Below, piece by piece: positions 1 through 64,000 of a DNA stretch of 64,000 nt (position 1 is the stretch's first letter; the number at the start of each line of letters is the position of its first letter). Both the position numbers and the translations under genes were made by a program. A model generated the notes under the pieces. It was not told the origin of the DNA. It searched no databases and worked only from the letters and a program-made list of their open reading frames with translations. Source of the stretch: Phytohabitans maris (GTDB lineage: Bacteria; Actinomycetota; Actinomycetes; Mycobacteriales; Micromonosporaceae); assembly GCF_031085175.1 (NCBI RefSeq), contig NZ_JAVHUY010000001.1, forward strand, positions 62,001 to 126,000. Reading direction: 5' to 3'.

Positions 1-106
1 CGAGATCGAGGCGCTGCTCGGCACGAAGGTCTACCTCGACCTGCACGTACGGGTGGCGAAGGACTGGCAGCGCGACCCGAAGCAGCTGCGCAAGCTCGGC
101 TTCTGA
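1..106 (+). CDS. era: GTPase Era, C-terminal fragment
   Basis: Only the last 34 codons lie in the window, ending K-L-G-F before TGA at 104-106. The peptide contains LGTKVYLDLHVRVAKDWQRD, the typical end of the C-terminal KH RNA-binding domain of Era, the GTPase that assists 30S subunit maturation by binding near the 3' end of 16S rRNA. The GTPase domain is upstream of the window. The short distance to recO and uppS on the same strand agrees with the usual actinobacterial core order era-recO-uppS, here split by two inserted genes. Identification rests on this signature and on context. Confidence 0.9.
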   Translation, partial: EIEALLGTKVYLDLHVRVAKDWQRDPKQLRKLGF

Positions 107-217
107 CGTCTTTGTGCGGTTCGTCACGCAGACGTTTCCGTTTGGACGGGTTCATCGGTTGGTCTGCGGGGTAGGGCGGTAGCTACCCCCGTTCCCCGCA
201 TCCCCCCGATTGGACCC

Positions 218-1327
218 ATGCGAAACAGGTACGTGGATCTGCTGCGCGCACTGGCCGTCGTCCGAGTCGTCGTCTACCACACCACCCACTGGGCGTTTCT
301 CACCATCGCCTTCCCCGCGATGTCGGTGATGTTCGCGCTCGCCGGCTCGCTGATGGCGGCCTCCCTGGACAGTCACGGCGTACGCGCGGTCTGGCGGCGG
401 CTGCGCCGGCTGCTGCCCGCGCTGTGGGTGCTCGCCGCCGTGTTCGTACCGGCCATGCTGCTCACCGGGCTCCCGGTGGACTGGCGCCTGCTCTACTGGG
501 GCCTGCCGCTGCTCGACCCGCCGGCCAACGCGTGGGGGGCGCTGGCGCTGAGCGCGATCTGGTACCTGCGCGACTACCTGTGGTTCGTCCTGCTCTCACC
601 GCTGGCGTTGCCGCTGTTTCGGCGCTTCCCGATCCCGACGCTCGCCACGCCGTACCTGCTGCTGGCGCTCATCGAGTTCGGCGCCATGCCGGCGCACACC
701 GTGCTCAAGGACGTGGGCCTGTACTTCGGCGCGTGGCTGCTCGGCTTCGCCCACCACGACGGCCTGCTGCGCCGCCTGTCGTGGCGGCTGCTCGTGCCGT
801 GCATCGGGGTGCTGGCGGTGGCCGGCGCGGCGTGGTTTCTGACCCATCCGGGGCCGCGCGGCTTCGACCTCAACGACATCCGGCTCGGCAACGCGCTCTG
901 GTCCGCCGCGTTCGTGCTCGCGCTGCTCGGCTTCGCCCCGGCCACGACCGCCTGGCTGGAACGGCGGGTCGGGCTGCTGCGCGCCGTCACGGTGCTCAAC
1001 AGCCGGGCGCTCACCATCTACCTGTGGCACATGCCGATCGTCGTCGGGGTCGCCGCGGTACTCCCGTTCAGCCTCGCCGCGCGGCTAGCCGTCGTGGCGC
1101 TGCTGGTGGCCGTGTCGGTCGTGCTCTTCGGCTGGGTGGAGGACGTCTCCGCGCGGCGCCGCCCGGTGCTGCTGCCCGGTGGGCGGCGCCGCGTCCCCGC
1201 GGCTCAGACCTCCCGCAGGGTGATGTCGCCGCTCCCGGTCTCCAGGTCGAGCAGGTACCGCCCCGTCGGCGAGCTGGGCACGCCGAGCACCTTCTCGCCT
1301 GACCCGGTGCGCGCGTCGACCCGGTAG
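218..1327 (+). CDS. acyltransferase 3 family membrane protein
   Basis: A 369-residue protein opening with M-R-N-R-Y-V-D-L-L-R-A-L-A and then V-V-V-Y-H-T-T-H-W. This arrangement of a basic N-terminus, an R-A-L-A helix and a helix bearing histidines is typical of acyltransferase family 3 (OafA/NodX-like), integral membrane enzymes that O-acylate sugars or lipids. About ten hydrophobic helices follow, with short basic loops. The acceptor cannot be told from sequence. There is no good ribosome site before the ATG. The last ~40 codons overlap the 3' end of the convergent DUF4097 gene by 124 bp and read as low-complexity basic sequence, so the native C-terminus may have been extended by loss of an earlier stop. 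It stands alone, not in an operon. Confidence 0.75.
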   Translation: MRNRYVDLLRALAVVRVVVYHTTHWAFLTIAFPAMSVMFALAGSLMAASLDSHGVRAVWRRLRRLLPALWVLAAVFVPAMLLTGLPVDWRLLYWGLPLLDPPANAWGALALSAIWYLRDYLWFVLLSPLALPLFRRFPIPTLATPYLLLALIEFGAMPAHTVLKDVGLYFGAWLLGFAHHDGLLRRLSWRLLVPCIGVLAVAGAAWFLTHPGPRGFDLNDIRLGNALWSAAFVLALLGFAPATTAWLERRVGLLRAVTVLNSRALTIYLWHMPIVVGVAAVLPFSLAARLAVVALLVAVSVVLFGWVEDVSARRRPVLLPGGRRRVPAAQTSRRVMSPLPVSRSSRYRPVGELGTPSTFSPDPVRASTR

Positions 1328-1977
1328 GAGCCCGCCGGTACAGCGAGGTCGACGTTGCCGCTGCCCGTGTGGGTACGCACGGCACCGCTCTTGGCCAGCG
1401 ACAGCGTCACGTCGCCGGAGCCGGTGCGGGCGGTGTTCGTCGCGCCGGACAGGCCGCGCGCGTCGATGTTGCCCGAGCCGGTACGCGCCTCCAGGTCACC
1501 GCCGACATCGGCGATCACCATGTCGCCGGAGCCGGCCTGCACCCGCACCGAGCCGGTCGCGTCGGTGATGCCGACGTTGCCCGAGCCGGTCCTCAGGTCC
1601 ACGGTAGACACACCGCTCAGGGAGAGGTCGCCGGAGCCGATCTCGCCCCGGATCGCCACACCCTTAGGGGCCACGATCTCCCAGTCGACGCTGCAGAAGT
1701 TGCCACACTCGCTGTCGATCTGCAGCACCGAGCCGTTGATCTGGTACGCGGTGTCCGGCTCGTCGCCCGTGTAGCGCACCACCCGGCGCACGTCGACCTG
1801 CTGCGTGTCGCTGGTGCTGATCGTCACGTTGCCCGAACCCGGCTCGATGACGATCTCGCTGATCGCCACCTTCTCGGTGTTGTCGTAGTCCAGGCGGGTC
1901 CGGGCGACGTCGTCGCAGGCGACCAGGCCGGCGACGGCGACCACGCCGGCCACGGCGAGCAGCTTTCGGGGATCCAT
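1204..1977 (-). CDS. DUF4097-type beta-helix lipoprotein
   Basis: The 257-residue product starts M-D-P-R-K-L-L-A-V-A-G-V and has a lipobox L-V-A-C with the acylated Cys at residue 21, so it should be a lipid-anchored extracytoplasmic protein. The mature part carries a T-G-S-G-[DN] motif recurring about every 16-20 residues (for example R-T-G-S-G-N-V, Q-A-G-S-G-D-M, E-T-G-S-G-D-I), the pattern of DUF4097, a right-handed beta-helix seen in putative adhesins. The function of the family is not established. The ATG at 1975-1977 was chosen because it gives a canonical lipoprotein signal; the frame stays open upstream. The 3' end overlaps the convergent acyltransferase gene. Confidence 0.8.
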   Translation of the reverse strand: MDPRKLLAVAGVVAVAGLVACDDVARTRLDYDNTEKVAISEIVIEPGSGNVTISTSDTQQVDVRRVVRYTGDEPDTAYQINGSVLQIDSECGNFCSVDWEIVAPKGVAIRGEIGSGDLSLSGVSTVDLRTGSGNVGITDATGSVRVQAGSGDMVIADVGGDLEARTGSGNIDARGLSGATNTARTGSGDVTLSLAKSGAVRTHTGSGNVDLAVPAGSYRVDARTGSGEKVLGVPSSPTGRYLLDLETGSGDITLREV

Positions 1978-2046
1978 GGTCTGCACGGTACGGGCGCGGA
2001 ACCCCGGTACACATCCGGAGCGGTCACCGAGACGACCCTGAAATTG

Positions 2047-2100
2047 CACCCCAAGAAAACGCTCCGCTGCGCTCCACCTTTCCCCGGGGACCCCGCACGG
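2047..2100 (-). repeat. intergenic repeat family A, partial copy (A1)
   Basis: This 54-bp block carries the core of a non-coding repeat found elsewhere in the window (18941-19050, 19311-19405, 26625-26738). Shared pieces are CACCCCAAGAAAACGCTCCG, then CTGCGCTCCAC, then CCCCGGGGACCCCGCAC. It lies between the divergent DUF4097 and recO genes, 20 bp before the recO start, and is the only copy in a divergent region. It lacks the outer ends of the full ~112-bp unit. Confidence 0.75.
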
Positions 2101-2119
2101 GGTAGGGGACAATGAGCCG

Positions 2120-2866
2120 GTGCCCGGATTTCGCCGCCCGCTGTACCGCGACGACGCGGTGGTGCTGCGCGTGCAAAAGCTGGGCGAATCCGACCGGATC
2201 ATCACGCTGCTGACCCGGCGGCACGGGCGGGTGCGGGCGGTGGCCCGCGGGGTTCGCCGCACCACGTCGCGGTTCGGCGCCCGGCTGGAGCCGTTCGGGC
2301 ACATCGATCTCCAGCTCGCCGAGGGCGCGTCGCTGCACACGGTGAGCCAGGTCGAGGGGATCGAGCTGTACGGCAAGCGGTTCCTCGACGACTACCCGCG
2401 CTACACGGCCGCCAGCGCGATCGTGGAGACCGCCGAGCGGCTCACCCCGGTGGAGCTCGAGCCCTCGCTGCGGCTCTTCCTGCTCACGCTCGGCGCCCTG
2501 CGCGCGCTGGCCGAGGGGGCGCACGCCAGCACGCTGGTCCTCGACGCGTACCTGCTGCGCAGCATGGGCGTCGCCGGGTGGGCGCCGGCGCTGGTCGAGT
2601 GCGCGGTCTGCGGCACACCGGGGCGGCACGGCGCGTTCTCGGTACCCGCTGGGGGTTGTGTCTGCCCGGACTGCCGCCCGCCGGGATCGGCGCATCCGGC
2701 GCCGGCCACAATCGACCTGATGTCCGCTCTCACGTCGGGTGACTGGCGGGTGGCGGACGGCGCGGAGGCGGCCAGCCGCCGTGAGTGCAGCGGGCTGGTG
2801 GCGGCGCATTTGCAGTGGCACCTCGAGCGCGCGTTACGCTCGCTGCCGCTGGTGGATAGGGGATAG
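2120..2866 (+). CDS. recO: DNA repair protein RecO
   Basis: RecO (248 residues) anneals single strands and helps RecR load RecA in RecF-pathway gap repair. The N-terminus [19 protein letters not shown] is the OB-fold signature, including the family's K-L-G-E-x-D-[RK]-I motif. It is followed by an alpha-helical domain and a zinc site made by C-A-V-C near residue 160 and C-V-C-P-D-C about 20 residues later, as in zinc-bearing RecO proteins. Translation starts at GTG 2120. The stop at 2866 is two bases before the uppS start, so the two genes are probably co-transcribed, as in many actinobacteria. Confidence 0.95.
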
Positions 2867-2868
2867 CT

Positions 2869-3672
2869 GTGGTTGTGAAGATCCGACGTCGGGAGCCGAT
2901 GGCGCCGACGCCGCATCCGTCCGGTGCGCGCCCGCCCGCGCTGCCCAAGGAGAGCCTGCCGCGGCACATCGCGATCGTGATGGACGGCAACGGGCGCTGG
3001 GCCAAGGAGCGCGGCCTGCCCCGGACAAAGGGGCATGAGCAGGGCGAATACTCCCTGTTCGACGCGATCGAGGGTGCGATCGAGCTGGGCATCCCGTACC
3101 TGTCGTCGTACGCGTTCTCGACGGAGAACTGGCGGCGCTCGCCGGAGGAGATCCGGTTTCTGATGGGCTTCAACCGGGACGTGATCCGGCGCCGCCGGGA
3201 CCAGCTCGTCGACCTGGGCGTACGGGTGGTGTGGTCCGGGCGGACCGGCCGGCTCTGGAAGAGCGTGATCTCCGAGCTGGTCACCGCCGAGGAGATGTCG
3301 CGCGGCAATTCGACGTTGACGCTCCAGTTCTGCGTCAACTACGGCGGCCAGGCCGAGATCGCCGACGCGGCCGCCGCGATCGCCCGCGACGTCGCGGCGG
3401 GCCGGGTCTCACCCGACAAGGTCAACGAGAAGATGATCTCGCGGTACCTCTACCACCCCGAGGTGCCCGAGGTCGATCTTTTCCTGCGCCCCTCCGGTGA
3501 GCAGCGCACCTCCAACTTCCTGCTGTGGCAGTCGGCGTACGCGGAGATGGTCTTCCTGGACACCCTCTGGCCCGACTTCGACCGGCGCCACCTCTGGTAC
3601 GCCTGCGAGCTGTACGCCCAGCGCGACCGCCGCTTCGGTGGCGCACTGCCCAACCCGGTGGCGCCCAGCTGA
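2869..3672 (+). CDS. uppS: long-chain isoprenyl diphosphate synthase (cis-prenyltransferase)
   Basis: A cis-prenyltransferase that condenses isopentenyl diphosphate onto an allylic primer to make the polyprenyl diphosphate carrier for cell-wall synthesis, acting at the cytoplasmic membrane face. The signature [13 protein letters not shown] is present with the catalytic Asp, together with the conserved S-T-E-N-W-R-R and the late [13 protein letters not shown] block. The length of 267 fits the family. GTG at 2869 was taken as the start; a second candidate is ATG 2899. It follows recO at 2 bp. Whether the main product is deca- or undecaprenyl diphosphate cannot be read from sequence. Confidence 0.95.
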
Positions 3673-4620
3673 TCACGCCGGGAGGCCGGCGGCGGGATCC
3701 GCCCAGCTGAGCCGTCCGGCGGCGGCGAGGACGGCGAGCGCGTCCGCGGTGACCCACTCGTTCGTCCGGTGGGCCCCGGTGCCGCCCCAGTCGAGCGGGT
3801 CGCCGGCCCTCGTCTGGTACGCCTTCTCGGCCGGCCAGCCGCCGTCCGGCAGCCGCTTCGCCGCCAGCAGGTCGAGCGCCTCGCCGCAGCGGGGGTCGCC
3901 GATCGTGCCCACCTCGACCATGCCGACGAGCCCGCCGAGCACGTCGTAGTGCCAGTACAGCGGGTGGTGCAGCCGGGCGAAGTCGGGGTGGATCAGCGCG
4001 CCGGTGGAGCGCCGCCAGGCCAGCCGGCGGGTGAGGAAGACCTCGGTGGCCCGCTCGGCCGCCGTGGCGTCGTGCCCGACCAGGCCGCGCATCGGCAGCA
4101 GCGTCTCCATGAACGACGAGGTCTGCGCCGTCGGGTTGCGGTCACAGTTCCACCCGCCGTCCGGCCACTGCCACTTGACCAGCCGCTCGGCGAGCGTACG
4201 CGCGTCGCCGCCGTCGAGGATGCCGAGCAGGGTCAGGTAGCGCAGCGCGTTGCCCTGCTGGGAGGCGCAGCGCCGGTACCGCCCCTGGACCAGCGGCACG
4301 TCGACGTCCCGCAGCCAGCGCCGCAGCACCTGGTCGCGGAGCGGGATCAGCGACTCGTCGCCGGGTGGGTAGCCGAGGTCGGCGAGGGCGGCCAGCACCC
4401 AATGGGCGCCCCGCCACTTGGCGTACACCTGCTTGGGGTTGGTGATCCGCCCGTCCGCGTCCCGGGCGGAGAGCAGCCGCCGCACCCGCGGCGACTGGCG
4501 GATCTGCTCGCGCAGGCTCCGCGCGGCCTTGCCGTCCGTGGGCTCGCCGAGCACCCGCGTGCGGACCTTCCACCGGATGGACGGCTCCTCGGAACGCAGC
4601 AGGGCGTCGACGATCCTCAC
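3673..4620 (-). CDS. prenyltransferase/squalene-cyclase-repeat-like protein
   Basis: A soluble 315-residue protein made of alternating helices with the QW-like signatures W-P-D-G-G-W-N-C and L-P-D-G-G-W-P-A-E, which mark the alpha6/alpha6 barrel shared by terpenoid cyclases, protein prenyltransferase beta subunits and alpha-2-macroglobulin barrels. No D-x-D-D-T-A cyclase motif and no clear zinc-ligand set is seen, so catalysis is unproven. Its ATG overlaps the stop of the upstream minus-strand gene by four bases (ATGA), implying translational coupling. It converges tail-to-tail on uppS with no spacer. A role in isoprenoid metabolism is tempting but is inference. Confidence 0.7.
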   Translation of the reverse strand: MRIVDALLRSEEPSIRWKVRTRVLGEPTDGKAARSLREQIRQSPRVRRLLSARDADGRITNPKQVYAKWRGAHWVLAALADLGYPPGDESLIPLRDQVLRRWLRDVDVPLVQGRYRRCASQQGNALRYLTLLGILDGGDARTLAERLVKWQWPDGGWNCDRNPTAQTSSFMETLLPMRGLVGHDATAAERATEVFLTRRLAWRRSTGALIHPDFARLHHPLYWHYDVLGGLVGMVEVGTIGDPRCGEALDLLAAKRLPDGGWPAEKAYQTRAGDPLDWGGTGAHRTNEWVTADALAVLAAAGRLSWADPAAGLPA

Positions 4621-5147
4621 GATCTTCTATCGCCCTCCTCGGGGCGGGCGTGCGAGAAGAGGACCGGCGCGACCGGCCGGGCCGGCGGCCTTTCGGAGGG
4701 CGGCGGTGGTGGCGGTGGGGGCGGGGCCGGCGGCGGTGCGGCCGGCTGGTGCTCACCGGTCAGGACCAGCAGCTGGTACGCCCGCTCGACCGGGATCCGC
4801 TCGGTGCTGATCGCGATCCGCAGCGGCACCGGGGCGGCGGCGCCGGGAAACGCGTCCACCGGCAGGTCCAGCACCCGCGGCTCGACCCCACGCTCGGCCA
4901 GGTAGGCGGCGGCCGCCGGCGGCAGGTCCTGCCAGGCCCGCACGGTCTCCGCGGTGAAGCCGTGCGCGAGCCACTCCTCCGCCCGCTCCATGACCCGGTC
5001 CGCCACGTGCCCCGGCACCACGTCCCGGCCGCCGAGGTCGTCGCTGAGCAACGCGCGGGCCATCGGGGAGAGCTCCGTCACGGGCACCCACCGGTCACGC
5101 GCCCCACGACGACGAGCCGGCAGGTCACGGCGGTCGGGGTTGGGCAT
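4617..5147 (-). CDS. uncharacterised protein with polyproline tail
   Basis: A 176-residue protein that I do not recognise. Residues 1-20 are strongly basic and rich in Arg. A predicted helical core of about 100 residues follows (R-V-M-E-R-A-E-E-W-L region), then a tract of a dozen prolines near residues 138-150 and a charged end. No signal peptide or membrane segment is present. ATG 5145-5147 (M-P-N-P-D-R-R-D) was chosen as start; the frame is open further up, but that stretch looks non-coding. It is translationally coupled by an ATGA overlap to the squalene-cyclase-repeat protein, so the two probably act together. Confidence 0.6.
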   Translation of the reverse strand: MPNPDRRDLPARRRGARDRWVPVTELSPMARALLSDDLGGRDVVPGHVADRVMERAEEWLAHGFTAETVRAWQDLPPAAAAYLAERGVEPRVLDLPVDAFPGAAAPVPLRIAISTERIPVERAYQLLVLTGEHQPAAPPPAPPPPPPPPPSERPPARPVAPVLFSHARPEEGDRRS

Positions 5148-5280
5148 AACCCCATCCAAACATGATCGACACTCAAGACCTGCGAGTGGGTACCGCGTGG
5201 CGGGCGTTTGACACACGCTCAGCGACGAGATTTGGGCTACCGCGATCTCCAGCCGGAGTTGGGCTTGGGCCGCACGACAG

Positions 5281-5315
5281 GCGGGTGCGCCCGGCCCCAC
5301 GCCGGGCGCACCCGC
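5281..5315 (-). terminator. 15-bp-arm hairpin after the peroxidase gene
   Basis: Perfect inverted repeat GCGGGTGCGCCCGGC (5281-5295) and GCCGGGCGCACCCGC (5301-5315) with a 5-nt loop, 22 bp beyond the peroxidase stop codon. There is no U-tract, as is usual for high-GC actinobacterial terminators. It would separate the peroxidase transcript from the gene pair at 3.7-5.1 kb. Confidence 0.75.
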
Positions 5316-5336
5316 GCCTCTGTGGCGGGCCGCCGC

Positions 5337-6890
5337 TCACTGCCCGCGGCTCGCCGGGTCCACCCGGGCCCAGCGGAGCAGGTCGGTCATCTTGAACGTG
5401 CCGGGAGTGGCCGACGGCAGCGTGGGCGTCCAGGTGGGTTGGGTGCGCACCCAGCTGCCGGGGTCGAGCTGGAGCAGGCCGACGAAGACCTCGGCGACGA
5501 TGCGGCCGCCGCACGGGCCGAGGGTCACGCCGTTGGTCAGGCGCTCGGCTTCGGCCAGCACGTAGTACCAGAGCGGGGTGTGGTTTTCCAGGGCCACGCC
5601 GTAGCCGGCCAGTTCCTGGAGCATGAGCTGGGGGTAGCCCATGCGCTGGGCGATCAGTTGGCCGGCCGGCACGCCCCAGGTCATGGTGCGCAGGAGGTTG
5701 CGGGTCGCCAGTGAGGTGGGCGGGTCGGAGCTCGGGATGGTCTGTAGTGGCAGGTTGAACAGCGGCGTGGAGATGTGGGTGTCGATGCGCTTGTTGGGGC
5801 GGACGTTGGTGGTCTGGTCGCCGCCGAAGTCGAAGAACGTCTGCCAGCCCACGAAGCGCCGCGGCGCCCGCGCGCCGCCGCGCAGGTCGACCGGGTCGGC
5901 CTGGCCCTCGCCGGCCGGGTCGAAGATGAAGCCGAAGAACGGGGTGCCGTCCGGGTTGCCGGCGAGGTTGAGGCGGTACGAGGGGCGGACCATGCTGTGC
6001 CCGAAGCGGTACGCGATCTGGAACTCCACCGGGATGAAGGCGGGTGAGGGATCCGGCCGGTACCAGCGGCGGCCGCCGCTCAGCACGGTGTTGACCATCG
6101 ACTGGCCGACGACGTTCGGCAGGAACTCCTTGAGGATGATCCAGTGGTAGTGCCAGGTGAGGATCCGCCGGGCCTGGGCGAACTGCTGGTCCGCCGGCAC
6201 GCCCTGGGTGCGTAGCTGGTCGACGATGCGGTTGTGGGCGAGGATGAACGCGCTCTGGAAGCCGGAGATCATCGTGTTCTCGTCGTTGCGCGGGTCGGCG
6301 ATGATCGCGGTGCCGTCGGACTGGCGGGGTACGTCCTCGAAGAGACCACCCGACTCGATCCGCAGCTTGATCCGGTCCGGCTCGTAGAAGGCGGGGCTGG
6401 CGACCGGGCCGCCGCCGTAGACGGTGTCGAGGTCGAACGAGGGGGTACGGATGTTCGGCGACGCCTCGGGCGTGGTGGGGATGCCCAGCGGCGAGGTCGT
6501 GTCGAACGTCATGTCGTGGTCGAGGAACTGCCCGAAGAACGTCACACCCGCGGTCATGTGGATGGTGGTGCCGTCCTGGCTGTCGCGGTTGTTCGGGCTG
6601 AGCTCGGGGTTGGTGATCAGACGGATCGGACCCTCCTGGAGCGGGTCCTTGGCGTCCATGATCCCGCCCGGGCGCCCGATGTCCATGAGCGCGGCCCGGC
6701 GGCGGTCGTCGGCGGGTACGAAGGGGCCGAGGTCGGTGAACATGCGCCCGAAGCGGTCGGGTGGGGTCGCCGCGTAGGCCGCGTGCGTGCCGGCGAGCGA
6801 GGGCGCCGCGCCGATCGCCACGGCACCGGCGGCCGCACCGCCGACCCGCGCGATGAACCCCCGCCTGCTGACAGAGGGAGTGGAAGGCAT
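5337..6890 (-). CDS. Tat-exported animal-type haem peroxidase
   Basis: The 517-residue protein begins with a twin-arginine signal (S-R-R-G-F-I-A-R-V near residues 8-16, hydrophobic stretch, A-Y-A-A near 40), so it is exported folded. It belongs to the animal haem-peroxidase superfamily (bacterial branch). The distal helix F-F-G-Q-F-L-D-H-D-M-T-F-D supplies His125/Asp126, and the proximal helix A-Y-R-F-G-H-S-M-V-R supplies His298. Expected activity is peroxide-dependent oxidation of halide or phenolic substrates outside the membrane. ATG 6888-6890 is preceded by GGAAAGG. It is monocistronic, with a strong hairpin downstream and a palindrome upstream. The substrate is unknown. Confidence 0.88.
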   Translation of the reverse strand: MPSTPSVSRRGFIARVGGAAAGAVAIGAAPSLAGTHAAYAATPPDRFGRMFTDLGPFVPADDRRRAALMDIGRPGGIMDAKDPLQEGPIRLITNPELSPNNRDSQDGTTIHMTAGVTFFGQFLDHDMTFDTTSPLGIPTTPEASPNIRTPSFDLDTVYGGGPVASPAFYEPDRIKLRIESGGLFEDVPRQSDGTAIIADPRNDENTMISGFQSAFILAHNRIVDQLRTQGVPADQQFAQARRILTWHYHWIILKEFLPNVVGQSMVNTVLSGGRRWYRPDPSPAFIPVEFQIAYRFGHSMVRPSYRLNLAGNPDGTPFFGFIFDPAGEGQADPVDLRGGARAPRRFVGWQTFFDFGGDQTTNVRPNKRIDTHISTPLFNLPLQTIPSSDPPTSLATRNLLRTMTWGVPAGQLIAQRMGYPQLMLQELAGYGVALENHTPLWYYVLAEAERLTNGVTLGPCGGRIVAEVFVGLLQLDPGSWVRTQPTWTPTLPSATPGTFKMTDLLRWARVDPASRGQ

Positions 6891-6923
6891 GCGCTGCCGC
6901 CTTTCCAGAGCGTCGTGGGAGCG

Positions 6924-6936
6924 GGCTAAATTAGCC
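6924..6936. promoter_or_regulatory. 13-bp palindrome upstream of the peroxidase gene
   Basis: GGCTAAATTAGCC is a perfect 6-1-6 palindrome 34 bp before the peroxidase ATG and the only AT-rich patch nearby. The position suits an operator for a dimeric repressor or activator. The binding protein is unknown and no promoter hexamers could be assigned. Confidence 0.35.
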
Positions 6937-7022
6937 AACCTGGATTCCTTCTAGAGTCTGGAACCGCTCCCACCAGCAGCGCAGGCCCCCCAAGGGGTTT
7001 TAGCGATCAGCGCCGCCCGGCG

Positions 7023-7526
7023 TCAGTGCGCCCCACCGCAGCAGGGCGTGGGGTTGGGAAACTCGAACGGCGCCAGCCGACCGCGCGGCGCCGCCGTGGC
7101 CGTCAGGGTCAGCTCGCCGTCCATCCACTCCGGACGGACGAAGTCGCGGGTGACGATCTCCGTCCCGGGGTCCGGTGCCGCCCCGCCGAGCACCTTGACC
7201 CGCGAGATCGCGCTGCCGGCGAGCAGTTCGGCGACGGTGACCGTACCCACGAGGCGCTCCACCCCCGCGAAGAGCACCGCGCGCCCGCCCCGCTGGGCAC
7301 CGTGCACCGCCGCGGCCTCCTCGGCCGGCGCGCGCAGCTCCGGCGGTACCTCCGGCAGCTCCACCTCCACGGCGGGAGGGAGCGCGAGGCTCACCGCGAC
7401 GTGGGGGTACGGCACGCGCGCCAGGTGCGTGCACGCCTCGACACCGGCCGGGAGGCCGAGCGTGTGCAGCCAGTGCTCGGCCTCCCGGTTGGCCCCGTGT
7501 CCGAGGCTCAGACCTACGTATCTCAA
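7023..7526 (-). CDS. conserved hypothetical protein ending in C-C-G-G-A-H
   Basis: A 167-residue soluble protein, probably started by a TTG that overlaps the stop of the upstream PHP gene (TTGA), so it is translationally coupled to it. The sequence is compositionally normal and well structured: M-R-Y-V-G-L-S-L-G-H-G-A-N, a proline-rich P-E-V-P-P-E-L linker, then F-V-R-P-E-W-M-D-G-E-L-T-L and a final N-P-T-P-C-C-G-G-A-H. The paired cysteines plus His could bind metal. I do not recognise a named family. Context suggests a partner of the exported PHP phosphoesterase, but it lacks an export signal of its own. Confidence 0.65.
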   Translation of the reverse strand: MRYVGLSLGHGANREAEHWLHTLGLPAGVEACTHLARVPYPHVAVSLALPPAVEVELPEVPPELRAPAEEAAAVHGAQRGGRAVLFAGVERLVGTVTVAELLAGSAISRVKVLGGAAPDPGTEIVTRDFVRPEWMDGELTLTATAAPRGRLAPFEFPNPTPCCGGAH

Positions 7527-9217
7527 CGGGGCAGGACCCAGATCGGGTTGCCGTAGAACCACAGGTCCAGCCACGGGTCGGCGTCGCCGAGCACGTCCAT
7601 GGCGGGTCCGGCCGGGTCGACGGCGGCACCCATGAGGCCGGGGGCGCTGCGCTTGCCGTCGGTGCCCCGGACGCGCACGTAGAACGGCTCGTCGACGCGG
7701 CCGAACGTGTACCGGAACGAGGCCTTGCCCGTGCCCTTGTCGACCTCGAACGACTTGACCACCTTGGTGTTCGGGGCGGTGAACGCGTCCCGGTCGGCGA
7801 CCGGGCCGGTCACCGATCCGGCGATCACGTCGACCCGGGCCAGCACCGGCACGAACTGCGCCCAGTTCGGCCCGTTCGCCAGGTCGATGTCGATGGTGAG
7901 GTCGACCCTGGTGCCCCGCTTGACCTTGAGCACGCCGCCGAGCGGGGTGCCGCCGTCCGGCCCCGAGTCGCCGGCCGCGCGGACGCGGACGTCCAGGCCG
8001 CTGATGAGGCCGCCGTGGTCGACCCAGACCCGGCCGGCGCGGAGGCCGTTCATGACCGCGCGGTACCCGAACGCGGTCGTACCCACGTGCGTGCGGCTGT
8101 ACTGGCCGGGCCAGTAGTCGCCGGCCTCGGCGAGCAGCGTGCCGTACACCGGGTCGTTGTACTTGCCGTTGAGGTCGAAGTTGCTGTCCGGGCCCCGGGT
8201 CGCCACGTCGAGGTAGTTGACGTGCGAGTCCGAGTTGGCGCTGATCCACCACGCCTTGCCCTCGGCGAGCAGGCTGTCCCAGAGGCCGCCGACCGTGGAG
8301 GTCATCCAGTCGAAGCCGCCCCAGGTGCGGTAGCTCTCCAGCGGGTACGCGGGGAACGAGGCGGAGGAGGGGCTGCCCTCGTAGAAGCCGCGACCGCCCG
8401 CGTTGCCGCCGGGCAGGCCGGCCGCCTGGTGGCCGGGCGCACCCTCGAAGCCCACGGCCACGGTCGGGTCGGCGTCCCGCCAGGCCCGGATCTCGTGCGG
8501 CGAGTCGACGCCCCGGCGGGCCGGGTGGTTGGCGAGGAAGAGCGCGCCCTCGACCCGGCGGGCACGCACGGCCTCGCCGAGGAACTTGATGCCGGCGACG
8601 GCCAGCGCCTCGTTTTCCGGCGTCGGGGTGCCGGCGTTCTTGACCGTGCCGTCGTACGCGTTTTCGAACTCCTTCAGCACCGCCACCTCGTTCGGTCCGG
8701 GGTGGACGAAGACGGTGCCGTGCTCGGCGGCCGGGATGTTCCACTCCAGGCCCTGGAAGACCAGCAGGTCCTTCAGCTCCTTGCGGGTGGCGACGATGTC
8801 CGGGTTCACCTTCTCCACGCCGATCTTGGCGTGGGCCACGCTGCCGTGGTCGGTGATGACCATCCAGTCCAGGCCGTACGCCCGCGCGTGGCGGGCCTGG
8901 TCCACCACCCGGTACATGGCATCCGAGCTGTACTGGGTGTGGATGTGGTGGTCGCCGGCGAGCCAGAGGAAGCCGCCCTTCTCGTTGTGGTCGCCGCCGG
9001 GGCCGTGATCGTGGTCGTCGCTGTGCGCGTGCGCCGCGCCCGGTGTCGCGAGGACGCTCGCCGCCGCGCCGGCGCCGAGAAGGCCGGCGCCGCGCAGGAA
9101 ACCGCGCCGCGAGACGTCCGCGGGCGAAAGCTCACCGTCCGGGATGGACAGGTCGAGAGCCTCGGGTACGTCGGCGGGCTGCCCGCCGAGATCGTGATGG
9201 TGGTGGCCGTGGCCCAT
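7523..9217 (-). CDS. Tat-exported PHP-domain phosphoesterase
   Basis: A 564-residue protein whose N-terminus carries a histidine run (M-G-H-G-H-H-H-H) about 30 residues before a twin-arginine motif S-R-R-G-F-L (37-42) and a hydrophobic segment ending near A-H-A-H (62-65). The mature part has the PHP metal motifs L-A-G-D-H-H-I-H-T-Q-Y-S-S-D and M-V-I-T-D-H-G-S near 87-126, then further His/Glu ligands, and a C-terminal beta-rich region. PHP proteins are multi-metal phosphoesterases related to histidinol phosphatase and the polymerase PHP domain; the substrate is not evident. The ATG at 9215-9217 has a GAGGAG ribosome site. It is coupled downstream to a 167-residue hypothetical protein. Confidence 0.85.
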   Translation of the reverse strand: MGHGHHHHDLGGQPADVPEALDLSIPDGELSPADVSRRGFLRGAGLLGAGAAASVLATPGAAHAHSDDHDHGPGGDHNEKGGFLWLAGDHHIHTQYSSDAMYRVVDQARHARAYGLDWMVITDHGSVAHAKIGVEKVNPDIVATRKELKDLLVFQGLEWNIPAAEHGTVFVHPGPNEVAVLKEFENAYDGTVKNAGTPTPENEALAVAGIKFLGEAVRARRVEGALFLANHPARRGVDSPHEIRAWRDADPTVAVGFEGAPGHQAAGLPGGNAGGRGFYEGSPSSASFPAYPLESYRTWGGFDWMTSTVGGLWDSLLAEGKAWWISANSDSHVNYLDVATRGPDSNFDLNGKYNDPVYGTLLAEAGDYWPGQYSRTHVGTTAFGYRAVMNGLRAGRVWVDHGGLISGLDVRVRAAGDSGPDGGTPLGGVLKVKRGTRVDLTIDIDLANGPNWAQFVPVLARVDVIAGSVTGPVADRDAFTAPNTKVVKSFEVDKGTGKASFRYTFGRVDEPFYVRVRGTDGKRSAPGLMGAAVDPAGPAMDVLGDADPWLDLWFYGNPIWVLPR

Positions 9218-9334
9218 GCGATTACTCCTCGTGTTACGCGATGATCCAGGGCTCAATCTCGTCCCCATCGGCGAACAGGAGGTGGCGTGGTGGCTGCTGT
9301 CATGCGAACATGCGCAGCCCGGCATGGTTGGCGC

Positions 9335-10084
9335 TCAGGTGGCGAAACCGGTCCAAAGGGCGGCCACGGAAAGTACCACCGCGCCGGCCACGAGCGCCGC
9401 GTCGGCGGTTCCGAAGCGCTGTGTGCGCGCCCGGCTGCGCGGACCGCCCCGGTCGAAGCCGCGCGCGTCCATCGCCACCGCCAGCCGGGTACCTCGCCGG
9501 ATCGCGCCGACGAGCAGGCCGAAGGCGGTCGAGACGAAGATCCGCGCGGCGGCGAACGGGTTGCGCCCAGCGTCCACGCCACGGGCCCGCCGGGCGAGGC
9601 GGAGCAGCTGCCACTCCTGGCCGAGCAGTGGCACCAGCCGAAACGCGGCGAGCGCGCCGATCGCGAACCGGTACGGCGCCCGCACGTTCTGCACGAGCGC
9701 GTCGGCGAGGTCGGTCGGGTCGGTGGAGGCGAAGACGAGTACCCCGGGCAGCGCGATCGCGATCACCCGCAGCGCCAGCCCGAGCGCGCCGTTCAGCACG
9801 CTCGTCGTGACCTCGACCGGCCCGGCCTGGAAGACGGTGTCGCCGGTGCGCTCGGCGGCGAAGAGCACCATGGTCACCGCGACACCGGCGGCGCTGACCA
9901 GCAGCGGCCAGGCGCGGCGGGCGAGCGTGCGGTAGCCGACGCCGAAGAGCGGCACCAGCGCCAGCTCGATCGCGATGGCCACGGCCGGCGGCACCGGGTC
10001 GAGCGTGGTGACCAGCGCGACGGTGAAGACCAGCGCGGCGGCCACCTTGGCGACCGGGTTGCGGCGCGCGAGCACGGCCCTCAC
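9335..10084 (-). CDS. ykoC: ECF transporter transmembrane T component (YkoC/CbiQ type)
   Basis: The energy-coupling-factor transmembrane scaffold (249 residues). It has several hydrophobic helices and the characteristic coupling motif pair in the cytoplasmic helices, A-R-R-A-R-G-V-D-A-G and A-M-D-A-R-G-F, corresponding to the A-R-G motifs that contact the two ATPases in EcfT/CbiQ. Translation starts at GTG 10084 overlapping the ATPase stop (GTGA). It is the last gene of the riboswitch-led operon S-AA-T. Together the three should form a complete thiamine-precursor importer. Confidence 0.88.
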   Translation of the reverse strand: MRAVLARRNPVAKVAAALVFTVALVTTLDPVPPAVAIAIELALVPLFGVGYRTLARRAWPLLVSAAGVAVTMVLFAAERTGDTVFQAGPVEVTTSVLNGALGLALRVIAIALPGVLVFASTDPTDLADALVQNVRAPYRFAIGALAAFRLVPLLGQEWQLLRLARRARGVDAGRNPFAAARIFVSTAFGLLVGAIRRGTRLAVAMDARGFDRGGPRSRARTQRFGTADAALVAGAVVLSVAALWTGFAT

Positions 10085-11478
10085 AGCGTCTCCTGGTTTG
10101 CGCGCAGGTGCACCGTCCGGTCGGCCAGCGCGGCCACGAAGTCGGGGTCGTGCGTGACCGTGACGATGCCGCGCCCCTCGTCGCGCAGGCCGGCGAGGAG
10201 ATCGACCAGCTCGACCCAGGTGCGCCGGTCCTGCCCGAACGTCGGCTCGTCCAGGACCAGCAGCGCCGGTGCTGCGGCCAGCGCCGTCGCCACGCTCAGC
10301 CTGCGCGCCTCGCCACCGGAGAGGGTGTACGGGTTGGCGGCGGCGAGCCGGTCCAGCCGCAGCCGGGACAGCAGCCCGTCTACTGTGGACCTGACCGCAC
10401 CGTCGGGCATCCCGGTGCGGCGCGGGCCGAGCGCCAGCTCGTCGTACACCGTGGACGTCACGAACTGGTGCTCCGGGTCCTGGAAGACCGAGCCGATCCG
10501 GCGGGCCAGTGCCGGCGCCCGCCACCGGTGCGGGGGAGTGGCCGCGTCGGGACCGGCGAGTGCGGCGGTGGCGGCGATCCGACCACCGTCCGGCTTGAGG
10601 AGCCCGCCGAGCAGCAGCGCCAGGGTGGACTTGCCCGAGCCGTTCGGGCCGAGGATGGCCAGGGACTCGCCCTCGCGTACCAGAAGATCGACGGCGGCCA
10701 GCCGATCCCGGATGGTGGCCTTTTCGGCGGTGAGCAGCGCCTCGCCCGGCGGCGCGCAAGCGTGCCGGGGCTCCACCGGACGGCCCGGCACCCACACGCC
10801 TTCGGCGACCAGGCGGTCACCCTGCGTGGCGAAGATTTCGTCCGGCGGGCCGTCGGCCCGGACGCCGCCCCCAGGCTCCAGGACGACCACCCGGTCGACC
10901 AGGGGGAGTGCCTCGGCGACCCGGTGTTCGACCAGGACGGTGGTGGTGCCGGGGTCGAGGGCCTCGCGGAGCGCACCGCGGACGAGACCGGCGCCGGCCG
11001 GGTCGAGGTTGGCGGTGGGCTCGTCGAGCAGCAGCACGTCGGGGCGGAGGGCGAGCGCGCCGGCCAGCGCGAGCCGCTGCTGCTCGCCGCCGGAGAGGGC
11101 GGCGGTGGAGCGGTCCCGGCCGTAGGGGAAGCCGACCCGGGCCAGCGCGCCGTCCACTCTGGACCAGATCGCGGCGGGCGGCACGGCGTGGTTTTCCAGC
11201 CCGAACGCCACGTCGTCGCCGGCCCGGGCCATCACGATCTGCGTCTCCGGGTCCTGGAACACGATGCCGACCCGCCCGTCGACCTCGACCGTGCCCTCCC
11301 GCTCGCCGGAGTCGGCGGCGAGCAAGCCGGCGAGCGCGGCCAGCAGCGTGCTCTTGCCGGCGCCGGACGCGCCCAGCAGCAGCACCCGCTCGCCGCGCTC
11401 CACCCGCAGGTCGAGCCCCCGGACCGCCCAGGCCTTGCGTCCGGCGTGCCGCCAGCCGAAGCCTTTGGCCCGGATCAC
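10081..11478 (-). CDS. ykoD: double ATPase subunit of ECF thiamine-precursor transporter (YkoD type)
   Basis: Two ABC ATPase domains fused in one 465-residue chain, equivalent to EcfA1-EcfA2. Domain 1 (about residues 1-215) has Walker A G-A-S-G-A-G-K-S-T, Q-loop F-Q-D-P-E-T-Q, signature L-S-G-G-E-Q-Q-R-L and Walker B V-L-L-L-D-E-P-T. Domain 2 (about 245-465) has G-P-N-G-S-G-K-S-T, F-Q-D-P-E-H-Q, L-S-G-G-E-A-R-R-L and L-L-V-L-D-E-P-T. Both sites look catalytically intact. The start is GTG 11478, overlapping the stop of the S-component gene (GTGA); the open frame further upstream is antisense noise. The fused arrangement is that of B. subtilis YkoD. Confidence 0.92.
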   Translation of the reverse strand: MIRAKGFGWRHAGRKAWAVRGLDLRVERGERVLLLGASGAGKSTLLAALAGLLAADSGEREGTVEVDGRVGIVFQDPETQIVMARAGDDVAFGLENHAVPPAAIWSRVDGALARVGFPYGRDRSTAALSGGEQQRLALAGALALRPDVLLLDEPTANLDPAGAGLVRGALREALDPGTTTVLVEHRVAEALPLVDRVVVLEPGGGVRADGPPDEIFATQGDRLVAEGVWVPGRPVEPRHACAPPGEALLTAEKATIRDRLAAVDLLVREGESLAILGPNGSGKSTLALLLGGLLKPDGGRIAATAALAGPDAATPPHRWRAPALARRIGSVFQDPEHQFVTSTVYDELALGPRRTGMPDGAVRSTVDGLLSRLRLDRLAAANPYTLSGGEARRLSVATALAAAPALLVLDEPTFGQDRRTWVELVDLLAGLRDEGRGIVTVTHDPDFVAALADRTVHLRANQETL

Positions 11479-12047
11479 ACCGGAACGCGTTCGCGGCCCG
11501 CGGGGAAGCGGTCGAGCACGCCGGTCTGGGCCAGCGCCCGGGTCAGCAGCCAGCCGCCGACGCCGGCGATGACCGCGGAGCTGAGCACCAGCAGGGCGGC
11601 GTACGCCCACTTCCAGGCGGCGCTCGTGTCGGGGTAGTAGTTGATCACGTCGAGCAGGGTGGCCGCGCCGCCGGCCAGCGCCCCGCCCACGATCGCGGTC
11701 GGCAGGCGCCAGCTCCGGTAGCCGGTCGCGGCGAACGCGAACTCGCCCGCGACGCCCTGGAACAGCCCGTACAGCAGGGTCACCAGGCCCCACGGCGAGC
11801 CGAAGAACGTCGACACGGTCGCCGCCACGAACTCGGTGAAGATGCCCGCGCCGGGCTTGCGGATCACCAGCGGGCCGAGCACGGCCGGAACCAGCCAGAT
11901 GCCGTAGATGAGCGCCCGGCCGGGCAGCGGGATCGCGTTTGCCGGGCCGTCCCAGAGCAGGCCCCAGGCCCAGAAGATGACGCCGAACGCCACGCCCAGC
12001 ACGGCCGCGACCACGACGTCGACCGTGCGCCAGCGGTTGTTGTTCAT
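11475..12047 (-). CDS. ykoE: ECF transporter substrate-binding S component (YkoE type)
   Basis: A 190-residue membrane protein with about five to six helices, opening N-R-W-R-T-V-D-V-V-V-A-A-V-L-G-V and containing F-F-G-S-P-W-G and a G-Y-R-S-W-R loop. This matches the YkoE family, S components for hydroxymethylpyrimidine/thiamine uptake. The strong support is the TPP riboswitch in its leader. ATG 12045-12047 lies 8 bases after GGGAGG. It is the first gene of the operon and overlaps the ATPase gene by four bases. Confidence 0.9.
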   Translation of the reverse strand: MNNNRWRTVDVVVAAVLGVAFGVIFWAWGLLWDGPANAIPLPGRALIYGIWLVPAVLGPLVIRKPGAGIFTEFVAATVSTFFGSPWGLVTLLYGLFQGVAGEFAFAATGYRSWRLPTAIVGGALAGGAATLLDVINYYPDTSAAWKWAYAALLVLSSAVIAGVGGWLLTRALAQTGVLDRFPAGRERVPV

Positions 12048-12110
12048 ATGAAAACCTCCCAGTCCTCGCGAACCAGGAGAAGACGCACGCCGGATGCCGG
12101 CGAGCCTGAG

Positions 12111-12207
<97 letters not shown>

Positions 12208-12274
12208 TTGTTTCCCGTCACGTTAACACCGGCTACCCTTGGTCGGCCTGCGTCAGTGAAGGGAATTACCTGCT

Positions 12275-13309
12275 GTGACGACCGCAGAGCGCGCGACCGA
12301 TCAACGGGCGGAGACTGCGCCATCGCCTCCCGAGGATCCGCCCCGCCGCCGGCTTTTGGGTGACCGGGTGGGTTCGGTCGAGATCCTGGCGGTGCTGCTC
12401 GTCCTGCTCGTGCTCTTCCGGGGGCCCGTCGCCGACGCCATCTCCGACCCGCGCCTGCAGACCTGGACCACCGTCTTCGTGTCGGTGATGGTGCAGGCGG
12501 TGCCGTTCCTGGTCTTCGGCGTCGTGCTTTCGGCCATCATCGCCGTGTACGTGCCCCGCTCGTTCTGGGCCCGGGCGCTGCCCCGCCACCCCGCCCTCGC
12601 CGTACCGGTGGCGAGCTGCGCCGGCGTGGTGCTGCCCGGCTGCGAGTGCGGCGCCGTACCGATCGCCGGCTCGCTGATCCGCCGCGGCGTGACACCCGCC
12701 GCCGCCCTCGCCTTCCTGCTCGCCGCCCCGGCGATCAACCCGATCGTGCTGGCCGCCACGGCCGTCGCGTTTCCCAACAACCCGGAGATGGTGGTCGCCC
12801 GCGGCGTGGCCAGCCTGGTCGTCGCCATGATCATGGGTTGGCTCTGGCTCCGCCTCGGCAAGGCCGAGTGGATCCGGCTGCCGCACCGGCCCGACCTCGA
12901 CGGCATGCCAAAGGGGCGGGCCTTCTGGGCCTCGGTACGGCACGACGTCGTGCACGCCGGCGGCTTCCTCGTGCTGGGCGCGATGGCCGCCGCCACCATC
13001 AACGTGGTGGTGCCCGAGCGCTGGCTGCAGACCCTCGCCGACAACCCGGTGCTCTCGGTGATCGCGCTCGCCGTCCTCGCCGTGCTGCTGTCGATCTGTT
13101 CGGAGGCAGACGCGTTCGTGGCCGCCTCGCTCTCCCAGTTCTCGCTCACGTCGCGGCTGGTCTTCCTGGTCGTCGGCCCGATGGTCGACCTCAAGCTCAT
13201 CTCGATGCAGGCCGGCGTCTTCGGCCGCCGGTTCGCGTTCCGATTCGCCCCGGCGACGTTCGCGATCTGCGTCCTCGCCGGCGTAGCCGTAGGGGCGGTG
13301 ATTCTGTGA
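12275..13309 (+). CDS. YraQ/ArsP_1-type permease (DUF318)
   Basis: A 344-residue membrane protein with about eight helices. The family motif V-L-P-G-C-E-C-G-A-V-P-I-A-G carries the conserved cysteines, followed by G-V-T-P-A-A-A-L-A-F-L-L-A-A-P-A-I-N-P. This is the permease family PF03773, which includes ArsP organoarsenical exporters, but the actinobacterial version paired with a TIGR03943 protein has no proven substrate. The start is GTG 12275. The cytosolic N-terminus is charged and low-complexity. It runs 116 bp ahead of its usual partner at 13425, on the same strand. Confidence 0.85.
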   Translation: MTTAERATDQRAETAPSPPEDPPRRRLLGDRVGSVEILAVLLVLLVLFRGPVADAISDPRLQTWTTVFVSVMVQAVPFLVFGVVLSAIIAVYVPRSFWARALPRHPALAVPVASCAGVVLPGCECGAVPIAGSLIRRGVTPAAALAFLLAAPAINPIVLAATAVAFPNNPEMVVARGVASLVVAMIMGWLWLRLGKAEWIRLPHRPDLDGMPKGRAFWASVRHDVVHAGGFLVLGAMAAATINVVVPERWLQTLADNPVLSVIALAVLAVLLSICSEADAFVAASLSQFSLTSRLVFLVVGPMVDLKLISMQAGVFGRRFAFRFAPATFAICVLAGVAVGAVIL

Positions 13310-13424
13310 GGGAGCGAGTTGGCGCGGCGGCGTCTGGACGGAGCTGCCCCGCCGACGTAGTCGGGGTTTCGGGGTGGCGGACGTCGCCTTCAGCGCCGCA
13401 CGAGCGAGCGAACCAGGAGGCTCT

Positions 13425-14174
13425 GTGAACCGGCAGGCGCAGGCCGTGGTGATGCTGCTGTTCGGGGGAGCGATCGTCCGGGCGAGCGTGACCGACATGT
13501 ACCTGCGGTACGTGAAGGAGTCGCTCCGGCCGTTCCTGATCGCGGCCGGGCTGGTGCTGATCGCGGCCGCGGTGATGACGCTCGTGCACGAGGTGCTCCG
13601 CCCGCGTGCCCGCGCCGGCGGCGACGACGCCGAGCCCGCCGACCACGGCCACGACCACGGTGACGGCAAGCCGCACCGCGAGCCCTGGGTGGCCTGGCTG
13701 CTCATCCTGCCGGTGCTGGGGCTGCTGCTGGTCGCCCCGCCGGCCCTCGGGTCGTACGCGGCGGGCCAGGCCGGCACCGCCCTCTCCAGCCAGCAGGCTT
13801 CCGACTACCCGCCGCTCCCGCCCGGCGACCCCGCGAAGATCAGCGTGCTCGACTACGCCTCCCGGGCGGTCTTCGACAAGGGCGTCTCGCTCGGCGACCG
13901 CACCGTGCAGCTGACCGGCTTCATCGCGCAGGGGCCCAACGGCGAGCCGATCCTGGCCCGGATCATCCTGAGCTGCTGCGCGGCCGACGGGCGCCCGATC
14001 AAGCTCGGCATGTCCGGCAACGCGCCGGCCGGGCTGGCCAGCGACACCTGGGTCGAGGTGGTCGGCAAGTACACCGACCGGACCGTCACCGACCCGGTCA
14101 ACGAGGAGACCATCCCGTACATCGAGGTCGAGACCTGGACCCAGATCGACCCGCCCAAGCAGCAGTATGAGTGA
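13425..14174 (+). CDS. TIGR03943 family putative permease subunit
   Basis: A 249-residue protein with two N-terminal membrane helices (about residues 5-25 and 35-55), a His/Asp-rich linker (D-H-G-H-D-H-G-D), a third helix near 90-110 and a soluble C-terminal domain of about 130 residues that contains L-S-C-C-A-A-D-G-R-P. Proteins of this type (DUF1980) are normally encoded next to the YraQ-like permease and are presumed to form its partner subunit. The His-rich linker and Cys pair suggest metal contact. GTG 13425 has an AGGAGG site 5 bp upstream, which decides the start. The stop overlaps the SIS gene by eight bases. Confidence 0.85.
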   Translation: MNRQAQAVVMLLFGGAIVRASVTDMYLRYVKESLRPFLIAAGLVLIAAAVMTLVHEVLRPRARAGGDDAEPADHGHDHGDGKPHREPWVAWLLILPVLGLLLVAPPALGSYAAGQAGTALSSQQASDYPPLPPGDPAKISVLDYASRAVFDKGVSLGDRTVQLTGFIAQGPNGEPILARIILSCCAADGRPIKLGMSGNAPAGLASDTWVEVVGKYTDRTVTDPVNEETIPYIEVETWTQIDPPKQQYE

Positions 14175-14919
14175 ACTGAGCGCGGACGGCTTCCTGCGCG
14201 TCGTCACCGGCACCGTCGAGCGCGTCTCGGCGAGCCAGCGGGAGGGGGTCCTGCGCGCCGCCGACCTGGTCGTCGCGGCGCTGCGGGCCGGCGGGGTGGT
14301 GCAGGCGTTCGGCAGCGGGCACTCCGAGGCGTTCGCGATGGAGGTCGCGGGGCGGGCCGGCGGGCTCGTGCCCACCAACCGCATCGCGCTGCGCGACCTG
14401 GTGCTCTTCGGCGGCGAGCCGGCGAGCGTGCTCGGGCCGATGCTGGAACGCGACCCGTCGGTGGCCCACCGGCTCTACGCGCTGGCCCCGATCCAGCCCG
14501 CCGACGTCTTCGTCATGTCGTCCAACTCCGGCGTCAACGGGTCCATCGTGGAGTTCGCCACGCTGGTCAAGGGGCGCGGGCACGGGTTGATCGCGGTCAC
14601 CTCGCTGGCCCACTCGGCCGGCGTCGACTCGCGGCACCCGTCCGGGCGCAAACTCTCCGACATCGCCGACGTGGTGCTGGACAACGGCGCCCCGTACGGC
14701 GACGCCACCCTGGCGCTACCCGGCGGCGGCGCGGTCGGCGCGATCTCCTCGATCACCGCCGCGCTGCTCGCCCAGCAGGTGACGGTCGAGGTCGTACGCC
14801 GCATGGTCGAGGCGGGTGAGGCGCCCCCGGTCTACCTCTCCGCCAACGTCCCCGGCGGCGACGAGCACAACCACGAGCTCGAAGCCCGGTACGCCGGCCG
14901 CCTCCGCCGCGGCGCCTGA
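14167..14919 (+). CDS. SIS-domain sugar isomerase-like protein
   Basis: A soluble 250-residue phosphosugar-binding protein. The SIS fold is marked by V-V-Q-A-F-G-S-G-H-S-E-A-F-A and V-F-V-M-S-S-N-S-G-V-N-G-S-I-V-E, the two Ser-rich loops that bind phosphosugars, and it resembles the UPF0309/MurQ-like group. The exact substrate (an amino-sugar phosphate is usual) cannot be named. It overlaps the preceding TIGR03943 gene by eight bases, so it is likely co-translated with the permease pair. Confidence 0.85.
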   Translation: MSELSADGFLRVVTGTVERVSASQREGVLRAADLVVAALRAGGVVQAFGSGHSEAFAMEVAGRAGGLVPTNRIALRDLVLFGGEPASVLGPMLERDPSVAHRLYALAPIQPADVFVMSSNSGVNGSIVEFATLVKGRGHGLIAVTSLAHSAGVDSRHPSGRKLSDIADVVLDNGAPYGDATLALPGGGAVGAISSITAALLAQQVTVEVVRRMVEAGEAPPVYLSANVPGGDEHNHELEARYAGRLRRGA

Positions 14920-14934
14920 TCCCGAAATCAGGGC

Positions 14935-15450
14935 TCACCACGTGAACATGCCAAGCTCCATCGCACGGACCAGCGCCCGACAGCGCTCCAGGGAACTGGG
15001 CCAGTCGCGCGCCTGTGACACCTTCAACCGCTGGTACAGCAGATCCTTCGCGATTCGGCCCAACGCGCGGCAAGCTCGGACATGCGAGTGCGGCCTGCGA
15101 TGTCGGCTATGTCCGCACCGAGAAGGCGGATCTTCGGCCGGGCCGAACGGCATGAGATCGACATCCCCGCTCACCACCCGGTACCGGATCCCGGTGTCCC
15201 CAGCCAAGGGGAGGGTTTCGGTCAGCTCCTCGCACGCCCGCCAGTTCGCGACCGCCAACCCGAGGTCGATGTCGGTCGTGGCCCGGAGCGGGAATTCGTG
15301 TCCCAGCGCGCTCTGCAGGACGTCACGGCAACGCGCGCCGACGACCATCACGTCGTCCGCGCCCGGTCGCGTCGACTTCGCCAACAGTTCGGTGACCACG
15401 ACGTCGACCAAGTCAAGCTGAGCGGGATCACATTTCGTCGGGTCGAGCAT
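14935..15450 (-). pseudogene. AbiEii-type nucleotidyltransferase toxin remnant
   Basis: The first ~105 codons read as an intact nucleotidyltransferase N-terminus (M-L-D-P-T-K-C-D, then R-A-T-T-D-I-D-L-G-L with the D-x-D metal motif, then V-D-L-M-P-F-G-P). Homologues continue for another ~150 residues. Here the sequence jumps to a piece resembling the family C-terminus that is itself split between two frames: L-L-G-A-D-I-A-D-I-A-G-R-T-R-M-S-E-L-A-A-R-W in one and K-D-L-L-Y-Q-R-L-K-V in another. The simplest reading is an internal deletion plus a frameshift. It overlaps the antitoxin-like remnant upstream by 23 bp, the normal AbiEi-AbiEii order. Confidence 0.7.
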
Positions 15451-16145
15451 GATGTGCCCTCCAAGCCCGGCCGACCTCGCTGAGACGGGCGTCTCCGCTG
15501 GCCATGAGGTCGGCGTAGACGAGTGGCCACGGGGCGTTGCGCCCCTTTGTCGAGGGTCCTTCCTCGTCGCGAAGCGGCGAGACCCAGAACGCGCGATATC
15601 GGCCCCCTTGGCGGACTCGCTGCTGAGATAGACGGGCTGGTCGGGGTCCGGTCTACTGACGGGCCTGGACGGGTCGCCGGAATAGGTGGCGATCTCAAGC
15701 CGCCGCCCCAGCCCGGTCAGGTATGCGGCGGCCCAGTAATCGAGAAGCTCGTCGGTCCGATCCAACCTCTTCGACGCCGGGTCGAGGAAGCCGGACTGCT
15801 GGAGCTGCGCCAAGGCGTCGTGCGCCTGACCCACGGATACGCCGGCGGCGTGGGCGACCTCGCGGACCTTGCCAGCCGCGAGTGAGGCTGCGCTTCGCGA
15901 GGTCACCCGGCCACCGATGACCAGGAGAGGATGGGGGGCCTGGGCGCCGCAACGCGCACCACGGAAGTGAGGGTCAGCTCTTTCACGAGCACCGCGTAAC
16001 GCGCGCTGGCACCCGCTCGCGACAGCGTGGCGATCGCGTCGACGTGCTGGGCCCGACGTTTCGGAGACTCGATTTCGAGATCGATGCCGAACTCGCGCAG
16101 GCGCTCCCGCGCGACCTCGATCAGATGATCTGCGGCGATGCTCAT
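15428..16145 (-). pseudogene. AbiEi-type antitoxin/transcription factor remnant
   Basis: Coding signal persists through three frames. Frame one starts at ATG 16145 (M-S-I-A-A-D-H-L-I-E-V-A). A switch near 15.93 kb gives L-L-V-I-G-G-R-V-T-S-R-S-A-A-S-L and a winged-helix-like V-R-E-V-A-H-A-A-G-V-S-V-G-Q-A-H. Another switch near 15.6 kb gives N-A-P-W-P-L-V-Y-A-D-L-M-A-S-G-D-A-R-L before TGA at 15428-15430. Joined, these pieces match the layout of AbiEi antitoxins of type IV toxin-antitoxin systems. At least two frameshifts, or one deletion and one frameshift, make it inactive unless the sequence has errors. Confidence 0.7.
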
Positions 16146-16162
16146 GACGTGACTCCACCTGT

Positions 16163-16196
16163 GTTCAGGTTTGGACTCCGTTCATGAGAACTGAAC
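16163..16196. promoter_or_regulatory. inverted repeat upstream of the AbiE-like remnant
   Basis: GTTCAG (16163-16168) and CTGAAC (16191-16196) flank a nested palindrome GTTCATGAGAAC (16180-16191), all within 55 bp before the antitoxin-like start. Intact AbiEi proteins repress their own promoter through inverted repeats, so this may be the fossil operator. Assignment by position only. Confidence 0.35.
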
Positions 16197-16267
16197 GTCT
16201 CCAAAAATTGAACAGCGCCTGAGCCGCCGGGGTTTGATCTTGGGGCGAGCGGGGCACTGACGGCGGC

Positions 16268-16864
16268 GTGCCGGAGACCGACAAGGAACGATACGAGCGG
16301 AACTTCGCCGATCTGCTGCAGGAGCTTCGGGTCGCGCAGACCGGCGTGCAGATCCTGTTCGCGTTCCTGCTGACGCTCCCGTTCAGCGCCGGCTTCGACG
16401 AGGTGAGCCAGTTTCAGAAGGACGTCTACGTCGTGGCGCTGCTCGCCTCGGCGGGCGCGGCCGCCGCGCTGATCGCGCCCGTGGCGTACCACCGGGTGCT
16501 CTTCCAGCGCGGCCGCAAGCCGGAACTGGTCCGTTCGGCGCACCGGATGGCGTCCGTCGGGCTCGTGTTCATGCTGGTCGCGATGGTGAGCGCGGTGCTG
16601 CTGATCACCGACTTCATCCTCGATCGCTGGGTGGCCTGGCTGCTGAGCGGTGTCACGGCCGCCTGGTTCGTGCTGCTGTGGCTCATCCTCCCCCTGCTGC
16701 GCCGCGAGGACCGCGACGAGGTAGCGGCCCCGAGCCGCGAGGACCGCGACGAGTCCGCGTCTCCGTCCGGCGAGTCCGCGTCTCCGCCGGGCGAGTCCGC
16801 GTCTCCGCCGGGCGAGTCCGCGGCTCCGCGTGGCGAGGGCCGCGGCGGGTCCGTCACCCCGTAG
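16268..16864 (+). CDS. DUF6328-type small membrane protein
   Basis: A 198-residue protein with four predicted membrane helices between about residues 25 and 150 (I-L-F-A-F-L-L-T-L-P-F, then V-V-A-L-L-A-S-A-G, then L-V-F-M-L-V-A-M-V and A-W-L-L-S-G-V-T-A-A-W). A charged N-terminal T-D-K-E-R-Y-E-R precedes them. The layout fits the DUF6328 family, whose function is unknown. The cytoplasmic C-tail is built from 7-residue repeats of the type G-E-S-A-S-P-P, encoded by 21-bp tandem repeats, and is probably disordered. The start is GTG 16268. It stands alone between the AbiE remnant and the acyl-CoA dehydrogenase. Confidence 0.7.
   Translation: MPETDKERYERNFADLLQELRVAQTGVQILFAFLLTLPFSAGFDEVSQFQKDVYVVALLASAGAAAALIAPVAYHRVLFQRGRKPELVRSAHRMASVGLVFMLVAMVSAVLLITDFILDRWVAWLLSGVTAAWFVLLWLILPLLRREDRDEVAAPSREDRDESASPSGESASPPGESASPPGESAAPRGEGRGGSVTP
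16751..16834 (+). repeat. 21-bp tandem repeat, four units, in the DUF6328 gene
   Basis: Units begin at 16751, 16772, 16793 and 16814 with GAGTCCGCGTCTCCG followed by TCCGGC or CCGGGC; the fourth is diverged. The repeat keeps the reading frame and adds seven residues per unit to the tail, so copy number can vary without breaking the gene. Confidence 0.9.
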
Positions 16865-17036
16865 CGCGGCGACGGAGCCGAGACCGCCGCACGGCGGACA
16901 GCGACGAGATCGCCGCGCGGTAGCGACAAGACCGCGCGAAGACAGGACGGCACGACGATCGAGGCGAGAAACCTACCGCTGAGTAGTACCTGCGGGTAGC
17001 GTGGCAACAAGCCGATCCTCGTCAAGGGGGTGTGCC

Positions 17037-18926
17037 GTGACCGCGACCGTTTCGGAACAGCAGGCCAGGCAGGTCGCCGAGGCCGCGCGCGAGTCGGAGT
17101 GGCGTAAGCCCAGCTTCGGCAAGGAGCTCTTCCTGGGGCGTTTCCGGCTCGACCTGATCGACCCCTGGCCGACCCCGTCGCCGGAGTCCGTGGCCGACGC
17201 GGAGGAGTATCTGGCCAAGCTGGACGCGTACGTCCGGTCTGATGTAGACGGAGCGCGGATCGAGCGCGAGGCGCGGATCCCGGACGAGGTCTTCCACGGG
17301 CTGGCCGCGCTCGGCGCGTTCGGCATGAAGATCGACAAGAAGTACGGCGGGCTCGGGCTCTCCAATTTGCACTACTGCAAGGCGCTTACCCTCGCCGGCT
17401 CGGTAAACCCCTCGATCGGCGCGCTCCTCTCGGCGCACCAGTCGATCGGCGTACCGCAGCCGCTCAAGCTCTTCGGCACCGACGAGCAGAAGCGCACGTA
17501 CCTGCCCCGGCTCGCCGGCGGCGAGGTCTCCGCGTTCCTGCTCACCGAGCCGGACGTCGGCTCCGACCCGGCGCGCCTCGGCACCACCGCCGAGCCGGTC
17601 GAGGGCGGGTACAGGCTCAACGGCGTCAAGCTCTGGGCCACCAACGGCACCGTCGCCACGCTGCTGGTCGTGATGGCGCGTGTGCCCGACAAGGGCATCA
17701 CCGCGTTCGTGGTGGAGGGTGACAGCGAGGGGATCACGATCGAGCGGCGCAACGCCTTCCTCGGCCTGCGCGGCCTGGAAAACAGCTTGACCCGCTTCCA
17801 CGACGTCTTCGTACCCGCCGAGAACGTCATCGGCGGCCTCGGTAAGGGCCTCAAGATCGCGCTGACCACCCTGAACACCGGCCGGCTCTCGCTCCCCGCC
17901 ATGTGCGTCGGCGCCGGCAAGTGGTCGCTCAACGTGGCCCGGCAGTGGTCCGCGGAGCGGGTGCAGTGGGGGCGGCCGGTCGGCCAGCACGAGGCGGTCG
18001 CCAAGAAGATCGCGTTCATCGCCGCCACCACGTACGCGATGGAGTCCATGCTGGACCTCTCCTGCCTCATCGCCGACGACGACCGCAACGACATCCGGAT
18101 CGAGGCCGCGCTGGTCAAGCTCTTCGCCAGCGAGATGGCGTGGCAGGTGGCCGACGAGCTGATCCAGATCCGCGGCGGCCGCGGGTACGAGACGGCCGAC
18201 TCGCTGGCCGCCCGCGGCGAGCGCGCGGTCGAGGTCGAGCAGATCCTCCGCGACCTGCGGATCAACCGGATCTTCGAGGGATCCACCGAGATCATGCACC
18301 TGCTGATCGCCCGCGAGGCGGTCGACGCCCACCTCGCCGTCGCCGGCGACATCATCGACCCGGAGGCAAGCCTCGGGCGCAAGGCCCGCGCGGGCGCCAA
18401 GGCCGGCGCCTTCTACGCCAAGTGGCTGCCGACGCTCGCCGTCGGGCGAGGGCAGGTGCCCAACGGGTACGGCGAGTTCGGTCCGCTCGCCGCCCACCTG
18501 CGGTACGTGGAGCGCGCCTCCCGCAAGCTGGCCCGCTCGACGTTCTACGCGATGTCCCGCTGGCAGGGAAAGCTGGAGCGCAAGCAGGGCTTCCTCGGCC
18601 GGATCGTCGACATCGGCGCCGAGCTCTTCGCCATGTCGGCCGTCTGCGTGCGGGCCCGCGCCGAGCGCTCCACCCGGCCGGAAGGCGTCGAGCTGGCCGA
18701 CCTCTTCTGCCGCCAGGCGCGGCTGCGGGCGGAGGCGCTCTTCGCCGCCCTGTGGGACAACACCGACTCCCTCGACACCAAGGTCGCCCGCCGCGTGCTG
18801 GAAGGACGCTACGAGTTCCTCGAAGACGGCATCGTGCCCCCACCGTCGGACGCCGCCTGGGTCGCGACCTGGGAGCCCGGCCCGTCCGCGGCCGAAGACG
18901 TCCGCCGCCGCATCCCACCCCCATGA
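17037..18926 (+). CDS. acyl-CoA dehydrogenase, long FadE10-like form
   Basis: A 629-residue flavoenzyme that introduces the alpha-beta double bond into acyl-CoA. The N-terminal and middle domains show F-L-L-T-E-P-D-V-G-S-D-P-A-R and L-W-A-T-N-G-T (FAD and substrate loops). The C-terminal helical domain has Q-I-R-G-G-R-G-Y-E and I-N-R-I-F-E-G-S-T-E-I-M, the adenine-proximal motif. A ~180-residue C-terminal extension (residues ~450-629) makes it the long form seen in M. tuberculosis FadE10. GTG 17037 has an AAGGGGG site. No other beta-oxidation gene is adjacent, so its chain length preference is unknown. Confidence 0.92.
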   Translation: MTATVSEQQARQVAEAARESEWRKPSFGKELFLGRFRLDLIDPWPTPSPESVADAEEYLAKLDAYVRSDVDGARIEREARIPDEVFHGLAALGAFGMKIDKKYGGLGLSNLHYCKALTLAGSVNPSIGALLSAHQSIGVPQPLKLFGTDEQKRTYLPRLAGGEVSAFLLTEPDVGSDPARLGTTAEPVEGGYRLNGVKLWATNGTVATLLVVMARVPDKGITAFVVEGDSEGITIERRNAFLGLRGLENSLTRFHDVFVPAENVIGGLGKGLKIALTTLNTGRLSLPAMCVGAGKWSLNVARQWSAERVQWGRPVGQHEAVAKKIAFIAATTYAMESMLDLSCLIADDDRNDIRIEAALVKLFASEMAWQVADELIQIRGGRGYETADSLAARGERAVEVEQILRDLRINRIFEGSTEIMHLLIAREAVDAHLAVAGDIIDPEASLGRKARAGAKAGAFYAKWLPTLAVGRGQVPNGYGEFGPLAAHLRYVERASRKLARSTFYAMSRWQGKLERKQGFLGRIVDIGAELFAMSAVCVRARAERSTRPEGVELADLFCRQARLRAEALFAALWDNTDSLDTKVARRVLEGRYEFLEDGIVPPPSDAAWVATWEPGPSAAEDVRRRIPPP

Positions 18927-18940
18927 CCCAGAGACTTTGA

Positions 18941-19050
18941 GCTACCGCGACGTCCGCCGTGGTCCAGACCGTTGTGCGGGGTCCCCGGGGAACGTGGAGC
19001 GCAGCGGAGCGTTTTCTTGGGGTGCGTTCCCGCGGCCGCACCCTCCGCCG
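18941..19050 (+). repeat. intergenic repeat family A, full copy (A2)
   Basis: A ~110-bp unit starting GCTACCGCGACGTCCGCCG, passing through GGTCCAGACCGTTGTGCGGG, GTCCCCGGGGAACGTGGAGC, GCAGCGGAGCGTTTTCTTGG and ending in GGCCGCACCCTCCGCC. A near full-length copy in the opposite orientation is at 26625-26738. The centre holds the palindrome-like TCCCCGGGGA. Confidence 0.8.
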
Positions 19051-19066
19051 TTGGTCGGCCCGGGCT

Positions 19067-19114
19067 GATCGTGGTATCCCGGTGCCCCGCTGGGGGCACC
19101 TGAGTACCACGATC
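19067..19114. repeat. 48-bp hairpin repeat family B, copy 1
   Basis: Outer arms GATCGTGGTA and TACCACGATC are perfect. An inner stem GGTGCCCC / GGGGGCACC sits around a small loop. The same 48-bp architecture recurs at 19161 and at 62911. Confidence 0.85.
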
Positions 19115-19160
19115 TCAACGACCGCCCGGCGCTCGTCGGGAAGGCCGGACCGTCCCAGCA

Positions 19161-19208
19161 GATCGTGGTACGGATCCGCCCGCCCGAGGGCACCTGCGTA
19201 CCACGATC
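19161..19208. repeat. 48-bp hairpin repeat family B, copy 2
   Basis: It has the same length and the same perfect outer arms GATCGTGGTA / TACCACGATC as copy 1. The inner part is diverged on the left (CGGATCCGCCCGCCC) but keeps GGGCACCTG on the right, so the outer stem is better conserved than the inner one. Confidence 0.8.
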
Positions 19209-19310
19209 TCGACCACCCCGCCCAGTAGTGATCGCCGCCTGGGCCGGGCGGCGGGCTGACGCTCCCGAGCGCGCCAGGCTCACAGCCTTGATCGACTAGC
19301 GTGAGTGGCA

Positions 19311-19405
19311 TTGTCCAGACCGTTGTGCGGGGTCCCCGGGGAAACGTGGAGCGCAGCGGAGCGTTTTCTTGGGGGTGCGTTCCCGCGGCCTTACCCTCCG
19401 CGTTG
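19311..19405 (+). repeat. intergenic repeat family A, partial copy (A3)
   Basis: It starts at TTGTCCAGACCGTTGTGCGG and runs to CCCGCGGCCTTACCCTCCGC, nearly identical to A2 but lacking the first ~20 bp. One extra base in GGGGAAACGTGG and one in CTTGGGGGTGC distinguish it. Confidence 0.8.
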
Positions 19406-19423
19406 GCTGCGGTTACCCCACTA

Positions 19424-19506
19424 CACCGCCGCGTGGTTGCCGGGGTGCCCCGTCTGTGCGGGCAGCTCCAGAGCTCCGCGCGCACACGCCTGTGCCGCTG
19501 CCGATG
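19424..19506 (+). repeat. intergenic repeat family C, copy 1
   Basis: An ~80-bp segment containing GGGGTGCCCCGTCTGTGCGG and GCAGCTCCAGAGCTCCGCGC. It aligns along its length with the reverse complement of 62768-62852. The AGCTC..GAGCT part is self-complementary. Confidence 0.65.
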
Positions 19507-19535
19507 CCCTCCACGTTCCCCGGGGACCCCGCGCA
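19507..19535 (-). repeat. fragment of repeat A in inverted orientation
   Basis: CCTCCACGTTCCCCGGGGAC followed by CCCCGCGC is the inverted core of A3, so A3 and this fragment bracket repeat C as an inverted pair. Confidence 0.6.
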
Positions 19536-19567
19536 TGCGGTCCGCAGCTGAGGCGGACCGGGGTAAG

Positions 19568-20167
19568 TCAGGCGCGTAGACCCAGGCCTTTGAGCTCCAG
19601 GGCGGCGAGTGCCCGCAGGGTGTCCTCGTCGCCGCGGCGCCAGGCCTGGGCGACGTCGGGGTCGATTTTCGTCAGCTTGCGGAGCGGCTGGGTGGCCAGG
19701 GCGCGCAGGGCCAGGAGGTCGCGGCCGGCGGGGGCCGAGCGGAGGGTGGCCGCGGCGCCGGCGCGGCGGATCCAGCGTACGCGCAACGGGAGCCACACGA
19801 AGAGCACCAGCCCGAGCGGAAACACCAGCAGGCCGAGGGAGAGGGCGAGCGCCAGGTCGTTGACCACGTCCTGTTGCTGCTGCCCGGCGCCGGCCAGGGA
19901 GCGGGCGGCGTCGGCGGCGCCGTTGAAGGGCGCGGTCAGCTCGTCGCCCACGATCGGTACCCGGTTGATTTTGCCGCCCACATCGGACAGACCGTCGGCG
20001 AGCCCGGTGCCGGCACCCTCCAGCCGCTGCCCCGGTACGGCGAGCTTCTGCACCAGGTCGTGCAGCCACATCGCGGCCCGGACGGCGGCGTACACCCAGG
20101 CGACGACGAGCAGATCGGTGACCAGTTGGCGGGCGGCGGCGGGGGCGCGATCGGCGTAAATCTTCAC
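19568..20167 (-). CDS. uncharacterised membrane protein
   Basis: A 199-residue protein I cannot assign to a family. One membrane helix lies near residues 18-38 (L-L-V-V-A-W-V-Y-A-A-V). A second hydrophobic stretch of about 30 residues (L-A-L-S-L-G-L-L-V-F-P-L-G-L-V-L-F-V-W-L) lies near 115-145. Between them is an extracytoplasmic loop with G-I-N-R-like and Q-Q-Q-Q segments. The C-terminal 50 residues are basic and cytoplasmic, ending E-L-K-G-L-G-L-R-A. The start is GTG 20165-20167 (V-K-I-Y-A-D-R). It follows zur by 29 bp on the same strand and may be its operon partner, but a zinc role is not evident. Confidence 0.65.
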   Translation of the reverse strand: MKIYADRAPAAARQLVTDLLVVAWVYAAVRAAMWLHDLVQKLAVPGQRLEGAGTGLADGLSDVGGKINRVPIVGDELTAPFNGAADAARSLAGAGQQQQDVVNDLALALSLGLLVFPLGLVLFVWLPLRVRWIRRAGAAATLRSAPAGRDLLALRALATQPLRKLTKIDPDVAQAWRRGDEDTLRALAALELKGLGLRA

Positions 20168-20196
20168 GGGATCAGCGTCTCGCACCGCCTGCAAGA

Positions 20197-20613
20197 TCAC
20201 CCGGTGCGGGTGGCGCACTCCGGGCAGGTGCCGAAGATCTCCAGGGTGTGGCTCACGCCGACGAAACCGTGCTGCGCCGCCACCCGCTCGGCCCAGCTCT
20301 CCACCGCCGGGCCCTCGACCTCGACCGTGCGGCCGCACGAGCGGCAGACCAGGTGGTGGTGATGGCCTTCGCTGCACCGGCGGTACAGGTGCTCGCCGCC
20401 CGGTGGCCGCATCACGTCGACCTCGCCGGAGTCGGCCAGGCCCTGCAGCGTGCGGTAGACCGTGGTCAGGCCGACCCGCTCACCCCGCTCGCGGAGCATC
20501 GCGTGCAGCTCCTGCGCGCTGTGGAAGCCCTCCACCTCGCCCAGCAGCGAGCTGACGGCGGTGCGCTGGCGGGTGTTGCGGACCGCCGCCCCGGTCCCCT
20601 CGTCGATGCTCAC
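20197..20613 (-). CDS. zur: zinc uptake regulator Zur (Fur family)
   Basis: A 138-residue Fur-family repressor. The winged helix is at residues ~1-80 (T-R-Q-R-T-A-V-S-S-L-L, T-T-V-Y-R-T-L-Q). The metal domain has H-L-Y-R-R-C and H-H-H-H-L-V-C-R-S-C-G with the structural C-x-x-C pair and a second pair C-P-E-C near the end. Family members sense Fe, Mn or Zn; here the znuACB genes directly upstream and a perfect Zur box before znuA argue for zinc. It is the fifth gene of the znuACB-arsR-zur run. When zinc is replete it should repress the whole unit. Confidence 0.92.
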   Translation of the reverse strand: MSIDEGTGAAVRNTRQRTAVSSLLGEVEGFHSAQELHAMLRERGERVGLTTVYRTLQGLADSGEVDVMRPPGGEHLYRRCSEGHHHHLVCRSCGRTVEVEGPAVESWAERVAAQHGFVGVSHTLEIFGTCPECATRTG

Positions 20614-20710
20614 CGTATCTCCTTGATCGCTCGCTCACCGCCGTCGTGAGCCGACGCCGCCGGGCTCTGCCGGCGGGCTCGCTCTGCTCGCTTCGGCCCT
20701 GGCTGCCGGC

Positions 20711-21073
20711 TCAATCCGGGCTGGTCGCTCCGCGCCCGGCTCCGGGTTGAGCCAGCCGCGGGCCAGGCTCCCTCACGTGTACCTCCCGTGCGTGGCTGAC
20801 GGCGTCGGCCACGATGTGCGCGATGTGCTCGTCGACCAGCGTGTACGCGATCTCGCGGCCGCGCCGGGAGCCCCGCACCACGCCGGCGCCCCGCAGGACG
20901 CGCAGGTGCTGGGAGACCAGCGGCTGCGGAGCGCCGAGCTTGTCGACCAGCTCGTGCACGCACCGCTCACCGCCGGCGAGCTCGGTGACGATCGCCACCC
21001 GGATAGGCGCGGACAGAGCGCGGAGCAACTCGCCCGCACCCTCGTACGCCTCGTATCCGGCCGTCGTGGTCAC
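20711..21073 (-). CDS. ArsR/SmtB-family metal-sensing repressor
   Basis: A 120-residue winged-helix protein with L-L-R-A-L-S-A-P-I-R-V-A-I-V, recognition helix Q-P-L-V-S-Q-H-L-R-V-L-R and wing R-R-G-R-E-I-A-Y-T-L. The last helix carries D-E-H-I-A-H-I-V and H-A-R-E-V-H, i.e. D-x-H..H..H ligands of the alpha-5 site used by SmtB/CzrA to bind zinc. In mycobacteria an SmtB-type gene sits next to zur in the same way. It starts at GTG 21073, 28 bp after the znuB stop. Its targets are probably zinc export or the zur gene itself. Confidence 0.9.
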   Translation of the reverse strand: MTTTAGYEAYEGAGELLRALSAPIRVAIVTELAGGERCVHELVDKLGAPQPLVSQHLRVLRGAGVVRGSRRGREIAYTLVDEHIAHIVADAVSHAREVHVREPGPRLAQPGAGRGATSPD

Positions 21074-21101
21074 CCCGCAACCGTAGTCCAAACGAGGGCG
21101 G

Positions 21102-21977
21102 TCAGCGTTCGAGGACCACGTCCGGGGGCTCCACGTCGGCGGTTTGGGGGAACGCCTGGACCCGGCGGCGCAGCAGCCGCCAGGCCGCCGCCCCGGCGGC
21201 GATCGCGACGAAGCCGCCGATGGCCAGCACCACGATCGTCGCGCCGGCCGCGGTGTCCGCCTCGCCGGCCAGCCACACGCCGACGCCGGCGGAGAGCACA
21301 CCCAGCCCCATCGCGAGCGCCATCGTGCCCCGGAAGCCCCGCGTCACCTGCTGCGCCGCCGCCACCGGTACCACCATCAGCGCGCTGACCAGCAGCAGCC
21401 CGACGGTACGCATGGCGATCGTGACGGTGACCGCGGCGGTGACCGCGATCAGCACGTTGAGCGTGCGGACCGGCAGGCCGGAGACGCGCGCGTACTCCTC
21501 GTCGTGGCAGATCGCGAACAGCGCCGGGCGCAGCAGCAGCATCGCGGCGAGCACCGCCGCGCCCAGCACGACGATCACGACCAGGTCGTCGCGGGAGGTG
21601 GTGGTGAGCGAGCCGAAGAGGTACGCCATGAGGTTGGCGTTGCTACGGTTGCTGGAGAGGCCGACGAGCATCACGCCGCCCGCGATGCCGCCGTAGAAGA
21701 GCAGCGCGAGGGCCTGGTCGCCGGAGGTGCGGCCGCGCTCGCGGAGCAGCTCGATCGCGACGGCGCCGACCGTGGAGACGATCACGGCGGTGAGCACGGG
21801 GGAACGGTCGAGCAGCAGCCCCACCCCGACCCCGGTGAGCGCCACGTGGCCGATGCCGTCGCCGATCAGGGACATCCGCCGCTGCACCAGGTAGATGCCG
21901 AGCGCGGGCGCGGACAGCCCGATCACGAGCGCGCCGATCAGCGCCCGGACCATGAAGTCGTACTGGAACATGCTCAC
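21102..21977 (-). CDS. znuB: zinc ABC transporter permease
   Basis: A 291-residue integral membrane protein with about eight to nine helices, in the ABC-3 permease family for Zn/Mn. Typical features are A-L-G-I-Y-L-V-Q-R-R-M-S-L-I-G-D-G-I-G-H, the conserved cytoplasmic coupling loop, and the T-V-G-L-L-L-V-S-A-L-M-V-V-P helix. It starts at GTG 21977, overlapping the znuC stop (GTGA); an ATG two codons later is an alternative. The C-terminal ~30 residues are a soluble tail. It is third in the operon znuA-znuC-znuB-arsR-zur. Confidence 0.92.
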   Translation of the reverse strand: MSMFQYDFMVRALIGALVIGLSAPALGIYLVQRRMSLIGDGIGHVALTGVGVGLLLDRSPVLTAVIVSTVGAVAIELLRERGRTSGDQALALLFYGGIAGGVMLVGLSSNRSNANLMAYLFGSLTTTSRDDLVVIVVLGAAVLAAMLLLRPALFAICHDEEYARVSGLPVRTLNVLIAVTAAVTVTIAMRTVGLLLVSALMVVPVAAAQQVTRGFRGTMALAMGLGVLSAGVGVWLAGEADTAAGATIVVLAIGGFVAIAAGAAAWRLLRRRVQAFPQTADVEPPDVVLER

Positions 21978-22738
21978 GGCTGAAACACCCCGTGCGGCGC
22001 CGGATGCTCGTGCGGGTGGACGTGGTCGTGGCCGGGCAGGGCGTGGTGGCCCGCCGGGGGAGGGCACGCGCCGTCGTGCGCGATCCGTCCATCGTGTACG
22101 ACCACGGCGCGCCCCACCAGCGGCTGCAGCGGCCCGAGCTCGTGCGCGACCAGCAGCACCGTCCCGCCGCCGGCCACGAACCCGCGCAGCGCCTCCGCGA
22201 ACGCCTCCTGGCTGGCCGCGTCGACCCCGGCCGTGGGCTCGTCGAGCACCAGCAGCTCGGGCTCGCCGGCGAGCGCGCGGGCGATCAGCGTGCGCTGCTG
22301 CTGCCCACCGGAGAGGGTGGCGACCGGGTCGGCGGCCCGCCCGGCGAGGCCCACGGCGTCGAGCGCGGCGGCCACGGCGGCCCGGTCGGCGGCGCCGGGC
22401 GGGCGGAGCACACCGCGGCGGGCCAAGCGGCCGGAGGCGACGACCTCGCGCACCGTGGCGGGCACGCCGCTGCCAGCGCCGATCCGCTGCGGCACGTACC
22501 CGATCCGGTGCCACTGCCGGAAGCGGCGCAGCGGCGTGCCGAAGAGCGAGACGGTGCCGGCCCGGAGCGGGATCAGCCCGAGGACCGCGCGGATCAGGGT
22601 GGACTTGCCCGAACCGTTCGCACCCAGGATCGCCACCACCTCGCCGGCGGTGACGCGGAGCGAGACGTCACGCAGGACGGGGCGGTCGCCGTAAGCGACC
22701 ACCCCGTGCGAGACGTCCACGACGTTCGTATCGCTCAC
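21974..22738 (-). CDS. znuC: zinc ABC transporter ATPase with His-rich tail
   Basis: A 254-residue ABC ATPase with Walker A G-A-N-G-S-G-K-S-T, Q-loop Y-V-P-Q-R, signature L-S-G-G-Q-Q-Q-R-T, Walker B L-L-V-L-D-E-P-T and H-loop V-A-H-E. After the ATPase core comes a histidine-rich tail of about 25 residues (G-H-H-A-L-P-G-H-D-H-V-H-P-H-E-H), which could buffer or sense zinc at the cytosolic mouth, as suggested for the His-rich end of E. coli ZnuC. The GTG start overlaps the znuA stop (GTGA). Confidence 0.93.
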   Translation of the reverse strand: MSDTNVVDVSHGVVAYGDRPVLRDVSLRVTAGEVVAILGANGSGKSTLIRAVLGLIPLRAGTVSLFGTPLRRFRQWHRIGYVPQRIGAGSGVPATVREVVASGRLARRGVLRPPGAADRAAVAAALDAVGLAGRAADPVATLSGGQQQRTLIARALAGEPELLVLDEPTAGVDAASQEAFAEALRGFVAGGGTVLLVAHELGPLQPLVGRAVVVHDGRIAHDGACPPPAGHHALPGHDHVHPHEHPAPHGVFQP

Positions 22739-23709
22739 GTGCTACAGCCCAGCGCCGGCTCGAGGGTCGCGAGGTTTTTCCGCATCACCGAAAAGTAGTC
22801 GTCCGAGCTGCCCGGCTGCAGCCCCTCGATCGGATCGAGCACCGCGGTCTTCGCCCCGACCTCGTTCGCGATGGTCTCGGCCACCTTCGGGCTCACCAGC
22901 GTCTCGAAGAAGATCGTGGTCGCCTTGTGCTCACGCGCCTCGGTGGCCACCTCGGCCAGCCGCTGCGGGGAGGGCTCGTCCTCGGGGGTGAGGCCGGTGA
23001 TGCCGATCTGCTCCAGGTCGTACCGGTCGGCCAGGTACCCGAACGCGGAGTGGCTGGTCACGATCTCCCGCCGCTGGCAGGTCTTCAGCCCCGCCGCGTA
23101 CTCCTTGTCCAGCGTGTCCAGGTCGGTCCGCAAGGTCGCCGCGCGGGCCGTGTAGTCGGCGGCGTGGTCGGGGTCGGCCTGGCCGAGCCGCTCGGCGACC
23201 TTCTCGCCGATGGTGGCCAGGCGGGTGGGGTCGAGCCAGACGTGCGGGTCCTTGCCGCCCGCCGCCTCCTCGTGCTCTTCCTCCTCGGCGCCGGCCTCCT
23301 CGCCCTCGTGCTCGTGGCCCGCCGTGGCGTCCAGCAGCGGCACGGCGGTCGACACGTCGAACGCCCGGTCGCCGCCCTGCTGCTCCACCGCCTCGTCGAC
23401 GGCCGGCTGGAAGCCCTTGAGGTAGACGACCACCTTTGCGTCGGCGATCTGGGCGACCTGGTCGGCGTTGAGCTCCAGGTCGTGCGGCTCGGCGCCGGGC
23501 TTGGCGAGGTTGGTCACGCTCACGGCGTCGCCGCCGACCCGCTCGGCGACGAACTGCAGCGGGTAGAAGGCGGCCACGACGTCGAGCTTGCCGGCGACGG
23601 CACCGGTGTCCGAAGAGGCGTCGTCACCGCAGGCGGTCAGCGCGCCGAGCGCGAGGGCGGCGGCAGCGGCAGTGGCGAGGAAGGCCCGAGGGGTGGGGCG
23701 GTTACGCAT
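22735..23709 (-). CDS. znuA: zinc-binding lipoprotein ZnuA (cluster A-I)
   Basis: The extracytoplasmic zinc receptor of 324 residues. Signal peptide with lipobox L-T-A-C (Cys near 27). The mature protein has the metal ligands in P-G-A-E-P-H-D-L-E, in K-D-P-H-V-W-L-D-P, in V-T-S-H-S-A-F-G-Y and in a late Asp. A loop of about 30 residues rich in His and Glu (H-E-H-E-G-E-E-A) lies before the second ligand, a hallmark of zinc rather than manganese receptors. ATG 23707-23709 gives the canonical lipoprotein signal. First gene of the zinc operon; a Zur box lies 22 bp upstream. Confidence 0.94.
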   Translation of the reverse strand: MRNRPTPRAFLATAAAAALALGALTACGDDASSDTGAVAGKLDVVAAFYPLQFVAERVGGDAVSVTNLAKPGAEPHDLELNADQVAQIADAKVVVYLKGFQPAVDEAVEQQGGDRAFDVSTAVPLLDATAGHEHEGEEAGAEEEEHEEAAGGKDPHVWLDPTRLATIGEKVAERLGQADPDHAADYTARAATLRTDLDTLDKEYAAGLKTCQRREIVTSHSAFGYLADRYDLEQIGITGLTPEDEPSPQRLAEVATEAREHKATTIFFETLVSPKVAETIANEVGAKTAVLDPIEGLQPGSSDDYFSVMRKNLATLEPALGCST

Positions 23710-23730
23710 AACCCCTACTCTCCGCCGAGA

Positions 23731-23745
23731 TGACAATGATTGTCA
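23731..23745. promoter_or_regulatory. Zur box
   Basis: TGACAATGATTGTCA is a perfect 7-1-7 inverted repeat, matching the known actinobacterial Zur operator pattern (TGA-AATGATT-TCA type). It lies 22 bp before the znuA ATG, where it would block the promoter of znuACB-arsR-zur when zinc is sufficient. Confidence 0.92.
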
Positions 23746-23781
23746 AAAGCGCATGGGTCGATGCCCGTTGTTGCCTTTCCT

Positions 23782-23835
23782 GTGATCGAAGCTCCCGCCA
23801 TGTCGCTAGAACGACGTGAAGGGAGCTTCGATCAC
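23782..23835. repeat. 54-bp palindromic repeat family D, copy 1
   Basis: Arms GTGATCGAAGCTCCC and GGGAGCTTCGATCAC are perfect 15-mers. The centre has a second short stem and a CTAG. The TGA stop of the DUF6703-type gene (23832-23834) lies inside the right arm, so the hairpin starts at the stop codon and probably ends that transcript. Confidence 0.92.
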
Positions 23836-24080
23836 AGGATCTTGAACAGTGCCGCCACGAGTAGCAGGCCCAGCATGATCACCCGGATCGACCGGGTCCG
23901 CGGCGCGGTCACCGGCCAGGTGCGGCTCATCAGGTAGACCATCCCGGCGGCCAGCGCGAGCAGCACCACCCCGCCGAACGCCCCGGGCGCGAAGAGGCCG
24001 ACGAGCACCACGACCAGCGCACCGAGGAACGCGGCGGTCGGGTTGATCCGGGCCAGCCGGGCGTCACGCGTACCCTTCAT
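23832..24080 (-). CDS. DUF6703-like small membrane protein
   Basis: An 82-residue protein: basic N-terminus (M-K-G-T-R-D-A-R-L-A-R), the N-P-T-A-A-F-L-G-A-L-V-V motif, two helices (about 15-32 and 35-52), a short basic loop T-A-P-R-T-R-S-I-R and a third helix to the C-terminus. This agrees with the DUF6703 family of unknown function. The stop codon lies inside a 54-bp palindromic repeat. It is divergent from the ABM-domain gene, with 24 bp between the start codons. Confidence 0.7.
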   Translation of the reverse strand: MKGTRDARLARINPTAAFLGALVVVLVGLFAPGAFGGVVLLALAAGMVYLMSRTWPVTAPRTRSIRVIMLGLLLVAALFKIL

Positions 24081-24104
24081 GGATTCAACTCTAAGGAGGC
24101 GCGC

Positions 24105-24446
24105 GTGCTGGTCATGAACCGGTTCGTGGTCGAGGAGGACGCGGCCGGGTCGTTCACCGAGCGGGCCCACGCCGCGCTGGCCGCCCTCGCCGCACGCCCC
24201 GGCTACCTGCGCGGGCGGCTCACCCGCTCGCTCGACGAGCCGTCGTACTGGTGCCTGGTCACCGAGTGGGAGTCGGTCGGCACGTACCGGCGGGCGCTCG
24301 GCGCGTTCGACGTGAAGGTGTACGCGACACCCCTGCTCGCCGAGTCGCTCGACGAGCCCTCGGCGTACGAGGCGCTGGCCGAGGCCACGCCCGGCGGCGA
24401 GGTGAGCACCGCCCGCAGCGACCGGGCGGCCGATCCGGGCCGGTGA
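24105..24446 (+). CDS. antibiotic biosynthesis monooxygenase-like (ABM) protein
   Basis: A 113-residue ferredoxin-like-fold protein. The ABM pattern is visible as M-N-R-F-V-V-E-E, L-A-A-R-P-G-Y-L-R-G-R-L and Y-W-C-L-V-T-E-W-E-S, equivalent to the P-G-(x)n-W-x-S signature. ABM proteins include quinol monooxygenases, haem-degrading enzymes and many small enzymes of unknown substrate. The haem ligands of IsdG are not obvious. GTG 24105 follows AAGGAGG at 5 bp. The C-terminal 20 residues look disordered. Confidence 0.75.
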   Translation: MLVMNRFVVEEDAAGSFTERAHAALAALAARPGYLRGRLTRSLDEPSYWCLVTEWESVGTYRRALGAFDVKVYATPLLAESLDEPSAYEALAEATPGGEVSTARSDRAADPGR

Positions 24447-24475
24447 TGAGGCGGGCGCGCACTACGCTTGCCGTC

Positions 24476-24988
24476 ATGACGCTGGCAGCCGGCGCACCCT
24501 CGCCCACCGACGCGCCACCGCCACCGCCCGGCCCGGGCGTGACGCCGCCGTTCGCGGCACCGCCCACCGAGGGGCGCAACGCCCGCATGTGGCTCTCCCT
24601 CGGCATCGCCGGCCTGGCCGCGGTGCTCTGCTGCGGCGCCGGCGGCACGGCACTGGTCGGGCTCGTCATCACCCAGGCGGAGTCGCTCAACGAGCAGGCC
24701 GACACGATCGTCGGCGACTACTTCGACGCGCTCGCCGAGGGGAAGTACGAGGACGCGTACGAGCTGCTCTGCGACGACCTGCAGCGCGACGAGACGCCGG
24801 CCCAGTTCACCGCGCGGGTGACGCGCGAGCCGCGGGTCACGTCGTACCAGGTGGGCGACGTCAACCTGACCGACCTGACCGTGCCGACCGACGTGACGTA
24901 CGCGACCGGCGGGCGAGACCGGCTGGAGATCACGCTGGCCCAGGACTCGGGCACCGGCCAGTTCGAGGTGTGCGGCATCGCGGGGTAA
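24476..24988 (+). CDS. membrane-anchored DUF4878/NTF2-like protein
   Basis: A 170-residue protein. Residues 1-35 are proline-rich (P-P-P-P-P-G-P-G-V), a single membrane helix with C-C-G-A-G-G lies at about 38-62, and the outside domain (about 70-170) has A-D-T-I-V-G-D-Y-F-D-A-L-A-E-G-K-Y-E-D-A-Y-E-L-L, the entry helix of DUF4878/NTF2-like domains common in actinobacterial membrane proteins. Two cysteines (near 96 and 166) may form a disulfide. Function unknown. It starts 29 bp after the ABM gene, so it is probably in the same transcript. Confidence 0.65.
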   Translation: MTLAAGAPSPTDAPPPPPGPGVTPPFAAPPTEGRNARMWLSLGIAGLAAVLCCGAGGTALVGLVITQAESLNEQADTIVGDYFDALAEGKYEDAYELLCDDLQRDETPAQFTARVTREPRVTSYQVGDVNLTDLTVPTDVTYATGGRDRLEITLAQDSGTGQFEVCGIAG

Positions 24989-25104
24989 TCTGCTGGGGTT
25001 TGGGCCGCCGGTAACCGTACGGTGGCGGTAGCCGTTGTAAGTCCCGTCCGTAACCTCTTCTCACTGGTCCCCGCCGACCGCCAGCCGGCGCAGGAGGAAA
25101 TCAC

Positions 25105-26484
<1,380 letters not shown>

Positions 26485-26550
26485 CCCCCAAGATCGATTC
26501 TCCGGACCGGACTACCGCGACACCCGCCTCGCCCTCCGCGGTCCCACAAG

Positions 26551-26602
26551 CAGATCTTGGAGAGTTAGGGCGGCTATAGGTGCCCCAACTCTCCAAGATC
26601 TG
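26551..26602. terminator. 52-bp palindrome between convergent glyQS and XdhC-like genes
   Basis: Perfect arms CAGATCTTGGAGAGTT and AACTCTCCAAGATCTG with an inner GGGC..GCCC. Its design (GATC near both ends, ~52 bp, 3' of a gene) resembles repeat family D, but the sequence differs. It lies 66 bp after the glyQS stop and can act as a bidirectional terminator. Confidence 0.75.
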
Positions 26603-26624
26603 CGCGATGGCGGGCGGGCGTGCG

Positions 26625-26738
26625 CGGCGGAGGGTGAGGCCGCGGGAACGCACCCCAAGAAACGCTCCGCTGCGCTCCACGTTTCCCCCGGGGCCCCCGC
26701 GCAACGGTCTGGACCACCGCGGACGTCGCGGTAGCTCG
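26625..26738 (-). repeat. intergenic repeat family A, full copy (A5)
   Basis: Starts GCGGCGGAGGGTGAGGCCGC, contains CACCCCAAGAAACGCTCCGC and GCAACGGTCTGGACC, and ends GGACGTCGCGGTAGCTC. It is the near full-length inverse of A2 (18941-19050), which defines both ends of the repeat. Confidence 0.8.
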
Positions 26739-26756
26739 AACGTGGTCGAGGCGGGG

Positions 26757-27281
26757 TCAGAAGGTGAAGCCGCCGGGGCGGCGGTTGCGGTCTGCGATCA
26801 GGCCGGCGAGCGTGGCCAGGGCGATCTCGGCCGGGGTCTTGGAGCCGATGTTGAGGCCGATCGGGCGGTGGATCCGGGCGATGGCCTCGTCGTCGACGCC
26901 GAGGCTCCGGAGCGCCTCGACGTGCGGCGCGGTGTGGCGCTTGGCGCCCATGACGCCGATCCAGCGCGCCTTGCTGTCGAGCGCGTCGCGCAGCATGGTG
27001 CCCAGCTCCGGGCGGTCGTGGTCGGTGACGACCACGTCGGTGTGCTCGTCGAGGCCGGCCGCGCTCACGCTGGCCACCGTCTGGTCGCCGTGTGGCTTGG
27101 GGGTGCCGGCCAGCAGCCGCGGCTGGGGCTCCACGAGCACCGTGCGGTAGCCCAGGTCGGCGGCGAAGCGGATCAGGTGCTCGGCGACGGGCGACTCGAA
27201 GACGGCGACGAGCGTGCGCGGCCCATGATCGGGCGGAAGGTCGCCCTGTGCAGTGGCGCACGCCGGATCGGGTGTGGTCAC
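26757..27281 (-). CDS. XdhC C-terminal-domain-like protein
   Basis: A 174-residue protein with a Rossmann fold: T-L-V-A-V-F-E-S-P-V-A-E-H-L near the N-terminus and then the XdhC family block W-I-G-V-M-G-A-K-R-H, L-G-V-D-D-E-A-I-A-R-I-H-R-P-I-G-L-N-I-G-S-K-T-P-A-E-I-A-L. XdhC proteins help insert the sulfurated molybdenum cofactor into xanthine dehydrogenase. This protein has only the C-terminal half of the family and there is no xdhAB here, so a different NAD(P)-like binding role is possible. GTG 27281 was chosen; a TTG lies one codon upstream. It diverges from dusB with 23 bp between starts. Confidence 0.8.
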   Translation of the reverse strand: MTTPDPACATAQGDLPPDHGPRTLVAVFESPVAEHLIRFAADLGYRTVLVEPQPRLLAGTPKPHGDQTVASVSAAGLDEHTDVVVTDHDRPELGTMLRDALDSKARWIGVMGAKRHTAPHVEALRSLGVDDEAIARIHRPIGLNIGSKTPAEIALATLAGLIADRNRRPGGFTF

Positions 27282-27304
27282 CAACCCAAACTACCCTGGT
27301 TGCC

Positions 27305-28426
27305 GTGACTGGAACGTTGACGTTGGGTCGGCACGTGATCGACCCGCCCGTGGTGCTGGCGCCGATGGCCGGCATCACCAACGTGGCGTTCCGCCAGCTC
27401 TGCCGGGAGTACGGCGCGGGCCTCTACGTCTGCGAGATGATCACGACGGTGGCCCTGCATCACCGCAATCCGAAGACGGAACGGCTGATCCAGTTCGGGG
27501 CCGGCGAGCACCCGCGCAGCATGCAGCTCTACGGCGTCGACCCGGAGATCACGGCGAAGGCCGTGCGCCGGGTGGTGGACGAGGGGTTGGCCGACCACAT
27601 CGACCTCAACTTCGGGTGCAGCGTCAAGAAGATCACCAGCAAGGGCGGCGGCTCGGCGATCCCGTGGAAGCGGCGGCTCTTCGGCGCGATCGTGCGCGCG
27701 GCGGTCGACAACGCCGCCGGGCTGCCGGTCACCGTCAAGATGCGCAAGGGCATTGACGACGATCACCTGACCTACGTCGAGGCGGGGCTGACCGCGCAGG
27801 ACGCCGGTGTCGCCTGGGTCGCTCTCCACGCGCGTACCGCCGCGCAGCGCTACTCCGGCGCCGCCGACTGGGCGGCGATCGCCACGCTCAAGCAGGCGCT
27901 CGACGTGCCGGTGCTGGGCAACGGTGACATCTGGGAGGCCGACGACGCCCTGCGCATGGTGGCCGAGACCGGCTGTGACGGTGTCGTGGTCGGGCGGGGC
28001 TGCCTGGGCCGCCCATGGCTCTTCGCCGACCTGGCCGCCGGGTTCGCCGGCCGCTCCGAGCGCGTACTGCCGACGCTGGGCGAGGTCGCCCGGATCATGC
28101 GTCGCCACGCCGAGCTGCTGGTCGACTGGTGGGGCGCCGAGCGGGAGGCGGTCACCGACTTTCGCAAGCACGTCGCCTGGTACCTGAAGGGCTTTCCGGT
28201 CGGCGCCGAGCTGCGCCGCTCGATGGCGATGGCCTCGTCCTTGGCCGAGCTCGACGACCTGCTGGGCAAGGTCGACGCGGGCGAGCCGTTTCCGACGGAC
28301 GTCCTGGGCCAGCCGCGCGGCCGCACCAACGCGCCGGCCCGGGTCGTCCTGCCGTACGGGTGGCTCGACGACCGCGACTCCGAGGCCGTCCCGGACGACG
28401 CCGAACACGACGACTCCGGCGGCTGA
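27305..28426 (+). CDS. dusB: tRNA-dihydrouridine synthase DusB
   Basis: An FMN-dependent tRNA-dihydrouridine synthase of 373 residues that reduces uridine in the D-loop. TIM-barrel motifs: V-V-L-A-P-M-A-G-I-T-N-V-A-F-R, D-L-N-F-G-C-S-V-K-K-I with catalytic Cys105 (Ser in place of the more common Pro after Cys), V-K-M-R-K-G-I, H-A-R-T-A-A-Q-R-Y-S-G and G-N-G-D-I, then a C-terminal helical domain. The start is GTG 27305. The acidic tail (residues 355-373) is probably disordered. The dusB-ppdK-dgt neighbourhood is common in actinobacteria. Confidence 0.94.
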   Translation: MTGTLTLGRHVIDPPVVLAPMAGITNVAFRQLCREYGAGLYVCEMITTVALHHRNPKTERLIQFGAGEHPRSMQLYGVDPEITAKAVRRVVDEGLADHIDLNFGCSVKKITSKGGGSAIPWKRRLFGAIVRAAVDNAAGLPVTVKMRKGIDDDHLTYVEAGLTAQDAGVAWVALHARTAAQRYSGAADWAAIATLKQALDVPVLGNGDIWEADDALRMVAETGCDGVVVGRGCLGRPWLFADLAAGFAGRSERVLPTLGEVARIMRRHAELLVDWWGAEREAVTDFRKHVAWYLKGFPVGAELRRSMAMASSLAELDDLLGKVDAGEPFPTDVLGQPRGRTNAPARVVLPYGWLDDRDSEAVPDDAEHDDSGG

Positions 28427-28617
28427 CGCGCGAAACTGCGCATGGGATCGTTCCCAGAAACGGGCGTGAACGTCACACCCCTGGCAGGTGTGCGCATGGT
28501 CACCGAACCCTCCCGAGACGTGGCGTATCTCGCTTAACCTTCGCCCACCATTGGGTACTAAACCCTCTTGGGATTAGACCGTTCGTTCAACGGTGAACGC
28601 GGTGGCAGGAGGCTCTG

Positions 28618-31323
28618 GTGGCAGCGAAATCGGCAGCGAACGACGTCTACGTGTACGACTTCGCCGAAGGCAACAAGGACATGGCGGACCTCCTCGGCGG
28701 CAAGGGGGCCAACCTCGCCGAGATGACCAACCTCGGGCTGCCCGTGCCGCCGGGCTTCACCATCACCACAGAGGCGTGCCGGGCGTACCTGACCACCGGT
28801 CGCGAGCCGGACGGGCTGCGCGAGCAGGTCGACCGGCACCTGGCCGACCTGGAGGAGGCGCGCGGCAAGCGCCTCGGCGACGCGGCCGACCCGCTGCTGG
28901 TCTCGGTCCGCTCGGGCGCCCGCTTTTCGATGCCGGGCATGATGGAGACCGTCCTCAACGTCGGGCTCAACGACGCGAGCGTGTCCGGCCTCGCCGCGCA
29001 GGCCGGTGGCGACGAGCGGTTCGCGTGGGACTCGTACCGGCGGCTGATCCAGATGTTCGGCAAGACGGTGTGCGAGGTGCCGGGCGAGGAGTTCGAGCAC
29101 GCGCTCGACGAGGCCAAGCGGGCCCGCGGCACCGACAACGACCTCGACCTGGACGACGGCGACCTGCGGGCGCTGGTCGACGCGTACAAGAAGATCTTCG
29201 CCAAGCACACCGGGCGCGAGTTTCCCCAGGACGCCCGGGAGCAGATGGACCTGGCGATCCGCGCTGTCTTCGAGTCGTGGAACGCCGAGCGGGCCGTGCT
29301 CTACCGCCGCCAGGAGCGGATCCCGGCCGACCTCGGTACCGCCGTGAACGTGGTGGCGATGGTCTTCGGCAACCTCGGCCCGGACTCGGGTACCGGCGTC
29401 GCCTTCACCCGCGACCCGGCCTCCGGCACCCAGGGCATCTACGGCGACTACCTGGCCAACGCGCAGGGCGAGGACGTGGTGGCCGGCATCCGCAACACGA
29501 TCCCGCTGCAGGAGCTGGAGCGGCTGGACAAGAGGTCGTACGACGACCTGCTCGGCATCATGGCCACATTGGAGGGTCACTACAAGGACCTGTGCGACAT
29601 CGAGTTCACCATCGAGCAGGGCAAGCTGTGGATGCTGCAGACCCGGGTGGGCAAGCGCACCGCGGCGGCCGCGTTCATCATCGCCGGCCAGCTCGTCGAC
29701 GAAGGGCTCATCGACCTGGACGAGGCGGCGCGGCGGGTCAACGGCGCCCAGCTCGGCCAGCTGATGTTCCCCCGCTTCGACCTCACCGACGAGCCCAAGC
29801 CGCTCGCCAAGGGCGTGGGCGCGTCCCCGGGCGCGGCGGTCGGCAAGGCGGTCTTCGACGCGCCCCGCGCGGTCGAGCTGGCCAAGGAGGGCGAGGCGGT
29901 CATCCTGGTCCGCCGGGAGACCAACCCGGACGACCTCGCCGGCATGATCGCGGCACAGGGCATCCTCACCTCGCGCGGCGGCAAGACGAGCCACGCGGCC
30001 GTCGTGGCGCGTGGGATGGGCAAGACGTGCGTCAGCGGCGCCGACGCGCTCGATGTGGACACCCGCAAGAAGAAGTTCACAGTGGACGGTACGACGATCG
30101 TCGAGGGGGACGTCATCTCCATCGACGGCACGACCGGCCGGGTGTACGTCGGCGAGGTGCCGGTGCGACCGTCCGAAGTGGTCCGCTACTTCGAGGGCGA
30201 GCTGTCACCGGAGGAGGACGAGGTCGACCCGCTCGTGTCGGCCGTACACCGGATCATGTCGCACGCCGACGCGGCGCGGCGGCTGCGGGTCCGGACGAAC
30301 GCCGACACCGGGCATGACGCGGCGCGGGCGCGGCGCTTCGGGGCCGAGGGGATCGGCCTGTGCCGCACCGAGCACATGTTCCTCGGCGACCGGCGCGAAC
30401 TGGTCGAGCGGCTCATCCTCGCCCGCACCGAGGGCGAGCGGCAGGAGGCGCTGGACGCGCTGCTTCCCTTGCAGCGGGCCGACTTCCTGGAGATCTTCGA
30501 GGCGATGGACGGGCTTCCGGTCACCGTACGGCTGATCGACCCGCCGTTGCACGAGTTCCTGCCGTCGCTGGAGGAGCTGGCCGTGAGCGTGGCGGTCGCG
30601 CACGAGCGGGGCGAGAACGCGGGCAAGGCCGAGGCGCTGCTCGCCGCCGTACGCCGGATGCACGAGCAGAACCCGATGCTGGGCCTGCGCGGCGTACGGC
30701 TGGGGCTGGTCATCCCGGGCCTGTTCGCGATGCAGGTACGGGCCATCGCCGAAGCCGCCGCCGAGTGTGCGCGCCGCGGCGGCAACCCGTGTCCGGAGAT
30801 CATGGTGCCGCTCGTCGGCGCGGTGCAGGAGCTGGAGACGGTACGCGCCGAAGCCGAGCGGATCATCGCCGAGGCGGGCGCCGACGACGTGTCGATCGGC
30901 ACGATGATCGAGGTGCCGCGGGCGGCGCTGACCTCGGGGCAGATCGCCGAGGCGGCCGAGTTCTTCTCGTTCGGCACCAACGACCTCACCCAGATGGCCT
31001 GGGGCTTCTCCCGGGACGACGTCGAGGGCGCGTTCTTCTGGCGCTACCTGGAGCTGGGCATCTTCGGCATCTCGCCGTTCGAGTCGATCGACCGGGACGG
31101 CGTCGGGCGGCTGGTGCGGATCGCGGTGGACGAGGGGCGCGCGGCCCGGCCGGACCTCAAGATCGGCGTCTGCGGCGAGCACGGCGGCGACCCGGAGTCG
31201 GTGCACTTCTTCCACGAGGTGGGGCTGGACTACGTCTCCTGCTCGCCGTTCCGGGTGCCGATCGCGCGGCTGGAGGCCGGCCGCGCGGCGATCGAGACCG
31301 CGGTGGGCTCGGACAGCCGCTGA
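28618..31323 (+). CDS. ppdK: pyruvate, phosphate dikinase
   Basis: PPDK (901 residues) interconverts pyruvate + ATP + Pi and PEP + AMP + PPi. The N-terminal nucleotide-binding domain begins G-N-K-D-M-A-D-L-L-G-G-K-G-A-N-L-A-E-M and has S-V-R-S-G-A-R-F-S-M-P-G. The swivelling phosphohistidine domain has T-S-R-G-G-K-T-S-H-A-A-V-V-A-R-G with phospho-His459. The C-terminal PEP barrel has G-L-C-R-T-E-H-M-F, E-V-P-R-A and C-G-E-H-G-G-D-P. All catalytic regions look intact. GTG 28618 follows AGGAGG. The 191-bp leader holds no obvious element. A strong hairpin follows the stop. Confidence 0.96.
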   Translation: MAAKSAANDVYVYDFAEGNKDMADLLGGKGANLAEMTNLGLPVPPGFTITTEACRAYLTTGREPDGLREQVDRHLADLEEARGKRLGDAADPLLVSVRSGARFSMPGMMETVLNVGLNDASVSGLAAQAGGDERFAWDSYRRLIQMFGKTVCEVPGEEFEHALDEAKRARGTDNDLDLDDGDLRALVDAYKKIFAKHTGREFPQDAREQMDLAIRAVFESWNAERAVLYRRQERIPADLGTAVNVVAMVFGNLGPDSGTGVAFTRDPASGTQGIYGDYLANAQGEDVVAGIRNTIPLQELERLDKRSYDDLLGIMATLEGHYKDLCDIEFTIEQGKLWMLQTRVGKRTAAAAFIIAGQLVDEGLIDLDEAARRVNGAQLGQLMFPRFDLTDEPKPLAKGVGASPGAAVGKAVFDAPRAVELAKEGEAVILVRRETNPDDLAGMIAAQGILTSRGGKTSHAAVVARGMGKTCVSGADALDVDTRKKKFTVDGTTIVEGDVISIDGTTGRVYVGEVPVRPSEVVRYFEGELSPEEDEVDPLVSAVHRIMSHADAARRLRVRTNADTGHDAARARRFGAEGIGLCRTEHMFLGDRRELVERLILARTEGERQEALDALLPLQRADFLEIFEAMDGLPVTVRLIDPPLHEFLPSLEELAVSVAVAHERGENAGKAEALLAAVRRMHEQNPMLGLRGVRLGLVIPGLFAMQVRAIAEAAAECARRGGNPCPEIMVPLVGAVQELETVRAEAERIIAEAGADDVSIGTMIEVPRAALTSGQIAEAAEFFSFGTNDLTQMAWGFSRDDVEGAFFWRYLELGIFGISPFESIDRDGVGRLVRIAVDEGRAARPDLKIGVCGEHGGDPESVHFFHEVGLDYVSCSPFRVPIARLEAGRAAIETAVGSDSR

Positions 31324-31336
31324 ACCGCCCGGTGCC

Positions 31337-31370
31337 CGCCGGCCGGGGAGGGCGTGCTCCCCGGCCGGCG
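31337..31370. terminator. bidirectional hairpin between ppdK and the Roadblock operon
   Basis: Perfect 14-bp arms CGCCGGCCGGGGAG (31337-31350) and CTCCCCGGCCGGCG (31357-31370) with a 6-nt loop, centred between convergent stop codons. It suits both strands; no U-tract. Confidence 0.8.
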
Positions 31371-31384
31371 AACGGATCGGGCGC

Positions 31385-31756
31385 TCAGACGTCGAGGTTT
31401 TCCTCGATCTGGCGCAGCTGGTGGCGGGCCATGGCGAGGTTGGCGCGCCCCTTGAGCAGGGCCACGTAGAGGAACAGCCCCTTGCCCGCGCGACCGGTGA
31501 GCGGCCGGATCAGGTGGTACTGGGTGTCCAAAGTGATCAGGATGTCTTCGATCGCTTCCTTGATGTTGAGCATCTCCATGGCGCGCAGCTTGGCCCGCAC
31601 CACGTCGGTGTTGCCGGCGGCCGCGACGGCCAGGTCGAGGTCCTTGGTGCCGCCGATCGTGCCGAGCGCCATACCGCTGGTGTAGTCGGCCAGCGCGGCG
31701 CCGATGGCACCGTCGATCTGCATGATTTCCTTGAGGCTCGCGTCCATGTCAGCCAT
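31385..31756 (-). CDS. Roadblock/LC7-domain protein 1
   Basis: A 123-residue single-domain Roadblock/LC7 protein. The start M-A-D-M-D-A-S-L-K-E-I is followed by I-D-G-A-I-G-A-A-L-A-D-Y-T-S-G-M-A-L-G, the N-terminal helix-strand of the fold, and the central strand-helix L-D-T-Q-Y-H-L-I-R-P-L. Such proteins act as regulators or scaffolds for small GTPases (MglB/CvnB type). The C-terminus A-N-L-A-M-A-R-H-Q-L-R-Q-I resembles that of the protein at 33434-33862, showing they are paralogues. It is last in the minus-strand operon. No GTPase gene lies in the window. Confidence 0.85.
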   Translation of the reverse strand: MADMDASLKEIMQIDGAIGAALADYTSGMALGTIGGTKDLDLAVAAAGNTDVVRAKLRAMEMLNIKEAIEDILITLDTQYHLIRPLTGRAGKGLFLYVALLKGRANLAMARHQLRQIEENLDV

Positions 31757-31812
31757 GGGGTGGTGCACTCCTGTCCTGTGTGGATTGTCTTCTGTGGATG
31801 CTCGTGGGCCTG

Positions 31813-32379
31813 CTATCGGCTGATCGTGGCCATGGGTGTGCGGCGGGCGAGGCGGTGCCGGTCCGGGGCGTTCGCCGCCGGGGCGGGCGTCGGCGGCTGG
31901 GTTATCCCGCGACCGTCGACGATCCGGCCGAGGCGGGCCGCGACCTGGCGGGCCTCGTGGTGCAAGCGGGCGAGGTTGGCGTGCGGGCGGGTGAGCACGG
32001 TCAGCAGGCCGCCGCGGCCCGCCGCGTACACGACGACGGAGCCGCCGTCCGCCTGGATCACCGTCTCGCGCAGGTGACCCTGCTGGACGGTGGCGGCGAA
32101 CCGCTGCCCCAGCCCGAGGCTGGCGGCGGAGAGCGCGGCTACGGTTTCCGCCTCCACGCCACCGGGCTCCCGTTCCCTACCGGTGCCCATGTCGCTGGCG
32201 ATGAGCATGCCGTCGGGGGGGGGGGGGGCCGCCCCGGGGCGGGGGGGCGGGCGCGGCCGCCGCGCCCCCCCGGGGCCCATGTCGCGGGCGCTGAGCATCC
32301 CGGGGGGGCCCCCCCCCCCCGCGCCGGCGATGTCGGGCAGCCGCTGCCGCAGCGCCCGTAACTCGGCGATCCCGTCCAA
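31813..32379 (-). CDS. Roadblock/LC7-domain protein 2, with suspect insert
   Basis: Of the 188 residues, the first ~17 (M-D-G-I-A-E-L-R-A-L-R-Q-R-L-P-D-I) and the last ~130 read as a Roadblock protein: D-G-M-L-I-A-S-D-M-G-T-G, A-A-S-L-G-L-G-Q-R-F-A and G-G-S-V-V-V-Y-A-A-G-R-G-G-L-L-T-V-L. Between them is an extra ~35 residues of Gly/Pro/Arg that contains a corrupted second copy of the D-G-M-L-I-A-S-D-M segment. The DNA there is long G and C runs, so the true protein is probably ~150 residues. The start is TTG 32379, supported by an AAGGGGG site 8 bp upstream. Confidence 0.7.
   Translation of the reverse strand: MDGIAELRALRQRLPDIAGAGGGGPPGMLSARDMGPGGARRPRPPPRPGAAPPPPDGMLIASDMGTGREREPGGVEAETVAALSAASLGLGQRFAATVQQGHLRETVIQADGGSVVVYAAGRGGLLTVLTRPHANLARLHHEARQVAARLGRIVDGRGITQPPTPAPAANAPDRHRLARRTPMATISR
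32205..32325. other. G/C homopolymer tract with a degenerate 90-bp duplication
   Basis: Runs of up to 14 G and 12 C lie inside the Roadblock 2 gene. CCCATGTCGCTGGCGATGAG (from 32186) recurs 90 bp later as CCCATGTCGCGGGCGCTGAG (from 32276), with every difference towards G or C. The insert is in frame. This looks like a consensus or assembly error more than biology. Confidence 0.7.
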
Positions 32380-32415
32380 GGATCATCCCCCCTTCGGTGA
32401 TGGTGTTCCGTTGCG

Positions 32416-33429
32416 TCACAGGGCTTCCAGGCCCGACCGGATGCGGGTGAGCAGGGCCTCGTCCAGCTCGTCCCGGAACGCGGGCGGTGGATCCGGGCCG
32501 GACGGCTGCTGTCCGGGTGTGCGGCGCGGCAGCCGGGCCTCGGTCTGGTTGGTGCGGCCACCACCGCCGGCCGCCACCGCGCGGCGCGAGTTGGTCGCCC
32601 GCCGGGGGACCGGCGGCGATGGCTTCGCGGTGGGGCCGGGTGTGGCGCCGGCCTTCGGCTCCGCGGGCTTCTCTGTGCCGGCCGCGGTGCCAGCCTTCGG
32701 CTCCGGCGGCTTTCCTGTTCCGGGCGGCGCGGCCGCCTGCGGCTCGTCCGGCGGCGCGGCCGTGACCAGGCCGGCGGCCGCGAGGCGGCGCAGCTCCAGC
32801 AGGGTCGTGTATCCGGCCCGCCCGACCAGCCGCGCGAGGTCGGTCGCGCTCCGCTGGCCGTCACAGTGGACGATCAGCTCCCACTGCGCCCCGCTGAGCA
32901 CCAGCCGCGGCACCGGCGCGCGCGGGACCGCCACCAGCGGCCCGGTGTCCACATCGGAGGACGGGTGGGCGTCGTCGAGCAGCCTGCGGCGGCGGGTCAG
33001 CTCGCGGCCGAGTACCCCGGCGTCGACCTGGCAGACCGGGCCGAGCGGGTGCCGCTCGCCGGCCCCGAACCGGACCCGGACGGGTGCCGGCGACAGCACG
33101 AAGAACGCCGCGTCGTAGATCGCCCCGAGCGTGCAGAGCTCGAGCTCGCCCTGGGTGAGGTGGCCCTGCGCGACCAGCAGCGGGCCGACCTCGTCGCCGC
33201 TGGCGGCGGCCGCTTCCCACACCTGCCCGGGCAGGCGGCCGGAGGTGGTGAGCAGTTCGCCAACACCCGGCGAGGCCGGGGACTCGACGTAGCTGACCCA
33301 GCCGTCGGTCAGGTACACGATGCCGCCGGGCTCGCCCTCGACGTGCAGCGCTCCGGTCTCACCGGCGCCGGCGAGCTGGGTCAGGGTACGGCGTGGGAGC
33401 ACGGCCTTGCCCGTGCGCGCGGTCTTCAC
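32416..33429 (-). CDS. DUF4388 and winged-helix protein of the Roadblock operon
   Basis: A 337-residue protein. Residues ~1-110 match the DUF4388/PatA-like N-terminal pattern (L-A-G-A-G-E-T-G-A-L-H-V-E-G-E-P-G-G-I-V-Y-L-T-D-G-W-V-S-Y). Residues ~150-225 look like a winged helix (L-S-G-A-Q-W-E-L-I-V-H-C-D-G-Q-R-S-A-T-D-L-A-R-L). The rest is a Pro/Lys/Ala-rich linker with two K-P-x-E-P-K-A-G repeats and a final acidic helix (F-R-D-E-L-D-E-A-L-L-T-R). It starts at GTG 33429, four bases after the upstream Roadblock stop, and precedes Roadblock 2 by 36 bp. DUF4388 proteins often accompany Roadblock and GTPase genes. Confidence 0.75.
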   Translation of the reverse strand: MKTARTGKAVLPRRTLTQLAGAGETGALHVEGEPGGIVYLTDGWVSYVESPASPGVGELLTTSGRLPGQVWEAAAASGDEVGPLLVAQGHLTQGELELCTLGAIYDAAFFVLSPAPVRVRFGAGERHPLGPVCQVDAGVLGRELTRRRRLLDDAHPSSDVDTGPLVAVPRAPVPRLVLSGAQWELIVHCDGQRSATDLARLVGRAGYTTLLELRRLAAAGLVTAAPPDEPQAAAPPGTGKPPEPKAGTAAGTEKPAEPKAGATPGPTAKPSPPVPRRATNSRRAVAAGGGGRTNQTEARLPRRTPGQQPSGPDPPPAFRDELDEALLTRIRSGLEAL

Positions 33430-33433
33430 CGCC

Positions 33434-33862
33434 CTACCGGCCGGCGCTGGGGACCGGAGCGGCGGCCGCGCCCGAGCCGGCCGGGACACCGGCCAGCCCG
33501 TCGGCGAGCTGCCGCAACTGCCTGCGGGCCATCGCCAGGTTGCCCTGGGCCCGGTCCAGCCACAGATAAAGCACGAGCCGGCTGTCGAAGACCGTGTGCA
33601 CCTGCTGGATCAGGTGGTAGCCGTCGAGCGTGGTGATGATGATGTCTTCGACGCGGTCGCCCGGCCGCGCCGACGCGAACGGGGCACCGGTGGCCGCCAC
33701 GTTGACGATCTCGGCGGTGCCGGCCCAGGTGGCGTCGGGGTCGTCGGTGGGGGCCCGCCCAACCGCGCCGACGGCGAAGCCGGTCGTGTGGTCGATGATG
33801 CTGGCGCCGATGGCGCCATTGATCGCCATCGCCTGCGCGAGGCAGTCGTCAATGCCGGACAC
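33434..33862 (-). CDS. Roadblock/LC7-domain protein 3
   Basis: First gene of the operon, 142 residues. M-S-G-I-D-D-C-L-A-Q-A-M-A-I-N-G-A-I-G-A-S-I-I-D-H-T-T-G-F-A-V opens the fold. T-L-D-G-Y-H-L-I-Q-Q and R-L-V-L-Y-L-W-L-D form the central part. The end, G-N-L-A-M-A-R-R-Q-L-R-Q-L, is nearly that of Roadblock 1, so the operon arose by duplication. The last 20 residues are Ala/Pro-rich. It starts at GTG 33862 with GAGGAG about 9 bp upstream. A regulatory or scaffold role is inferred from the family. Confidence 0.85.
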   Translation of the reverse strand: MSGIDDCLAQAMAINGAIGASIIDHTTGFAVGAVGRAPTDDPDATWAGTAEIVNVAATGAPFASARPGDRVEDIIITTLDGYHLIQQVHTVFDSRLVLYLWLDRAQGNLAMARRQLRQLADGLAGVPAGSGAAAAPVPSAGR

Positions 33863-34193
33863 TGCAATAGCTCCTCGGCCCGGAGGAGCGCTCGCTACCC
33901 AGTCCGGCCAGGTGGGTGTCGAGCTCCGGGCGTAGTTATGTCGACCAGCAGCCGCCACGCCGGTCCGGTCGTTGTCGCGCCAGCACGTTACCGCGCGCGG
34001 CCGCCCGAGTACGGCCGGCGATCGGCCAGCGAATCTCGGATGATCGGCGGTTGCCACTCGGCCCCTCCCGGGGTCACGCGTACCGGCGGCACCGGGGATG
34101 ATGATCCTGGGCGTAACGTGGTCGTCACTTTGGCGTCGTCTGGCGATAAGGCGTCGCCGGACGACAACTGGGTACAAATCGGGAGGCATACCT
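33863..34193. other. 331-bp divergent promoter region with a leader hairpin
   Basis: Lies between the Roadblock operon and the VOC gene, which point away from each other, so it must hold both promoters. No hexamers stand out. The one clear structure is a hairpin at 34135-34165, arms GTCGTCTGGCGA and TCGCCGGACGAC with one mismatch, ending 28 bp before the VOC start. No gene is supported here. Confidence 0.6.
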
Positions 34194-34544
34194 ATGGGCA
34201 GCCGCTGGGAGAACCTGGTCGTCGATGCGCTGGATCCGGCGCGCCTCGCGCGCTGGTGGGCCGAGGCGCTCGGCTACCAGATCACCTACGAGCGGCCCGA
34301 CGAGGTGGAGATCCGCCGTACGCCCGAGGAACTGCCCGGTTTGATCTTCGTGCCCGTCCCGGACGCCAAGGCCGGCAAGAACCGCCTGCACGTCGACCTC
34401 CGCCCCGCCGACCAGGAGGCCGAGGTCGAGCGCCTGGTCAACATGGGCGCCCGCCACGTCGACGTGGGCCAGGGCAACGCCGCCTGGGTGGTCCTGGCCG
34501 ACCCCGAGGGCAACGAGTTCTGCGTCCTGAAGCAGCGCGGGTAG
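34194..34544 (+). CDS. VOC-superfamily glyoxalase-like protein
   Basis: A 116-residue single-domain protein with the beta-alpha-beta3 repeat: L-V-V-D-A-L-D-P-A-R-L-A-R-W-W-A-E-A-L-G-Y and then R-L-H-V-D-L-R-P-A-D-Q-E-A-E-V, with L-A-D-P-E-G-N-E-F-C-V-L at the end. This is the glyoxalase_6-like branch abundant in actinobacteria; His and Glu positions compatible with a metal are present (H-V-D and G-N-E-F), but the substrate is unknown. ATG 34194 follows GGGAGG. Confidence 0.88.
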   Translation: MGSRWENLVVDALDPARLARWWAEALGYQITYERPDEVEIRRTPEELPGLIFVPVPDAKAGKNRLHVDLRPADQEAEVERLVNMGARHVDVGQGNAAWVVLADPEGNEFCVLKQRG

Positions 34545-34597
34545 GACCCCGCCGCTCGCTCCGCTCGGCGAGGGCCCGGCGGCGATAGAGTCAGGGC

Positions 34598-35803
34598 GTG
34601 ATCGAGGCCGAGCGGTTCGTGCCCGAGCCGCGCAAGGACACGGGACACGGGCGCAGCCCGTTCGAGCGGGATCGGGCGCGGGTGCTCCACTCGGCGGCGT
34701 TCCGCCGGCTGGCCGCCAAGACCCAGGTGCACACCGCCGGCTCCGACGACTTCCTGCGCACCCGGCTGACCCACTCGCTGGAGGTCGCGCAGATCGCCCG
34801 GGAGATGGGTGCCCGGCTGGGCTGCGACCCGGACGTGGTCGACGTGGCCGGGCTCGCCCACGACCTCGGGCATCCACCGTTCGGCCACAACGGCGAAGAC
34901 GCGCTCGACGCCGTCGCGCGGGAGTGCGGCGGCTTCGAGGGCAACGCGCAGACGCTGCGCGTACTCACGCGGCTGGAGGCCAAGGTCGACGGCGCCGGCC
35001 TCAATCTCACCCGGGCCTCGCTCGACGCGACCTGTAAATATCCCTGGCCGCGCCGCCCGGGGCGGCGCAAGTTCGGCGTGTACGCCGACGACGCGGAGAT
35101 CTTCGCCTGGGTGCGCGCGGGGGTGGCGGGGGAGGAGCGGTGCCTGGAGGCCCAGGTCATGGACTGGGCCGACGACGTCGCCTACTCGGTGCACGACGTC
35201 GAAGACGGCGTGCACGGCGGCTACATCGCGCTCGGCCGGCTGCTGGTCGACGCCGACGAGCGCGCGGCGCTCTGCGCGGACGTGTCGGCCGCCTACTCCG
35301 CCGAGACCCCCGGCGACCTGGCCGAGGTGCTCACCGGCCTGCTCGCCGACCCCGCGCTCGCGCCGCTGGCCGGATACGACGGCAGCTACCGTGCCCAGGC
35401 CGCGCTCAAGGGCGCGACGAGCGTGCAGATCGGGCGCTTCGTGGCTTCCGCGGTCGAGGCCACCAAGGAGGCCTCGGGGGACGGGCCGCTGCGCCGGTAC
35501 GACGCGGACCTGGTCGTACCGCGCCTGATCCGGGCCCAGTGCGCGCTCCTCAAGGGGATGGCCCTGCGCTACGTGATGCGCCGTGAGGGCGCCGAGATGT
35601 GGTACGAGCGGCAGCGGGAGATCCTCGCCGACCTGGTCCGGGCGCTGGCGGCGCGGGCGCCGGACGGGTTGGACCCGATCTTCGCGCCATTGTGGAAGGC
35701 CGCGCCGGACGACCCGAGTCGGCTTAGAGTGGTGATCGACCAGGTGGCCTCCCTGACCGACCCCGCCGCCGTCGCCTGGCACCAGCGACTGACCGGAGGC
35801 TGA
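34598..35803 (+). CDS. dgt: deoxyguanosinetriphosphate triphosphohydrolase (HD domain)
   Basis: The 401-residue dNTP triphosphohydrolase removes tripolyphosphate from dGTP and keeps dNTP pools in balance. HD-domain metal ligands are present: R-L-T-H-S-L-E-V-A-Q-I-A, then G-L-A-H-D-L-G-H-P-P-F-G-H-N-G-E, and a later Asp in M-D-W-A-D-D-V-A-Y-S-V-H-D. The N-terminus (R-A-R-V-L-H-S-A-A-F-R-R-L) is diagnostic. The start is GTG 34598. In related genomes dgt is usually followed by dnaG; here a FAD reductase follows after 5 bp, so the core order is broken at this point. Confidence 0.94.
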   Translation: MIEAERFVPEPRKDTGHGRSPFERDRARVLHSAAFRRLAAKTQVHTAGSDDFLRTRLTHSLEVAQIAREMGARLGCDPDVVDVAGLAHDLGHPPFGHNGEDALDAVARECGGFEGNAQTLRVLTRLEAKVDGAGLNLTRASLDATCKYPWPRRPGRRKFGVYADDAEIFAWVRAGVAGEERCLEAQVMDWADDVAYSVHDVEDGVHGGYIALGRLLVDADERAALCADVSAAYSAETPGDLAEVLTGLLADPALAPLAGYDGSYRAQAALKGATSVQIGRFVASAVEATKEASGDGPLRRYDADLVVPRLIRAQCALLKGMALRYVMRREGAEMWYERQREILADLVRALAARAPDGLDPIFAPLWKAAPDDPSRLRVVIDQVASLTDPAAVAWHQRLTGG

Positions 35804-35808
35804 GCTGC

Positions 35809-37050
35809 ATGTATCTGATCATCGGCGCTTCCCTGGCCGGCGCGAAGGCCGCCCAGACGCTGCGCGAGGAGGGCTACGCCGGGCGGTTGGTCCTGGTCGG
35901 CGAGGAGACCGACCGGCCGTACGAGCGGCCCCCGCTCTCCAAGGGCTACCTGGCCGGCAAGGAGCCGCAGGAGAAGGCGTTCGTGCACGACGCGGGCTGG
36001 TACGCGGAGCACGACGTCGAGCTGGTCCTCGGCCGCCGCGCCACCCACCTCGACGTCGCCGCGCACACGGTCACCCTCGACGGGGTCGAGGAGCTGCGCT
36101 ACGACAAGCTGCTGCTGGCCACCGGCTCGCGCGTCCGCACGCTCGACGTGCCCGGCTCCGACGCCCACGGCATCCGCTACCTGCGCACGATGGACGAGGC
36201 CGAGGCGCTGCTCGACCGCCTGCGCACCGGGGGCGACGTGGTGGTGGTCGGCGCCGGCTGGATCGGGCTCGAGGTCGCCGCGGCCGCCCGCGAGCACGGC
36301 TGCGCGGTCACCGTCGTGGAGGCGGCGCCCCTCCCGCTGTACAACGTGCTCGGCCAAGAGGTCGCCACGCTCTTCCGCGACCTGCACGAGGCGTGCGGCG
36401 TGCGGTTCCACTTCGAGGCCGGTGTGCGCGAGTTCGGCGGCGTCAGCGGCCAGGTGTCCGATGTGGTGCTCGATGACAACACGGAGATCCCCGCCGACCT
36501 GGTGGTCGTCGGCGTCGGCATCCGCCCGGCGACCGAGCTGGCCGAGACGGCCGGCCTCGCGGTCGACGACGGCGTGGTCACCGACGCGGCGCTGCGCACC
36601 GCCGACCCCGACGTGTACGCGTGCGGCGACGTGGCCCGCTTCCACAGCCCGCTGGTCGGCGCGCGGATCCGCGTCGAGCACTGGTCCAACGCGCTCAACG
36701 GTGGCCCGGCCGCGGCCCGCTCGATGCTCGGCCAGCCCGTGTCGTACGACCGCGTGCCGTACTTCTTCACCGACCAGTACGACCTCGGCATGGAGTACGC
36801 GGGCTGGGTGCCGCCCCGCGGCTACGACCGCGTCGTCTTCCGCGGCGAGCCGTCCATCGTGGACGGCAAGACCCCGGAGCTGGTGGTCTTCTGGACCAAG
36901 GGCGGCCGGGTGCTCGCCGGCATGAACGTCAACGTGTGGGACGTGCAGGACCAGATCCAGGCCCTGGTCCGCGCCGGCTACGCCGGGACCGCCGTCGACC
37001 TCGACCGCCTCGCCGACCCGTCGGTGCCGCTGGAGTCACTGGTCGGCTGA
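35809..37050 (+). CDS. ferredoxin reductase-type FAD/NAD oxidoreductase
   Basis: A 413-residue pyridine-nucleotide-disulfide oxidoreductase fold without redox cysteines. FAD-binding I-I-G-A-S-L-A-G-A-K-A-A at the N-terminus, E-R-P-P-L-S-K-G-Y-L, NAD-binding V-V-V-G-A-G-W-I-G-L-E-V-A-A-A (about 142-156), then D-V-Y-A-C-G-D-V-A-R-F and a C-terminal reductase domain with M-E-Y-A-G-W. This matches ferredoxin/putidaredoxin/rhodocoxin reductases that feed P450s or dioxygenases. No P450 or ferredoxin is adjacent, so its partner lies elsewhere. It follows dgt by 5 bp and is likely co-transcribed. Confidence 0.9.
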   Translation: MYLIIGASLAGAKAAQTLREEGYAGRLVLVGEETDRPYERPPLSKGYLAGKEPQEKAFVHDAGWYAEHDVELVLGRRATHLDVAAHTVTLDGVEELRYDKLLLATGSRVRTLDVPGSDAHGIRYLRTMDEAEALLDRLRTGGDVVVVGAGWIGLEVAAAAREHGCAVTVVEAAPLPLYNVLGQEVATLFRDLHEACGVRFHFEAGVREFGGVSGQVSDVVLDDNTEIPADLVVVGVGIRPATELAETAGLAVDDGVVTDAALRTADPDVYACGDVARFHSPLVGARIRVEHWSNALNGGPAAARSMLGQPVSYDRVPYFFTDQYDLGMEYAGWVPPRGYDRVVFRGEPSIVDGKTPELVVFWTKGGRVLAGMNVNVWDVQDQIQALVRAGYAGTAVDLDRLADPSVPLESLVG

Positions 37051-37085
37051 GCATCGGCCTCGTGCGGCGCGGCTAGGATCGACGG

Positions 37086-37943
37086 GTGCCCGTACAGCCC
37101 AAGCTCCTGGCGATCAGCGACCTGCACGTGGCGTACGCGGATAACCGCGAGCTCGTGGAGGGGTACCGTCCCGAGACCGACGACGACTGGCTGCTGGTCG
37201 CCGGCGACGTCGGCGAGATGGCGGCTGACATCGAGTGGACCCTGCGGCTGCTGGCCGGCCGCTTTCGCAAGGTGGTGTGGGCGCCGGGCAACCACGAGCT
37301 GTGGACGCCCAAGGACGACAGCGTCCAGCTGCGGGGCGAGGCGCGCTACCAGCACCTCGTCGAGCTGTGTCGCGGCCTCGGCGTGGTGACCCCGGAAGAC
37401 CCGTACCCGATCTGGGAGGGTGAGGGCGGTCCCGTCACTGTCGTGCCGCTTTTCCTGTTGTACGACTACACGTTCCGGATGCCGGGCTTCGACACCAAAG
37501 AGGCGTCCCTCGCGAACGCGTACGACGCGGGCGTGGTCTGCACCGACGAGTTCTTCCTGCACCCCGACCCCTACCCGACCCGCGAAGCCTGGTGCGCCGC
37601 CCGGCTGGAGCTGACGCTGCGCCGGCTGGCCGAGCGCGAGCGCCCCGAGCTGCCGACCGTCTTCGTCAACCACTTCCCGCTCGTGCGCGCGGTGACCGAC
37701 ATCCTGTACCACCCCGAGTTCGCCCAGTGGTGCGGCACCGTGCACACCGCCGACTGGCACGTGCGCTTCAACTCCGCGGCCGTCGTCTACGGCCACCTGC
37801 ACATCCCGCGGGTCAACTGGTTCGACGGCGTACGGTTCGAGGAGGTCTCGCTCGGCTACCCGCGTGAGTGGCGGGCGCGCGCAGCGCCGCCGCGGGGACC
37901 CCGCCAGATTCTGCCCACTGTGGACGGTGCCCGTGTTGGCTGA
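37086..37943 (+). CDS. metallophosphoesterase
   Basis: A 285-residue calcineurin-like phosphoesterase with the full ligand set: I-S-D-L-H-V-A-Y (D-x-H), V-A-G-D-V-G-E (G-D), A-P-G-N-H-E-L-W (G-N-H-E), V-N-H-F-P-L (H) and V-Y-G-H-L-H-I-P (G-H-x-H). It is a soluble cytoplasmic protein. The start is GTG 37086. It overlaps the phosphopantetheinyl transferase gene by 11 bp, a pairing recurrent in actinobacteria, which hints at a link to acyl-carrier-protein or CoA metabolism, though the substrate is unproven. Confidence 0.88.
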   Translation: MPVQPKLLAISDLHVAYADNRELVEGYRPETDDDWLLVAGDVGEMAADIEWTLRLLAGRFRKVVWAPGNHELWTPKDDSVQLRGEARYQHLVELCRGLGVVTPEDPYPIWEGEGGPVTVVPLFLLYDYTFRMPGFDTKEASLANAYDAGVVCTDEFFLHPDPYPTREAWCAARLELTLRRLAERERPELPTVFVNHFPLVRAVTDILYHPEFAQWCGTVHTADWHVRFNSAAVVYGHLHIPRVNWFDGVRFEEVSLGYPREWRARAAPPRGPRQILPTVDGARVG

Positions 37944-38661
37944 GCTTCTCCCGGCGGCCGTGGTGGCCGTCGAGGCGTACGACGACGCCACGCCGGTCCA
38001 GCTCTTCCCCGAGGAGGAGGCCATCGTCGCCCGCGCCGTCGACAAGCGGCGGCGGGAGTTCACCACCGTGCGCGGCTGCGCCCGGCAGGCGCTGGCCCGG
38101 CTGGGTCACCGGCCGGTGCCGATCCTGCCCGGCCAGCGCGGCGCGCCCCAGTGGCCGGCCGGCGTGGTCGGCACGATGACCCACTGCGAGGGATACCGGG
38201 CCTGCGCGCTCGCGCTCGACAGCGACGTGCGCACGCTCGGCGTCGACGCGGAGCCCGCCGGGCCGCTTCCCGAGGGCGTGCTCGACGCGATCGCGCTCGC
38301 CGAGGAGCTGGCGATGCTCCGCGACCTCGACGCGCGGGCCCCCGGCATGCACTGGGACCGGCTGCTCTTCAGCGCCAAGGAAACGGTGTACAAGGCGTGG
38401 TTTCCGCTCACCGGCGAGTGGCTCGACTTCAGCGAGGCGCGGATCGCGATCGACCCCGACGCGGGCACGTTCGAGGCGGCGCTGCTCGTGCCCGGACCGG
38501 AGACACCCGAGGGGCGGCTGACCGGCTTCTCCGGCCGGTGGCTGAGCCGGCGTGGCCTCCTGCTGACGTCCATTGTGGTCACCGTGCCGGCGGCTCCGTC
38601 GACCGCGGTGCCGAGCAGCAGGACCCCGCACGTGATCAAAGCTCCTCCCAAGTCGTTCTAG
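37933..38661 (+). CDS. 4'-phosphopantetheinyl transferase
   Basis: A Sfp/EntD-type transferase of 242 residues that moves the phosphopantetheine arm from CoA to carrier-protein serines. Key blocks: K-R-R-R-E-F-T-T-V-R-G-C-A-R, G-T-M-T-H-C-E-G-Y, L-G-V-D-A-E-P (Mg ligands) and F-S-A-K-E-T-V-Y-K-A-W-F-P. The start is set at GTG 37933, inside the upstream gene; GTG 37927 is also possible. The last nine codons and the stop are supplied by a 54-bp palindromic repeat, so the C-terminal tail is repeat-derived. It can serve the ACP operon at 48.8 kb. Confidence 0.9.
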   Translation: MLAELLPAAVVAVEAYDDATPVQLFPEEEAIVARAVDKRRREFTTVRGCARQALARLGHRPVPILPGQRGAPQWPAGVVGTMTHCEGYRACALALDSDVRTLGVDAEPAGPLPEGVLDAIALAEELAMLRDLDARAPGMHWDRLLFSAKETVYKAWFPLTGEWLDFSEARIAIDPDAGTFEAALLVPGPETPEGRLTGFSGRWLSRRGLLLTSIVVTVPAAPSTAVPSSRTPHVIKAPPKSF

Positions 38662-38685
38662 CGACTTCAGAGGAGCTTTGATCAC
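38632..38685. repeat. 54-bp palindromic repeat family D, copy 2
   Basis: Arms GTGATCAAAGCTCCT and AGGAGCTTTGATCAC carry compensating changes relative to the other copies (A:T for G:C pairs), preserving the stem. The central GTCGTTCTAGCGAC is unchanged. The PPTase stop TAG is its central CTAG, so the element both ends the protein and forms the terminator between convergent genes. Confidence 0.92.
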
Positions 38686-38695
38686 GGGTGGAGCA

Positions 38696-41600
38696 CTAGT
38701 TGACGTTGATGGTGAACGTTGTCGTCGTGTTCCGGATGTTCTGGACGTTGTTGCTGAACCGCAGGTTGTTGAAGGTCACCGAGCCGCGCACCGGACCCTC
38801 GCCGGGCTCGGGCAACTCGTTGGCCCAGATGCCGAAGCCGGACTTGGCGTCGTACGCGTCACCGCTGCGCTGCGCCCCCGAGATGGAGACGTTGGTGAAG
38901 ACGGTGTCCGCCACCGGGAACAGCGGCTGACCGTTCACGTAGTCGGTCTGGAACATGATGCCGTGGTACGTCGGGTCGACGATGTCGACGTTGCTGACCC
39001 GGATCCCCTGGAACACCTTCGTTGCCGAGTAGACCCAGATGCCGGGGAAGGTCTGCGCGCCCCAGAAGTGACCACCGGACCGGACGATCGACAGCCCGTC
39101 GAACACGGTCGGCGGGTCGGCGCCGAAGCCGTCCATCGGGATGCCGAAGTCGAGCGAGCTGATGGTGACACCGGAGTACACCAGCGTATCCGCCACGTGG
39201 ATGTTGCGGAACGTGTTGCCCAGCCCGCCGTAGACCGCGACACCGGCGGCCCGCCAGGTCAGGATCGACGTGAGGTTTTCGAACACGTTGTCCCGCTGGG
39301 CCCCGCCGCCGCCGTCCGTGGCCGCGAAGAGCGCGAAGCTGTCGTCGCCGGACGCCCGGGACTCGTTGTTGCTGACCAGGTTGCCCGTGCTGCCGTTGGT
39401 CATGTTGATGGCGTCCGCGAACCCGTTCCGGATCCGGTTGTTGCGGATGGTCATGTTGTCGGTGTTGAGTCCCCAGTAGAGGCACATCTGGTGCTCGGCC
39501 CAGATCCCGTCGATGGTGATTCCGGAGACGTTCTGCAGGTCGAAGACCTTGCCCGGCCCGTCGTTGCGGGCGGTGTAGTTGCCGAAGTACGAGAAGCCGG
39601 TGAAGACCGAGCCCGCCGCCGCGTTCTCCACGCGGAAGCCGACATCGGTGTTCTCCTGGTTCTGCGGCGCGACGAACCGGCTGTACCAGGCGCCGGCGCC
39701 GACCACACGCACGGCCTTGCCGTACACCTGGAACTTGCTCGACGTCGGGTAGTCGCCGGCGGGTAGGTAGACGCCGACCAGGTTGCCGGTGGTGTCCATC
39801 CGTACCCGGTCGAGCGCGTTCTGCACGTCCTGGTGGGTGAAGCCGGTCGGTGTGGTGTACCGCGCCGGGTCCGGGTTGCCCACCTGCGAGACCTGCTCCG
39901 TGCTGACGAAGTCGATGGCGAACGTCCCGCTGTTCGCCGCGTCCTTCTGCAGCTTGATCCGGCTGCCGGCGGGCACGGTCGAGTTGAGGAAGATGTTCGC
40001 CTCGTCGTAGATGTGCCGCGGGCTCCCCGCGCCCGGCGAGTTGCCGGGGCCGGCCTCCGCGCCGTACAGCCACGCGTACTTCGAGGTCAGCGGGATCGCC
40101 TTGTGGAACACGTCGTTGACGTACACGTTGAGCGTGCTGGTCGTGCCGCCACCGCCGGCGGAGTCCGGGATGGAGAAGCGGGTGACCAGCGTGTTGGTGT
40201 CGCCGCGGGTGGTGAACTGCACGTACGCGCCGTTCTGGTTGAGCGTGACCGCCCGGCGGCCGGAGGCCTCACCGGCGAGGTCGCCGATCGTCCGGTTTGG
40301 ACCGATGACCGCCGCACCGCCGCCGACCGTACCCTCCTCCGCCTCCAGGATGTCGAACGGCATGTTGGCGCCGCGACCCACGAAGAGCGGCCGCTCGCTG
40401 GTGTTGTTGGCCTGCTTGACCGGCAGCTCGTTGGCGTCGCCCGCGAGCACGACCCGGACCGTGTACCGGCCGTTGCCGGCGGTCCACGTGCCGAGGTTGA
40501 GCACCGGTGTGGTGGCGCCAGCCGCGATCGCGCCGCTGTACGAGCCGGTGAGCGTCCGCACCGCCGTACCGGAGTCGCCCAGTACGGTCAGCGTGACGCC
40601 GTGCGCGCCGGCCGCCGAGGCGATGTTGCCCTGGTTGCGGATCGACGCGGTGAACGTGACGGTGTTGCCGTTCGACGGGTTGTTCGGCGTCCAGCCCACC
40701 GCCGCGGCCACCAGGTCCGAACTGGACACCGGAGTGACCACAAGGGACGTGGGGCTGGTGAAGGAGTTGTTGGCGTCGTTCTGCTCGATGACGTCGCCGT
40801 CCTCGTCCACCTTGGCGGTCACCTGGTAGGTGCCGGCGTCGCGTGGACCGATGTTCGCCGAGACCGTGGCCGAGGCGCCGGCCGCGAGCCCACCGACGGC
40901 GGCGGTGCCGGCGAGCGTCGTACCCAGGTAGAAGTTGACGTCCGTGGCCCCGGAGGCCGCGCTGCCCGCGTTGCGCACGGTGGCGGAGAGGGTGATGGCA
41001 CTGGTCTCCACCGGCGCGGCCGGGCTGGACGTGATGCCGGTGACGGTGAGGTCGGGGTTGGGTGCCGGCGTGCCGATCACCTGGAACTCCGCCACCTGCC
41101 CGCCCGGTGCCCCGGAGTTGGCGGTGAAGCGCAGTTGCACGTCCGCGACGGTCGCGGTGACCGGGATCGTCACGGTGTTGCTGGCGGCCGGGTTGAACGT
41201 GTACGTCTGCGCCGACACCAGGTTGCCGAAGCCGGACGCGCTCTGCTCCCGGCCGAGCACCTGCACCGTCTGCGTACGGGTCCCCCAGATCGGGTCCGGG
41301 TTGAGCCGCAGCACGACCGAGCTGATGCTCGCGTTCGCGCCGAGCTGCACGGTCAGCGTGCCGGGGAAGCCGTTGGACTCCCAGTACGTGCCGACGTTGT
41401 CGTCGTTGGCGTTGGTCGGGACGTACGTGTGCACGTGGCCGGACTCGGTGATCGGCTTGCCGACCGCGAGGTTGGTGCCGCCGGTCGGTCCGCCCGGCCG
41501 GGTGACGGTGTTGCTGTTGGCGGACTGGTTGCCGGCGGCGTCCCGGGCCCGCACGTGGTACGAGACCGTGGTGCCGTCCGGCTGGTTGTCGGTGAACGTG

Positions 41601-42685
41601 GTGACGTTTCCGGCCACGCTCGTGCGGAGCTCGTTGTTGGCGTAGACGTCGTATGCCGTGACGCCGACGTTGTCGGTCGAGGCGCTCCAGGTGAGCCGGA
41701 TCTGCCCGGTGGCCGGCTGGGTGTAGGCGAGGTTGCCGGGCACGCTCGGCGGCTGGGTGTCACCGGTCGCCGGGCCGTAGACCTCCAGCTCAGAGACCTG
41801 CCCGGCCGGCCAGCCGGTGTTGGCGGTGATGTTCAGCCGCAGGTACCGGGTCGTGGTCGCGGTGAAGTCGATGGTCACGGTGTTGCCGCTCGCCGGGTTG
41901 AAGACGTACCCGGCGGAGGCGACCAGCGTGCCGAACGACGATCCGTTGCCGCTCGACTGCACGGTCAGTGTCTGGGTGCGGGTCTCCCAGCCGGCCGGCA
42001 GCTTGAGCACGAGCTGGTTGACGCTCACCGACGAGCCGAGGTCCACCTGGATCCACTGTGGAAACGCGTTGTTGGCGCTCTCCCAGTACGAGCCCTGGTT
42101 GGCGTCGTTGGCGTTGCCGCCGGGGAAGCCGCCCTGGGTGCTGCTGACCTGGATCGCCTTGCCGGCCGCGAGGTTGGGCCCGGCGGCCGCGACGGCGAAG
42201 ACGTCGAGCGCGGAGAGCTGTGCCGCTGGCGCGCCCGTGTTGGCGGTGACGTCGACCCGCACGTACCGGGCGGTGGTGGCGGCGAAGTCGATCGTCACGG
42301 TGTTGCCGTTGCCCGGCGCGAACGTGTACGCCGCCGAGGAGACGATCGTGGCGAACGTGCTGCCGTTCGGGCTCCCCTGCACGGAGAGCGTCTGGGTGCG
42401 CTGGCTCCAGCCGGCCGGAAGCCGGAGCCGCACCTGGTCGATGGAGCGGCTGGCGCCCAGGTCGACCTGCGCCCACTGGGGGAAGGCGCCGGAGCCCTGC
42501 CAGTAGGTGGCCTGGTCGCCGTCGGTGAGGTTGGCGATGGGGAACGAGGCGGCGGTGGCGCTGGCCGACGCGGTGCGTCCGGCGGCGAGGCTGGGGCCGG
42601 CGGCGGCCTCGGCGGGCGTCGCGACCGCGACCCCCGCCACCAGCATTACGGCGGCGACGAGTGCTCTTGCGGATCTTCGGGACAT
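38696..42685 (-). CDS. secreted GH87 alpha-1,3-glucanase with carbohydrate-binding modules
   Basis: A 1329-residue exported protein. Signal peptide to about residue 29 (T-P-A-E-A-A-A-G). Three discoidin-like modules (about 30-165, 170-305, 402-540) with Y-W-Q/E and V-D-L-G motifs, a fibronectin III domain (about 312-398), two CARDB-like domains (about 545-770), then a right-handed beta-helix. In the helix, A-D-A-I-N-M-T supplies Asp1091 and A-S-G-D-D-S-F supplies Asp1114/Asp1115. The +23/+24 spacing equals the catalytic triad of known GH87 enzymes (Asp1045/1068/1069 in Paenibacillus AglFH1, from memory). Expected role: cleaving alpha-1,3-glucan of fungal walls or dental-type glucans. It stands alone with its own promoter. 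Confidence 0.9.
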   Translation of the reverse strand: MSRRSARALVAAVMLVAGVAVATPAEAAAGPSLAAGRTASASATAASFPIANLTDGDQATYWQGSGAFPQWAQVDLGASRSIDQVRLRLPAGWSQRTQTLSVQGSPNGSTFATIVSSAAYTFAPGNGNTVTIDFAATTARYVRVDVTANTGAPAAQLSALDVFAVAAAGPNLAAGKAIQVSSTQGGFPGGNANDANQGSYWESANNAFPQWIQVDLGSSVSVNQLVLKLPAGWETRTQTLTVQSSGNGSSFGTLVASAGYVFNPASGNTVTIDFTATTTRYLRLNITANTGWPAGQVSELEVYGPATGDTQPPSVPGNLAYTQPATGQIRLTWSASTDNVGVTAYDVYANNELRTSVAGNVTTFTDNQPDGTTVSYHVRARDAAGNQSANSNTVTRPGGPTGGTNLAVGKPITESGHVHTYVPTNANDDNVGTYWESNGFPGTLTVQLGANASISSVVLRLNPDPIWGTRTQTVQVLGREQSASGFGNLVSAQTYTFNPAASNTVTIPVTATVADVQLRFTANSGAPGGQVAEFQVIGTPAPNPDLTVTGITSSPAAPVETSAITLSATVRNAGSAASGATDVNFYLGTTLAGTAAVGGLAAGASATVSANIGPRDAGTYQVTAKVDEDGDVIEQNDANNSFTSPTSLVVTPVSSSDLVAAAVGWTPNNPSNGNTVTFTASIRNQGNIASAAGAHGVTLTVLGDSGTAVRTLTGSYSGAIAAGATTPVLNLGTWTAGNGRYTVRVVLAGDANELPVKQANNTSERPLFVGRGANMPFDILEAEEGTVGGGAAVIGPNRTIGDLAGEASGRRAVTLNQNGAYVQFTTRGDTNTLVTRFSIPDSAGGGGTTSTLNVYVNDVFHKAIPLTSKYAWLYGAEAGPGNSPGAGSPRHIYDEANIFLNSTVPAGSRIKLQKDAANSGTFAIDFVSTEQVSQVGNPDPARYTTPTGFTHQDVQNALDRVRMDTTGNLVGVYLPAGDYPTSSKFQVYGKAVRVVGAGAWYSRFVAPQNQENTDVGFRVENAAAGSVFTGFSYFGNYTARNDGPGKVFDLQNVSGITIDGIWAEHQMCLYWGLNTDNMTIRNNRIRNGFADAINMTNGSTGNLVSNNESRASGDDSFALFAATDGGGGAQRDNVFENLTSILTWRAAGVAVYGGLGNTFRNIHVADTLVYSGVTISSLDFGIPMDGFGADPPTVFDGLSIVRSGGHFWGAQTFPGIWVYSATKVFQGIRVSNVDIVDPTYHGIMFQTDYVNGQPLFPVADTVFTNVSISGAQRSGDAYDAKSGFGIWANELPEPGEGPVRGSVTFNNLRFSNNVQNIRNTTTTFTINVN

Positions 42686-42782
42686 GGCGGTGCGGCACCT
42701 ACTTCCGTGGGCGACAGAGGGGGCCAGACCGGTGAGTCGCCACGCCCGGGCGCGTGGGGCGCACCTGTGTTACGTGGCGATG

Positions 42783-42811
42783 ACGATACAAATTCAGACT
42801 GATCAACGCAA
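42783..42811 (-). promoter_or_regulatory. candidate promoter of the GH87 gene
   Basis: On the minus strand, TTGCGT (42811-42806) is followed after 17 bp by TATCGT (42788-42783), an acceptable -35/-10 pair in an AT-rich patch ~100 bp before the ATG. No repressor site was identified. Confidence 0.45.
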
Positions 42812-42871
42812 GAAGCTGATCCATATCCGCAAGAACTGAACTCCGCGAGCGGCACTCGGACCAGGCTGGTC

Positions 42872-42915
42872 TTGACAGGCAATACCTAACAGTTAAGCTC
42901 TAGCCGTTAGGTATT
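42872..42915 (+). promoter_or_regulatory. padR promoter and operator
   Basis: TTGACA (42872-42877) and TAAGCT (42894-42899) form a promoter with a 16-bp spacer. A perfect inverted repeat AATACCTAAC (42881-42890) and GTTAGGTATT (42906-42915) spans the spacer and the start region, so a bound PadR dimer would occlude RNA polymerase. It precedes the padR ATG by 12 bp, so padR and the ABC genes should be autorepressed. Confidence 0.85.
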
Positions 42916-42927
42916 GGAGGAGCGTCG

Positions 42928-43488
42928 ATGAAGTACGTCGTACTCGGCCTGCTGGCGGCCGGCCCGGCACACGGCTACGAGGTGCGCCGGCGATACGACG
43001 AGCTCTTCGCCGGCGCCGGTGTGGAGGTCAACGTCGGCCAGATCTACGTCACCCTCGGCCGGCTGGAAAAGGACGGCCTGGTCGCCCAGACACCCGCGCC
43101 GGGCGGTGACAAGCGGGACCGCAAGGTCTACCGGCTCACCGACACCGGCACCAAGGCGCTGCGCGAGTGGTTCGCCGAGCGCCCCGACACCCCGATCGTC
43201 AAGCCGGACGTGCTGCTGCGGCTGGTCACGGCCCGGCTCGCCGCGGACGTGATCCCGGGCATCGACGCCCGCGCGATCATCACCGACCACCGCCAGCGGT
43301 GCTTCGAGGCGCTGCGCGACCTCGACCGCCAGGCCGGGCAGACCCCGCCGGGCAGCGTGAGCGGCCTGCTGCTCCAGGCCGCCGCGTTGCACCTGCAGGC
43401 CGAGCTGCGCTGGCTGGAGGCGTGCGAGCAGCAGCTCACCCAGATCCAGCCCCTGTCCCCACCCAAGCCGGACGGAGACCAGCCATGA
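42928..43488 (+). CDS. PadR-family transcriptional regulator
   Basis: A 186-residue regulator: an N-terminal winged helix (Y-V-V-L-G-L-L-A-A-G-P-A-H-G-Y-E-V, V-G-Q-I-Y-V-T-L-G-R-L-E-K-D-G-L-V, R-K-V-Y-R-L-T-D-T-G) and a C-terminal helical dimerisation region (Vir-type, about 90-180). PadR proteins commonly repress neighbouring exporter genes until a toxic ligand binds. GGAGG precedes ATG 42928. It overlaps the ABC ATPase gene by four bases and has a palindromic operator over its own promoter. Confidence 0.92.
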   Translation: MKYVVLGLLAAGPAHGYEVRRRYDELFAGAGVEVNVGQIYVTLGRLEKDGLVAQTPAPGGDKRDRKVYRLTDTGTKALREWFAERPDTPIVKPDVLLRLVTARLAADVIPGIDARAIITDHRQRCFEALRDLDRQAGQTPPGSVSGLLLQAAALHLQAELRWLEACEQQLTQIQPLSPPKPDGDQP

Positions 43489-44222
43489 CCGACCCGTTGC
43501 TGCGCGCCAGCGCGCTCGTGCGGACCTACCGCGGCGGAGCCCGGGAGTACGCCGCCCTGCGAGACGTATCCCTGACCGTGGCCGCCGGCGACTGGGTGGC
43601 CATCACCGGCCCGAGCGGGTGCGGCAAGTCCACGCTGCTGCACCTGCTCGGTGGCCTGGACAGACCGGACAGCGGCGAGGTGTGGCTGGCCGGCACCCGG
43701 CTGGACGACCGCGGCGAGAGCGGTCGGGCGCTGCTGCGCCGGCGGCACGTGGGGTTCGTGTTCCAGTTCCTCAACCTGGTGCCGACGATGACCGTGATCG
43801 GCAACGTCGAGCTGCCCCTGGTCCTGCAGGGGGTCGGGCGGCGAGAGGCGCGCGCCCGTTCGCTGGAGATCCTCGAAGAGCTCGGCGTGGGCGACGCCGC
43901 CGACGCCGCGCCGGCCGAGCTCTCCGGCGGGCAGCAGCAGCGGGTGGCGCTGGCCCGTGCGGTCGTGCACCGCCCCGACGTGCTGCTCGCCGACGAGCCG
44001 ACCGGCGCGCTCGACTCCGCCTCCGCCGAGGTGGTGCTCGACCTGCTGCGCCGCCGCCACGCCGCTGGCCAGAGCATCGTGCTGGTCACCCACGACCACA
44101 GGGTGGCGGCCGCGGCAGACCGGGTCGTGACCATGCTCGACGGCCAGATCGTCGACGAGCGTGACCTGACCGGTGCCAAGGAGCGCCCCACGTACGCCAA
44201 CCTGATCAACCTGGAGGGCTGA
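43485..44222 (+). CDS. MacB/LolD-type ABC transporter ATPase
   Basis: A 245-residue ATPase with Walker A G-P-S-G-C-G-K-S-T, Q-loop F-V-F-Q-F-L-N-L-V-P, signature L-S-G-G-Q-Q-Q-R-V, Walker B V-L-L-A-D-E-P-T and H-loop V-T-H-D-H. The D-E-P-T-G-A-L-D sequence is typical of the MacB/FtsE family that works with FtsX-like permeases, as encoded next. It is translated from an ATG overlapping the PadR stop (ATGA). Such pairs export peptides, lipoproteins or antibiotics by a mechanotransmission cycle. Confidence 0.93.
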   Translation: MTDPLLRASALVRTYRGGAREYAALRDVSLTVAAGDWVAITGPSGCGKSTLLHLLGGLDRPDSGEVWLAGTRLDDRGESGRALLRRRHVGFVFQFLNLVPTMTVIGNVELPLVLQGVGRREARARSLEILEELGVGDAADAAPAELSGGQQQRVALARAVVHRPDVLLADEPTGALDSASAEVVLDLLRRRHAAGQSIVLVTHDHRVAAAADRVVTMLDGQIVDERDLTGAKERPTYANLINLEG

Positions 44223-44225
44223 GCC

Positions 44226-46487
44226 ATGTCCGCCACCCTTCGGCTGGCGCTGTCCGGGCTGCGCGGGCGGAGCAAGGTCGCCGCCGGTGCCACCGCGCTG
44301 GTGGCCGCCCTCGCCGCGGCCGCCGTGGTCGCCGGCCTCTCGGTGCAGAGCCAGGGCGGCCCGCAGGTCGACGAGATCTACCGCGACTCCGGCCGTCCCG
44401 ACCTGGTGGTCTACGGCGAGCCGGCCGCGCTGGCGGGGCTGCGGGGCGACGCCGCGTTCGCCGCGACCGGGCCGGTCACCCCGTTCACCACCGGCGACGT
44501 CGAGATCGGCGACGGGTCGGTGGAGGCGCGCGTCGCCACGCTCCCGCCGGCGTCCGCGGTGGGCGCGCCCCAGCTGCGCACCGGACGGTGGCCGGTGGCA
44601 GCGGGCGAGGTCGTGTTCGACCGGGCCACCGCCGTCGAGGCCGGCGTCCGCGACGGCGATCTGGTACGTGTCGACGTGGCTGGCCGCCCCTCGACCCTCA
44701 CCGTGGTCGGCACCGCCGTCGACCTCACGGACTGCTTCTATCCCGACTGCGACCCGATCCGGCTCTTCGTGTCTCCGGCCGGGCTCGACGCGCTCGCGCC
44801 CAGCGGGGTCGAGCGGGGCGCGCTGCTGATCGGCCGGCTCACCGACCCGGACGCCGCCGACGCGGCCGCCGCCCGCCTCGGCACCCTCCCCGGTGTCGAC
44901 GGGGTGCAGCCGTGGCCGGACACCCGCGACGACATCCTCGTCCGGGAGCTCATCTTCGGCGCCTCGCTCGCCGGGTTCGGCGTGTTCGTGCTGCTGGCGG
45001 CCGCCTTCGTGGTGGCCGGCGCGGCCGCGGCGCGGCTGCTGGCCCGGCGCCGCGAGATCGCGATGCTCCAGGCCGTCGGCTACACCAACCGGCAGGTCGT
45101 CGGCGGCCTGCTCGGCGAGACGCTGCTCCTCGGCGTGACCGGCGCGGTCCTCGGCTGGGTGGTCGGCACGCTCGTCGCGCCGCTCCTGCAGGTCGGGCTC
45201 GCCGCGGCGATGGGCCGCACCGGGCTGCGGGTGAGCGTGGTGTCGCTGCTGATCGCGGTCGCGTTCGTCGGGGTGATCCTGGCCGCGGCCACGGTGATCC
45301 CGGCGCGGCGGGCCGCCCGCCAGCCGGTCACCGACGTGCTCCGCGACGCCCCGCCCCGCTCGGCCGCCCCGGCCCGCGTCGCGCGGCTGCTGGAGCGGCT
45401 GCGGCTCGCCCCGGCCGCCCGCTTTGGCCTCGGCACCGTGCTGGCCCGGCCGGCCCGTTCGGCGCTGACCGCCGCCGCGCTGGCGATCGCCGTGGCCGCG
45501 GTCGTGGTCGCCGCCGGTTTCATGTCCACGATGGACAGGATCGTGAGCGAACCGGCCCGGGCCGGCGACCCGTACGACGTGATGGTGGCCGGCGACGGCA
45601 CCGGCGGCGCGGGCACGGCGGCGGCGCTCTCCGCGATGCCCGAGGTCGCCGGCTGGTACACCCAGACCGACCGGCGGGCCACGCTCGGCGAGGAGACGTT
45701 TCTGGCTCGGGCGATCGGCGGCGACCCGGCGCAGGCGGGCTTCCTGCTGCGCGAGGGCGAACCGCTGCGCGCGGCGGGCGAGGCGGTCGCCGGATACGGG
45801 TTCCTGCGGCGGTTCGGCCTGGCGGTGGGAGACACAGTGGACATCCGGGCCGGTGAGGCAGCGCTCTCGCTGCGGATCGTCGGCTGGTACAGCGAGACCG
45901 AAGACACCGGCGAGGTGCTCATGTACCGGGCCGAGATGCTTCCCGGCGCCACGCCCGACGCGTTCCTGGTGAGCGGCCGGGGTGGGTCGCCGGAGGCGCT
46001 GGCGACCGCGCTGCGCGACCGGCTCGGCCCCGCCGCGACGGTACGGGCCCGCGAGGCAGACCCCGACGAGCTTGGCGTCTTCACGGTCGCGCTGCAGGTG
46101 ATGGCCGGGCTCGTACTCGTCGTCAGCCTCGCCAACCTGGCCGCCGCGCTGCTGAGCGGCGCCCGGGAGCGGGCCCGGGTACTGGGAGTGCTGCGCACGG
46201 TCGGCTTCACGGTGCGGCAGACACTCGCCCAGTCGGCGACCGGCGGGGCGGCGCTCGGGCTCGCCGCCGGCATCGTGGGCCTGCCGGTCGGGCTGGTCGT
46301 ACTCCGGGTGCTCGCCGACCAGGTGACCACCGGGATCGGCGCCGGCCCGGGGCTCTCCCAGTACCCGTCGGGGCTCCTGCTCGCCGCGACCGTCCCGGCC
46401 GCCGCCCTCGCCGGTGCGCTCGCCGGCGCGGCGGCCACCCGCCGCCTAGCCGGCACTTCCGCCGCAACGCTGGTCCGCTGGGAGTAA
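44226..46487 (+). CDS. FtsX-type ABC permease
   Basis: A 753-residue permease with the duplicated actinobacterial layout: an N-terminal helix, an extracytoplasmic domain, three helices (about 240-370) with R-R-R-E-I-A-M-L-Q-A-V-G-Y-T, then a second helix near 415-440, a second outside domain and three final helices (about 620-740) with R-E-R-A-R-V-L-G-V-L-R-T-V-G. Two FtsX domains are thus present in one chain. Cys residues near 170-175 (D-C-F-Y-P-D-C) may form an external disulfide. It follows the ATPase by three bases. Substrate unknown. Confidence 0.9.
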   Translation: MSATLRLALSGLRGRSKVAAGATALVAALAAAAVVAGLSVQSQGGPQVDEIYRDSGRPDLVVYGEPAALAGLRGDAAFAATGPVTPFTTGDVEIGDGSVEARVATLPPASAVGAPQLRTGRWPVAAGEVVFDRATAVEAGVRDGDLVRVDVAGRPSTLTVVGTAVDLTDCFYPDCDPIRLFVSPAGLDALAPSGVERGALLIGRLTDPDAADAAAARLGTLPGVDGVQPWPDTRDDILVRELIFGASLAGFGVFVLLAAAFVVAGAAAARLLARRREIAMLQAVGYTNRQVVGGLLGETLLLGVTGAVLGWVVGTLVAPLLQVGLAAAMGRTGLRVSVVSLLIAVAFVGVILAAATVIPARRAARQPVTDVLRDAPPRSAAPARVARLLERLRLAPAARFGLGTVLARPARSALTAAALAIAVAAVVVAAGFMSTMDRIVSEPARAGDPYDVMVAGDGTGGAGTAAALSAMPEVAGWYTQTDRRATLGEETFLARAIGGDPAQAGFLLREGEPLRAAGEAVAGYGFLRRFGLAVGDTVDIRAGEAALSLRIVGWYSETEDTGEVLMYRAEMLPGATPDAFLVSGRGGSPEALATALRDRLGPAATVRAREADPDELGVFTVALQVMAGLVLVVSLANLAAALLSGARERARVLGVLRTVGFTVRQTLAQSATGGAALGLAAGIVGLPVGLVVLRVLADQVTTGIGAGPGLSQYPSGLLLAATVPAAALAGALAGAAATRRLAGTSAATLVRWE

Positions 46488-46516
46488 CCCTCCACCCGCC
46501 CGTGACCCTCCGCCCG

Positions 46517-46578
46517 GTTGATCAGGGAGTTGGTGGGCGTGTCGCGCCGCGTGTCACTCCATCAAGTCCCTGATCAAC
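46517..46578. terminator. 62-bp palindrome after the ABC exporter operon
   Basis: Arms GTTGATCAGGGA and TCCCTGATCAAC are perfect, with further partial pairing inside (GTT..AAG side, GGGCGTG..). Like family D it has GATC near the ends and lies just after a stop codon (46487), so it probably terminates the padR-ABC transcript. Confidence 0.7.
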
Positions 46579-46620
46579 CGCGGCGGGAGCGGAGTCCGGC
46601 CGGATGCTAGGGTGCCGCAG

Positions 46621-47115
46621 GTGACCGACGCTGACGTGCACCTCGTCGCCCAGCCGCGCATCGACACAGTCGTGACGGAGTTTCACACCGAGAGCCGGCG
46701 GCTGCGCAGTGACTTCGCCGGGATGGCCTGGATCGGCGACGAGCCGGCGGGCGAGACCGGCATGATGGGCCCCAACTACCGCCGCCGCGCGGTCGACTCG
46801 CGGCTCTTCCTGCCCGACACCCACTGGTACGACGCGGACGCCCTCGATGACGTCGAGGTGCAGGTCGTGGTCGGCCTCCTGCAGGTGCCCGCCACCGACC
46901 GGGGCACGCAGGGCCTGGTCGGCGCGCTGGCCGAGCCCGAGGTCGACTTCTTCGAGCACCCCGCCGGGCTCGACGGGGTCGGCCTCTGCCTCGGCCTGCG
47001 CGGCGAGATCTGGTCCAACGTCGGCCTGTCCTACAAGGTCACCGTGCTCTGCCGCCCCGAGGCGCTGGTGCGCAAGGGCGACACCCCACAGCCCGCCGAC
47101 GAAGACGAGTCCTGA
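46621..47115 (+). CDS. uncharacterised soluble protein
   Basis: A 164-residue protein that I do not recognise. It is acidic with ordered composition: D-T-V-V-T-E-F-H-T-E-S-R-R-L-R-S-D-F-A-G-M, then G-M-M-G-P-N-Y-R-R-R-A-V and a beta-rich second half (V-E-V-Q-V-V-V-G-L-L-Q-V, V-G-L-S-Y-K-V-T-V-L-C). No signal, membrane helix or known motif. GTG 46621 is preferred because AGGG precedes it at 8 bp; GTG 46612 is possible. No operon partner is apparent. Confidence 0.55.
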   Translation: MTDADVHLVAQPRIDTVVTEFHTESRRLRSDFAGMAWIGDEPAGETGMMGPNYRRRAVDSRLFLPDTHWYDADALDDVEVQVVVGLLQVPATDRGTQGLVGALAEPEVDFFEHPAGLDGVGLCLGLRGEIWSNVGLSYKVTVLCRPEALVRKGDTPQPADEDES

Positions 47116-47185
47116 GAGAGCCTGGTCGCGCGTCCCGGGCGTTCTTCAGACCGGATTTGCCCCGGTCCGCGCCAGCTGTAGACCG

Positions 47186-47240
47186 CTTGCGCGGGGTACC
47201 CGCGCAACGGTCCGGACCACCGCGGACGTCGCGGCAGCCC
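47186..47240 (-). repeat. fragment of repeat family A (A4)
   Basis: CGCGCAACGGTCCGGACCAC followed by CGCGGACGTCGCGGCAGCC equals the outer end of repeat A as seen at 26698-26735. The core with CTTGGGGTGC is missing. It lies between convergent genes. Confidence 0.6.
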
Positions 47241-47258
47241 AGATCCTGGACGGCACCG

Positions 47259-47924
47259 CTACCAGGCCCGCACCGCCGAGTGGGTGACCGCCGTGGCCGG
47301 CTGGGTGGCCGTCACGTCGTCGATGGCGCCGGCGAGGAGGCCGCGCAGGGTCTCGTCGGCGTCGGGGATGCAGGCCCTGGCGATGCCCTGCACCGCGAAC
47401 TCCACCGTGCGTGGCGCGCCGTGCCGCTGGTACATCCTCCGGGAGACGGACACGTCGTAGGTGAACCGGTGTGCCCAGCGGGCCGCGAGTGGCGCGCGCA
47501 GCAGGGCGCCCCGGCTGGACGGGCGGAGCGTGTCCGGTGGGCGCCCGTCGAGGCCGGCCAGCAGGCGGTTGCCGCTGAGCACCGAGACGGCCATCGCGTT
47601 TTGCATCTCGGCGGAGACGACCGGCAGGGCGGTCTCCGCGGCGCGCAGCGCGATCAACGCGTCCCAGCGGACGTCGTCGCTGGTCAGGCCGATGACCGAG
47701 GGGATCAGCTCGGCGAGGCGCTGGCGGCCGGTGTCACTGGTGTGGTCGTTGACCAGGCGGGCGAGTGAGGCGAGCAGCGGGTGTGTGCAGCCCGGATGGT
47801 CGCTCCACCGCTCCCCGGCGAGGTAGGACGCCATCTCCATGAAGCAGGCGCCCTTGCGCGGGTTGCGGTGACGGCCGCGGGACAGCACCGGCATCGAGTC
47901 GGGCAGGTGGACATCGGTCGTCAT
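47259..47924 (-). CDS. uncharacterised protein
   Basis: A 221-residue soluble protein of unknown family. The N-terminal part N-P-R-K-G-A-C-F-M-E-M-A-S-Y-L-A-G-E-R-W-S-D-H-P-G-C-T-H-P-L-L looks like a conserved motif with two cysteines and several histidines (H-P-x-C-x-H-P), possibly a metal site. The remainder is largely helical. ATG 47922-47924 follows GGAGG at 6 bp, which fixes the start. It converges on the gene at 46621 and is not in an operon. Confidence 0.6.
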   Translation of the reverse strand: MTTDVHLPDSMPVLSRGRHRNPRKGACFMEMASYLAGERWSDHPGCTHPLLASLARLVNDHTSDTGRQRLAELIPSVIGLTSDDVRWDALIALRAAETALPVVSAEMQNAMAVSVLSGNRLLAGLDGRPPDTLRPSSRGALLRAPLAARWAHRFTYDVSVSRRMYQRHGAPRTVEFAVQGIARACIPDADETLRGLLAGAIDDVTATQPATAVTHSAVRAW

Positions 47925-48149
47925 GGGCACCTCCAGGCAACAGGTGCGGTTCAGACTCCTCTCAGTTTCCCCCAGCGGGCCGCTCTAGTCACGAGCATTA
48001 CCGACCGGTGCGGATCTCCCGTCGCTAGACTCTCCCCGCCGGGGGCCGTGACGTGGATCTCACGGGCGATGTCGAGGACCAGCGTGCCGCTCCGACCTAC
48101 CGGTGCGAGGGGCCCGACCAGGGCACCGAGACCACGAGGGGTTTACGCC

Positions 48150-48506
48150 GTGAAGTACATGATGTTGATCTATCAGAACACCGCCGCGGCGGCCGCCATG
48201 TCCGAGGAGGAGATGGGCGGCCTGCAGAACGAGGCCGGCGACATCTGGCAGGAGCTGGTCAAGACCGGCGAGTGGGTCAGCGGTGCCGGGCTCGCCGGTC
48301 CGGCCCAGGCCAAGGCGATCCGGGTCCGCGACGGGGTCGCGGCGGTCACGGACGGGCCGTTCACCGAGGCCAAGGAGCAGCTGGCCGGCCTCTGCATCTT
48401 CGAGGTCGAGTCGCTGGAGCGGGCCGTCGAGATCGCCCAGCGCTGGCCGGACGCGCGTTACTGGGGCGTCGAGCTCCGCGAGGTCGTCGGCGTCGCAGAA
48501 GCCTGA
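48150..48506 (+). CDS. YCII-related (DGPF-domain) protein
   Basis: A 118-residue single-domain protein with M-K-Y-M-M-L-I-Y-Q-N at the start and the defining motif V-T-D-G-P-F-T-E-A-K-E-Q-L-A-G, followed by I-F-E-V-E-S-L-E-R-A-V-E-I-A. This is the DGPF/YCII family, small alpha-beta barrels often encoded beside ECF sigma factors and of unclear catalysis. No sigma-factor gene is adjacent here. The start is GTG 48150. A 54-bp repeat D follows its stop after 7 bp. Confidence 0.88.
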   Translation: MKYMMLIYQNTAAAAAMSEEEMGGLQNEAGDIWQELVKTGEWVSGAGLAGPAQAKAIRVRDGVAAVTDGPFTEAKEQLAGLCIFEVESLERAVEIAQRWPDARYWGVELREVVGVAEA

Positions 48507-48513
48507 CCCGCCC

Positions 48514-48567
48514 GTGATCGAAGCTCCCGTCACGTCGTTCTAGCGACGTGAGGGGAGCTTCGATCAC
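48514..48567. repeat. 54-bp palindromic repeat family D, copy 3
   Basis: It has GTGATCGAAGCTCCC / GGGAGCTTCGATCAC-type arms with the centre CACGTCGTTCTAGCGACGTG, so pairing continues inwards to form an almost continuous 25-bp stem. Begins 8 bp after the YCII-type stop. Confidence 0.92.
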
Positions 48568-48579
48568 AGCGGGTCTGAG

Positions 48580-48637
48580 CAGGGCGTCCCCGGAAACGGG
48601 GGCGCCCTGACGTCGTTTCCGGCCCCGAAAAACGACG
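48580..48637. terminator. two further hairpins between the YCII gene and the ACP operon
   Basis: CAGGGCGTCCCCG / CGGGGGCGCCCTG (48580-48609, GAAA loop, one mismatch) and CGTCGTTT / AAACGACG (48611-48637). With repeat D3 this makes three consecutive hairpins, an insulator before the ACP operon. The following 140 bp to the ACP start hold no recognisable gene; the operon promoter should lie there. Confidence 0.65.
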
Positions 48638-48778
48638 CACGCCGTGTGCGACCGGGCGCGGCGGGCCCGTTGTCTGATCCCCGGGGTTGATCGTCCCGGC
48701 GAACCTGGCCGCTCCCAAAGACGGTCGACCGCGAGTACCGGGCCTGGGGAGGCAGTAAGCGGTTAGGGGAGAGAGACG

Positions 48779-49033
48779 ATGCCACAGGAGACGTCCGCAA
48801 CGCGGCTGCGCGCACTGGCGGCCGAGGTGTTCGACGTACCGGCGGAGGAGATCACCGACGGCGCGGCCTTCTACGAGGACCTCGGCGTCGACTCGTTGCA
48901 GAAGGTGGACTTCGTCGTACGGATGGAGCGGCAGCTCGGGCTGAAGCTCACCGACGACGAGGCGGCCGGCATGCGGGACCTCGGCGGGGCGATCACCGTA
49001 CTGAGAAGCCGGGGACTGAGCGTTGGACCGTGA
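48779..49033 (+). CDS. acyl carrier protein
   Basis: An 84-residue discrete ACP. The phosphopantetheine site is D-L-G-V-D-S-L-Q-K-V-D-F with Ser39. Helix 1 L-R-A-L-A-A-E-V-F-D-V and helix 3 fit the four-helix fold. It carries the growing or loaded acyl chain. Its stop overlaps the ketosynthase start by 11 bp, so the genes are translationally coupled. Distinct from the housekeeping fatty-acid ACP, whose genes are not here. It needs a PPTase such as the one at 37.9 kb. Confidence 0.92.
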   Translation: MPQETSATRLRALAAEVFDVPAEEITDGAAFYEDLGVDSLQKVDFVVRMERQLGLKLTDDEAAGMRDLGGAITVLRSRGLSVGP

Positions 49034-50231
49034 CGGCGTCGCGGTGTCCGGCGTGGGCGCGGTCTCACCCGCCGGACTGGGCGTGCACGCGCTGTGGCGC
49101 GCCATCGAGGACCGCCGGGTGCTCACCGGGCCGGTGACGCGGTACGACCTGTCCGGGTACCCGACCCGGCAGGCCGCCGAGGTGCCGCCCGGCGCGGTCG
49201 CGGCGCTCGACTCGCTGGTACCCCCGCACGAGTCGCTGGCCGCCCGCTACCTGGCCGCCGCGACGCTGGAGGCGCTCGGCGACGCCGGGCTGCCGGCACA
49301 CCGGCGGCGCGGGCGGCTGGGACTGTTCGTGGGCACGGTCATGGGTACCCGGCCGCTGCTCGACCGGGCGATCGGGCGCGGACCGCTCGGCGTGGCCGAC
49401 CGGGCCTGGGCCCGCCCCGACGAGCTGCTCGCCGCCGTACGCCAGGTGGTCACAGTGGACGGTCCGGCGGTGCTGCTGGCGCCGGGCTGCTCGGCCGGCA
49501 ACGAGGCGATCGCCGCCGGCGCCGCGGCGGTGGCCTCCGGCGAGGTGGACGTGGCGGTCTGCGGCGGGGCGGACGAGCTTTCGCTGGAGGTGTTCGCGTT
49601 CTTCACGTCGATGCGGGCGCTCGCCGCCGACGCGATCCGGCCGTTCGACGCGGGGCGCCGGGGCACGATGCCGGGCGAGGGGGCGGCGGTGCTCGTGCTG
49701 GAGCGGGCCGAGCGGGTCGCCGCCCGCGGCCGTAAGCCACTGGCCCGGGTGCTGGCTACCGCGTCCGCCGCCGACGCGCACAACCTGACCCAGCCGCACC
49801 CGGACGGCGCCGGCCTGATCGCCACGATCCAGACCTGCCTCGACCGCGCCCGGGTCGAGCCGGACGACGTCGACTGGGTCTGCGCGCACGGCACCGGAAC
49901 GCCGGCCAACGACGCCGTCGAGGCCCGCGCGGTCGCCAAGGCGCTCGGCGGCCGGCGGCGCCCGGTGCTCTCCTCCGTGAAGGGACAGCTGGGCCACGCG
50001 GAGGGCGCGGCCGCCGCGCTGGAGGCCGTCATCGGGGTACGCGCGCTCGCGTACGACCTCGTGCCCGGCAACGTGACGCTCGTCGAGCCGGACCCGGAGT
50101 GTGCCGGCGTCGACCTGGTCGAGCCGGCCGGCCGGCGGGGGCCGGTGCGCCGGGTGCTGAGCCAGGCGTACGGCTTCGGCGGCGCGGTCTGCACCGTGCT
50201 CCTGGGGAAGGGGAACCCCGATGCCCGCTAG
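49023..50231 (+). CDS. beta-ketoacyl synthase, active (KS-alpha-like)
   Basis: A 402-residue condensing enzyme of the FabF/type II PKS ketosynthase group. The full catalytic set is present: Cys156 in L-A-P-G-C-S-A-G-N, His289 in C-A-H-G-T-G-T-P, Lys320 and His325 in S-S-V-K-G-Q-L-G-H-A. It should perform decarboxylative condensation on ACP-bound substrates. The TTG at 49023 is inferred from frame and overlap with the ACP stop. It overlaps the next gene, a degenerate KS, by 11 bp, the pairing typical of KS-alpha with a chain-length-factor partner. Confidence 0.9.
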   Translation: MDRDGVAVSGVGAVSPAGLGVHALWRAIEDRRVLTGPVTRYDLSGYPTRQAAEVPPGAVAALDSLVPPHESLAARYLAAATLEALGDAGLPAHRRRGRLGLFVGTVMGTRPLLDRAIGRGPLGVADRAWARPDELLAAVRQVVTVDGPAVLLAPGCSAGNEAIAAGAAAVASGEVDVAVCGGADELSLEVFAFFTSMRALAADAIRPFDAGRRGTMPGEGAAVLVLERAERVAARGRKPLARVLATASAADAHNLTQPHPDGAGLIATIQTCLDRARVEPDDVDWVCAHGTGTPANDAVEARAVAKALGGRRRPVLSSVKGQLGHAEGAAAALEAVIGVRALAYDLVPGNVTLVEPDPECAGVDLVEPAGRRGPVRRVLSQAYGFGGAVCTVLLGKGNPDAR

Positions 50232-51372
50232 CGTCACCGTCTGCGGCGCCGGCCTACGCCTGTCCGAAGTGGACGACCTGGCGTCGCTCGCCCGCCGCCT
50301 CCGCTCCGCGCCGGCACCCGCGGAGGTACGCCGGTTCGCCGCGCCGGACACCGTGCTCGCCCCGGTGGAGCGGGAGGTCTACGGCCCGGTCGAGCCCCGG
50401 GTCCCGGCCCGCGCCGGCACTCGCGGCCTGCGCAGCCTCCCACACGAGTCACTGCTGGCCCTGGGCGCCGCCGCCAGCACCCCGGGCAAGCAGGGCCCCG
50501 ACGACACGACGGCGGTGGTCTGGGCGAGCTCCACGGCCGGGCTGCCGGAGTACGCCACAGTCTGCGCCGAGGCGTCCACATTGGAGCCAGGGTTCGTCGC
50601 GCCGGCCCTCGGGCCCGCCTCGGCACACAACGGGCCGGCCGCGACCGTCTCGATCCGGCTCGGCCTCGCCGGCCCCAACCTCACCCTCACCGGCGGGGCC
50701 ACGGCCGGCATCTCGGCGATCGCCGAGGCGATGCGGCTCATCGCGGCCGGCGACGCGAGAGCCGCGCTGGTCGGCGCCTCCGCCACCGTGACGCGGTGGA
50801 GCCTCACCGCCGCCCAGGACCACCTCACGCCCGCCGAGGGCGCCGCCTGCCTCGTGCTGGACCCGGCCGGCGGCTCCGGCATCCAGCTGGGCGAGTGCCA
50901 CCGCACCGACCTCGTCCGCGCGACCGCCCGGGTGATCCAGGCCGCCGCGCGGCCGCAGACCCGCCCGGACGGCCTCGTGGTGTCCACATCGGACTTCGGC
51001 CTCGTGGACGCGCTCGCGTCCGGGCAACCGTTTCCGGTCTGGCACGTCGAGCGGGCGCTCGGCGACCTCGGCGCGGCGGGCGGCTTTCTCGCGGTGGTGG
51101 GTGCCGCCGCGCTCTGCGCCGCCACCGGCCCGCTCGCGGCGCCCCGGCCGCTCCCGGATGCCGGGCTGCTCGCGGGGCCCGGGCTGCTCCCGGATGCCGG
51201 GCTGCTCGCGGGGCCCGGGCTGCTCCCGGATGCCGGGCTGCTCGCGGGGGCCGGGCTGCTCGCGGCGCCCGGTGAGCGAAGCGAGCCCAACCCGATCAGG
51301 CCCACGAAAATCCTCGCCCTCGCGGTCGAGCCGTGCGGGAGCACGGCCAGCTTGGAGGTTTCGTCATCGTGA
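50221..51372 (+). CDS. ketosynthase-like protein without catalytic residues
   Basis: 383 residues with a thiolase-type fold, easily aligned to the neighbouring KS. The nucleophile position reads G-G-A-T-A-G (Ala160 for Cys). The H-G-T-G-T motif is gone (V-S-T-S-D-F-G) and the second His motif reads L-G-D-L-G-A-A-G-G. It therefore cannot condense and probably acts as a chain-length-factor-like partner of the KS. Unlike usual chain-length factors it has no Gln at the nucleophile site and is short in the C-terminal half. Residues ~310-345 are three 12-residue repeats encoded by 36-bp DNA repeats. Its stop overlaps the ligase gene start (GTGA). Confidence 0.8.
   Translation: MPASVTVCGAGLRLSEVDDLASLARRLRSAPAPAEVRRFAAPDTVLAPVEREVYGPVEPRVPARAGTRGLRSLPHESLLALGAAASTPGKQGPDDTTAVVWASSTAGLPEYATVCAEASTLEPGFVAPALGPASAHNGPAATVSIRLGLAGPNLTLTGGATAGISAIAEAMRLIAAGDARAALVGASATVTRWSLTAAQDHLTPAEGAACLVLDPAGGSGIQLGECHRTDLVRATARVIQAAARPQTRPDGLVVSTSDFGLVDALASGQPFPVWHVERALGDLGAAGGFLAVVGAAALCAATGPLAAPRPLPDAGLLAGPGLLPDAGLLAGPGLLPDAGLLAGAGLLAAPGERSEPNPIRPTKILALAVEPCGSTASLEVSSS
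51151..51258 (+). repeat. 36-bp tandem repeat, three units, in the KS-like gene
   Basis: Units begin at 51151, 51187 and 51223 with CTCCCGGATGCCGGGCTGCT, the third differing at one base. Each adds L-P-D-A-G-L-L-A-G-P-G-L. Near identity means recent expansion or contraction. Confidence 0.92.
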
Positions 51373-53528
51373 ACAACAACATCGTCGAGCACCTGCTCTC
51401 CGCTGGTAAGCCCGACGCGACCGCGTACGTGGACGCCGGTGGTCAGGTCACGTACGCCGAGCTGGCCCGGGCGGTGCACGCCTACGCGGCGCGGCTGGAC
51501 GGCTCCGCGTTCCGCCCGGGGAGCAACGCGCTGATCGTCGCCGACGACTCGATCGCGACGGTCGTGGCGATCCTGGGCGTGTGGTGGGCCGGTGGCGTAC
51601 CGGTGCCGGTCAGCCCGATGCTCACCCCGGCCGAGATCGAGTTCATCGCGGGCGACTGCTCGGCCACGTACCTGCACGTGGACGAGCGGGCCGAGGAGCG
51701 GTTCCCCGCCAAGGGTGCCCTCGACCTGCCCCGCGGGCGGGCCGACCGGATGGCCCCGTACGACGGTGAGATCCCGCCCCCCGCGCACCAGGGCGACGGC
51801 GACGTGGTGCTGATCCAGTACACGTCGGGGAGCACCGGCCAGCCCAAGGGCGTGCTGCACACCCGGGCCGGCATCGACGGCGTGCTGAGCGGCTTCGGCC
51901 GGATCCTCGCGCTCTCCCCGGCCGACACCGTGCTCTCCACGGCCAAGCTCTCCTTCGGGTACGGCTTCGGCAACTCGCTGCTCTTCCCGCTCGCCGCCGG
52001 CGCCCGTACCGTCCTCAGCGCCGGCCCGCCGGACGTCTTCCGGGTCGCCGCCACGCTCGCCGCCCACCGCCCGACCGTGCTCTGCTCGGTGCCCCGGGTG
52101 TACGCGGCGCTGCTGGAGCGGATCCGCCACGGCGAGGCGCTCGCGCTCGGCTCGCTGCGGCTGGCCGTCTCGGCCGGCGAGCACCTGCCCGCGCCGATGT
52201 GCGGCGAGTTCGCCAGGGTGTGCAGCGCCCCGCTGGTCAACGGGCTCGGCGCGACCGAGGTGCTGCACATCGTGGTGGCCACCAACGGCAGCCGGCCCGG
52301 CTCGACCGGCATCCCGGTACCCGGTGTGCGGATCACCGTCCGCGACGACCAGGGACAGGTCGTGCCGGACGGTGTCGAGGGGCGGCTGCACGTGGCCGGC
52401 GGCTCGGTCGCGGCCGGCTACCTGGACCGGGCCGACGCCACCGCCCGCACGTTCGCCGACGGCGGGGCGTACACCGGTGACATCGTGCGCCGCGCGGTGG
52501 ACGGCGACCTGGAGTACGTCTGCCGCCGCGACGACCTGATCAACGTGGGCGGCTTCAAGGTGTCGCCGTTCGAGGTGGAGGCCGCCGCCCGCGAGGTGGA
52601 CGGCCTCTCCCAGGTCGCGGTCGTGGGCGCCCGGGACACCAGCGGGCTGGAGCAGGCGGTCGCCTACCTGGTACCGGAGAACGGGGTGGACCGCGCGGTG
52701 CTGCGCACGGCGGCGCGGCAGGCGTTCCGGGACCGGCTGCCGGTCTTCAAGCGGCCGGCCGTCATCGAGGTCGTCGACCAGCTCCCGGTCACCTCGACCG
52801 GCAAGCTGGCCCGCTTCAAGCTGCGTACCGGCGAGGTCAACGTGACGCTGCGGGTGCTGCGCGAGGGGCGGGGAGGTAGGTACAGGCGCACGCTGATCTG
52901 CCTGCCGTACGCGGGCGGTTCGGCCGGCTCGTACACCCGGCTGGCCAAGCACCTGCCGGAGTCGTGGCGGGTGGTGGCCGGCGAGGCGAGCCTGCGTGGC
53001 CCGGTCACCGTGGCCGATGTCGCCGACGCGTGGTGGAAGGCGGTCACCCCGTACCTCTCCGCCGGTACCGTCCTCTTTGGACACAGCCTGGGCGCGCTCG
53101 TCGCCGCCGAGGTCGCCAACCGTGCCGGCGCCGGGCTGGAGCCGGCGCACGTGGTGCTCTCCGCCCCGCCGCTGTCCGGCGCGGCCGCCCGGGCGATCCG
53201 CTCGCAGGACGACGCGCAACTCGTCGCCGACCTCACCCGCAGCGGGCTGATGCCACCCACCACGCTCACCGCGGACGAGGTCGGGCGGCTGCTGCTGCCC
53301 CGCTTCCGGCGCGACCTGTCGCTGGTGCCGGAGGAGTGGACGCCAACGCTGGAGACCCCGGTGCACGTGCTGGTCGGCGCGGAGGACACCCTCTGCACGC
53401 TGCCCGGCGTCGCCGCCCGCCTCCGCCCGTCGATGGTCGCGAGTACGCACGTGGTGGACGGCGGTCATTACTTTGTGGTGACCAACCCGGTGCAGACCGC
53501 TGCCGTGCTGGCTGGCCTCTACCCGTAG
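51369..53528 (+). CDS. acyl/aryl-CoA ligase fused to type II thioesterase
   Basis: A 719-residue two-domain protein. Residues ~1-495 are an AMP-forming ligase close to the benzoate-CoA ligase group: I-Q-Y-T-S-G-S-T-G-Q-P-K-G (149-161), S-F-G-Y-G-F-G-N-S-L, N-G-L-G-A-T-E-V, Y-T-G-D and catalytic Lys479 in T-S-T-G-K-L. Residues ~508-719 are a thioesterase with L-P-Y-A-G-G-S-A, G-H-S-L-G (Ser573) and a late G-G-H-Y-F. No carrier domain lies between them, so the ligase may charge the free ACP or CoA and the thioesterase release or edit. The GTGA overlap couples it to the KS-like gene; last gene of the operon. Confidence 0.88.
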   Translation: MNNNIVEHLLSAGKPDATAYVDAGGQVTYAELARAVHAYAARLDGSAFRPGSNALIVADDSIATVVAILGVWWAGGVPVPVSPMLTPAEIEFIAGDCSATYLHVDERAEERFPAKGALDLPRGRADRMAPYDGEIPPPAHQGDGDVVLIQYTSGSTGQPKGVLHTRAGIDGVLSGFGRILALSPADTVLSTAKLSFGYGFGNSLLFPLAAGARTVLSAGPPDVFRVAATLAAHRPTVLCSVPRVYAALLERIRHGEALALGSLRLAVSAGEHLPAPMCGEFARVCSAPLVNGLGATEVLHIVVATNGSRPGSTGIPVPGVRITVRDDQGQVVPDGVEGRLHVAGGSVAAGYLDRADATARTFADGGAYTGDIVRRAVDGDLEYVCRRDDLINVGGFKVSPFEVEAAAREVDGLSQVAVVGARDTSGLEQAVAYLVPENGVDRAVLRTAARQAFRDRLPVFKRPAVIEVVDQLPVTSTGKLARFKLRTGEVNVTLRVLREGRGGRYRRTLICLPYAGGSAGSYTRLAKHLPESWRVVAGEASLRGPVTVADVADAWWKAVTPYLSAGTVLFGHSLGALVAAEVANRAGAGLEPAHVVLSAPPLSGAAARAIRSQDDAQLVADLTRSGLMPPTTLTADEVGRLLLPRFRRDLSLVPEEWTPTLETPVHVLVGAEDTLCTLPGVAARLRPSMVASTHVVDGGHYFVVTNPVQTAAVLAGLYP

Positions 53529-53880
53529 GCGACGGGACGGGGAGAGGCCCCCCGCCCGTCCGTCGTTGCCGCGGCGGGCGGGCGGGATCCGGGCTCAGCT
53601 GGTGGGTCTCGTGGGTGCGAGGCGAAGCAGCCACAAGACCCACCAGGTGGGCCCTGAGCCGTGAATGGCACGGCCAGATGCCCGGCTTGGGGACCGTGGG
53701 CGAGGGCCCGTGGCGTGGTCTCGCCCACGGTCGCCGCCGGCCGCTCCCGACGGCAAGCCGCTTACGCAGCGACTGGCTCCTCGAACATCGCATCCTGACA
53801 CCCGGAATGCCTCGTGCGAACGGACGACCTGTTATAGCTGCGGATCAGCTATGGACCCTATGGGCACGAGGTGTCGAGAC
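53529..53880. other. 352-bp convergent intergenic region with two large hairpins
   Basis: No gene is supported. A long imperfect hairpin lies at 53592-53660 (CTGGTGGGTCTCGTGG pairing with CCACAAGACCCACCAG, flanked by GGCTCAG/CTGAGCC with a bulge). A perfect one lies at 53693-53731 (ACCGTGGGCGAG / CTCGCCCACGGT). They can terminate both the ligase operon and the two-component operon. The last 130 bp show no structure. Confidence 0.75.
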
Positions 53881-54525
53881 CTAGCCGTTGAGGTACGCGA
53901 GGACCGCGAGCACCCGGCGGTTGTCGTCGTCGGACGGGGGCAGGCCGAGCTTCGTGAAGATGTTGTTGATGTGCTTGCCCACCGCCTTGTCGGTGACGAA
54001 GAGGCGGCTGGCGATCGCGTTGTTGGAGCGCCCCTCGGCCATCAGCCCCAGCACCTCGCGCTCGCGCGGGGTGAGCGCCTTCAGCGGCTCCTCGGCCGAG
54101 CGGCGCGCCAGGAGCTGGCCGACCACCTCCGGGTCGAGCGCGGTGCCGCCGGCCGCCACCCGCTTGACCGCGTCGACGAACTGGCTCACGTGCGAGACGC
54201 GGTCCTTCAGCAGGTAGCCGACGCCGCCGGTGCGGTCGGAGAGCAGCTCGCGGGCGTACAGCTGTTCGACGTGCTGGGACAGCACCAGCACCGGCAGGCC
54301 GGGCACCTGCTCGCGGGCGGCGATCGCGGCCTGGAGCCCTTCGTCGGTGAACGTGGGCGGCAGGCGGACGTCGACCACGGCCACGTCCGGCCGGTGCCGC
54401 AGGAGCGCGGGGAGCAGCGACGGCCCGTTGTCGACCGCCTCGACCACCTCGAAGTCGTACGCGTCGAGCAGCCGGATCAGCCCGTCCCGGAGGAGGGCAA
54501 GGTCTTCGGCGATGACAACTCGCAC
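53881..54525 (-). CDS. NarL-type response regulator
   Basis: A 214-residue regulator. The receiver domain has I-A-E-D near residue 7, the phospho-acceptor Asp52 in V-A-V-V-D-V-R-L-P-P and a conserved Lys in Y-L-L-K-D-R. The LuxR/NarL HTH is L-T-P-R-E-R-E-V-L-G-L-M-A-E-G-R-S-N-N-A-I-A (about 147-170). The start is GTG 54525, inside the kinase gene, giving a 49-bp overlap; no better start exists downstream without cutting the receiver. It pairs with the kinase encoded immediately upstream; the divergent MMPL gene is the likely target. Confidence 0.9.
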   Translation of the reverse strand: MRVVIAEDLALLRDGLIRLLDAYDFEVVEAVDNGPSLLPALLRHRPDVAVVDVRLPPTFTDEGLQAAIAAREQVPGLPVLVLSQHVEQLYARELLSDRTGGVGYLLKDRVSHVSQFVDAVKRVAAGGTALDPEVVGQLLARRSAEEPLKALTPREREVLGLMAEGRSNNAIASRLFVTDKAVGKHINNIFTKLGLPPSDDDNRRVLAVLAYLNG

Positions 54526-55787
54526 GGCAGCTCCATGGTCACGACGGTCGGGCCGCCGGGCGGGCTGCTCACGACGACCGTTCCATCGAATGCTGCCAGG
54601 CGCCGCTCCATCCCGCGCAGGCCGGTGCCGCCCGCGGGGTCGGCGCCGCCGACCCCGTCGTCGCTGACCGTCATGCCCAGGCCGCGCCCGTCGTGCCGGA
54701 CCAGCACCCAGGCGCGGGTGGCGTGGCTGTGCTTGACCACGTTGGCCAGGGCCTCGGCGATCGCGAAGTAGGCGGCCGACTCGACCGGGGCCTGCGGCCG
54801 CCCGCCGAGCTCGACGTCGACCTCGACCGGGATCGGCAGCGTGAGCGCGAGCGCGCGCACGGCGCCGTCGAGCCCGCGCTCGGCCAGCACCGGCGGGTGG
54901 ATGCCGCGCACCAGGTCGCGCAGCTCGGACAGGGCCCGCTCGCTGGCGTCGCGGGCCTCGGCGAGCAGCTTTTGCGCGGCGATCGGGTCGCGGGTGACCA
55001 GGTCTTCGGCCAGGCCCAGGCTCATGCCCAGCGCGACCAGCCGGGCCTGCGCGCCGTCGTGCAGGTCGCGCTCGATGCGGCGCAGCTCGGCCGCCTGCGC
55101 GTCGACGGTCTCCGCCCGGGTACGGGTCAGCACCCGCACCCGCTGGTCGAGCGCTGCCTGGCGGGTGGGGCCGAGCAGCTGCTTGGTGAACCGGTCGTGC
55201 AGCCGCAGCAGCGCCGGCGCGATGGCCAGGCCGAGCGCGAGCACGAGCATGCCCTGGGGGATCGCCGCGATCCCCTCGAGCGGGATGTCGATCAGCCAGC
55301 CGGGGCCGTAGTGGTAGCCGTCGACGAACTGCAGCACGGTCGGCATGACCAGGATGCCCTCGATCCCGTACCCGACCACGGCCGCGGGCAGGATGCCGAG
55401 CGCCAGCGTCAGCGGGGAGCAGAGCAGCCACAGCAGGTCGCGCCAGGTGGCCGGGTCGCCGAGCAGCCAGCGGCAGCGCTGCCAGGCCCCCACCAGGCCG
55501 AACGGCGCCATTGGCGGGCGCGGCTTGTACGGCGCGGGGATCTCGACGCCGGACCACTGGCCGGCCAGCTTGCGCCGCTCGTTGGCGAGCGCGCGGACCG
55601 GGACCATGATCAGCGGCACGAGGAAGAGGCCGGCGCCGAAGAGCGCCAGGAACGAGATCGAGATGATCGACAGGACCAGCAGCACGACGCCGCAGACGTA
55701 GAAGAGCACGCCGATCCAGAACCCCCGCACGCTCGCGGTCAGGCCCTGGCGGATCCAGGCGGTCAGCTCCCCGTTCACCCGATCCAT
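54477..55787 (-). CDS. sensor histidine kinase (HisKA_3 type)
   Basis: A 436-residue membrane kinase. A putative sensor domain with four helices covers about 20-195, with a Trp/Tyr-rich outside loop (D-G-Y-H-Y-G-P-G-W). The HisKA_3 helix R-R-I-E-R-D-L-H-D-G-A-Q-A-R-L holds phospho-His243. The ATPase domain has E-A-L-A-N-V-V-K-H-S (N box) and D-D-G-V-G-G. It senses a membrane or envelope signal. ATG 55785-55787 is the start; the open frame continuing upstream is antisense to the MMPL gene. Its 3' end overlaps the response regulator by 49 bp. Confidence 0.9.
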   Translation of the reverse strand: MDRVNGELTAWIRQGLTASVRGFWIGVLFYVCGVVLLVLSIISISFLALFGAGLFLVPLIMVPVRALANERRKLAGQWSGVEIPAPYKPRPPMAPFGLVGAWQRCRWLLGDPATWRDLLWLLCSPLTLALGILPAAVVGYGIEGILVMPTVLQFVDGYHYGPGWLIDIPLEGIAAIPQGMLVLALGLAIAPALLRLHDRFTKQLLGPTRQAALDQRVRVLTRTRAETVDAQAAELRRIERDLHDGAQARLVALGMSLGLAEDLVTRDPIAAQKLLAEARDASERALSELRDLVRGIHPPVLAERGLDGAVRALALTLPIPVEVDVELGGRPQAPVESAAYFAIAEALANVVKHSHATRAWVLVRHDGRGLGMTVSDDGVGGADPAGGTGLRGMERRLAAFDGTVVVSSPPGGPTVVTMELPCELSSPKTLPSSGTG

Positions 55788-55913
55788 TCTGGCCGACCCG
55801 GCGGCCGCTGCCGGTAGGGCTAGCCCCACCCGCCTCGGGGTGCTGTGACCAGTGTCCGGATCCCACGCCCGCCGAAGGATCGAAGGCGACAGTCTCCGAG
55901 GGAGGAACCCAAG

Positions 55914-58019
55914 ATGTCGTGGCACTGGATCACGAGACTGCCGTCCGGCAGGCGCACCAAGTTCCTGGCCATCGCGCTGTGGCTCGTCGTCGCGTCCGCG
56001 GTCGGCCCGCTCGCCGTCAAGCTCGCCGACGTGGTCACCGACGACGCGGTGGCGTGGCTGCCCCGTACCGCCGAGGCCACCCAGGCGTTCGAGCGGGCGG
56101 AGGCGGCCTTCCCCGGCTCCGACCGGCTCGTCGCGGTCGCGGTCTACGCCCGGGACACCGGCCTCACCGGCGCCGACCGGGCCAAGGCCGAGGCGGACCG
56201 GGCGGCGTTCGCGCGGTACGCCGCGGGCGGCCAGGTGCCGCCGGCCATCGAGAGCGAGGACGGCCAGGCGCTGCTGATCTCGTTTCCGCTCGCCGGGGAC
56301 GAGGACCAGCAGACCGAGTCGACCGGGGAGGTCCGGGACCAGCTGGCGAACGCGCCACCGGCCGGCCTGCGCACCGGGCTGACCGGCTCGGCGGGCGCCA
56401 CCGACGACCTGTTCGACGCGTTCGGCGGCATGGACATCACGCTCGTACTGGTCACCGCCGGCGTGGTCGCGTTGCTGCTGCTGTTCACGTACCGCAGCCC
56501 GGTGCTGTGGCTGATCCCGCTGATCTGCGTCGGCGTGGCCAGCCAGGTGGCGAGCGCCGTGGTGTACCTGCTGGCCAAGCACGCCGGGCTGACCATCGAC
56601 TTCCAGGGGCAGAGCGTGCTCACGGTCCTGGTCTTCGGCGTCGGCGTGGACTACGCGCTGCTGCTGATCGCCCGGTACCGCGAGGAGCTGCGCCGGCACC
56701 GCGACCGGCACGACGCGATGCGGGTGGCGCTGCGCCGCTCGTTCCCGGCGATCCTGGCCTCGGCGGCGACGGTCGCGCTCAGCCTGCTCACCCTGCTCGC
56801 CGCCGACCTCAACTCCACCCGTAGCCTCGGCCCGGTCGGCGCGATCGGCATCGCCACCGCGTTCCTGGCGATGACGCTGCTGCTGCCGGCCGTGCTTGTC
56901 CTCTTCGGACGGTGGCTGTTCTGGCCGTTCGTACCCCGCTACAGCCCCGACGCGCTCGCGCACGACGTGGCGGAGGACCACCGCGTGTGGGGCCGGGTGG
57001 CGGCGTTCGTCGGGCGGCGACCGCGCGGCGTCTGGGTCGGCACGGTGGTCGTGCTGGGCCTGCTGAGCCTCGGCATCGGCAACCTGAGCGTGGGGCTGCC
57101 GAGCGGGGAGACGTTTACCAAGGAGGTCGGCTCGGTCACCGGCCAGCGCATCATCGCCGCGCACTTCCCGGAGGGCTCCGCGATGCCGGCCGAGGTCACG
57201 GCCCGTACCGGAGCGGCGGACGCGGTGGCCGCCGCGCTGCGCGGAGTCGACGGCGTCGCGACGGTGGCCGGCCCGGAGGCGTCGCCGGACGGGCAGTGGG
57301 TGCTGATCCGCACCGTGCTCGCCGCGGAACCGGACAGCGCGGCCGCAAAGGACACAGTGGACCGGATGCGGGATGCGGTGCACGCGGTACCGGGCGCGGA
57401 CGCGCTCGTCGGCGGCCAGACGGCGATCGACCTCGACACCGACCGCGCGTCCAGCCGGGACGAGCGGGTGGTCATCCCGCTGATCCTGGCGGTGGTGTTC
57501 CTGATCCTGGTGGTGCTGCTGCGGGCGCTGGTGGCTCCGCTGCTGCTGATCGCCAGCGTGGTGCTGTCGTTCGCGGCCGCGCTGGGAGTCGCCGGGCTGG
57601 TGCTGGGCGCGATGGGCTACACCAAGCTCTTCTTCGGCGCTCCGCTGCAGACGTTCCTGTTCCTGGTGGCGCTCGGCGTCGACTACACGATCTTCCTGAT
57701 GACCCGCGCGCGCGAAGAGGCCGGGCAACTGGGCCACCAGCGCGGCATGCTGCACGCACTGACCGTCACCGGCGGCGTGATCACGAGCGCCGGCTTGGTG
57801 CTCGCCGCGACGTTCTCGGCACTGGGCATCCTGCCGCTCGTACCCTCCGTGCAGATCGGCGTGATCGTCGCGGCCGGCGTGCTCCTCGACACGTTCGTGG
57901 TCCGCAGCCTGCTGATCCCGGCGCTCGCGGTGCACGTGGGCCGGAAGGTCTGGTGGCCGGGCCGCCCGGTGCGCGAGCCGGCTCGCGCGGCGCCCGACGT
58001 GGTGCTAACCCGGGTCTGA
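55914..58019 (+). CDS. MMPL-family transporter
   Basis: A 701-residue RND-superfamily protein with two repeats, each one helix, an outside domain and five helices (about 15-320 and 365-680). Motifs include G-V-G-V-D-Y-A-L-L-L-I-A-R-Y-R-E-E and its repeat A-L-G-V-D-Y-T-I-F-L-M-T-R-A-R-E-E, the proton-relay Asp-Tyr pairs of MMPL proteins. MMPL proteins export lipids or siderophores using the proton gradient. ATG 55914 follows GGGAGG. It is divergent from the kinase-regulator operon (126 bp apart) and is likely regulated by it. Confidence 0.92.
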   Translation: MSWHWITRLPSGRRTKFLAIALWLVVASAVGPLAVKLADVVTDDAVAWLPRTAEATQAFERAEAAFPGSDRLVAVAVYARDTGLTGADRAKAEADRAAFARYAAGGQVPPAIESEDGQALLISFPLAGDEDQQTESTGEVRDQLANAPPAGLRTGLTGSAGATDDLFDAFGGMDITLVLVTAGVVALLLLFTYRSPVLWLIPLICVGVASQVASAVVYLLAKHAGLTIDFQGQSVLTVLVFGVGVDYALLLIARYREELRRHRDRHDAMRVALRRSFPAILASAATVALSLLTLLAADLNSTRSLGPVGAIGIATAFLAMTLLLPAVLVLFGRWLFWPFVPRYSPDALAHDVAEDHRVWGRVAAFVGRRPRGVWVGTVVVLGLLSLGIGNLSVGLPSGETFTKEVGSVTGQRIIAAHFPEGSAMPAEVTARTGAADAVAAALRGVDGVATVAGPEASPDGQWVLIRTVLAAEPDSAAAKDTVDRMRDAVHAVPGADALVGGQTAIDLDTDRASSRDERVVIPLILAVVFLILVVLLRALVAPLLLIASVVLSFAAALGVAGLVLGAMGYTKLFFGAPLQTFLFLVALGVDYTIFLMTRAREEAGQLGHQRGMLHALTVTGGVITSAGLVLAATFSALGILPLVPSVQIGVIVAAGVLLDTFVVRSLLIPALAVHVGRKVWWPGRPVREPARAAPDVVLTRV

Positions 58020-58025
58020 GACGCT

Positions 58026-58079
58026 GTGATCGAAGCTCCCCTCAAGTCGTTCTAGCGACATGAGGGGAGCTTCGATCAC
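58026..58079. repeat. 54-bp palindromic repeat family D, copy 4
   Basis: Arms GTGATCGAAGCTCCC and GGGAGCTTCGATCAC are perfect and the centre is CAAGTCGTTCTAGCGACATG. It starts 6 bp after the MMPL stop, before the convergent gene at 58098. Confidence 0.92.
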
Positions 58080-58097
58080 GGGAGCGTGTGCGCGCAG

Positions 58098-58595
58098 TCA
58101 GCGGGTGTCTTCGGGGGAGAGGCGGCCGGTGGGGCGGTAGCGGACGCACATCACCGTGCGGTCGCCGTCGGCCCAGGTTTCCCGCGTGGGGAGCACCGGG
58201 TACAGGGCGACGCCCGGGTCGCCGGCCGGCCAGCGGCGGGCCTGGGCGCGGCGGCAGCCGTCCCACGCGTACGCGCGCAGGCTCGGCTCGTCCCAGTCGC
58301 CGTCGGGTGCCCGGATGAAGCCGTACGACTGGTTTTGCGCGCCCTCGACGCAGGGGCGGTAGAGCACGATCACGCCGTCGAACGCGACGTCGTACTCGGG
58401 ATCGTCGAAGCACTCGCCGGCCTCGATGTTGAGGACGCCGGGCGTCTCCGCGTCGAGGAAGGTGTCGTCCTTGACCACCGCCTCCGGCCGGGAGGCGCCG
58501 GTGACGAGCCCGCCCAGCAGCGCCGCGGAGAGCAGGATGCCCGCGGCCCGCGCGAGCCGCCGCGCGCCCAGTGAAGTGACCATCGCGAACGGCAT
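58098..58595 (-). CDS. secreted/anchored septum-formation-like protein
   Basis: A 165-residue protein with a basic N-terminus and one hydrophobic segment (about 12-33, A-A-G-I-L-L-S-A-A-L-L-G-G-L) acting as signal peptide or anchor. The outside domain has A-G-E-C-F-D-D-P, Y-R-P-C-V-E, W-D-G-C-R-R-A and M-C-V-R-Y-R, four spaced cysteines expected to form two disulfides. This layout resembles the septum-formation/DUF4190-associated domain of actinobacteria. Function is not established. ATG 58593-58595 is used; a second Met four codons later is possible. Confidence 0.65.
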   Translation of the reverse strand: MPFAMVTSLGARRLARAAGILLSAALLGGLVTGASRPEAVVKDDTFLDAETPGVLNIEAGECFDDPEYDVAFDGVIVLYRPCVEGAQNQSYGFIRAPDGDWDEPSLRAYAWDGCRRAQARRWPAGDPGVALYPVLPTRETWADGDRTVMCVRYRPTGRLSPEDTR

Positions 58596-58834
58596 CGTAG
58601 AAATTGATCTTCAAACCTGGCATCACGGCCCGACGGCGCGCTGGCCGCCACGAGATGAACAGTGCCGAAGAGACGGACGAACAACGCAAACGTACCGGCG
58701 TATTCGATCATGAGTTAACCGCTCGTCAAGCCTCCTGTCGCGGGGGCGTTGGGCGCCGCTGGCTGAATGGCCCGTCGAGCCACCGCTTGCCGGCGGTGGC
58801 GGCTGTCCTCCATACCCCGAGGGGTGAACCAGCT

Positions 58835-60493
58835 TTGTCTGACCTGAGAAGACCGTGGTCGACCGGGCCGCGGCGGGCGCTGCTCGCTGGCATCGGCGCC
58901 GCCGCGCTGCTCGCCGGCGGCTTCGCCGTCGGCCCGTCGGCGTTCGGCGACGCCGCGCCGGGCAAGCACCCGGCCGCGGAGATCCACAAGCCGTCGCCGG
59001 TGCCGGACCGCATCGTCCTCACGCCGACCGATACGCCGGCGACCTCACAGCGGGTCACCTGGCGCGCCGAGGCCACCGCCGAGTGGGCCCAGGCGGAGAT
59101 CCTCGAGGCGCCGAAGGCGCTCGGCCAGGTGGCGCCCCCGACCGGGGCGGTGACCAACGTCAAGGCGATGGCCACGACGCCGGTCAACACCTCGCTCGGG
59201 TACGCCTCGACGTACCACACCGCCGAGTTCACCAACCTGAAGCCCAACACCCGGTACACGTACCGGGTCGGCGACGGCACCAACTGGAGCGAGTGGATCG
59301 ACTTCACCACCGCCGCCACCGGCTTCCAGCCGTTCTCGTTCATCTACTACGGCGACGCGCAGAACTACATCGACACCGCGGTGCCGCGCGTCTTCCGCCA
59401 GGCGTTCGCCGACCGCCCGCAGGCCAAGGCGATCGTGAACGCGGGTGACCTCATCGACTCCGCCAACAGCGAGGAGCAGTGGGGTCAGTGGTTCAAGGCC
59501 GGTAGCTTCATCGACGCCCAGATCAACAACATCTCGATCCCGGGCAACCACGAGTACAGCGGTGGCCTGTCGACGTTCTGGCGGCCCCAGTTCCCGTACC
59601 CGGACAACGGGCCGGGTAACCCGGAGCTCAAGCAGACCGTCTACTACGTGGACTACCAGGGCGTGCGCTTCATCGGCCTGGACTCCAACCTGCAGAGCAA
59701 CGCCACGCTGATGGCCGCGCAGACCGCGTGGCTCGAGGGCCTCCTGGCGAACAACCCCAACAAGTGGACGGTCGTCACGTTCCACCACCCGGTGTACTCG
59801 ACGGCCTCCGGGCGCAACAACCCGATCGTCCGGGCGCAATGGGGCCCGCTGTTCGAGAAGTACGGCGTGGACCTGGTGCTCCAGGGGCACGACCACACGT
59901 ACGGCCGGGGCGGCACGGTGGCGTCGCGTAAGTCGGTGACGGTGCATGACAGCACCGTGTACGCGGTCTCCGTGTCCGGCGGCAAGATGTACGACGTCAG
60001 CGGCGACAACTGGACCGGCAACGGCGCCGACATCATGAGCAGCAGCCAGGACACCCAGCTGTACCAGCTCATCGACGTCACCGGCGACACCATCCGGTAC
60101 GAGGCCCGGTACGCCAACGGCCAGCACCACGACGGCGTGCTCATCCGCAAGAACGACGCGGGCGAGCGCACGGTCAACGAGATCCGCACGCCGGAGAACA
60201 CCGTCGGCGAGCAGGTCACGGTCAACAAGACCGCCGTCGAGGAGAAGGGGCGGATCAAGGTCAACGCCTACGGGTACGACCCGGGCGAGGAGGTGACCGT
60301 CTACCTGCGCAGCACCAAGGCCGGCGAGGGTAAGAAGGGCGTCTTCATCGGCTACCAGGAGGCCGACGAGTTGGGCCGCGTGGAGTTCAGCTTCCAGGTG
60401 CCGCCGAGCGCCAAGCGGGGTGGCACGCACGTACTCCGCCTGGACAGCGCCAACCAGCACATCACCAGCCCGATCATCACCATCACGAAGTGA
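58835..60493 (+). CDS. purple-acid-phosphatase-like metallophosphatase
   Basis: A 552-residue exported enzyme. A signal or anchor segment lies at about 14-37. A fibronectin-like N-domain (about 60-165, N-L-K-P-N-T-R-Y-T-Y-R) precedes the catalytic domain with all ligands: F-I-Y-Y-G-D-A-Q, V-N-A-G-D-L-I-D, I-P-G-N-H-E-Y, V-T-F-H-H-P-V-Y and Q-G-H-D-H-T-Y-G. A C-terminal beta domain (about 450-552) resembles a surface-binding module. It should hydrolyse phosphomonoesters outside the cell. TTG 58835 was chosen because GAGGGG lies 10 bp before it and it gives a proper signal. Nearby is a phytase-like gene. Confidence 0.88.
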   Translation: MSDLRRPWSTGPRRALLAGIGAAALLAGGFAVGPSAFGDAAPGKHPAAEIHKPSPVPDRIVLTPTDTPATSQRVTWRAEATAEWAQAEILEAPKALGQVAPPTGAVTNVKAMATTPVNTSLGYASTYHTAEFTNLKPNTRYTYRVGDGTNWSEWIDFTTAATGFQPFSFIYYGDAQNYIDTAVPRVFRQAFADRPQAKAIVNAGDLIDSANSEEQWGQWFKAGSFIDAQINNISIPGNHEYSGGLSTFWRPQFPYPDNGPGNPELKQTVYYVDYQGVRFIGLDSNLQSNATLMAAQTAWLEGLLANNPNKWTVVTFHHPVYSTASGRNNPIVRAQWGPLFEKYGVDLVLQGHDHTYGRGGTVASRKSVTVHDSTVYAVSVSGGKMYDVSGDNWTGNGADIMSSSQDTQLYQLIDVTGDTIRYEARYANGQHHDGVLIRKNDAGERTVNEIRTPENTVGEQVTVNKTAVEEKGRIKVNAYGYDPGEEVTVYLRSTKAGEGKKGVFIGYQEADELGRVEFSFQVPPSAKRGGTHVLRLDSANQHITSPIITITK

Positions 60494-60499
60494 CGCGTC

Positions 60500-60616
60500 G
60501 TGGGGGGGCGGCCCCCCCCCCCCCGGGGCCCCCCGGCGGGCCAGGTCGGGGGGGGGGGGGGCCCCCCCCCACCCCCCGCCCGGTGGGGGCCCCCCCCCCC
60601 CCCCCCGGCGGCCCCA
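60500..60616. other. G/C homopolymer tract between two genes
   Basis: The spacer after the phosphatase stop is made almost only of runs of 5-16 G or C, several in alternating blocks. Like the tract at 32.2 kb it probably marks unreliable sequence, perhaps hiding a normal GC-rich terminator hairpin. No gene. Confidence 0.75.
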
Positions 60617-60643
60617 CCCGTGTCCATCTTGGACGGAGGTACG

Positions 60644-61297
60644 GTGAGGCCAGTCCTGGTCGTCGCCGCCGCGCTCGCGGCGGCGTTCCTGCTCCCCGCC
60701 ACCCCCGCGGCGGCGCACCCGTTCGGCCCACCGTCGACCGCGCGGGTCAGCGCCGACGGCTCGCGGGTCGCCGTATCGTGGCAGGCCGCCGAGGACGACT
60801 GGGTCGCGCTCGGCCGCCACGTGGGCGCGTTCGACACCGCGAGCCCGGACGTGACCGGCGCCGAGCTGCTCCGCCGCTCACCGGGCGTCCGGGACTACCT
60901 GCTCGGACGGATCGCGGTCAGCCAGGGCGGGCGCCCGTGCGCCGCAGACCTGGCCGAGCTGGAGGATGTCCTCGCCCAGGGGGCAAGGCTCACGTTCGAC
61001 TGCCCGGGTCAGGTCGCCGAGGTCGACCTGACGGTGACCGCGCTGACCGACGTCAACGAGGCGTACCGGACGGTGCTCCGCGCCGACACTCCCGCGACGC
61101 CGGACCAGGCGCTCTTCACCGCCGCCGTGCCGACGCAGCACATCACGTTCGCGGCGTCCGGCGGCAGCGGCGTACGCCGGTCGGTCGTCAGGGTCGCGAT
61201 CGCCACGGCCGCCGTACTCGTGCTGGGTCTCGGGTTTTTCCTCGCCCGCCGCCAGCGGGCCCGCAGCGACCGGCGGCCGGCCGGAGCGCGGTCGTGA
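60644..61297 (+). CDS. exported partner protein of NicO-type transporter
   Basis: A 217-residue protein with a signal peptide (about 1-25, ending P-A-A-A-H-P-F-G), an outside domain of about 150 residues and a C-terminal membrane helix (about 184-203) with a basic tail. The mature N-terminus A-H-P-F-G recalls the A-H-P-L-G start of secreted proteins encoded beside NicO/HupE-like transporters; a His near the mature N-terminus could bind metal. A Cys pair (near 104 and 125) may form a disulfide. GTG 60644 follows GGAGG. Its stop overlaps the NicO gene (GTGA), so they form a pair. Confidence 0.75.
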   Translation: MRPVLVVAAALAAAFLLPATPAAAHPFGPPSTARVSADGSRVAVSWQAAEDDWVALGRHVGAFDTASPDVTGAELLRRSPGVRDYLLGRIAVSQGGRPCAADLAELEDVLAQGARLTFDCPGQVAEVDLTVTALTDVNEAYRTVLRADTPATPDQALFTAAVPTQHITFAASGGSGVRRSVVRVAIATAAVLVLGLGFFLARRQRARSDRRPAGARS

Positions 61298-62079
61298 CGG
61301 GCTTCGACAACCGGCTGGTCGCGCTCTTCGACGGGCAGGCGGTCTTCTGGCTGGCGCTGGTCACCGCTGTCGCGGTCGGTGCCGCCCACGCGGTCGCGCC
61401 CGGCCACGGCAAGAGCATCACCGCCGCGTACCTGGTGGGCACCCGCGGCCGCTACCGGGACGCCGTGCGGCTCGGCCTGATCGTGGCGCTGATGCACACG
61501 TTCTCGGTGCTGGTCCTCGCGCTGGTCTGGGTGGGTGTGTCCGGTATGGCCAGCTTGGGCACGGAGACGGTCACCGCGTGGATGCAGGTGGCCGCGGGCC
61601 TGGTGGTGATCGGCGTCGGTGCCCATCTGCTGTGGCGCCACGTCCGTAAGCGCCGCCACGCGCACTCGCACGCCCATGCCCACGCGCACGCCCATGCGCA
61701 CTCCCACGGTCACGACCACGACCACGAGCACCCGCACGACCACCACCATGAGGTACCCGAGGACCCGTGGTCCCGGCGCGGGTTGGTGGCCCTGGGGCTC
61801 TCCGGTGGCCTGCTGCCGTCGCCGTCCGCGTTCGTGGTGCTGGTCAGCGGCCTGCTGACCGGCCGGGCGCTGGGCGCGGTGGTGCTGGTGGTCGCGTTCG
61901 GCGTGGGGATGGCCGCCACGCTGACCGCCGTGGGCGTGCTCAGCCTGCGCGGCTGGGCGCTGCTGTCCGGCCGTACCCGCCGGTGGTCGACGGCCTGGGT
62001 GCCGGCGCTGGCCGGGGCCGGCGTCTGCCTCGGCGGCACCCTCTACCTGGCCGCCGCCGTCTCCGTCCTGGCCGCCTGA
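61294..62079 (+). CDS. NicO/RcnA-type nickel/cobalt transporter
   Basis: A 261-residue membrane protein of six or so helices. The NicO signature A-H-A-V-A-P-G-H-G-K-S near residue 31-41 and the A-L-M-H-T-F-S-V-L helix are present. The second half has L-V-A-L-G-L-S-G-G-L-L-P-S-P-S-A. Between helices 3 and 4 lies a cytoplasmic loop of about 35 residues, nearly all His with Ala, Asp and Ser, that binds Ni/Co or Zn. RcnA homologues export these metals. The start is GTG 61294. It is coupled to the preceding exported protein. Confidence 0.9.
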   Translation: MTGFDNRLVALFDGQAVFWLALVTAVAVGAAHAVAPGHGKSITAAYLVGTRGRYRDAVRLGLIVALMHTFSVLVLALVWVGVSGMASLGTETVTAWMQVAAGLVVIGVGAHLLWRHVRKRRHAHSHAHAHAHAHAHSHGHDHDHEHPHDHHHEVPEDPWSRRGLVALGLSGGLLPSPSAFVVLVSGLLTGRALGAVVLVVAFGVGMAATLTAVGVLSLRGWALLSGRTRRWSTAWVPALAGAGVCLGGTLYLAAAVSVLAA

Positions 62080-62191
62080 CCCGGCCTTTCCCGCTGGGCG
62101 GCGCGGCCCGGCCCGGCTGCGCGGCCGGCCTGGCGTGCCCGGGCGGAAATCGGGGCTGGGCGTGGTAGTGGGGAGCGTCGATAATGGGGCG

Positions 62192-62707
62192 ATGACGGCC
62201 GACCCCGAACAGGCGCGCGTGTCCCACCGCGAGCGGCTGCGGGCTGTCCGCGCGCTGCGGGAGAGCGCCCGCGAGGGGCGGATGTCGGACGTCACGTTCC
62301 TCCACCGGCTCCGCGTGGTGATCGACGCCCGGAGGCGCCGTGACCTGGACGCGGCCGTGGGTGACCTGCCGCCGGCCGGCCTCTGGGCGCGGGCCGAGGC
62401 GGCAGTGCAGGGCTGGTGGGACCGCACGTTCGGGCAGCGGCAGGCGGCCCTGCTCGACCTGCGGCTGCCGCCCGCCCCGGGGCGCTACCTGATCGGCCGC
62501 GACTACGAGTGTGACCTGCGGCTGACCCACGACTCGGTGTCCCGCCGGCACGCCATGCTCACCTCGGTCGACGGGCAGTGGATGGTGGTCGACCTCGGCT
62601 CGACCAACGGCACCCGGATCAACGGCTGGCGGCTGCAGGTGCAGACCCCGCTGCGCCCCGGCGACATGCTCGACCTGGGTTTGCAGCGCCTCCGCGTCGT
62701 CGCCTAG
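62192..62707 (+). CDS. DUF1707-FHA domain protein
   Basis: A 171-residue cytoplasmic protein. Residues ~8-62 form a DUF1707-like helical module (R-A-L-R-E-S-A-R-E-G-R-M-S-D-V-T-F-L-H-R-L). Residues ~100-171 are a forkhead-associated domain with Y-L-I-G-R-D-Y-E-C-D-L, S-V-S-R-R-H-A and D-L-G-S-T-N-G-T-R-I-N-G, which binds phosphothreonine peptides. Likely a reader of Ser/Thr kinase signalling; no kinase is in the window. ATG 62192 is preferred. It ends the plus-strand run. Confidence 0.88.
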   Translation: MTADPEQARVSHRERLRAVRALRESAREGRMSDVTFLHRLRVVIDARRRRDLDAAVGDLPPAGLWARAEAAVQGWWDRTFGQRQAALLDLRLPPAPGRYLIGRDYECDLRLTHDSVSRRHAMLTSVDGQWMVVDLGSTNGTRINGWRLQVQTPLRPGDMLDLGLQRLRVVA

Positions 62708-62767
62708 CGCCCGCGCTGCCGCCGCACCCGGACGAGATCCGGGCGTCCAGGCCCGCGACCGCGGGGT

Positions 62768-62852
62768 CGACCGGCAGAGACGCATGCATGCGTGCGTGGA
62801 GCTCTCGAGCTGCACGCACAAACGGGGCACAGCCCGGCCCCACGGCGGCGGC
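62768..62852 (-). repeat. intergenic repeat family C, copy 2
   Basis: Contains, read in reverse, GTGCCCCGTTTGTGCGTGCA and GCTCGAGAGCTCCACGCACG, aligning over ~80 bp with 19424-19506. A self-complementary GTGCGTG..CACGCAC stem is stronger here. Confidence 0.65.
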
Positions 62853-62910
62853 GCCGCGGTGGGGCGCGCCGCCCAGGGCGCGGCGATTCGCCGCGCGGTC
62901 GATGCGGGGT

Positions 62911-62958
62911 GATCGTGGTATTCCAGTGCCCCTCTGGGGGCACCTATGTACCACGGTC
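62911..62958. repeat. 48-bp hairpin repeat family B, copy 3
   Basis: GATCGTGGTA and TACCACGGTC bracket an inner CCAGTGCCCC..GGGGGCACC stem. Same length as the two copies at 19.1 kb; one outer pair is a G:U wobble in RNA. Confidence 0.85.
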
Positions 62959-63015
62959 TCGATGGCCGCCCTGGACGAGCGGCCATGGAGGGTAGAAAGG
63001 GCGCCGGGAATGGGA

Positions 63016-63046
63016 ACGGCCCCGGCGTGGGACGCGCCGGGGCCGT
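63016..63046 (-). terminator. hairpin after the phytase-like gene
   Basis: Perfect 12-bp arms ACGGCCCCGGCG and CGCCGGGGCCGT with a 7-nt loop, 12 bp beyond the stop codon. No U-tract. Confidence 0.8.
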
Positions 63047-63057
63047 CCATCGTGGAC

Positions 63058-64000
63058 CTACCGGAGGCCGGGTACGTCGAGGACGATCATCTCGGTGTCG
63101 TCGGCGCGGCCCGGGATCCGGCCGTCGTTGCCGGGAAAGTTGTTGTCGTTGGCGACCAGGACGCGGTCACCGCCGAGCGGCAGCACCGACTCGACCGACT
63201 GGAGCGGAAACGAGAAGAGCTTGCCCACGCCGTACTCGTTGGGGCGGGCCGGGGTGGAGACGCCACGCGGGTCCGCCACGCGCATCAGGTCGACCGCGGT
63301 ACGCCGGCCGAGGTAGCCGTCGGCGCCCACCTCGTCCAGGTCGGTGACCACGAGGCGCTTGACCACCGACTGCGGGCCCATCGCGTTGTCCCGCTCGATG
63401 AGCACGAGGCGCCGGCCGTCGAGTACGCCCGCGTCACCGACCACAAGGGACGGATCGGCGGCCCGGAACCACCAGGTACGGCCGGTGTAGCGGTTGGCGC
63501 GCACGTCGAACTCGTACACGATGCGGCGCCGCTGGTCCGCGTCGTCGGTCTTGGCGCCCTCCAGGATCGGGTACAGCCACTTGCCGTCCTGGCTCACCGC
63601 CATCGCCTCGAAGCCGCGGCTGGCCGGTACGGTCGGCGTCTCGCCCGGGGCGAGGTCGGGCGACTGCGGCGACTTGGCCCCGTCGGGAAGCGGGATCGGA
63701 GCCTGGAGCACCTTGCCGGTCTTGTCGGTGCGGACCAGGTACGGCCCGAACTCGTCGCCCAGCCACAGGTCGCCCCGGTAGTCCCGGGCCAGCGACTCGA
63801 TGTCGAAGTCGGCGCCGGTCAGCAGCCGCTCGCGGGTCGCGCCGTTGACGATCGGGAACGGCACCTTGTGCCCCGGGTCGCGGAAGCTGATGAAGCCCTT
63901 GACGTCCACCTCGTGACCGCGCCAGTCAGGCTCCACAGTGTACGCCCGCAGCAGGAAGTCGGCCGAGTTGTCCTTCGCGCCGAAACCGTTGTCCGGCATG
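63058..64000 (-). CDS. phytase-like esterase, partial
   Basis: At least 313 residues; the 5' end runs off the window, so the Met at 63999 is not assumed to be the start. The sequence has a beta-propeller-like series of strand pairs with M-P-D-N-G-F-G-A-K-D-N, D-F-D-I-E-S-L-A-R-D, L-W-L-G-D-E-F-G-P-Y-L and A-N-D-N-N-F-P-G-N-D-G-R, which match the esterase-like domain of the phytase family (PF13449). Such proteins are exported and act on phosphate esters. With the purple-acid-phosphatase-like gene it suggests phosphate scavenging. A terminator hairpin follows. Confidence 0.85.
   Translation of the reverse strand, partial: MPDNGFGAKDNSADFLLRAYTVEPDWRGHEVDVKGFISFRDPGHKVPFPIVNGATRERLLTGADFDIESLARDYRGDLWLGDEFGPYLVRTDKTGKVLQAPIPLPDGAKSPQSPDLAPGETPTVPASRGFEAMAVSQDGKWLYPILEGAKTDDADQRRRIVYEFDVRANRYTGRTWWFRAADPSLVVGDAGVLDGRRLVLIERDNAMGPQSVVKRLVVTDLDEVGADGYLGRRTAVDLMRVADPRGVSTPARPNEYGVGKLFSFPLQSVESVLPLGGDRVLVANDNNFPGNDGRIPGRADDTEMIVLDVPGLR

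Follow-up and report, generated by a model that had tools for sequence, protein, structure and literature searches.

The window, which is the whole stretch of Phytohabitans maris DNA analysed here (64,000 nucleotides), contains at positions 48779-53528 of the + strand four overlapping genes in the order ACP, KSalpha, KSbeta and ligase-TE:

48779..49033, + strand: free acyl carrier protein (ACP) of 84 aa; ATG start; Ser in a GVDSL motif; Pfam PP-binding (PF00550), 4.5e-12
49023..50231, + strand: KSalpha, FabF-type condensing ketosynthase (KS); TTG start; 11-base overlap with the ACP gene
50221..51372, + strand: KSbeta, catalytically dead KS partner; ATG start; 11-base overlap with the KSalpha gene
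51125..51272, + strand: 36-base tandem repeat, 3.9 copies, in frame in a length-variable loop of KSbeta
51369-53528, + strand: ligase-TE fusion gene; GTG start; 4-base overlap with the KSbeta gene
51369..52829, + strand: aryl-CoA-ligase-like adenylation domain, residues 1-487; FGYGFG and GATEV motifs
52887..53525, + strand: type II thioesterase (TE) domain fused to the ligase; Pfam Thioesterase (PF00975), 2.8e-27, residues 507-709

The ACP start is preceded by GGGGAGAG, and for the ligase-TE gene an alternative start at 51333, which would lengthen the ORF, is less probable. The gene content, order, coordinates and stop/start overlaps reported in the first-pass annotation agree exactly with the ORF check and the Pfam scan. 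The annotation had also found no ketoreductase, cyclase or acyltransferase, and none is present among the eight neighbouring proteins scanned with Pfam, which likewise include no P450 or Rieske N-hydroxylase. Type II systems normally have no malonyl transferase of their own and borrow FabD.

The unit displays the features of a minimal type II polyketide synthase (PKS) system, i.e. a discrete ACP with the phosphopantetheine Ser, a KSalpha with Cys-His-His, and an adjacent Cys-less homologue of the KSbeta/CLF type. The ACP is 58-96% identical across nine Micromonosporaceae loci. KSalpha matches both ketoacyl-synt domains of Pfam (N, 5e-28; C, 4.8e-27), and the C156, H289 and H325 on which it had been called active are accompanied by K320, the whole set being common to 14/14 sequences including that of the window. 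The second KS, annotated as a dead homologue, has A160 in the Cys column, which is occupied by A, T, S, P or V in 14/14 (window included), and its other catalytic columns are also altered: the first His column is a gap, and the Lys and second His columns hold E and D. An active-site Cys is found in none of these 14 KSbeta and in none of nine Streptomyces KSbeta. Classical aromatic CLFs of the actinorhodin type carry a Gln in place of the Cys, unlike any of the 14 KSbeta.

The likeness of KSbeta to ketosynthases is clear mainly in its N-terminal part. Its only Pfam match is ketoacyl-synt N (3.1e-10), and when its alignment is compared with that of KSalpha in hhalign, the match extends over no more than the first ~225 residues (E 0.0003, probability 39.7). 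A profile built from an alignment of 13 KSbeta matches FabF-type KSs from 1.2e-10, 9s5h_C at 5e-7, 6kxd_B at 1e-5 (covering positions 43-328) and 1tqy_B at 2e-4. A structure prediction from two sequences (mean pLDDT 28.8) was set aside. The tandem repeat is absent from 12 aligned relatives.

The best PDB profile match of KSalpha is 9s5h_B, with 6kxd_A second, so that KSalpha and KSbeta match the two chains of 6kxd, which we take to be the ishigamide KS pair Iga11-Iga12; the ishigamide system is an acetate-primed polyene system with reductases. KSalpha also matches the model of AmcF, the cispentacin “acyltransferase subunit” (1.1e-56, 192.5 bits, below the cut-off of 325), which could mean that the KS pair forms no C-C bond, the aroyl group being moved to O or N of another molecule while the TE edits the ACP; a tailoring partner would then be unnecessary. 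We regard this as improbable, given that FabF models score higher than AmcF on the same protein (240 bits), that the Cys-His-Lys-His set is complete in all 14 KSalpha, and that the two proteins match both chain types of 6kxd and 9s5h.

The benzoate-CoA-ligase-like domain and its fusion to a type II TE, both noted in the first-pass annotation, were recovered with Pfam (AMP-binding, 1.2e-70; AMP-binding_C, 1.9e-12) and by the TE nucleophile motif GHSLG. The best NCBIfam model is benzoate-CoA ligase TIGR02262 (4.5e-92, 309 bits, below the cut-off of 375). PDB matches include the benzoate-CoA ligase 2v7b, which is the best for the central segment, PqsA (5oe3) and AuaEII (4wv3), the latter being a more distant match (150 bits) than the benzoate ligases (175-184 bits). 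The pocket has FGYG..G and GATE (GATEV) in common with PqsA of the Pseudomonas quinolone pathway, whereas benzoate ligases have FAYGLG and GSTE, and such a motif would fit any ortho-substituted or bulkier aryl acid. No gene for aromatic-acid supply is found among the annotated neighbours, a selection, in the window or its relatives.

Streptomyces plasmids bear a related unit whose parts are joined in other combinations. All nine plasmid ligase matches with identities of 45.8% or more are followed immediately downstream by a KS gene (those of L058 and L063 read from ORFs), and three inspected matches of at most 38.4% have none there: one lies beside box benzoate-catabolism genes, one with genes for DAHP and aminodeoxychorismate synthases, and one in a Thermus locus viewed over 300 bases on each side. 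In the ligase tree, the window clade and a Streptomyces/Embleya clade are separated from three other ligases (bootstrap 100). Of the KS phylogenies that the first-pass annotation had proposed, that of KSbeta also unites the window's lineage with that of Streptomyces (100), but that of KSalpha does not: the Streptomyces KSalpha cluster with a second KS of Embleya (92), whereas those of the window lineage stand alone. KSalpha is ~29-35% identical to the Streptomyces KSalpha and 34-38% to the other KSs of its own genome, and its plasmid search gave only matches below 60% identity, those listed lying at 33-36% and being general KSs where annotated. The unit as a whole may therefore have more than one origin, and the Streptomyces units are no guide to its condensation chemistry.

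One branch of the Streptomyces units (S2) adjoins genes for a DAHP synthase family protein, an isochorismatase, a DhbA equivalog (345 bits against a cut-off of 300) and a protein in which chorismate-binding and amidotransferase parts are fused. S2 has FabG and FabI genes as well, which speaks against the explanation preferred below. The ligase and KSbeta are thus shown, at the level of sequence, to be akin to those of units beside aminobenzoate-supply genes, and the S2 neighbours point to an anthranilate-type starter; we give an ortho-amino benzoate a little less than an even chance. The same machine could instead use benzoate, salicylate, 3- or 4-aminobenzoate or a hydroxybenzoate, leading to an acetophenone, a 4-hydroxycoumarin or similar. 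The TIGR02262 and 2v7b matches speak for such a starter, and the operon neighbourhood does not define the acid; the score below the model cut-off, the pocket resembling PqsA rather than benzoate ligases, and the amino-aryl supply genes adjoining the Streptomyces units make it rather unlikely.

The TE motif is GHS[LV]GA in 14/14 sequences (window included), and its triad Asp and His were placed by eye. Enterocin and asukamycin are made by aryl-primed type II PKSs, the kind proposed for the present unit, but their chains are longer or reduced and tailoring genes are numerous. These systems, primed with benzoate and 3-amino-4-hydroxybenzoate respectively, likewise have a type II TE, to which the available part of the source assigns a role in starter control, EncL of the enterocin system removing unwanted acetyl groups (PMC4147253). 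The TE may likewise be an editor that strips acetyl from the ACP for aryl loading, the product leaving by spontaneous cyclisation. This is a realistic possibility, if short of the likelier case: fusion with the loading ligase suits proof-reading, and in the portion available the PKS is said to release the aurachin quinoline (PMC10295502), but in the two Streptomyces S1 loci, out of five, that were scanned the TE is fused to other partners, as ACP.TE in L059, where the ACP is a second one, and as KSbeta.ACP.TE in S. halstedii (Pfam), which suits release. It concerns the TE only and is compatible with the explanation preferred below.

The gene-neighbourhood search suggested in the first-pass annotation recovered the four genes, with order and orientation unchanged, in 13 loci besides the window. 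The unit is present in 14 of 354 genomes of the family, corresponding to every examined genome of three genera (6/6, 7/7, 1/1), and a scan of genome contigs found one relative. The six Phytohabitans genomes include P. flavus NBRC 107702, one of four type strains of this genus in a survey that, in its available text, reports having observed no type-II PKS clusters (PMC7692728). The operon genes are under purifying selection between Phytohabitans relatives, as NG86 dN/dS is 0.08-0.41 across the 20 pairs compared for ACP, KS, KSbeta and the A domain, and 0.15-0.51 across the three compared for the TE.

The operon might also be the decaying remnant of a larger cluster, and the flanks of ten loci were set against those of the window to weigh this reading. 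The TE frame is broken in two relatives (L029 and L033), and KSbeta, besides its repeat expansion, shows a higher dN/dS than the other three genes in the three closest relatives. Nevertheless, decay is very improbable: none of the four genes is interrupted in the window, dN/dS does not exceed 0.51 in 23 comparisons, the KS is retained in 14/14 examined genomes of the three genera, and the L029 break falls at a C run in a strain sequenced by PacBio.

Several known systems share this logic. The Pseudomonas quinolone pathway starts with the PqsA ligase, one condensation by PqsD and the PqsE thioesterase, and thus also combines an aryl ligase, one condensation and a thioesterase, but PqsD is a KASIII-type enzyme acting on CoA esters, in contrast to the KSalpha/KSbeta pair with an ACP found here. 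A pactamycin-like extension of 3-aminobenzoate is, we presume, a candidate parallel. As far as the available text describes them, the aurachin clusters hold the PKS sets auaB-C-D-E, rauC-D-E-F and, in Streptomyces, sauB-C-D-E with the sauK thioesterase; in the aurachin RE cluster, rauC encodes an ACP, rauD and rauE ketosynthases, and rauF an anthranilate-CoA ligase/ACP transferase (PMC10295502). ACP, KSalpha, KSbeta and ligase thus occur together, the rau lettering follows the order seen here (lettering only), and the sau list includes a thioesterase, but here the TE is fused to the ligase, and the likeness is one of gene content rather than sequence. No UbiA prenyltransferase gene lies near the operon, the nearest of four UbiA matches in the genome being at C1:166032, ~50 kb past the point where the operon ends (C1:115528); this absence is not final because the Stigmatella aurachin genes are scattered over several loci, according to the part available (PMC10295502).

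Similarly, in the accessible text the avenalumic and p-coumaric acid pathways (ava/cma) start with an aryl ligase, ACPs, a KS and a CLF, the AMP ligase placing an aminobenzoate on the ACP, and cma performs one malonyl condensation fewer than the two of ava (PMC10777205). They have two ACPs, a reductase, 3,4-AHBA synthases and a diazotase (PMC10777205), whereas a second ACP, a ketoreductase, a diazotase and a 3,4-AHBA synthase are absent from the four-gene unit and its Pfam-scanned neighbours. As described there, aurachin and ava/cma carry extra tailoring or reducing genes, and a ligase-TE fusion does not figure in these descriptions. The first-pass view that no characterised cluster has this exact set must be revised, since rauC/D/E/F and ava/cma share its components (PMC10295502, PMC10777205), and a known type II PKS subcluster with a defined product, which it had named as a refutation, is matched in gene content as published descriptions give it. 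The gene set itself has precedents; the new part is that the four genes form a unit with no tailoring genes alongside, which was not found in print in the open-licence literature.

We infer that the operon probably encodes an aryl-primed type II PKS that is minimal and non-reducing, in line with the first-pass suggestion of a small system that could make a short ketide from an aryl starter. The ligase domain would adenylate an aromatic acid, probably a benzoate of the anthranilate type with an ortho-amino group. The activated aryl group would then pass to the free ACP, directly or via CoA. A KSalpha-KSbeta heterodimer, with KSbeta as the dead partner setting chain length, would condense it with a single malonyl unit or, at the most, with two, and in the absence of a ketoreductase the chain would remain a beta-keto thioester. 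The fused TE would hydrolyse this thioester or clear misprimed ACP; hydrolysis would give an aroylacetate, which may lose CO2 or, if an ortho-amine is present, close to a quinolone. The product would be of the aroylacetyl type or one unit longer, tentatively of the 2,4-dihydroxyquinoline, 2-methyl-4-quinolone or aminobenzoylacetate type.

The operon would then represent a stripped-down relative of known polyketide systems and, if this is true, one of the smallest type II PKS units, in which four proteins cover starter activation, extension and release. Few specialised-metabolite loci are retained, as this one is, in every examined genome of three genera, and such retention makes the need for a simple aryl ketide directly testable. 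More speculatively, these three Micromonosporaceae genera may hold in their core genome a self-sufficient four-protein PKS, with a KSalpha/KSbeta pair where Pseudomonas uses PqsD and with ligase and thioesterase joined in one loading/release protein, whose simple untailored product (a dihydroxyquinoline, a methylquinolone or aminobenzoylacetate) could have a conserved physiological or signalling role.

The first-pass annotation had described a compact four-gene set in the Phytohabitans maris window, and its coordinates proved correct, the gene overlaps are real and the claimed catalytic residues are present (Cys156/His289/His325 in the ketosynthase, Ala160 in its dead homologue). The host genome is a draft of 95 contigs and 9.87 Mb. 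The features concerned are:

48779-53528: ACP, active ketosynthase (KSalpha), KS homologue without catalytic residues (KSbeta) and ligase fused to a type II thioesterase domain (ligase-TE), with overlaps of 11, 11 and 4 bases
51125-51272: tandem repeat in KSbeta, 36-base unit, 3.9 copies, 93% matches, expanded in frame
51369: GTG, most likely the start of the ligase-TE gene

The repeat expansion lengthens a KSbeta loop by roughly 50 residues; the 12 aligned relatives have a shorter loop there.

KSalpha is present in 14 of 354 Micromonosporaceae genomes and 3 of 44 genera (E <= 1e-70), namely in all genomes examined of the window's genus (6/6), of genus g32 (7/7) and of genus g2 (1/1). The order and direction ACP, KSalpha, KSbeta, ligase-TE are identical in all 13 other loci, and ligase and TE form a single open frame in 12 of the 14. 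Two relatives from Phytohabitans, L029 (near 12909) and L033 (near 12500), have a break in this frame, in both cases within TE. The L029 break coincides with a C run and its source assembly is PacBio (PMC7692728), so that a sequencing error is likely there. In a 396-genome sample of the phylum (E <= 1e-90), the ligase was found beyond the window's own genome in one genome, G512.

Flank comparison with the window covered ten loci, among them L036-L038 but not L070-L073 of genus g32. Many neighbours are common to the window and the Phytohabitans loci L029, L030 and L031, only downstream genes are in common with L033, and one gene only with L034. The immediate neighbours in L035 (g2) are unlike those of the window (GH20 hexosaminidase, pyruvate phosphate dikinase), but its operon is flanked by relatives of window genes 27092-28426 and 28618-31323, a site ~17-20 kb away from the operon's place in the window. 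The two operons therefore share a chromosomal region and differ in exact place, which suggests vertical descent in the window's genus and g2 with local rearrangement. Besides the four genes, L036-L038 have no match to the window except one ABC-type gene match at 35%; the scanned neighbours in L036 are peptidase M64, M23 peptidase, a royal-jelly-type protein, DUF4331 and two ABC permeases. Since no partner gene is common to all three genera in these ten comparisons, the unit appears to consist of these four genes alone. As separate observations, the L035 operon sits among relatives of the window genes at 24251-35803, about 17-24 kb upstream of the window operon, and in the protein encoded at window 38696-42685 (1329 aa) alpha-1,3-glucanase catalytic domains are joined by F5/8 type C domains and CARDB repeats.

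Related units are found on Streptomyces plasmids and at one genome locus. A search of plasmids with the ligase (E <= 1e-40) gave 97 matching records, of which 12 were inspected. A KS lies directly downstream of the ligase in all nine inspected matches of at least 45.8% identity, read from ORFs in L058 and L063, where annotation is lacking at the KS site; no KSbeta was resolved in L058 (Embleya). No KS directly follows the ligase in the three inspected matches of 38.4% identity or less, one of which, from Thermus, was inspected over 300 bases each side. Two branches are present. The layout of S1 (L059, L060, L061, L066, L067) is ACP.ligase - KS - KSbeta - ACP.TE, with domains assigned by Pfam in L059 and L061, and S. 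halstedii carries KSbeta.ACP.TE as one fusion. On the five S1 plasmids, a methyltransferase, a uracil-DNA-glycosylase-family gene and one further gene (annotated nucleoside 2-deoxyribosyltransferase in two loci, hypothetical in three) lie upstream of the unit, and phosphotransferase and NUDIX genes follow it.

The layout of S2 (plasmids L062 and L068, genome locus L041) is ACP.ligase - KS - KSbeta - ACP - FabG - DAHP synthase, the last scoring 375 bits, below the model cut-off of 615. Further on, both plasmids carry DhbA-like, isochorismatase and chorismate-binding/amidotransferase genes and FabI; in L041 the DAHP synthase was identified by Pfam and an isochorismatase-like ORF by eye only. We take this supply gene set to lead to 3-hydroxyanthranilate via aminodeoxyisochorismate by established pathways. 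L062, the one locus tested, also encodes a protein related to AvaA6, the aminoavenalumate diazotase (394 bits against a cut-off of 975). The three S2 loci may encode a so far uncharacterised pathway of the ava type that uses a different starter. DAHP synthase genes next to ligases of this type are not confined to units with a KS, since the inspected control L065 has one without a KS. L063 has a FabG-like gene, yet the trees place it with S1, and it is assigned to neither branch.

Phylogenies were inferred with IQ-TREE (LG+G4, ultrafast bootstrap), with four other KSs from the window's own genome as comparators, and FastTree gave the same picture. In the ligase tree, the 14 Micromonosporaceae loci (bootstrap 98) and the 10 Streptomyces/Embleya loci (99) each group together, and the two join to the exclusion of three other ligases (100). 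KSbeta likewise unites 14 Micromonosporaceae (100) and nine Streptomyces sequences (100) and joins the two (100), on long branches. Each lineage is also recovered at 100 for KSalpha, but the two form no clade, their identity is about 29-35%, and the Streptomyces group falls with a second Embleya KS (92). These trees point to shared descent for ligase and KSbeta, and leave KSalpha undecided or of other origin.

The pocket motif of the ligase resembles that of PqsA, with FGYGFGNSL and GATEV in the window ligase, FGYGMGNSL and GATEV in PqsA, and FAYGLGN and GSTEM in the benzoate-CoA ligases 2v7b and 4rlf. A docking study lists Phe209, Gly210, Tyr211, Ala278, Gly279, Gly302, Ala303 and His308 in the PqsA pocket (PMC7593710). 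FGYGFG is found in 14/14 Micromonosporaceae and 9/10 Streptomyces/Embleya ligases (FGFGFG instead in AM 4-1-1) and GATE in all 24, the three other ligases having AYGLG and GSTE. This motif pattern favours an acid that is ortho-substituted or bulkier than benzoate, without naming it.

The ligase would load an aryl acid onto the ACP, and KSalpha/KSbeta would extend the aryl-ACP by one or two malonyl units with no reduction of the chain. From an ortho-amine starter, one malonyl unit would give dihydroxyquinoline. Two would give 2-methyl-4-quinolone, as in aurachin, where two units are described as added to an aryl starter (PMC10295502); an aryl-primed KS-CLF is likewise described as adding one unit in p-coumarate formation and two for avenalumate (PMC10777205). 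The TE would either release the product or edit: by analogy with EncL, reported to clear acetyl groups (PMC4147253), it could clear acetyl groups here. The best solved match of KSalpha is PDB 9s5h chain B, and chain C matches KSbeta (5e-7), which suggests that 9s5h is the structure of a KS pair akin to this one.

Aryl-primed type II PKSs are already known as a kind. According to a published survey, four type strains of Phytohabitans showed no type-II PKS clusters (PMC7692728), and the four-gene ligase-TE variant was not found described in the openly licensed literature searched. What marks the variant is a set of four genes with a ligase-TE fusion and without tailoring genes, in all examined genomes of three genera of Micromonosporaceae.
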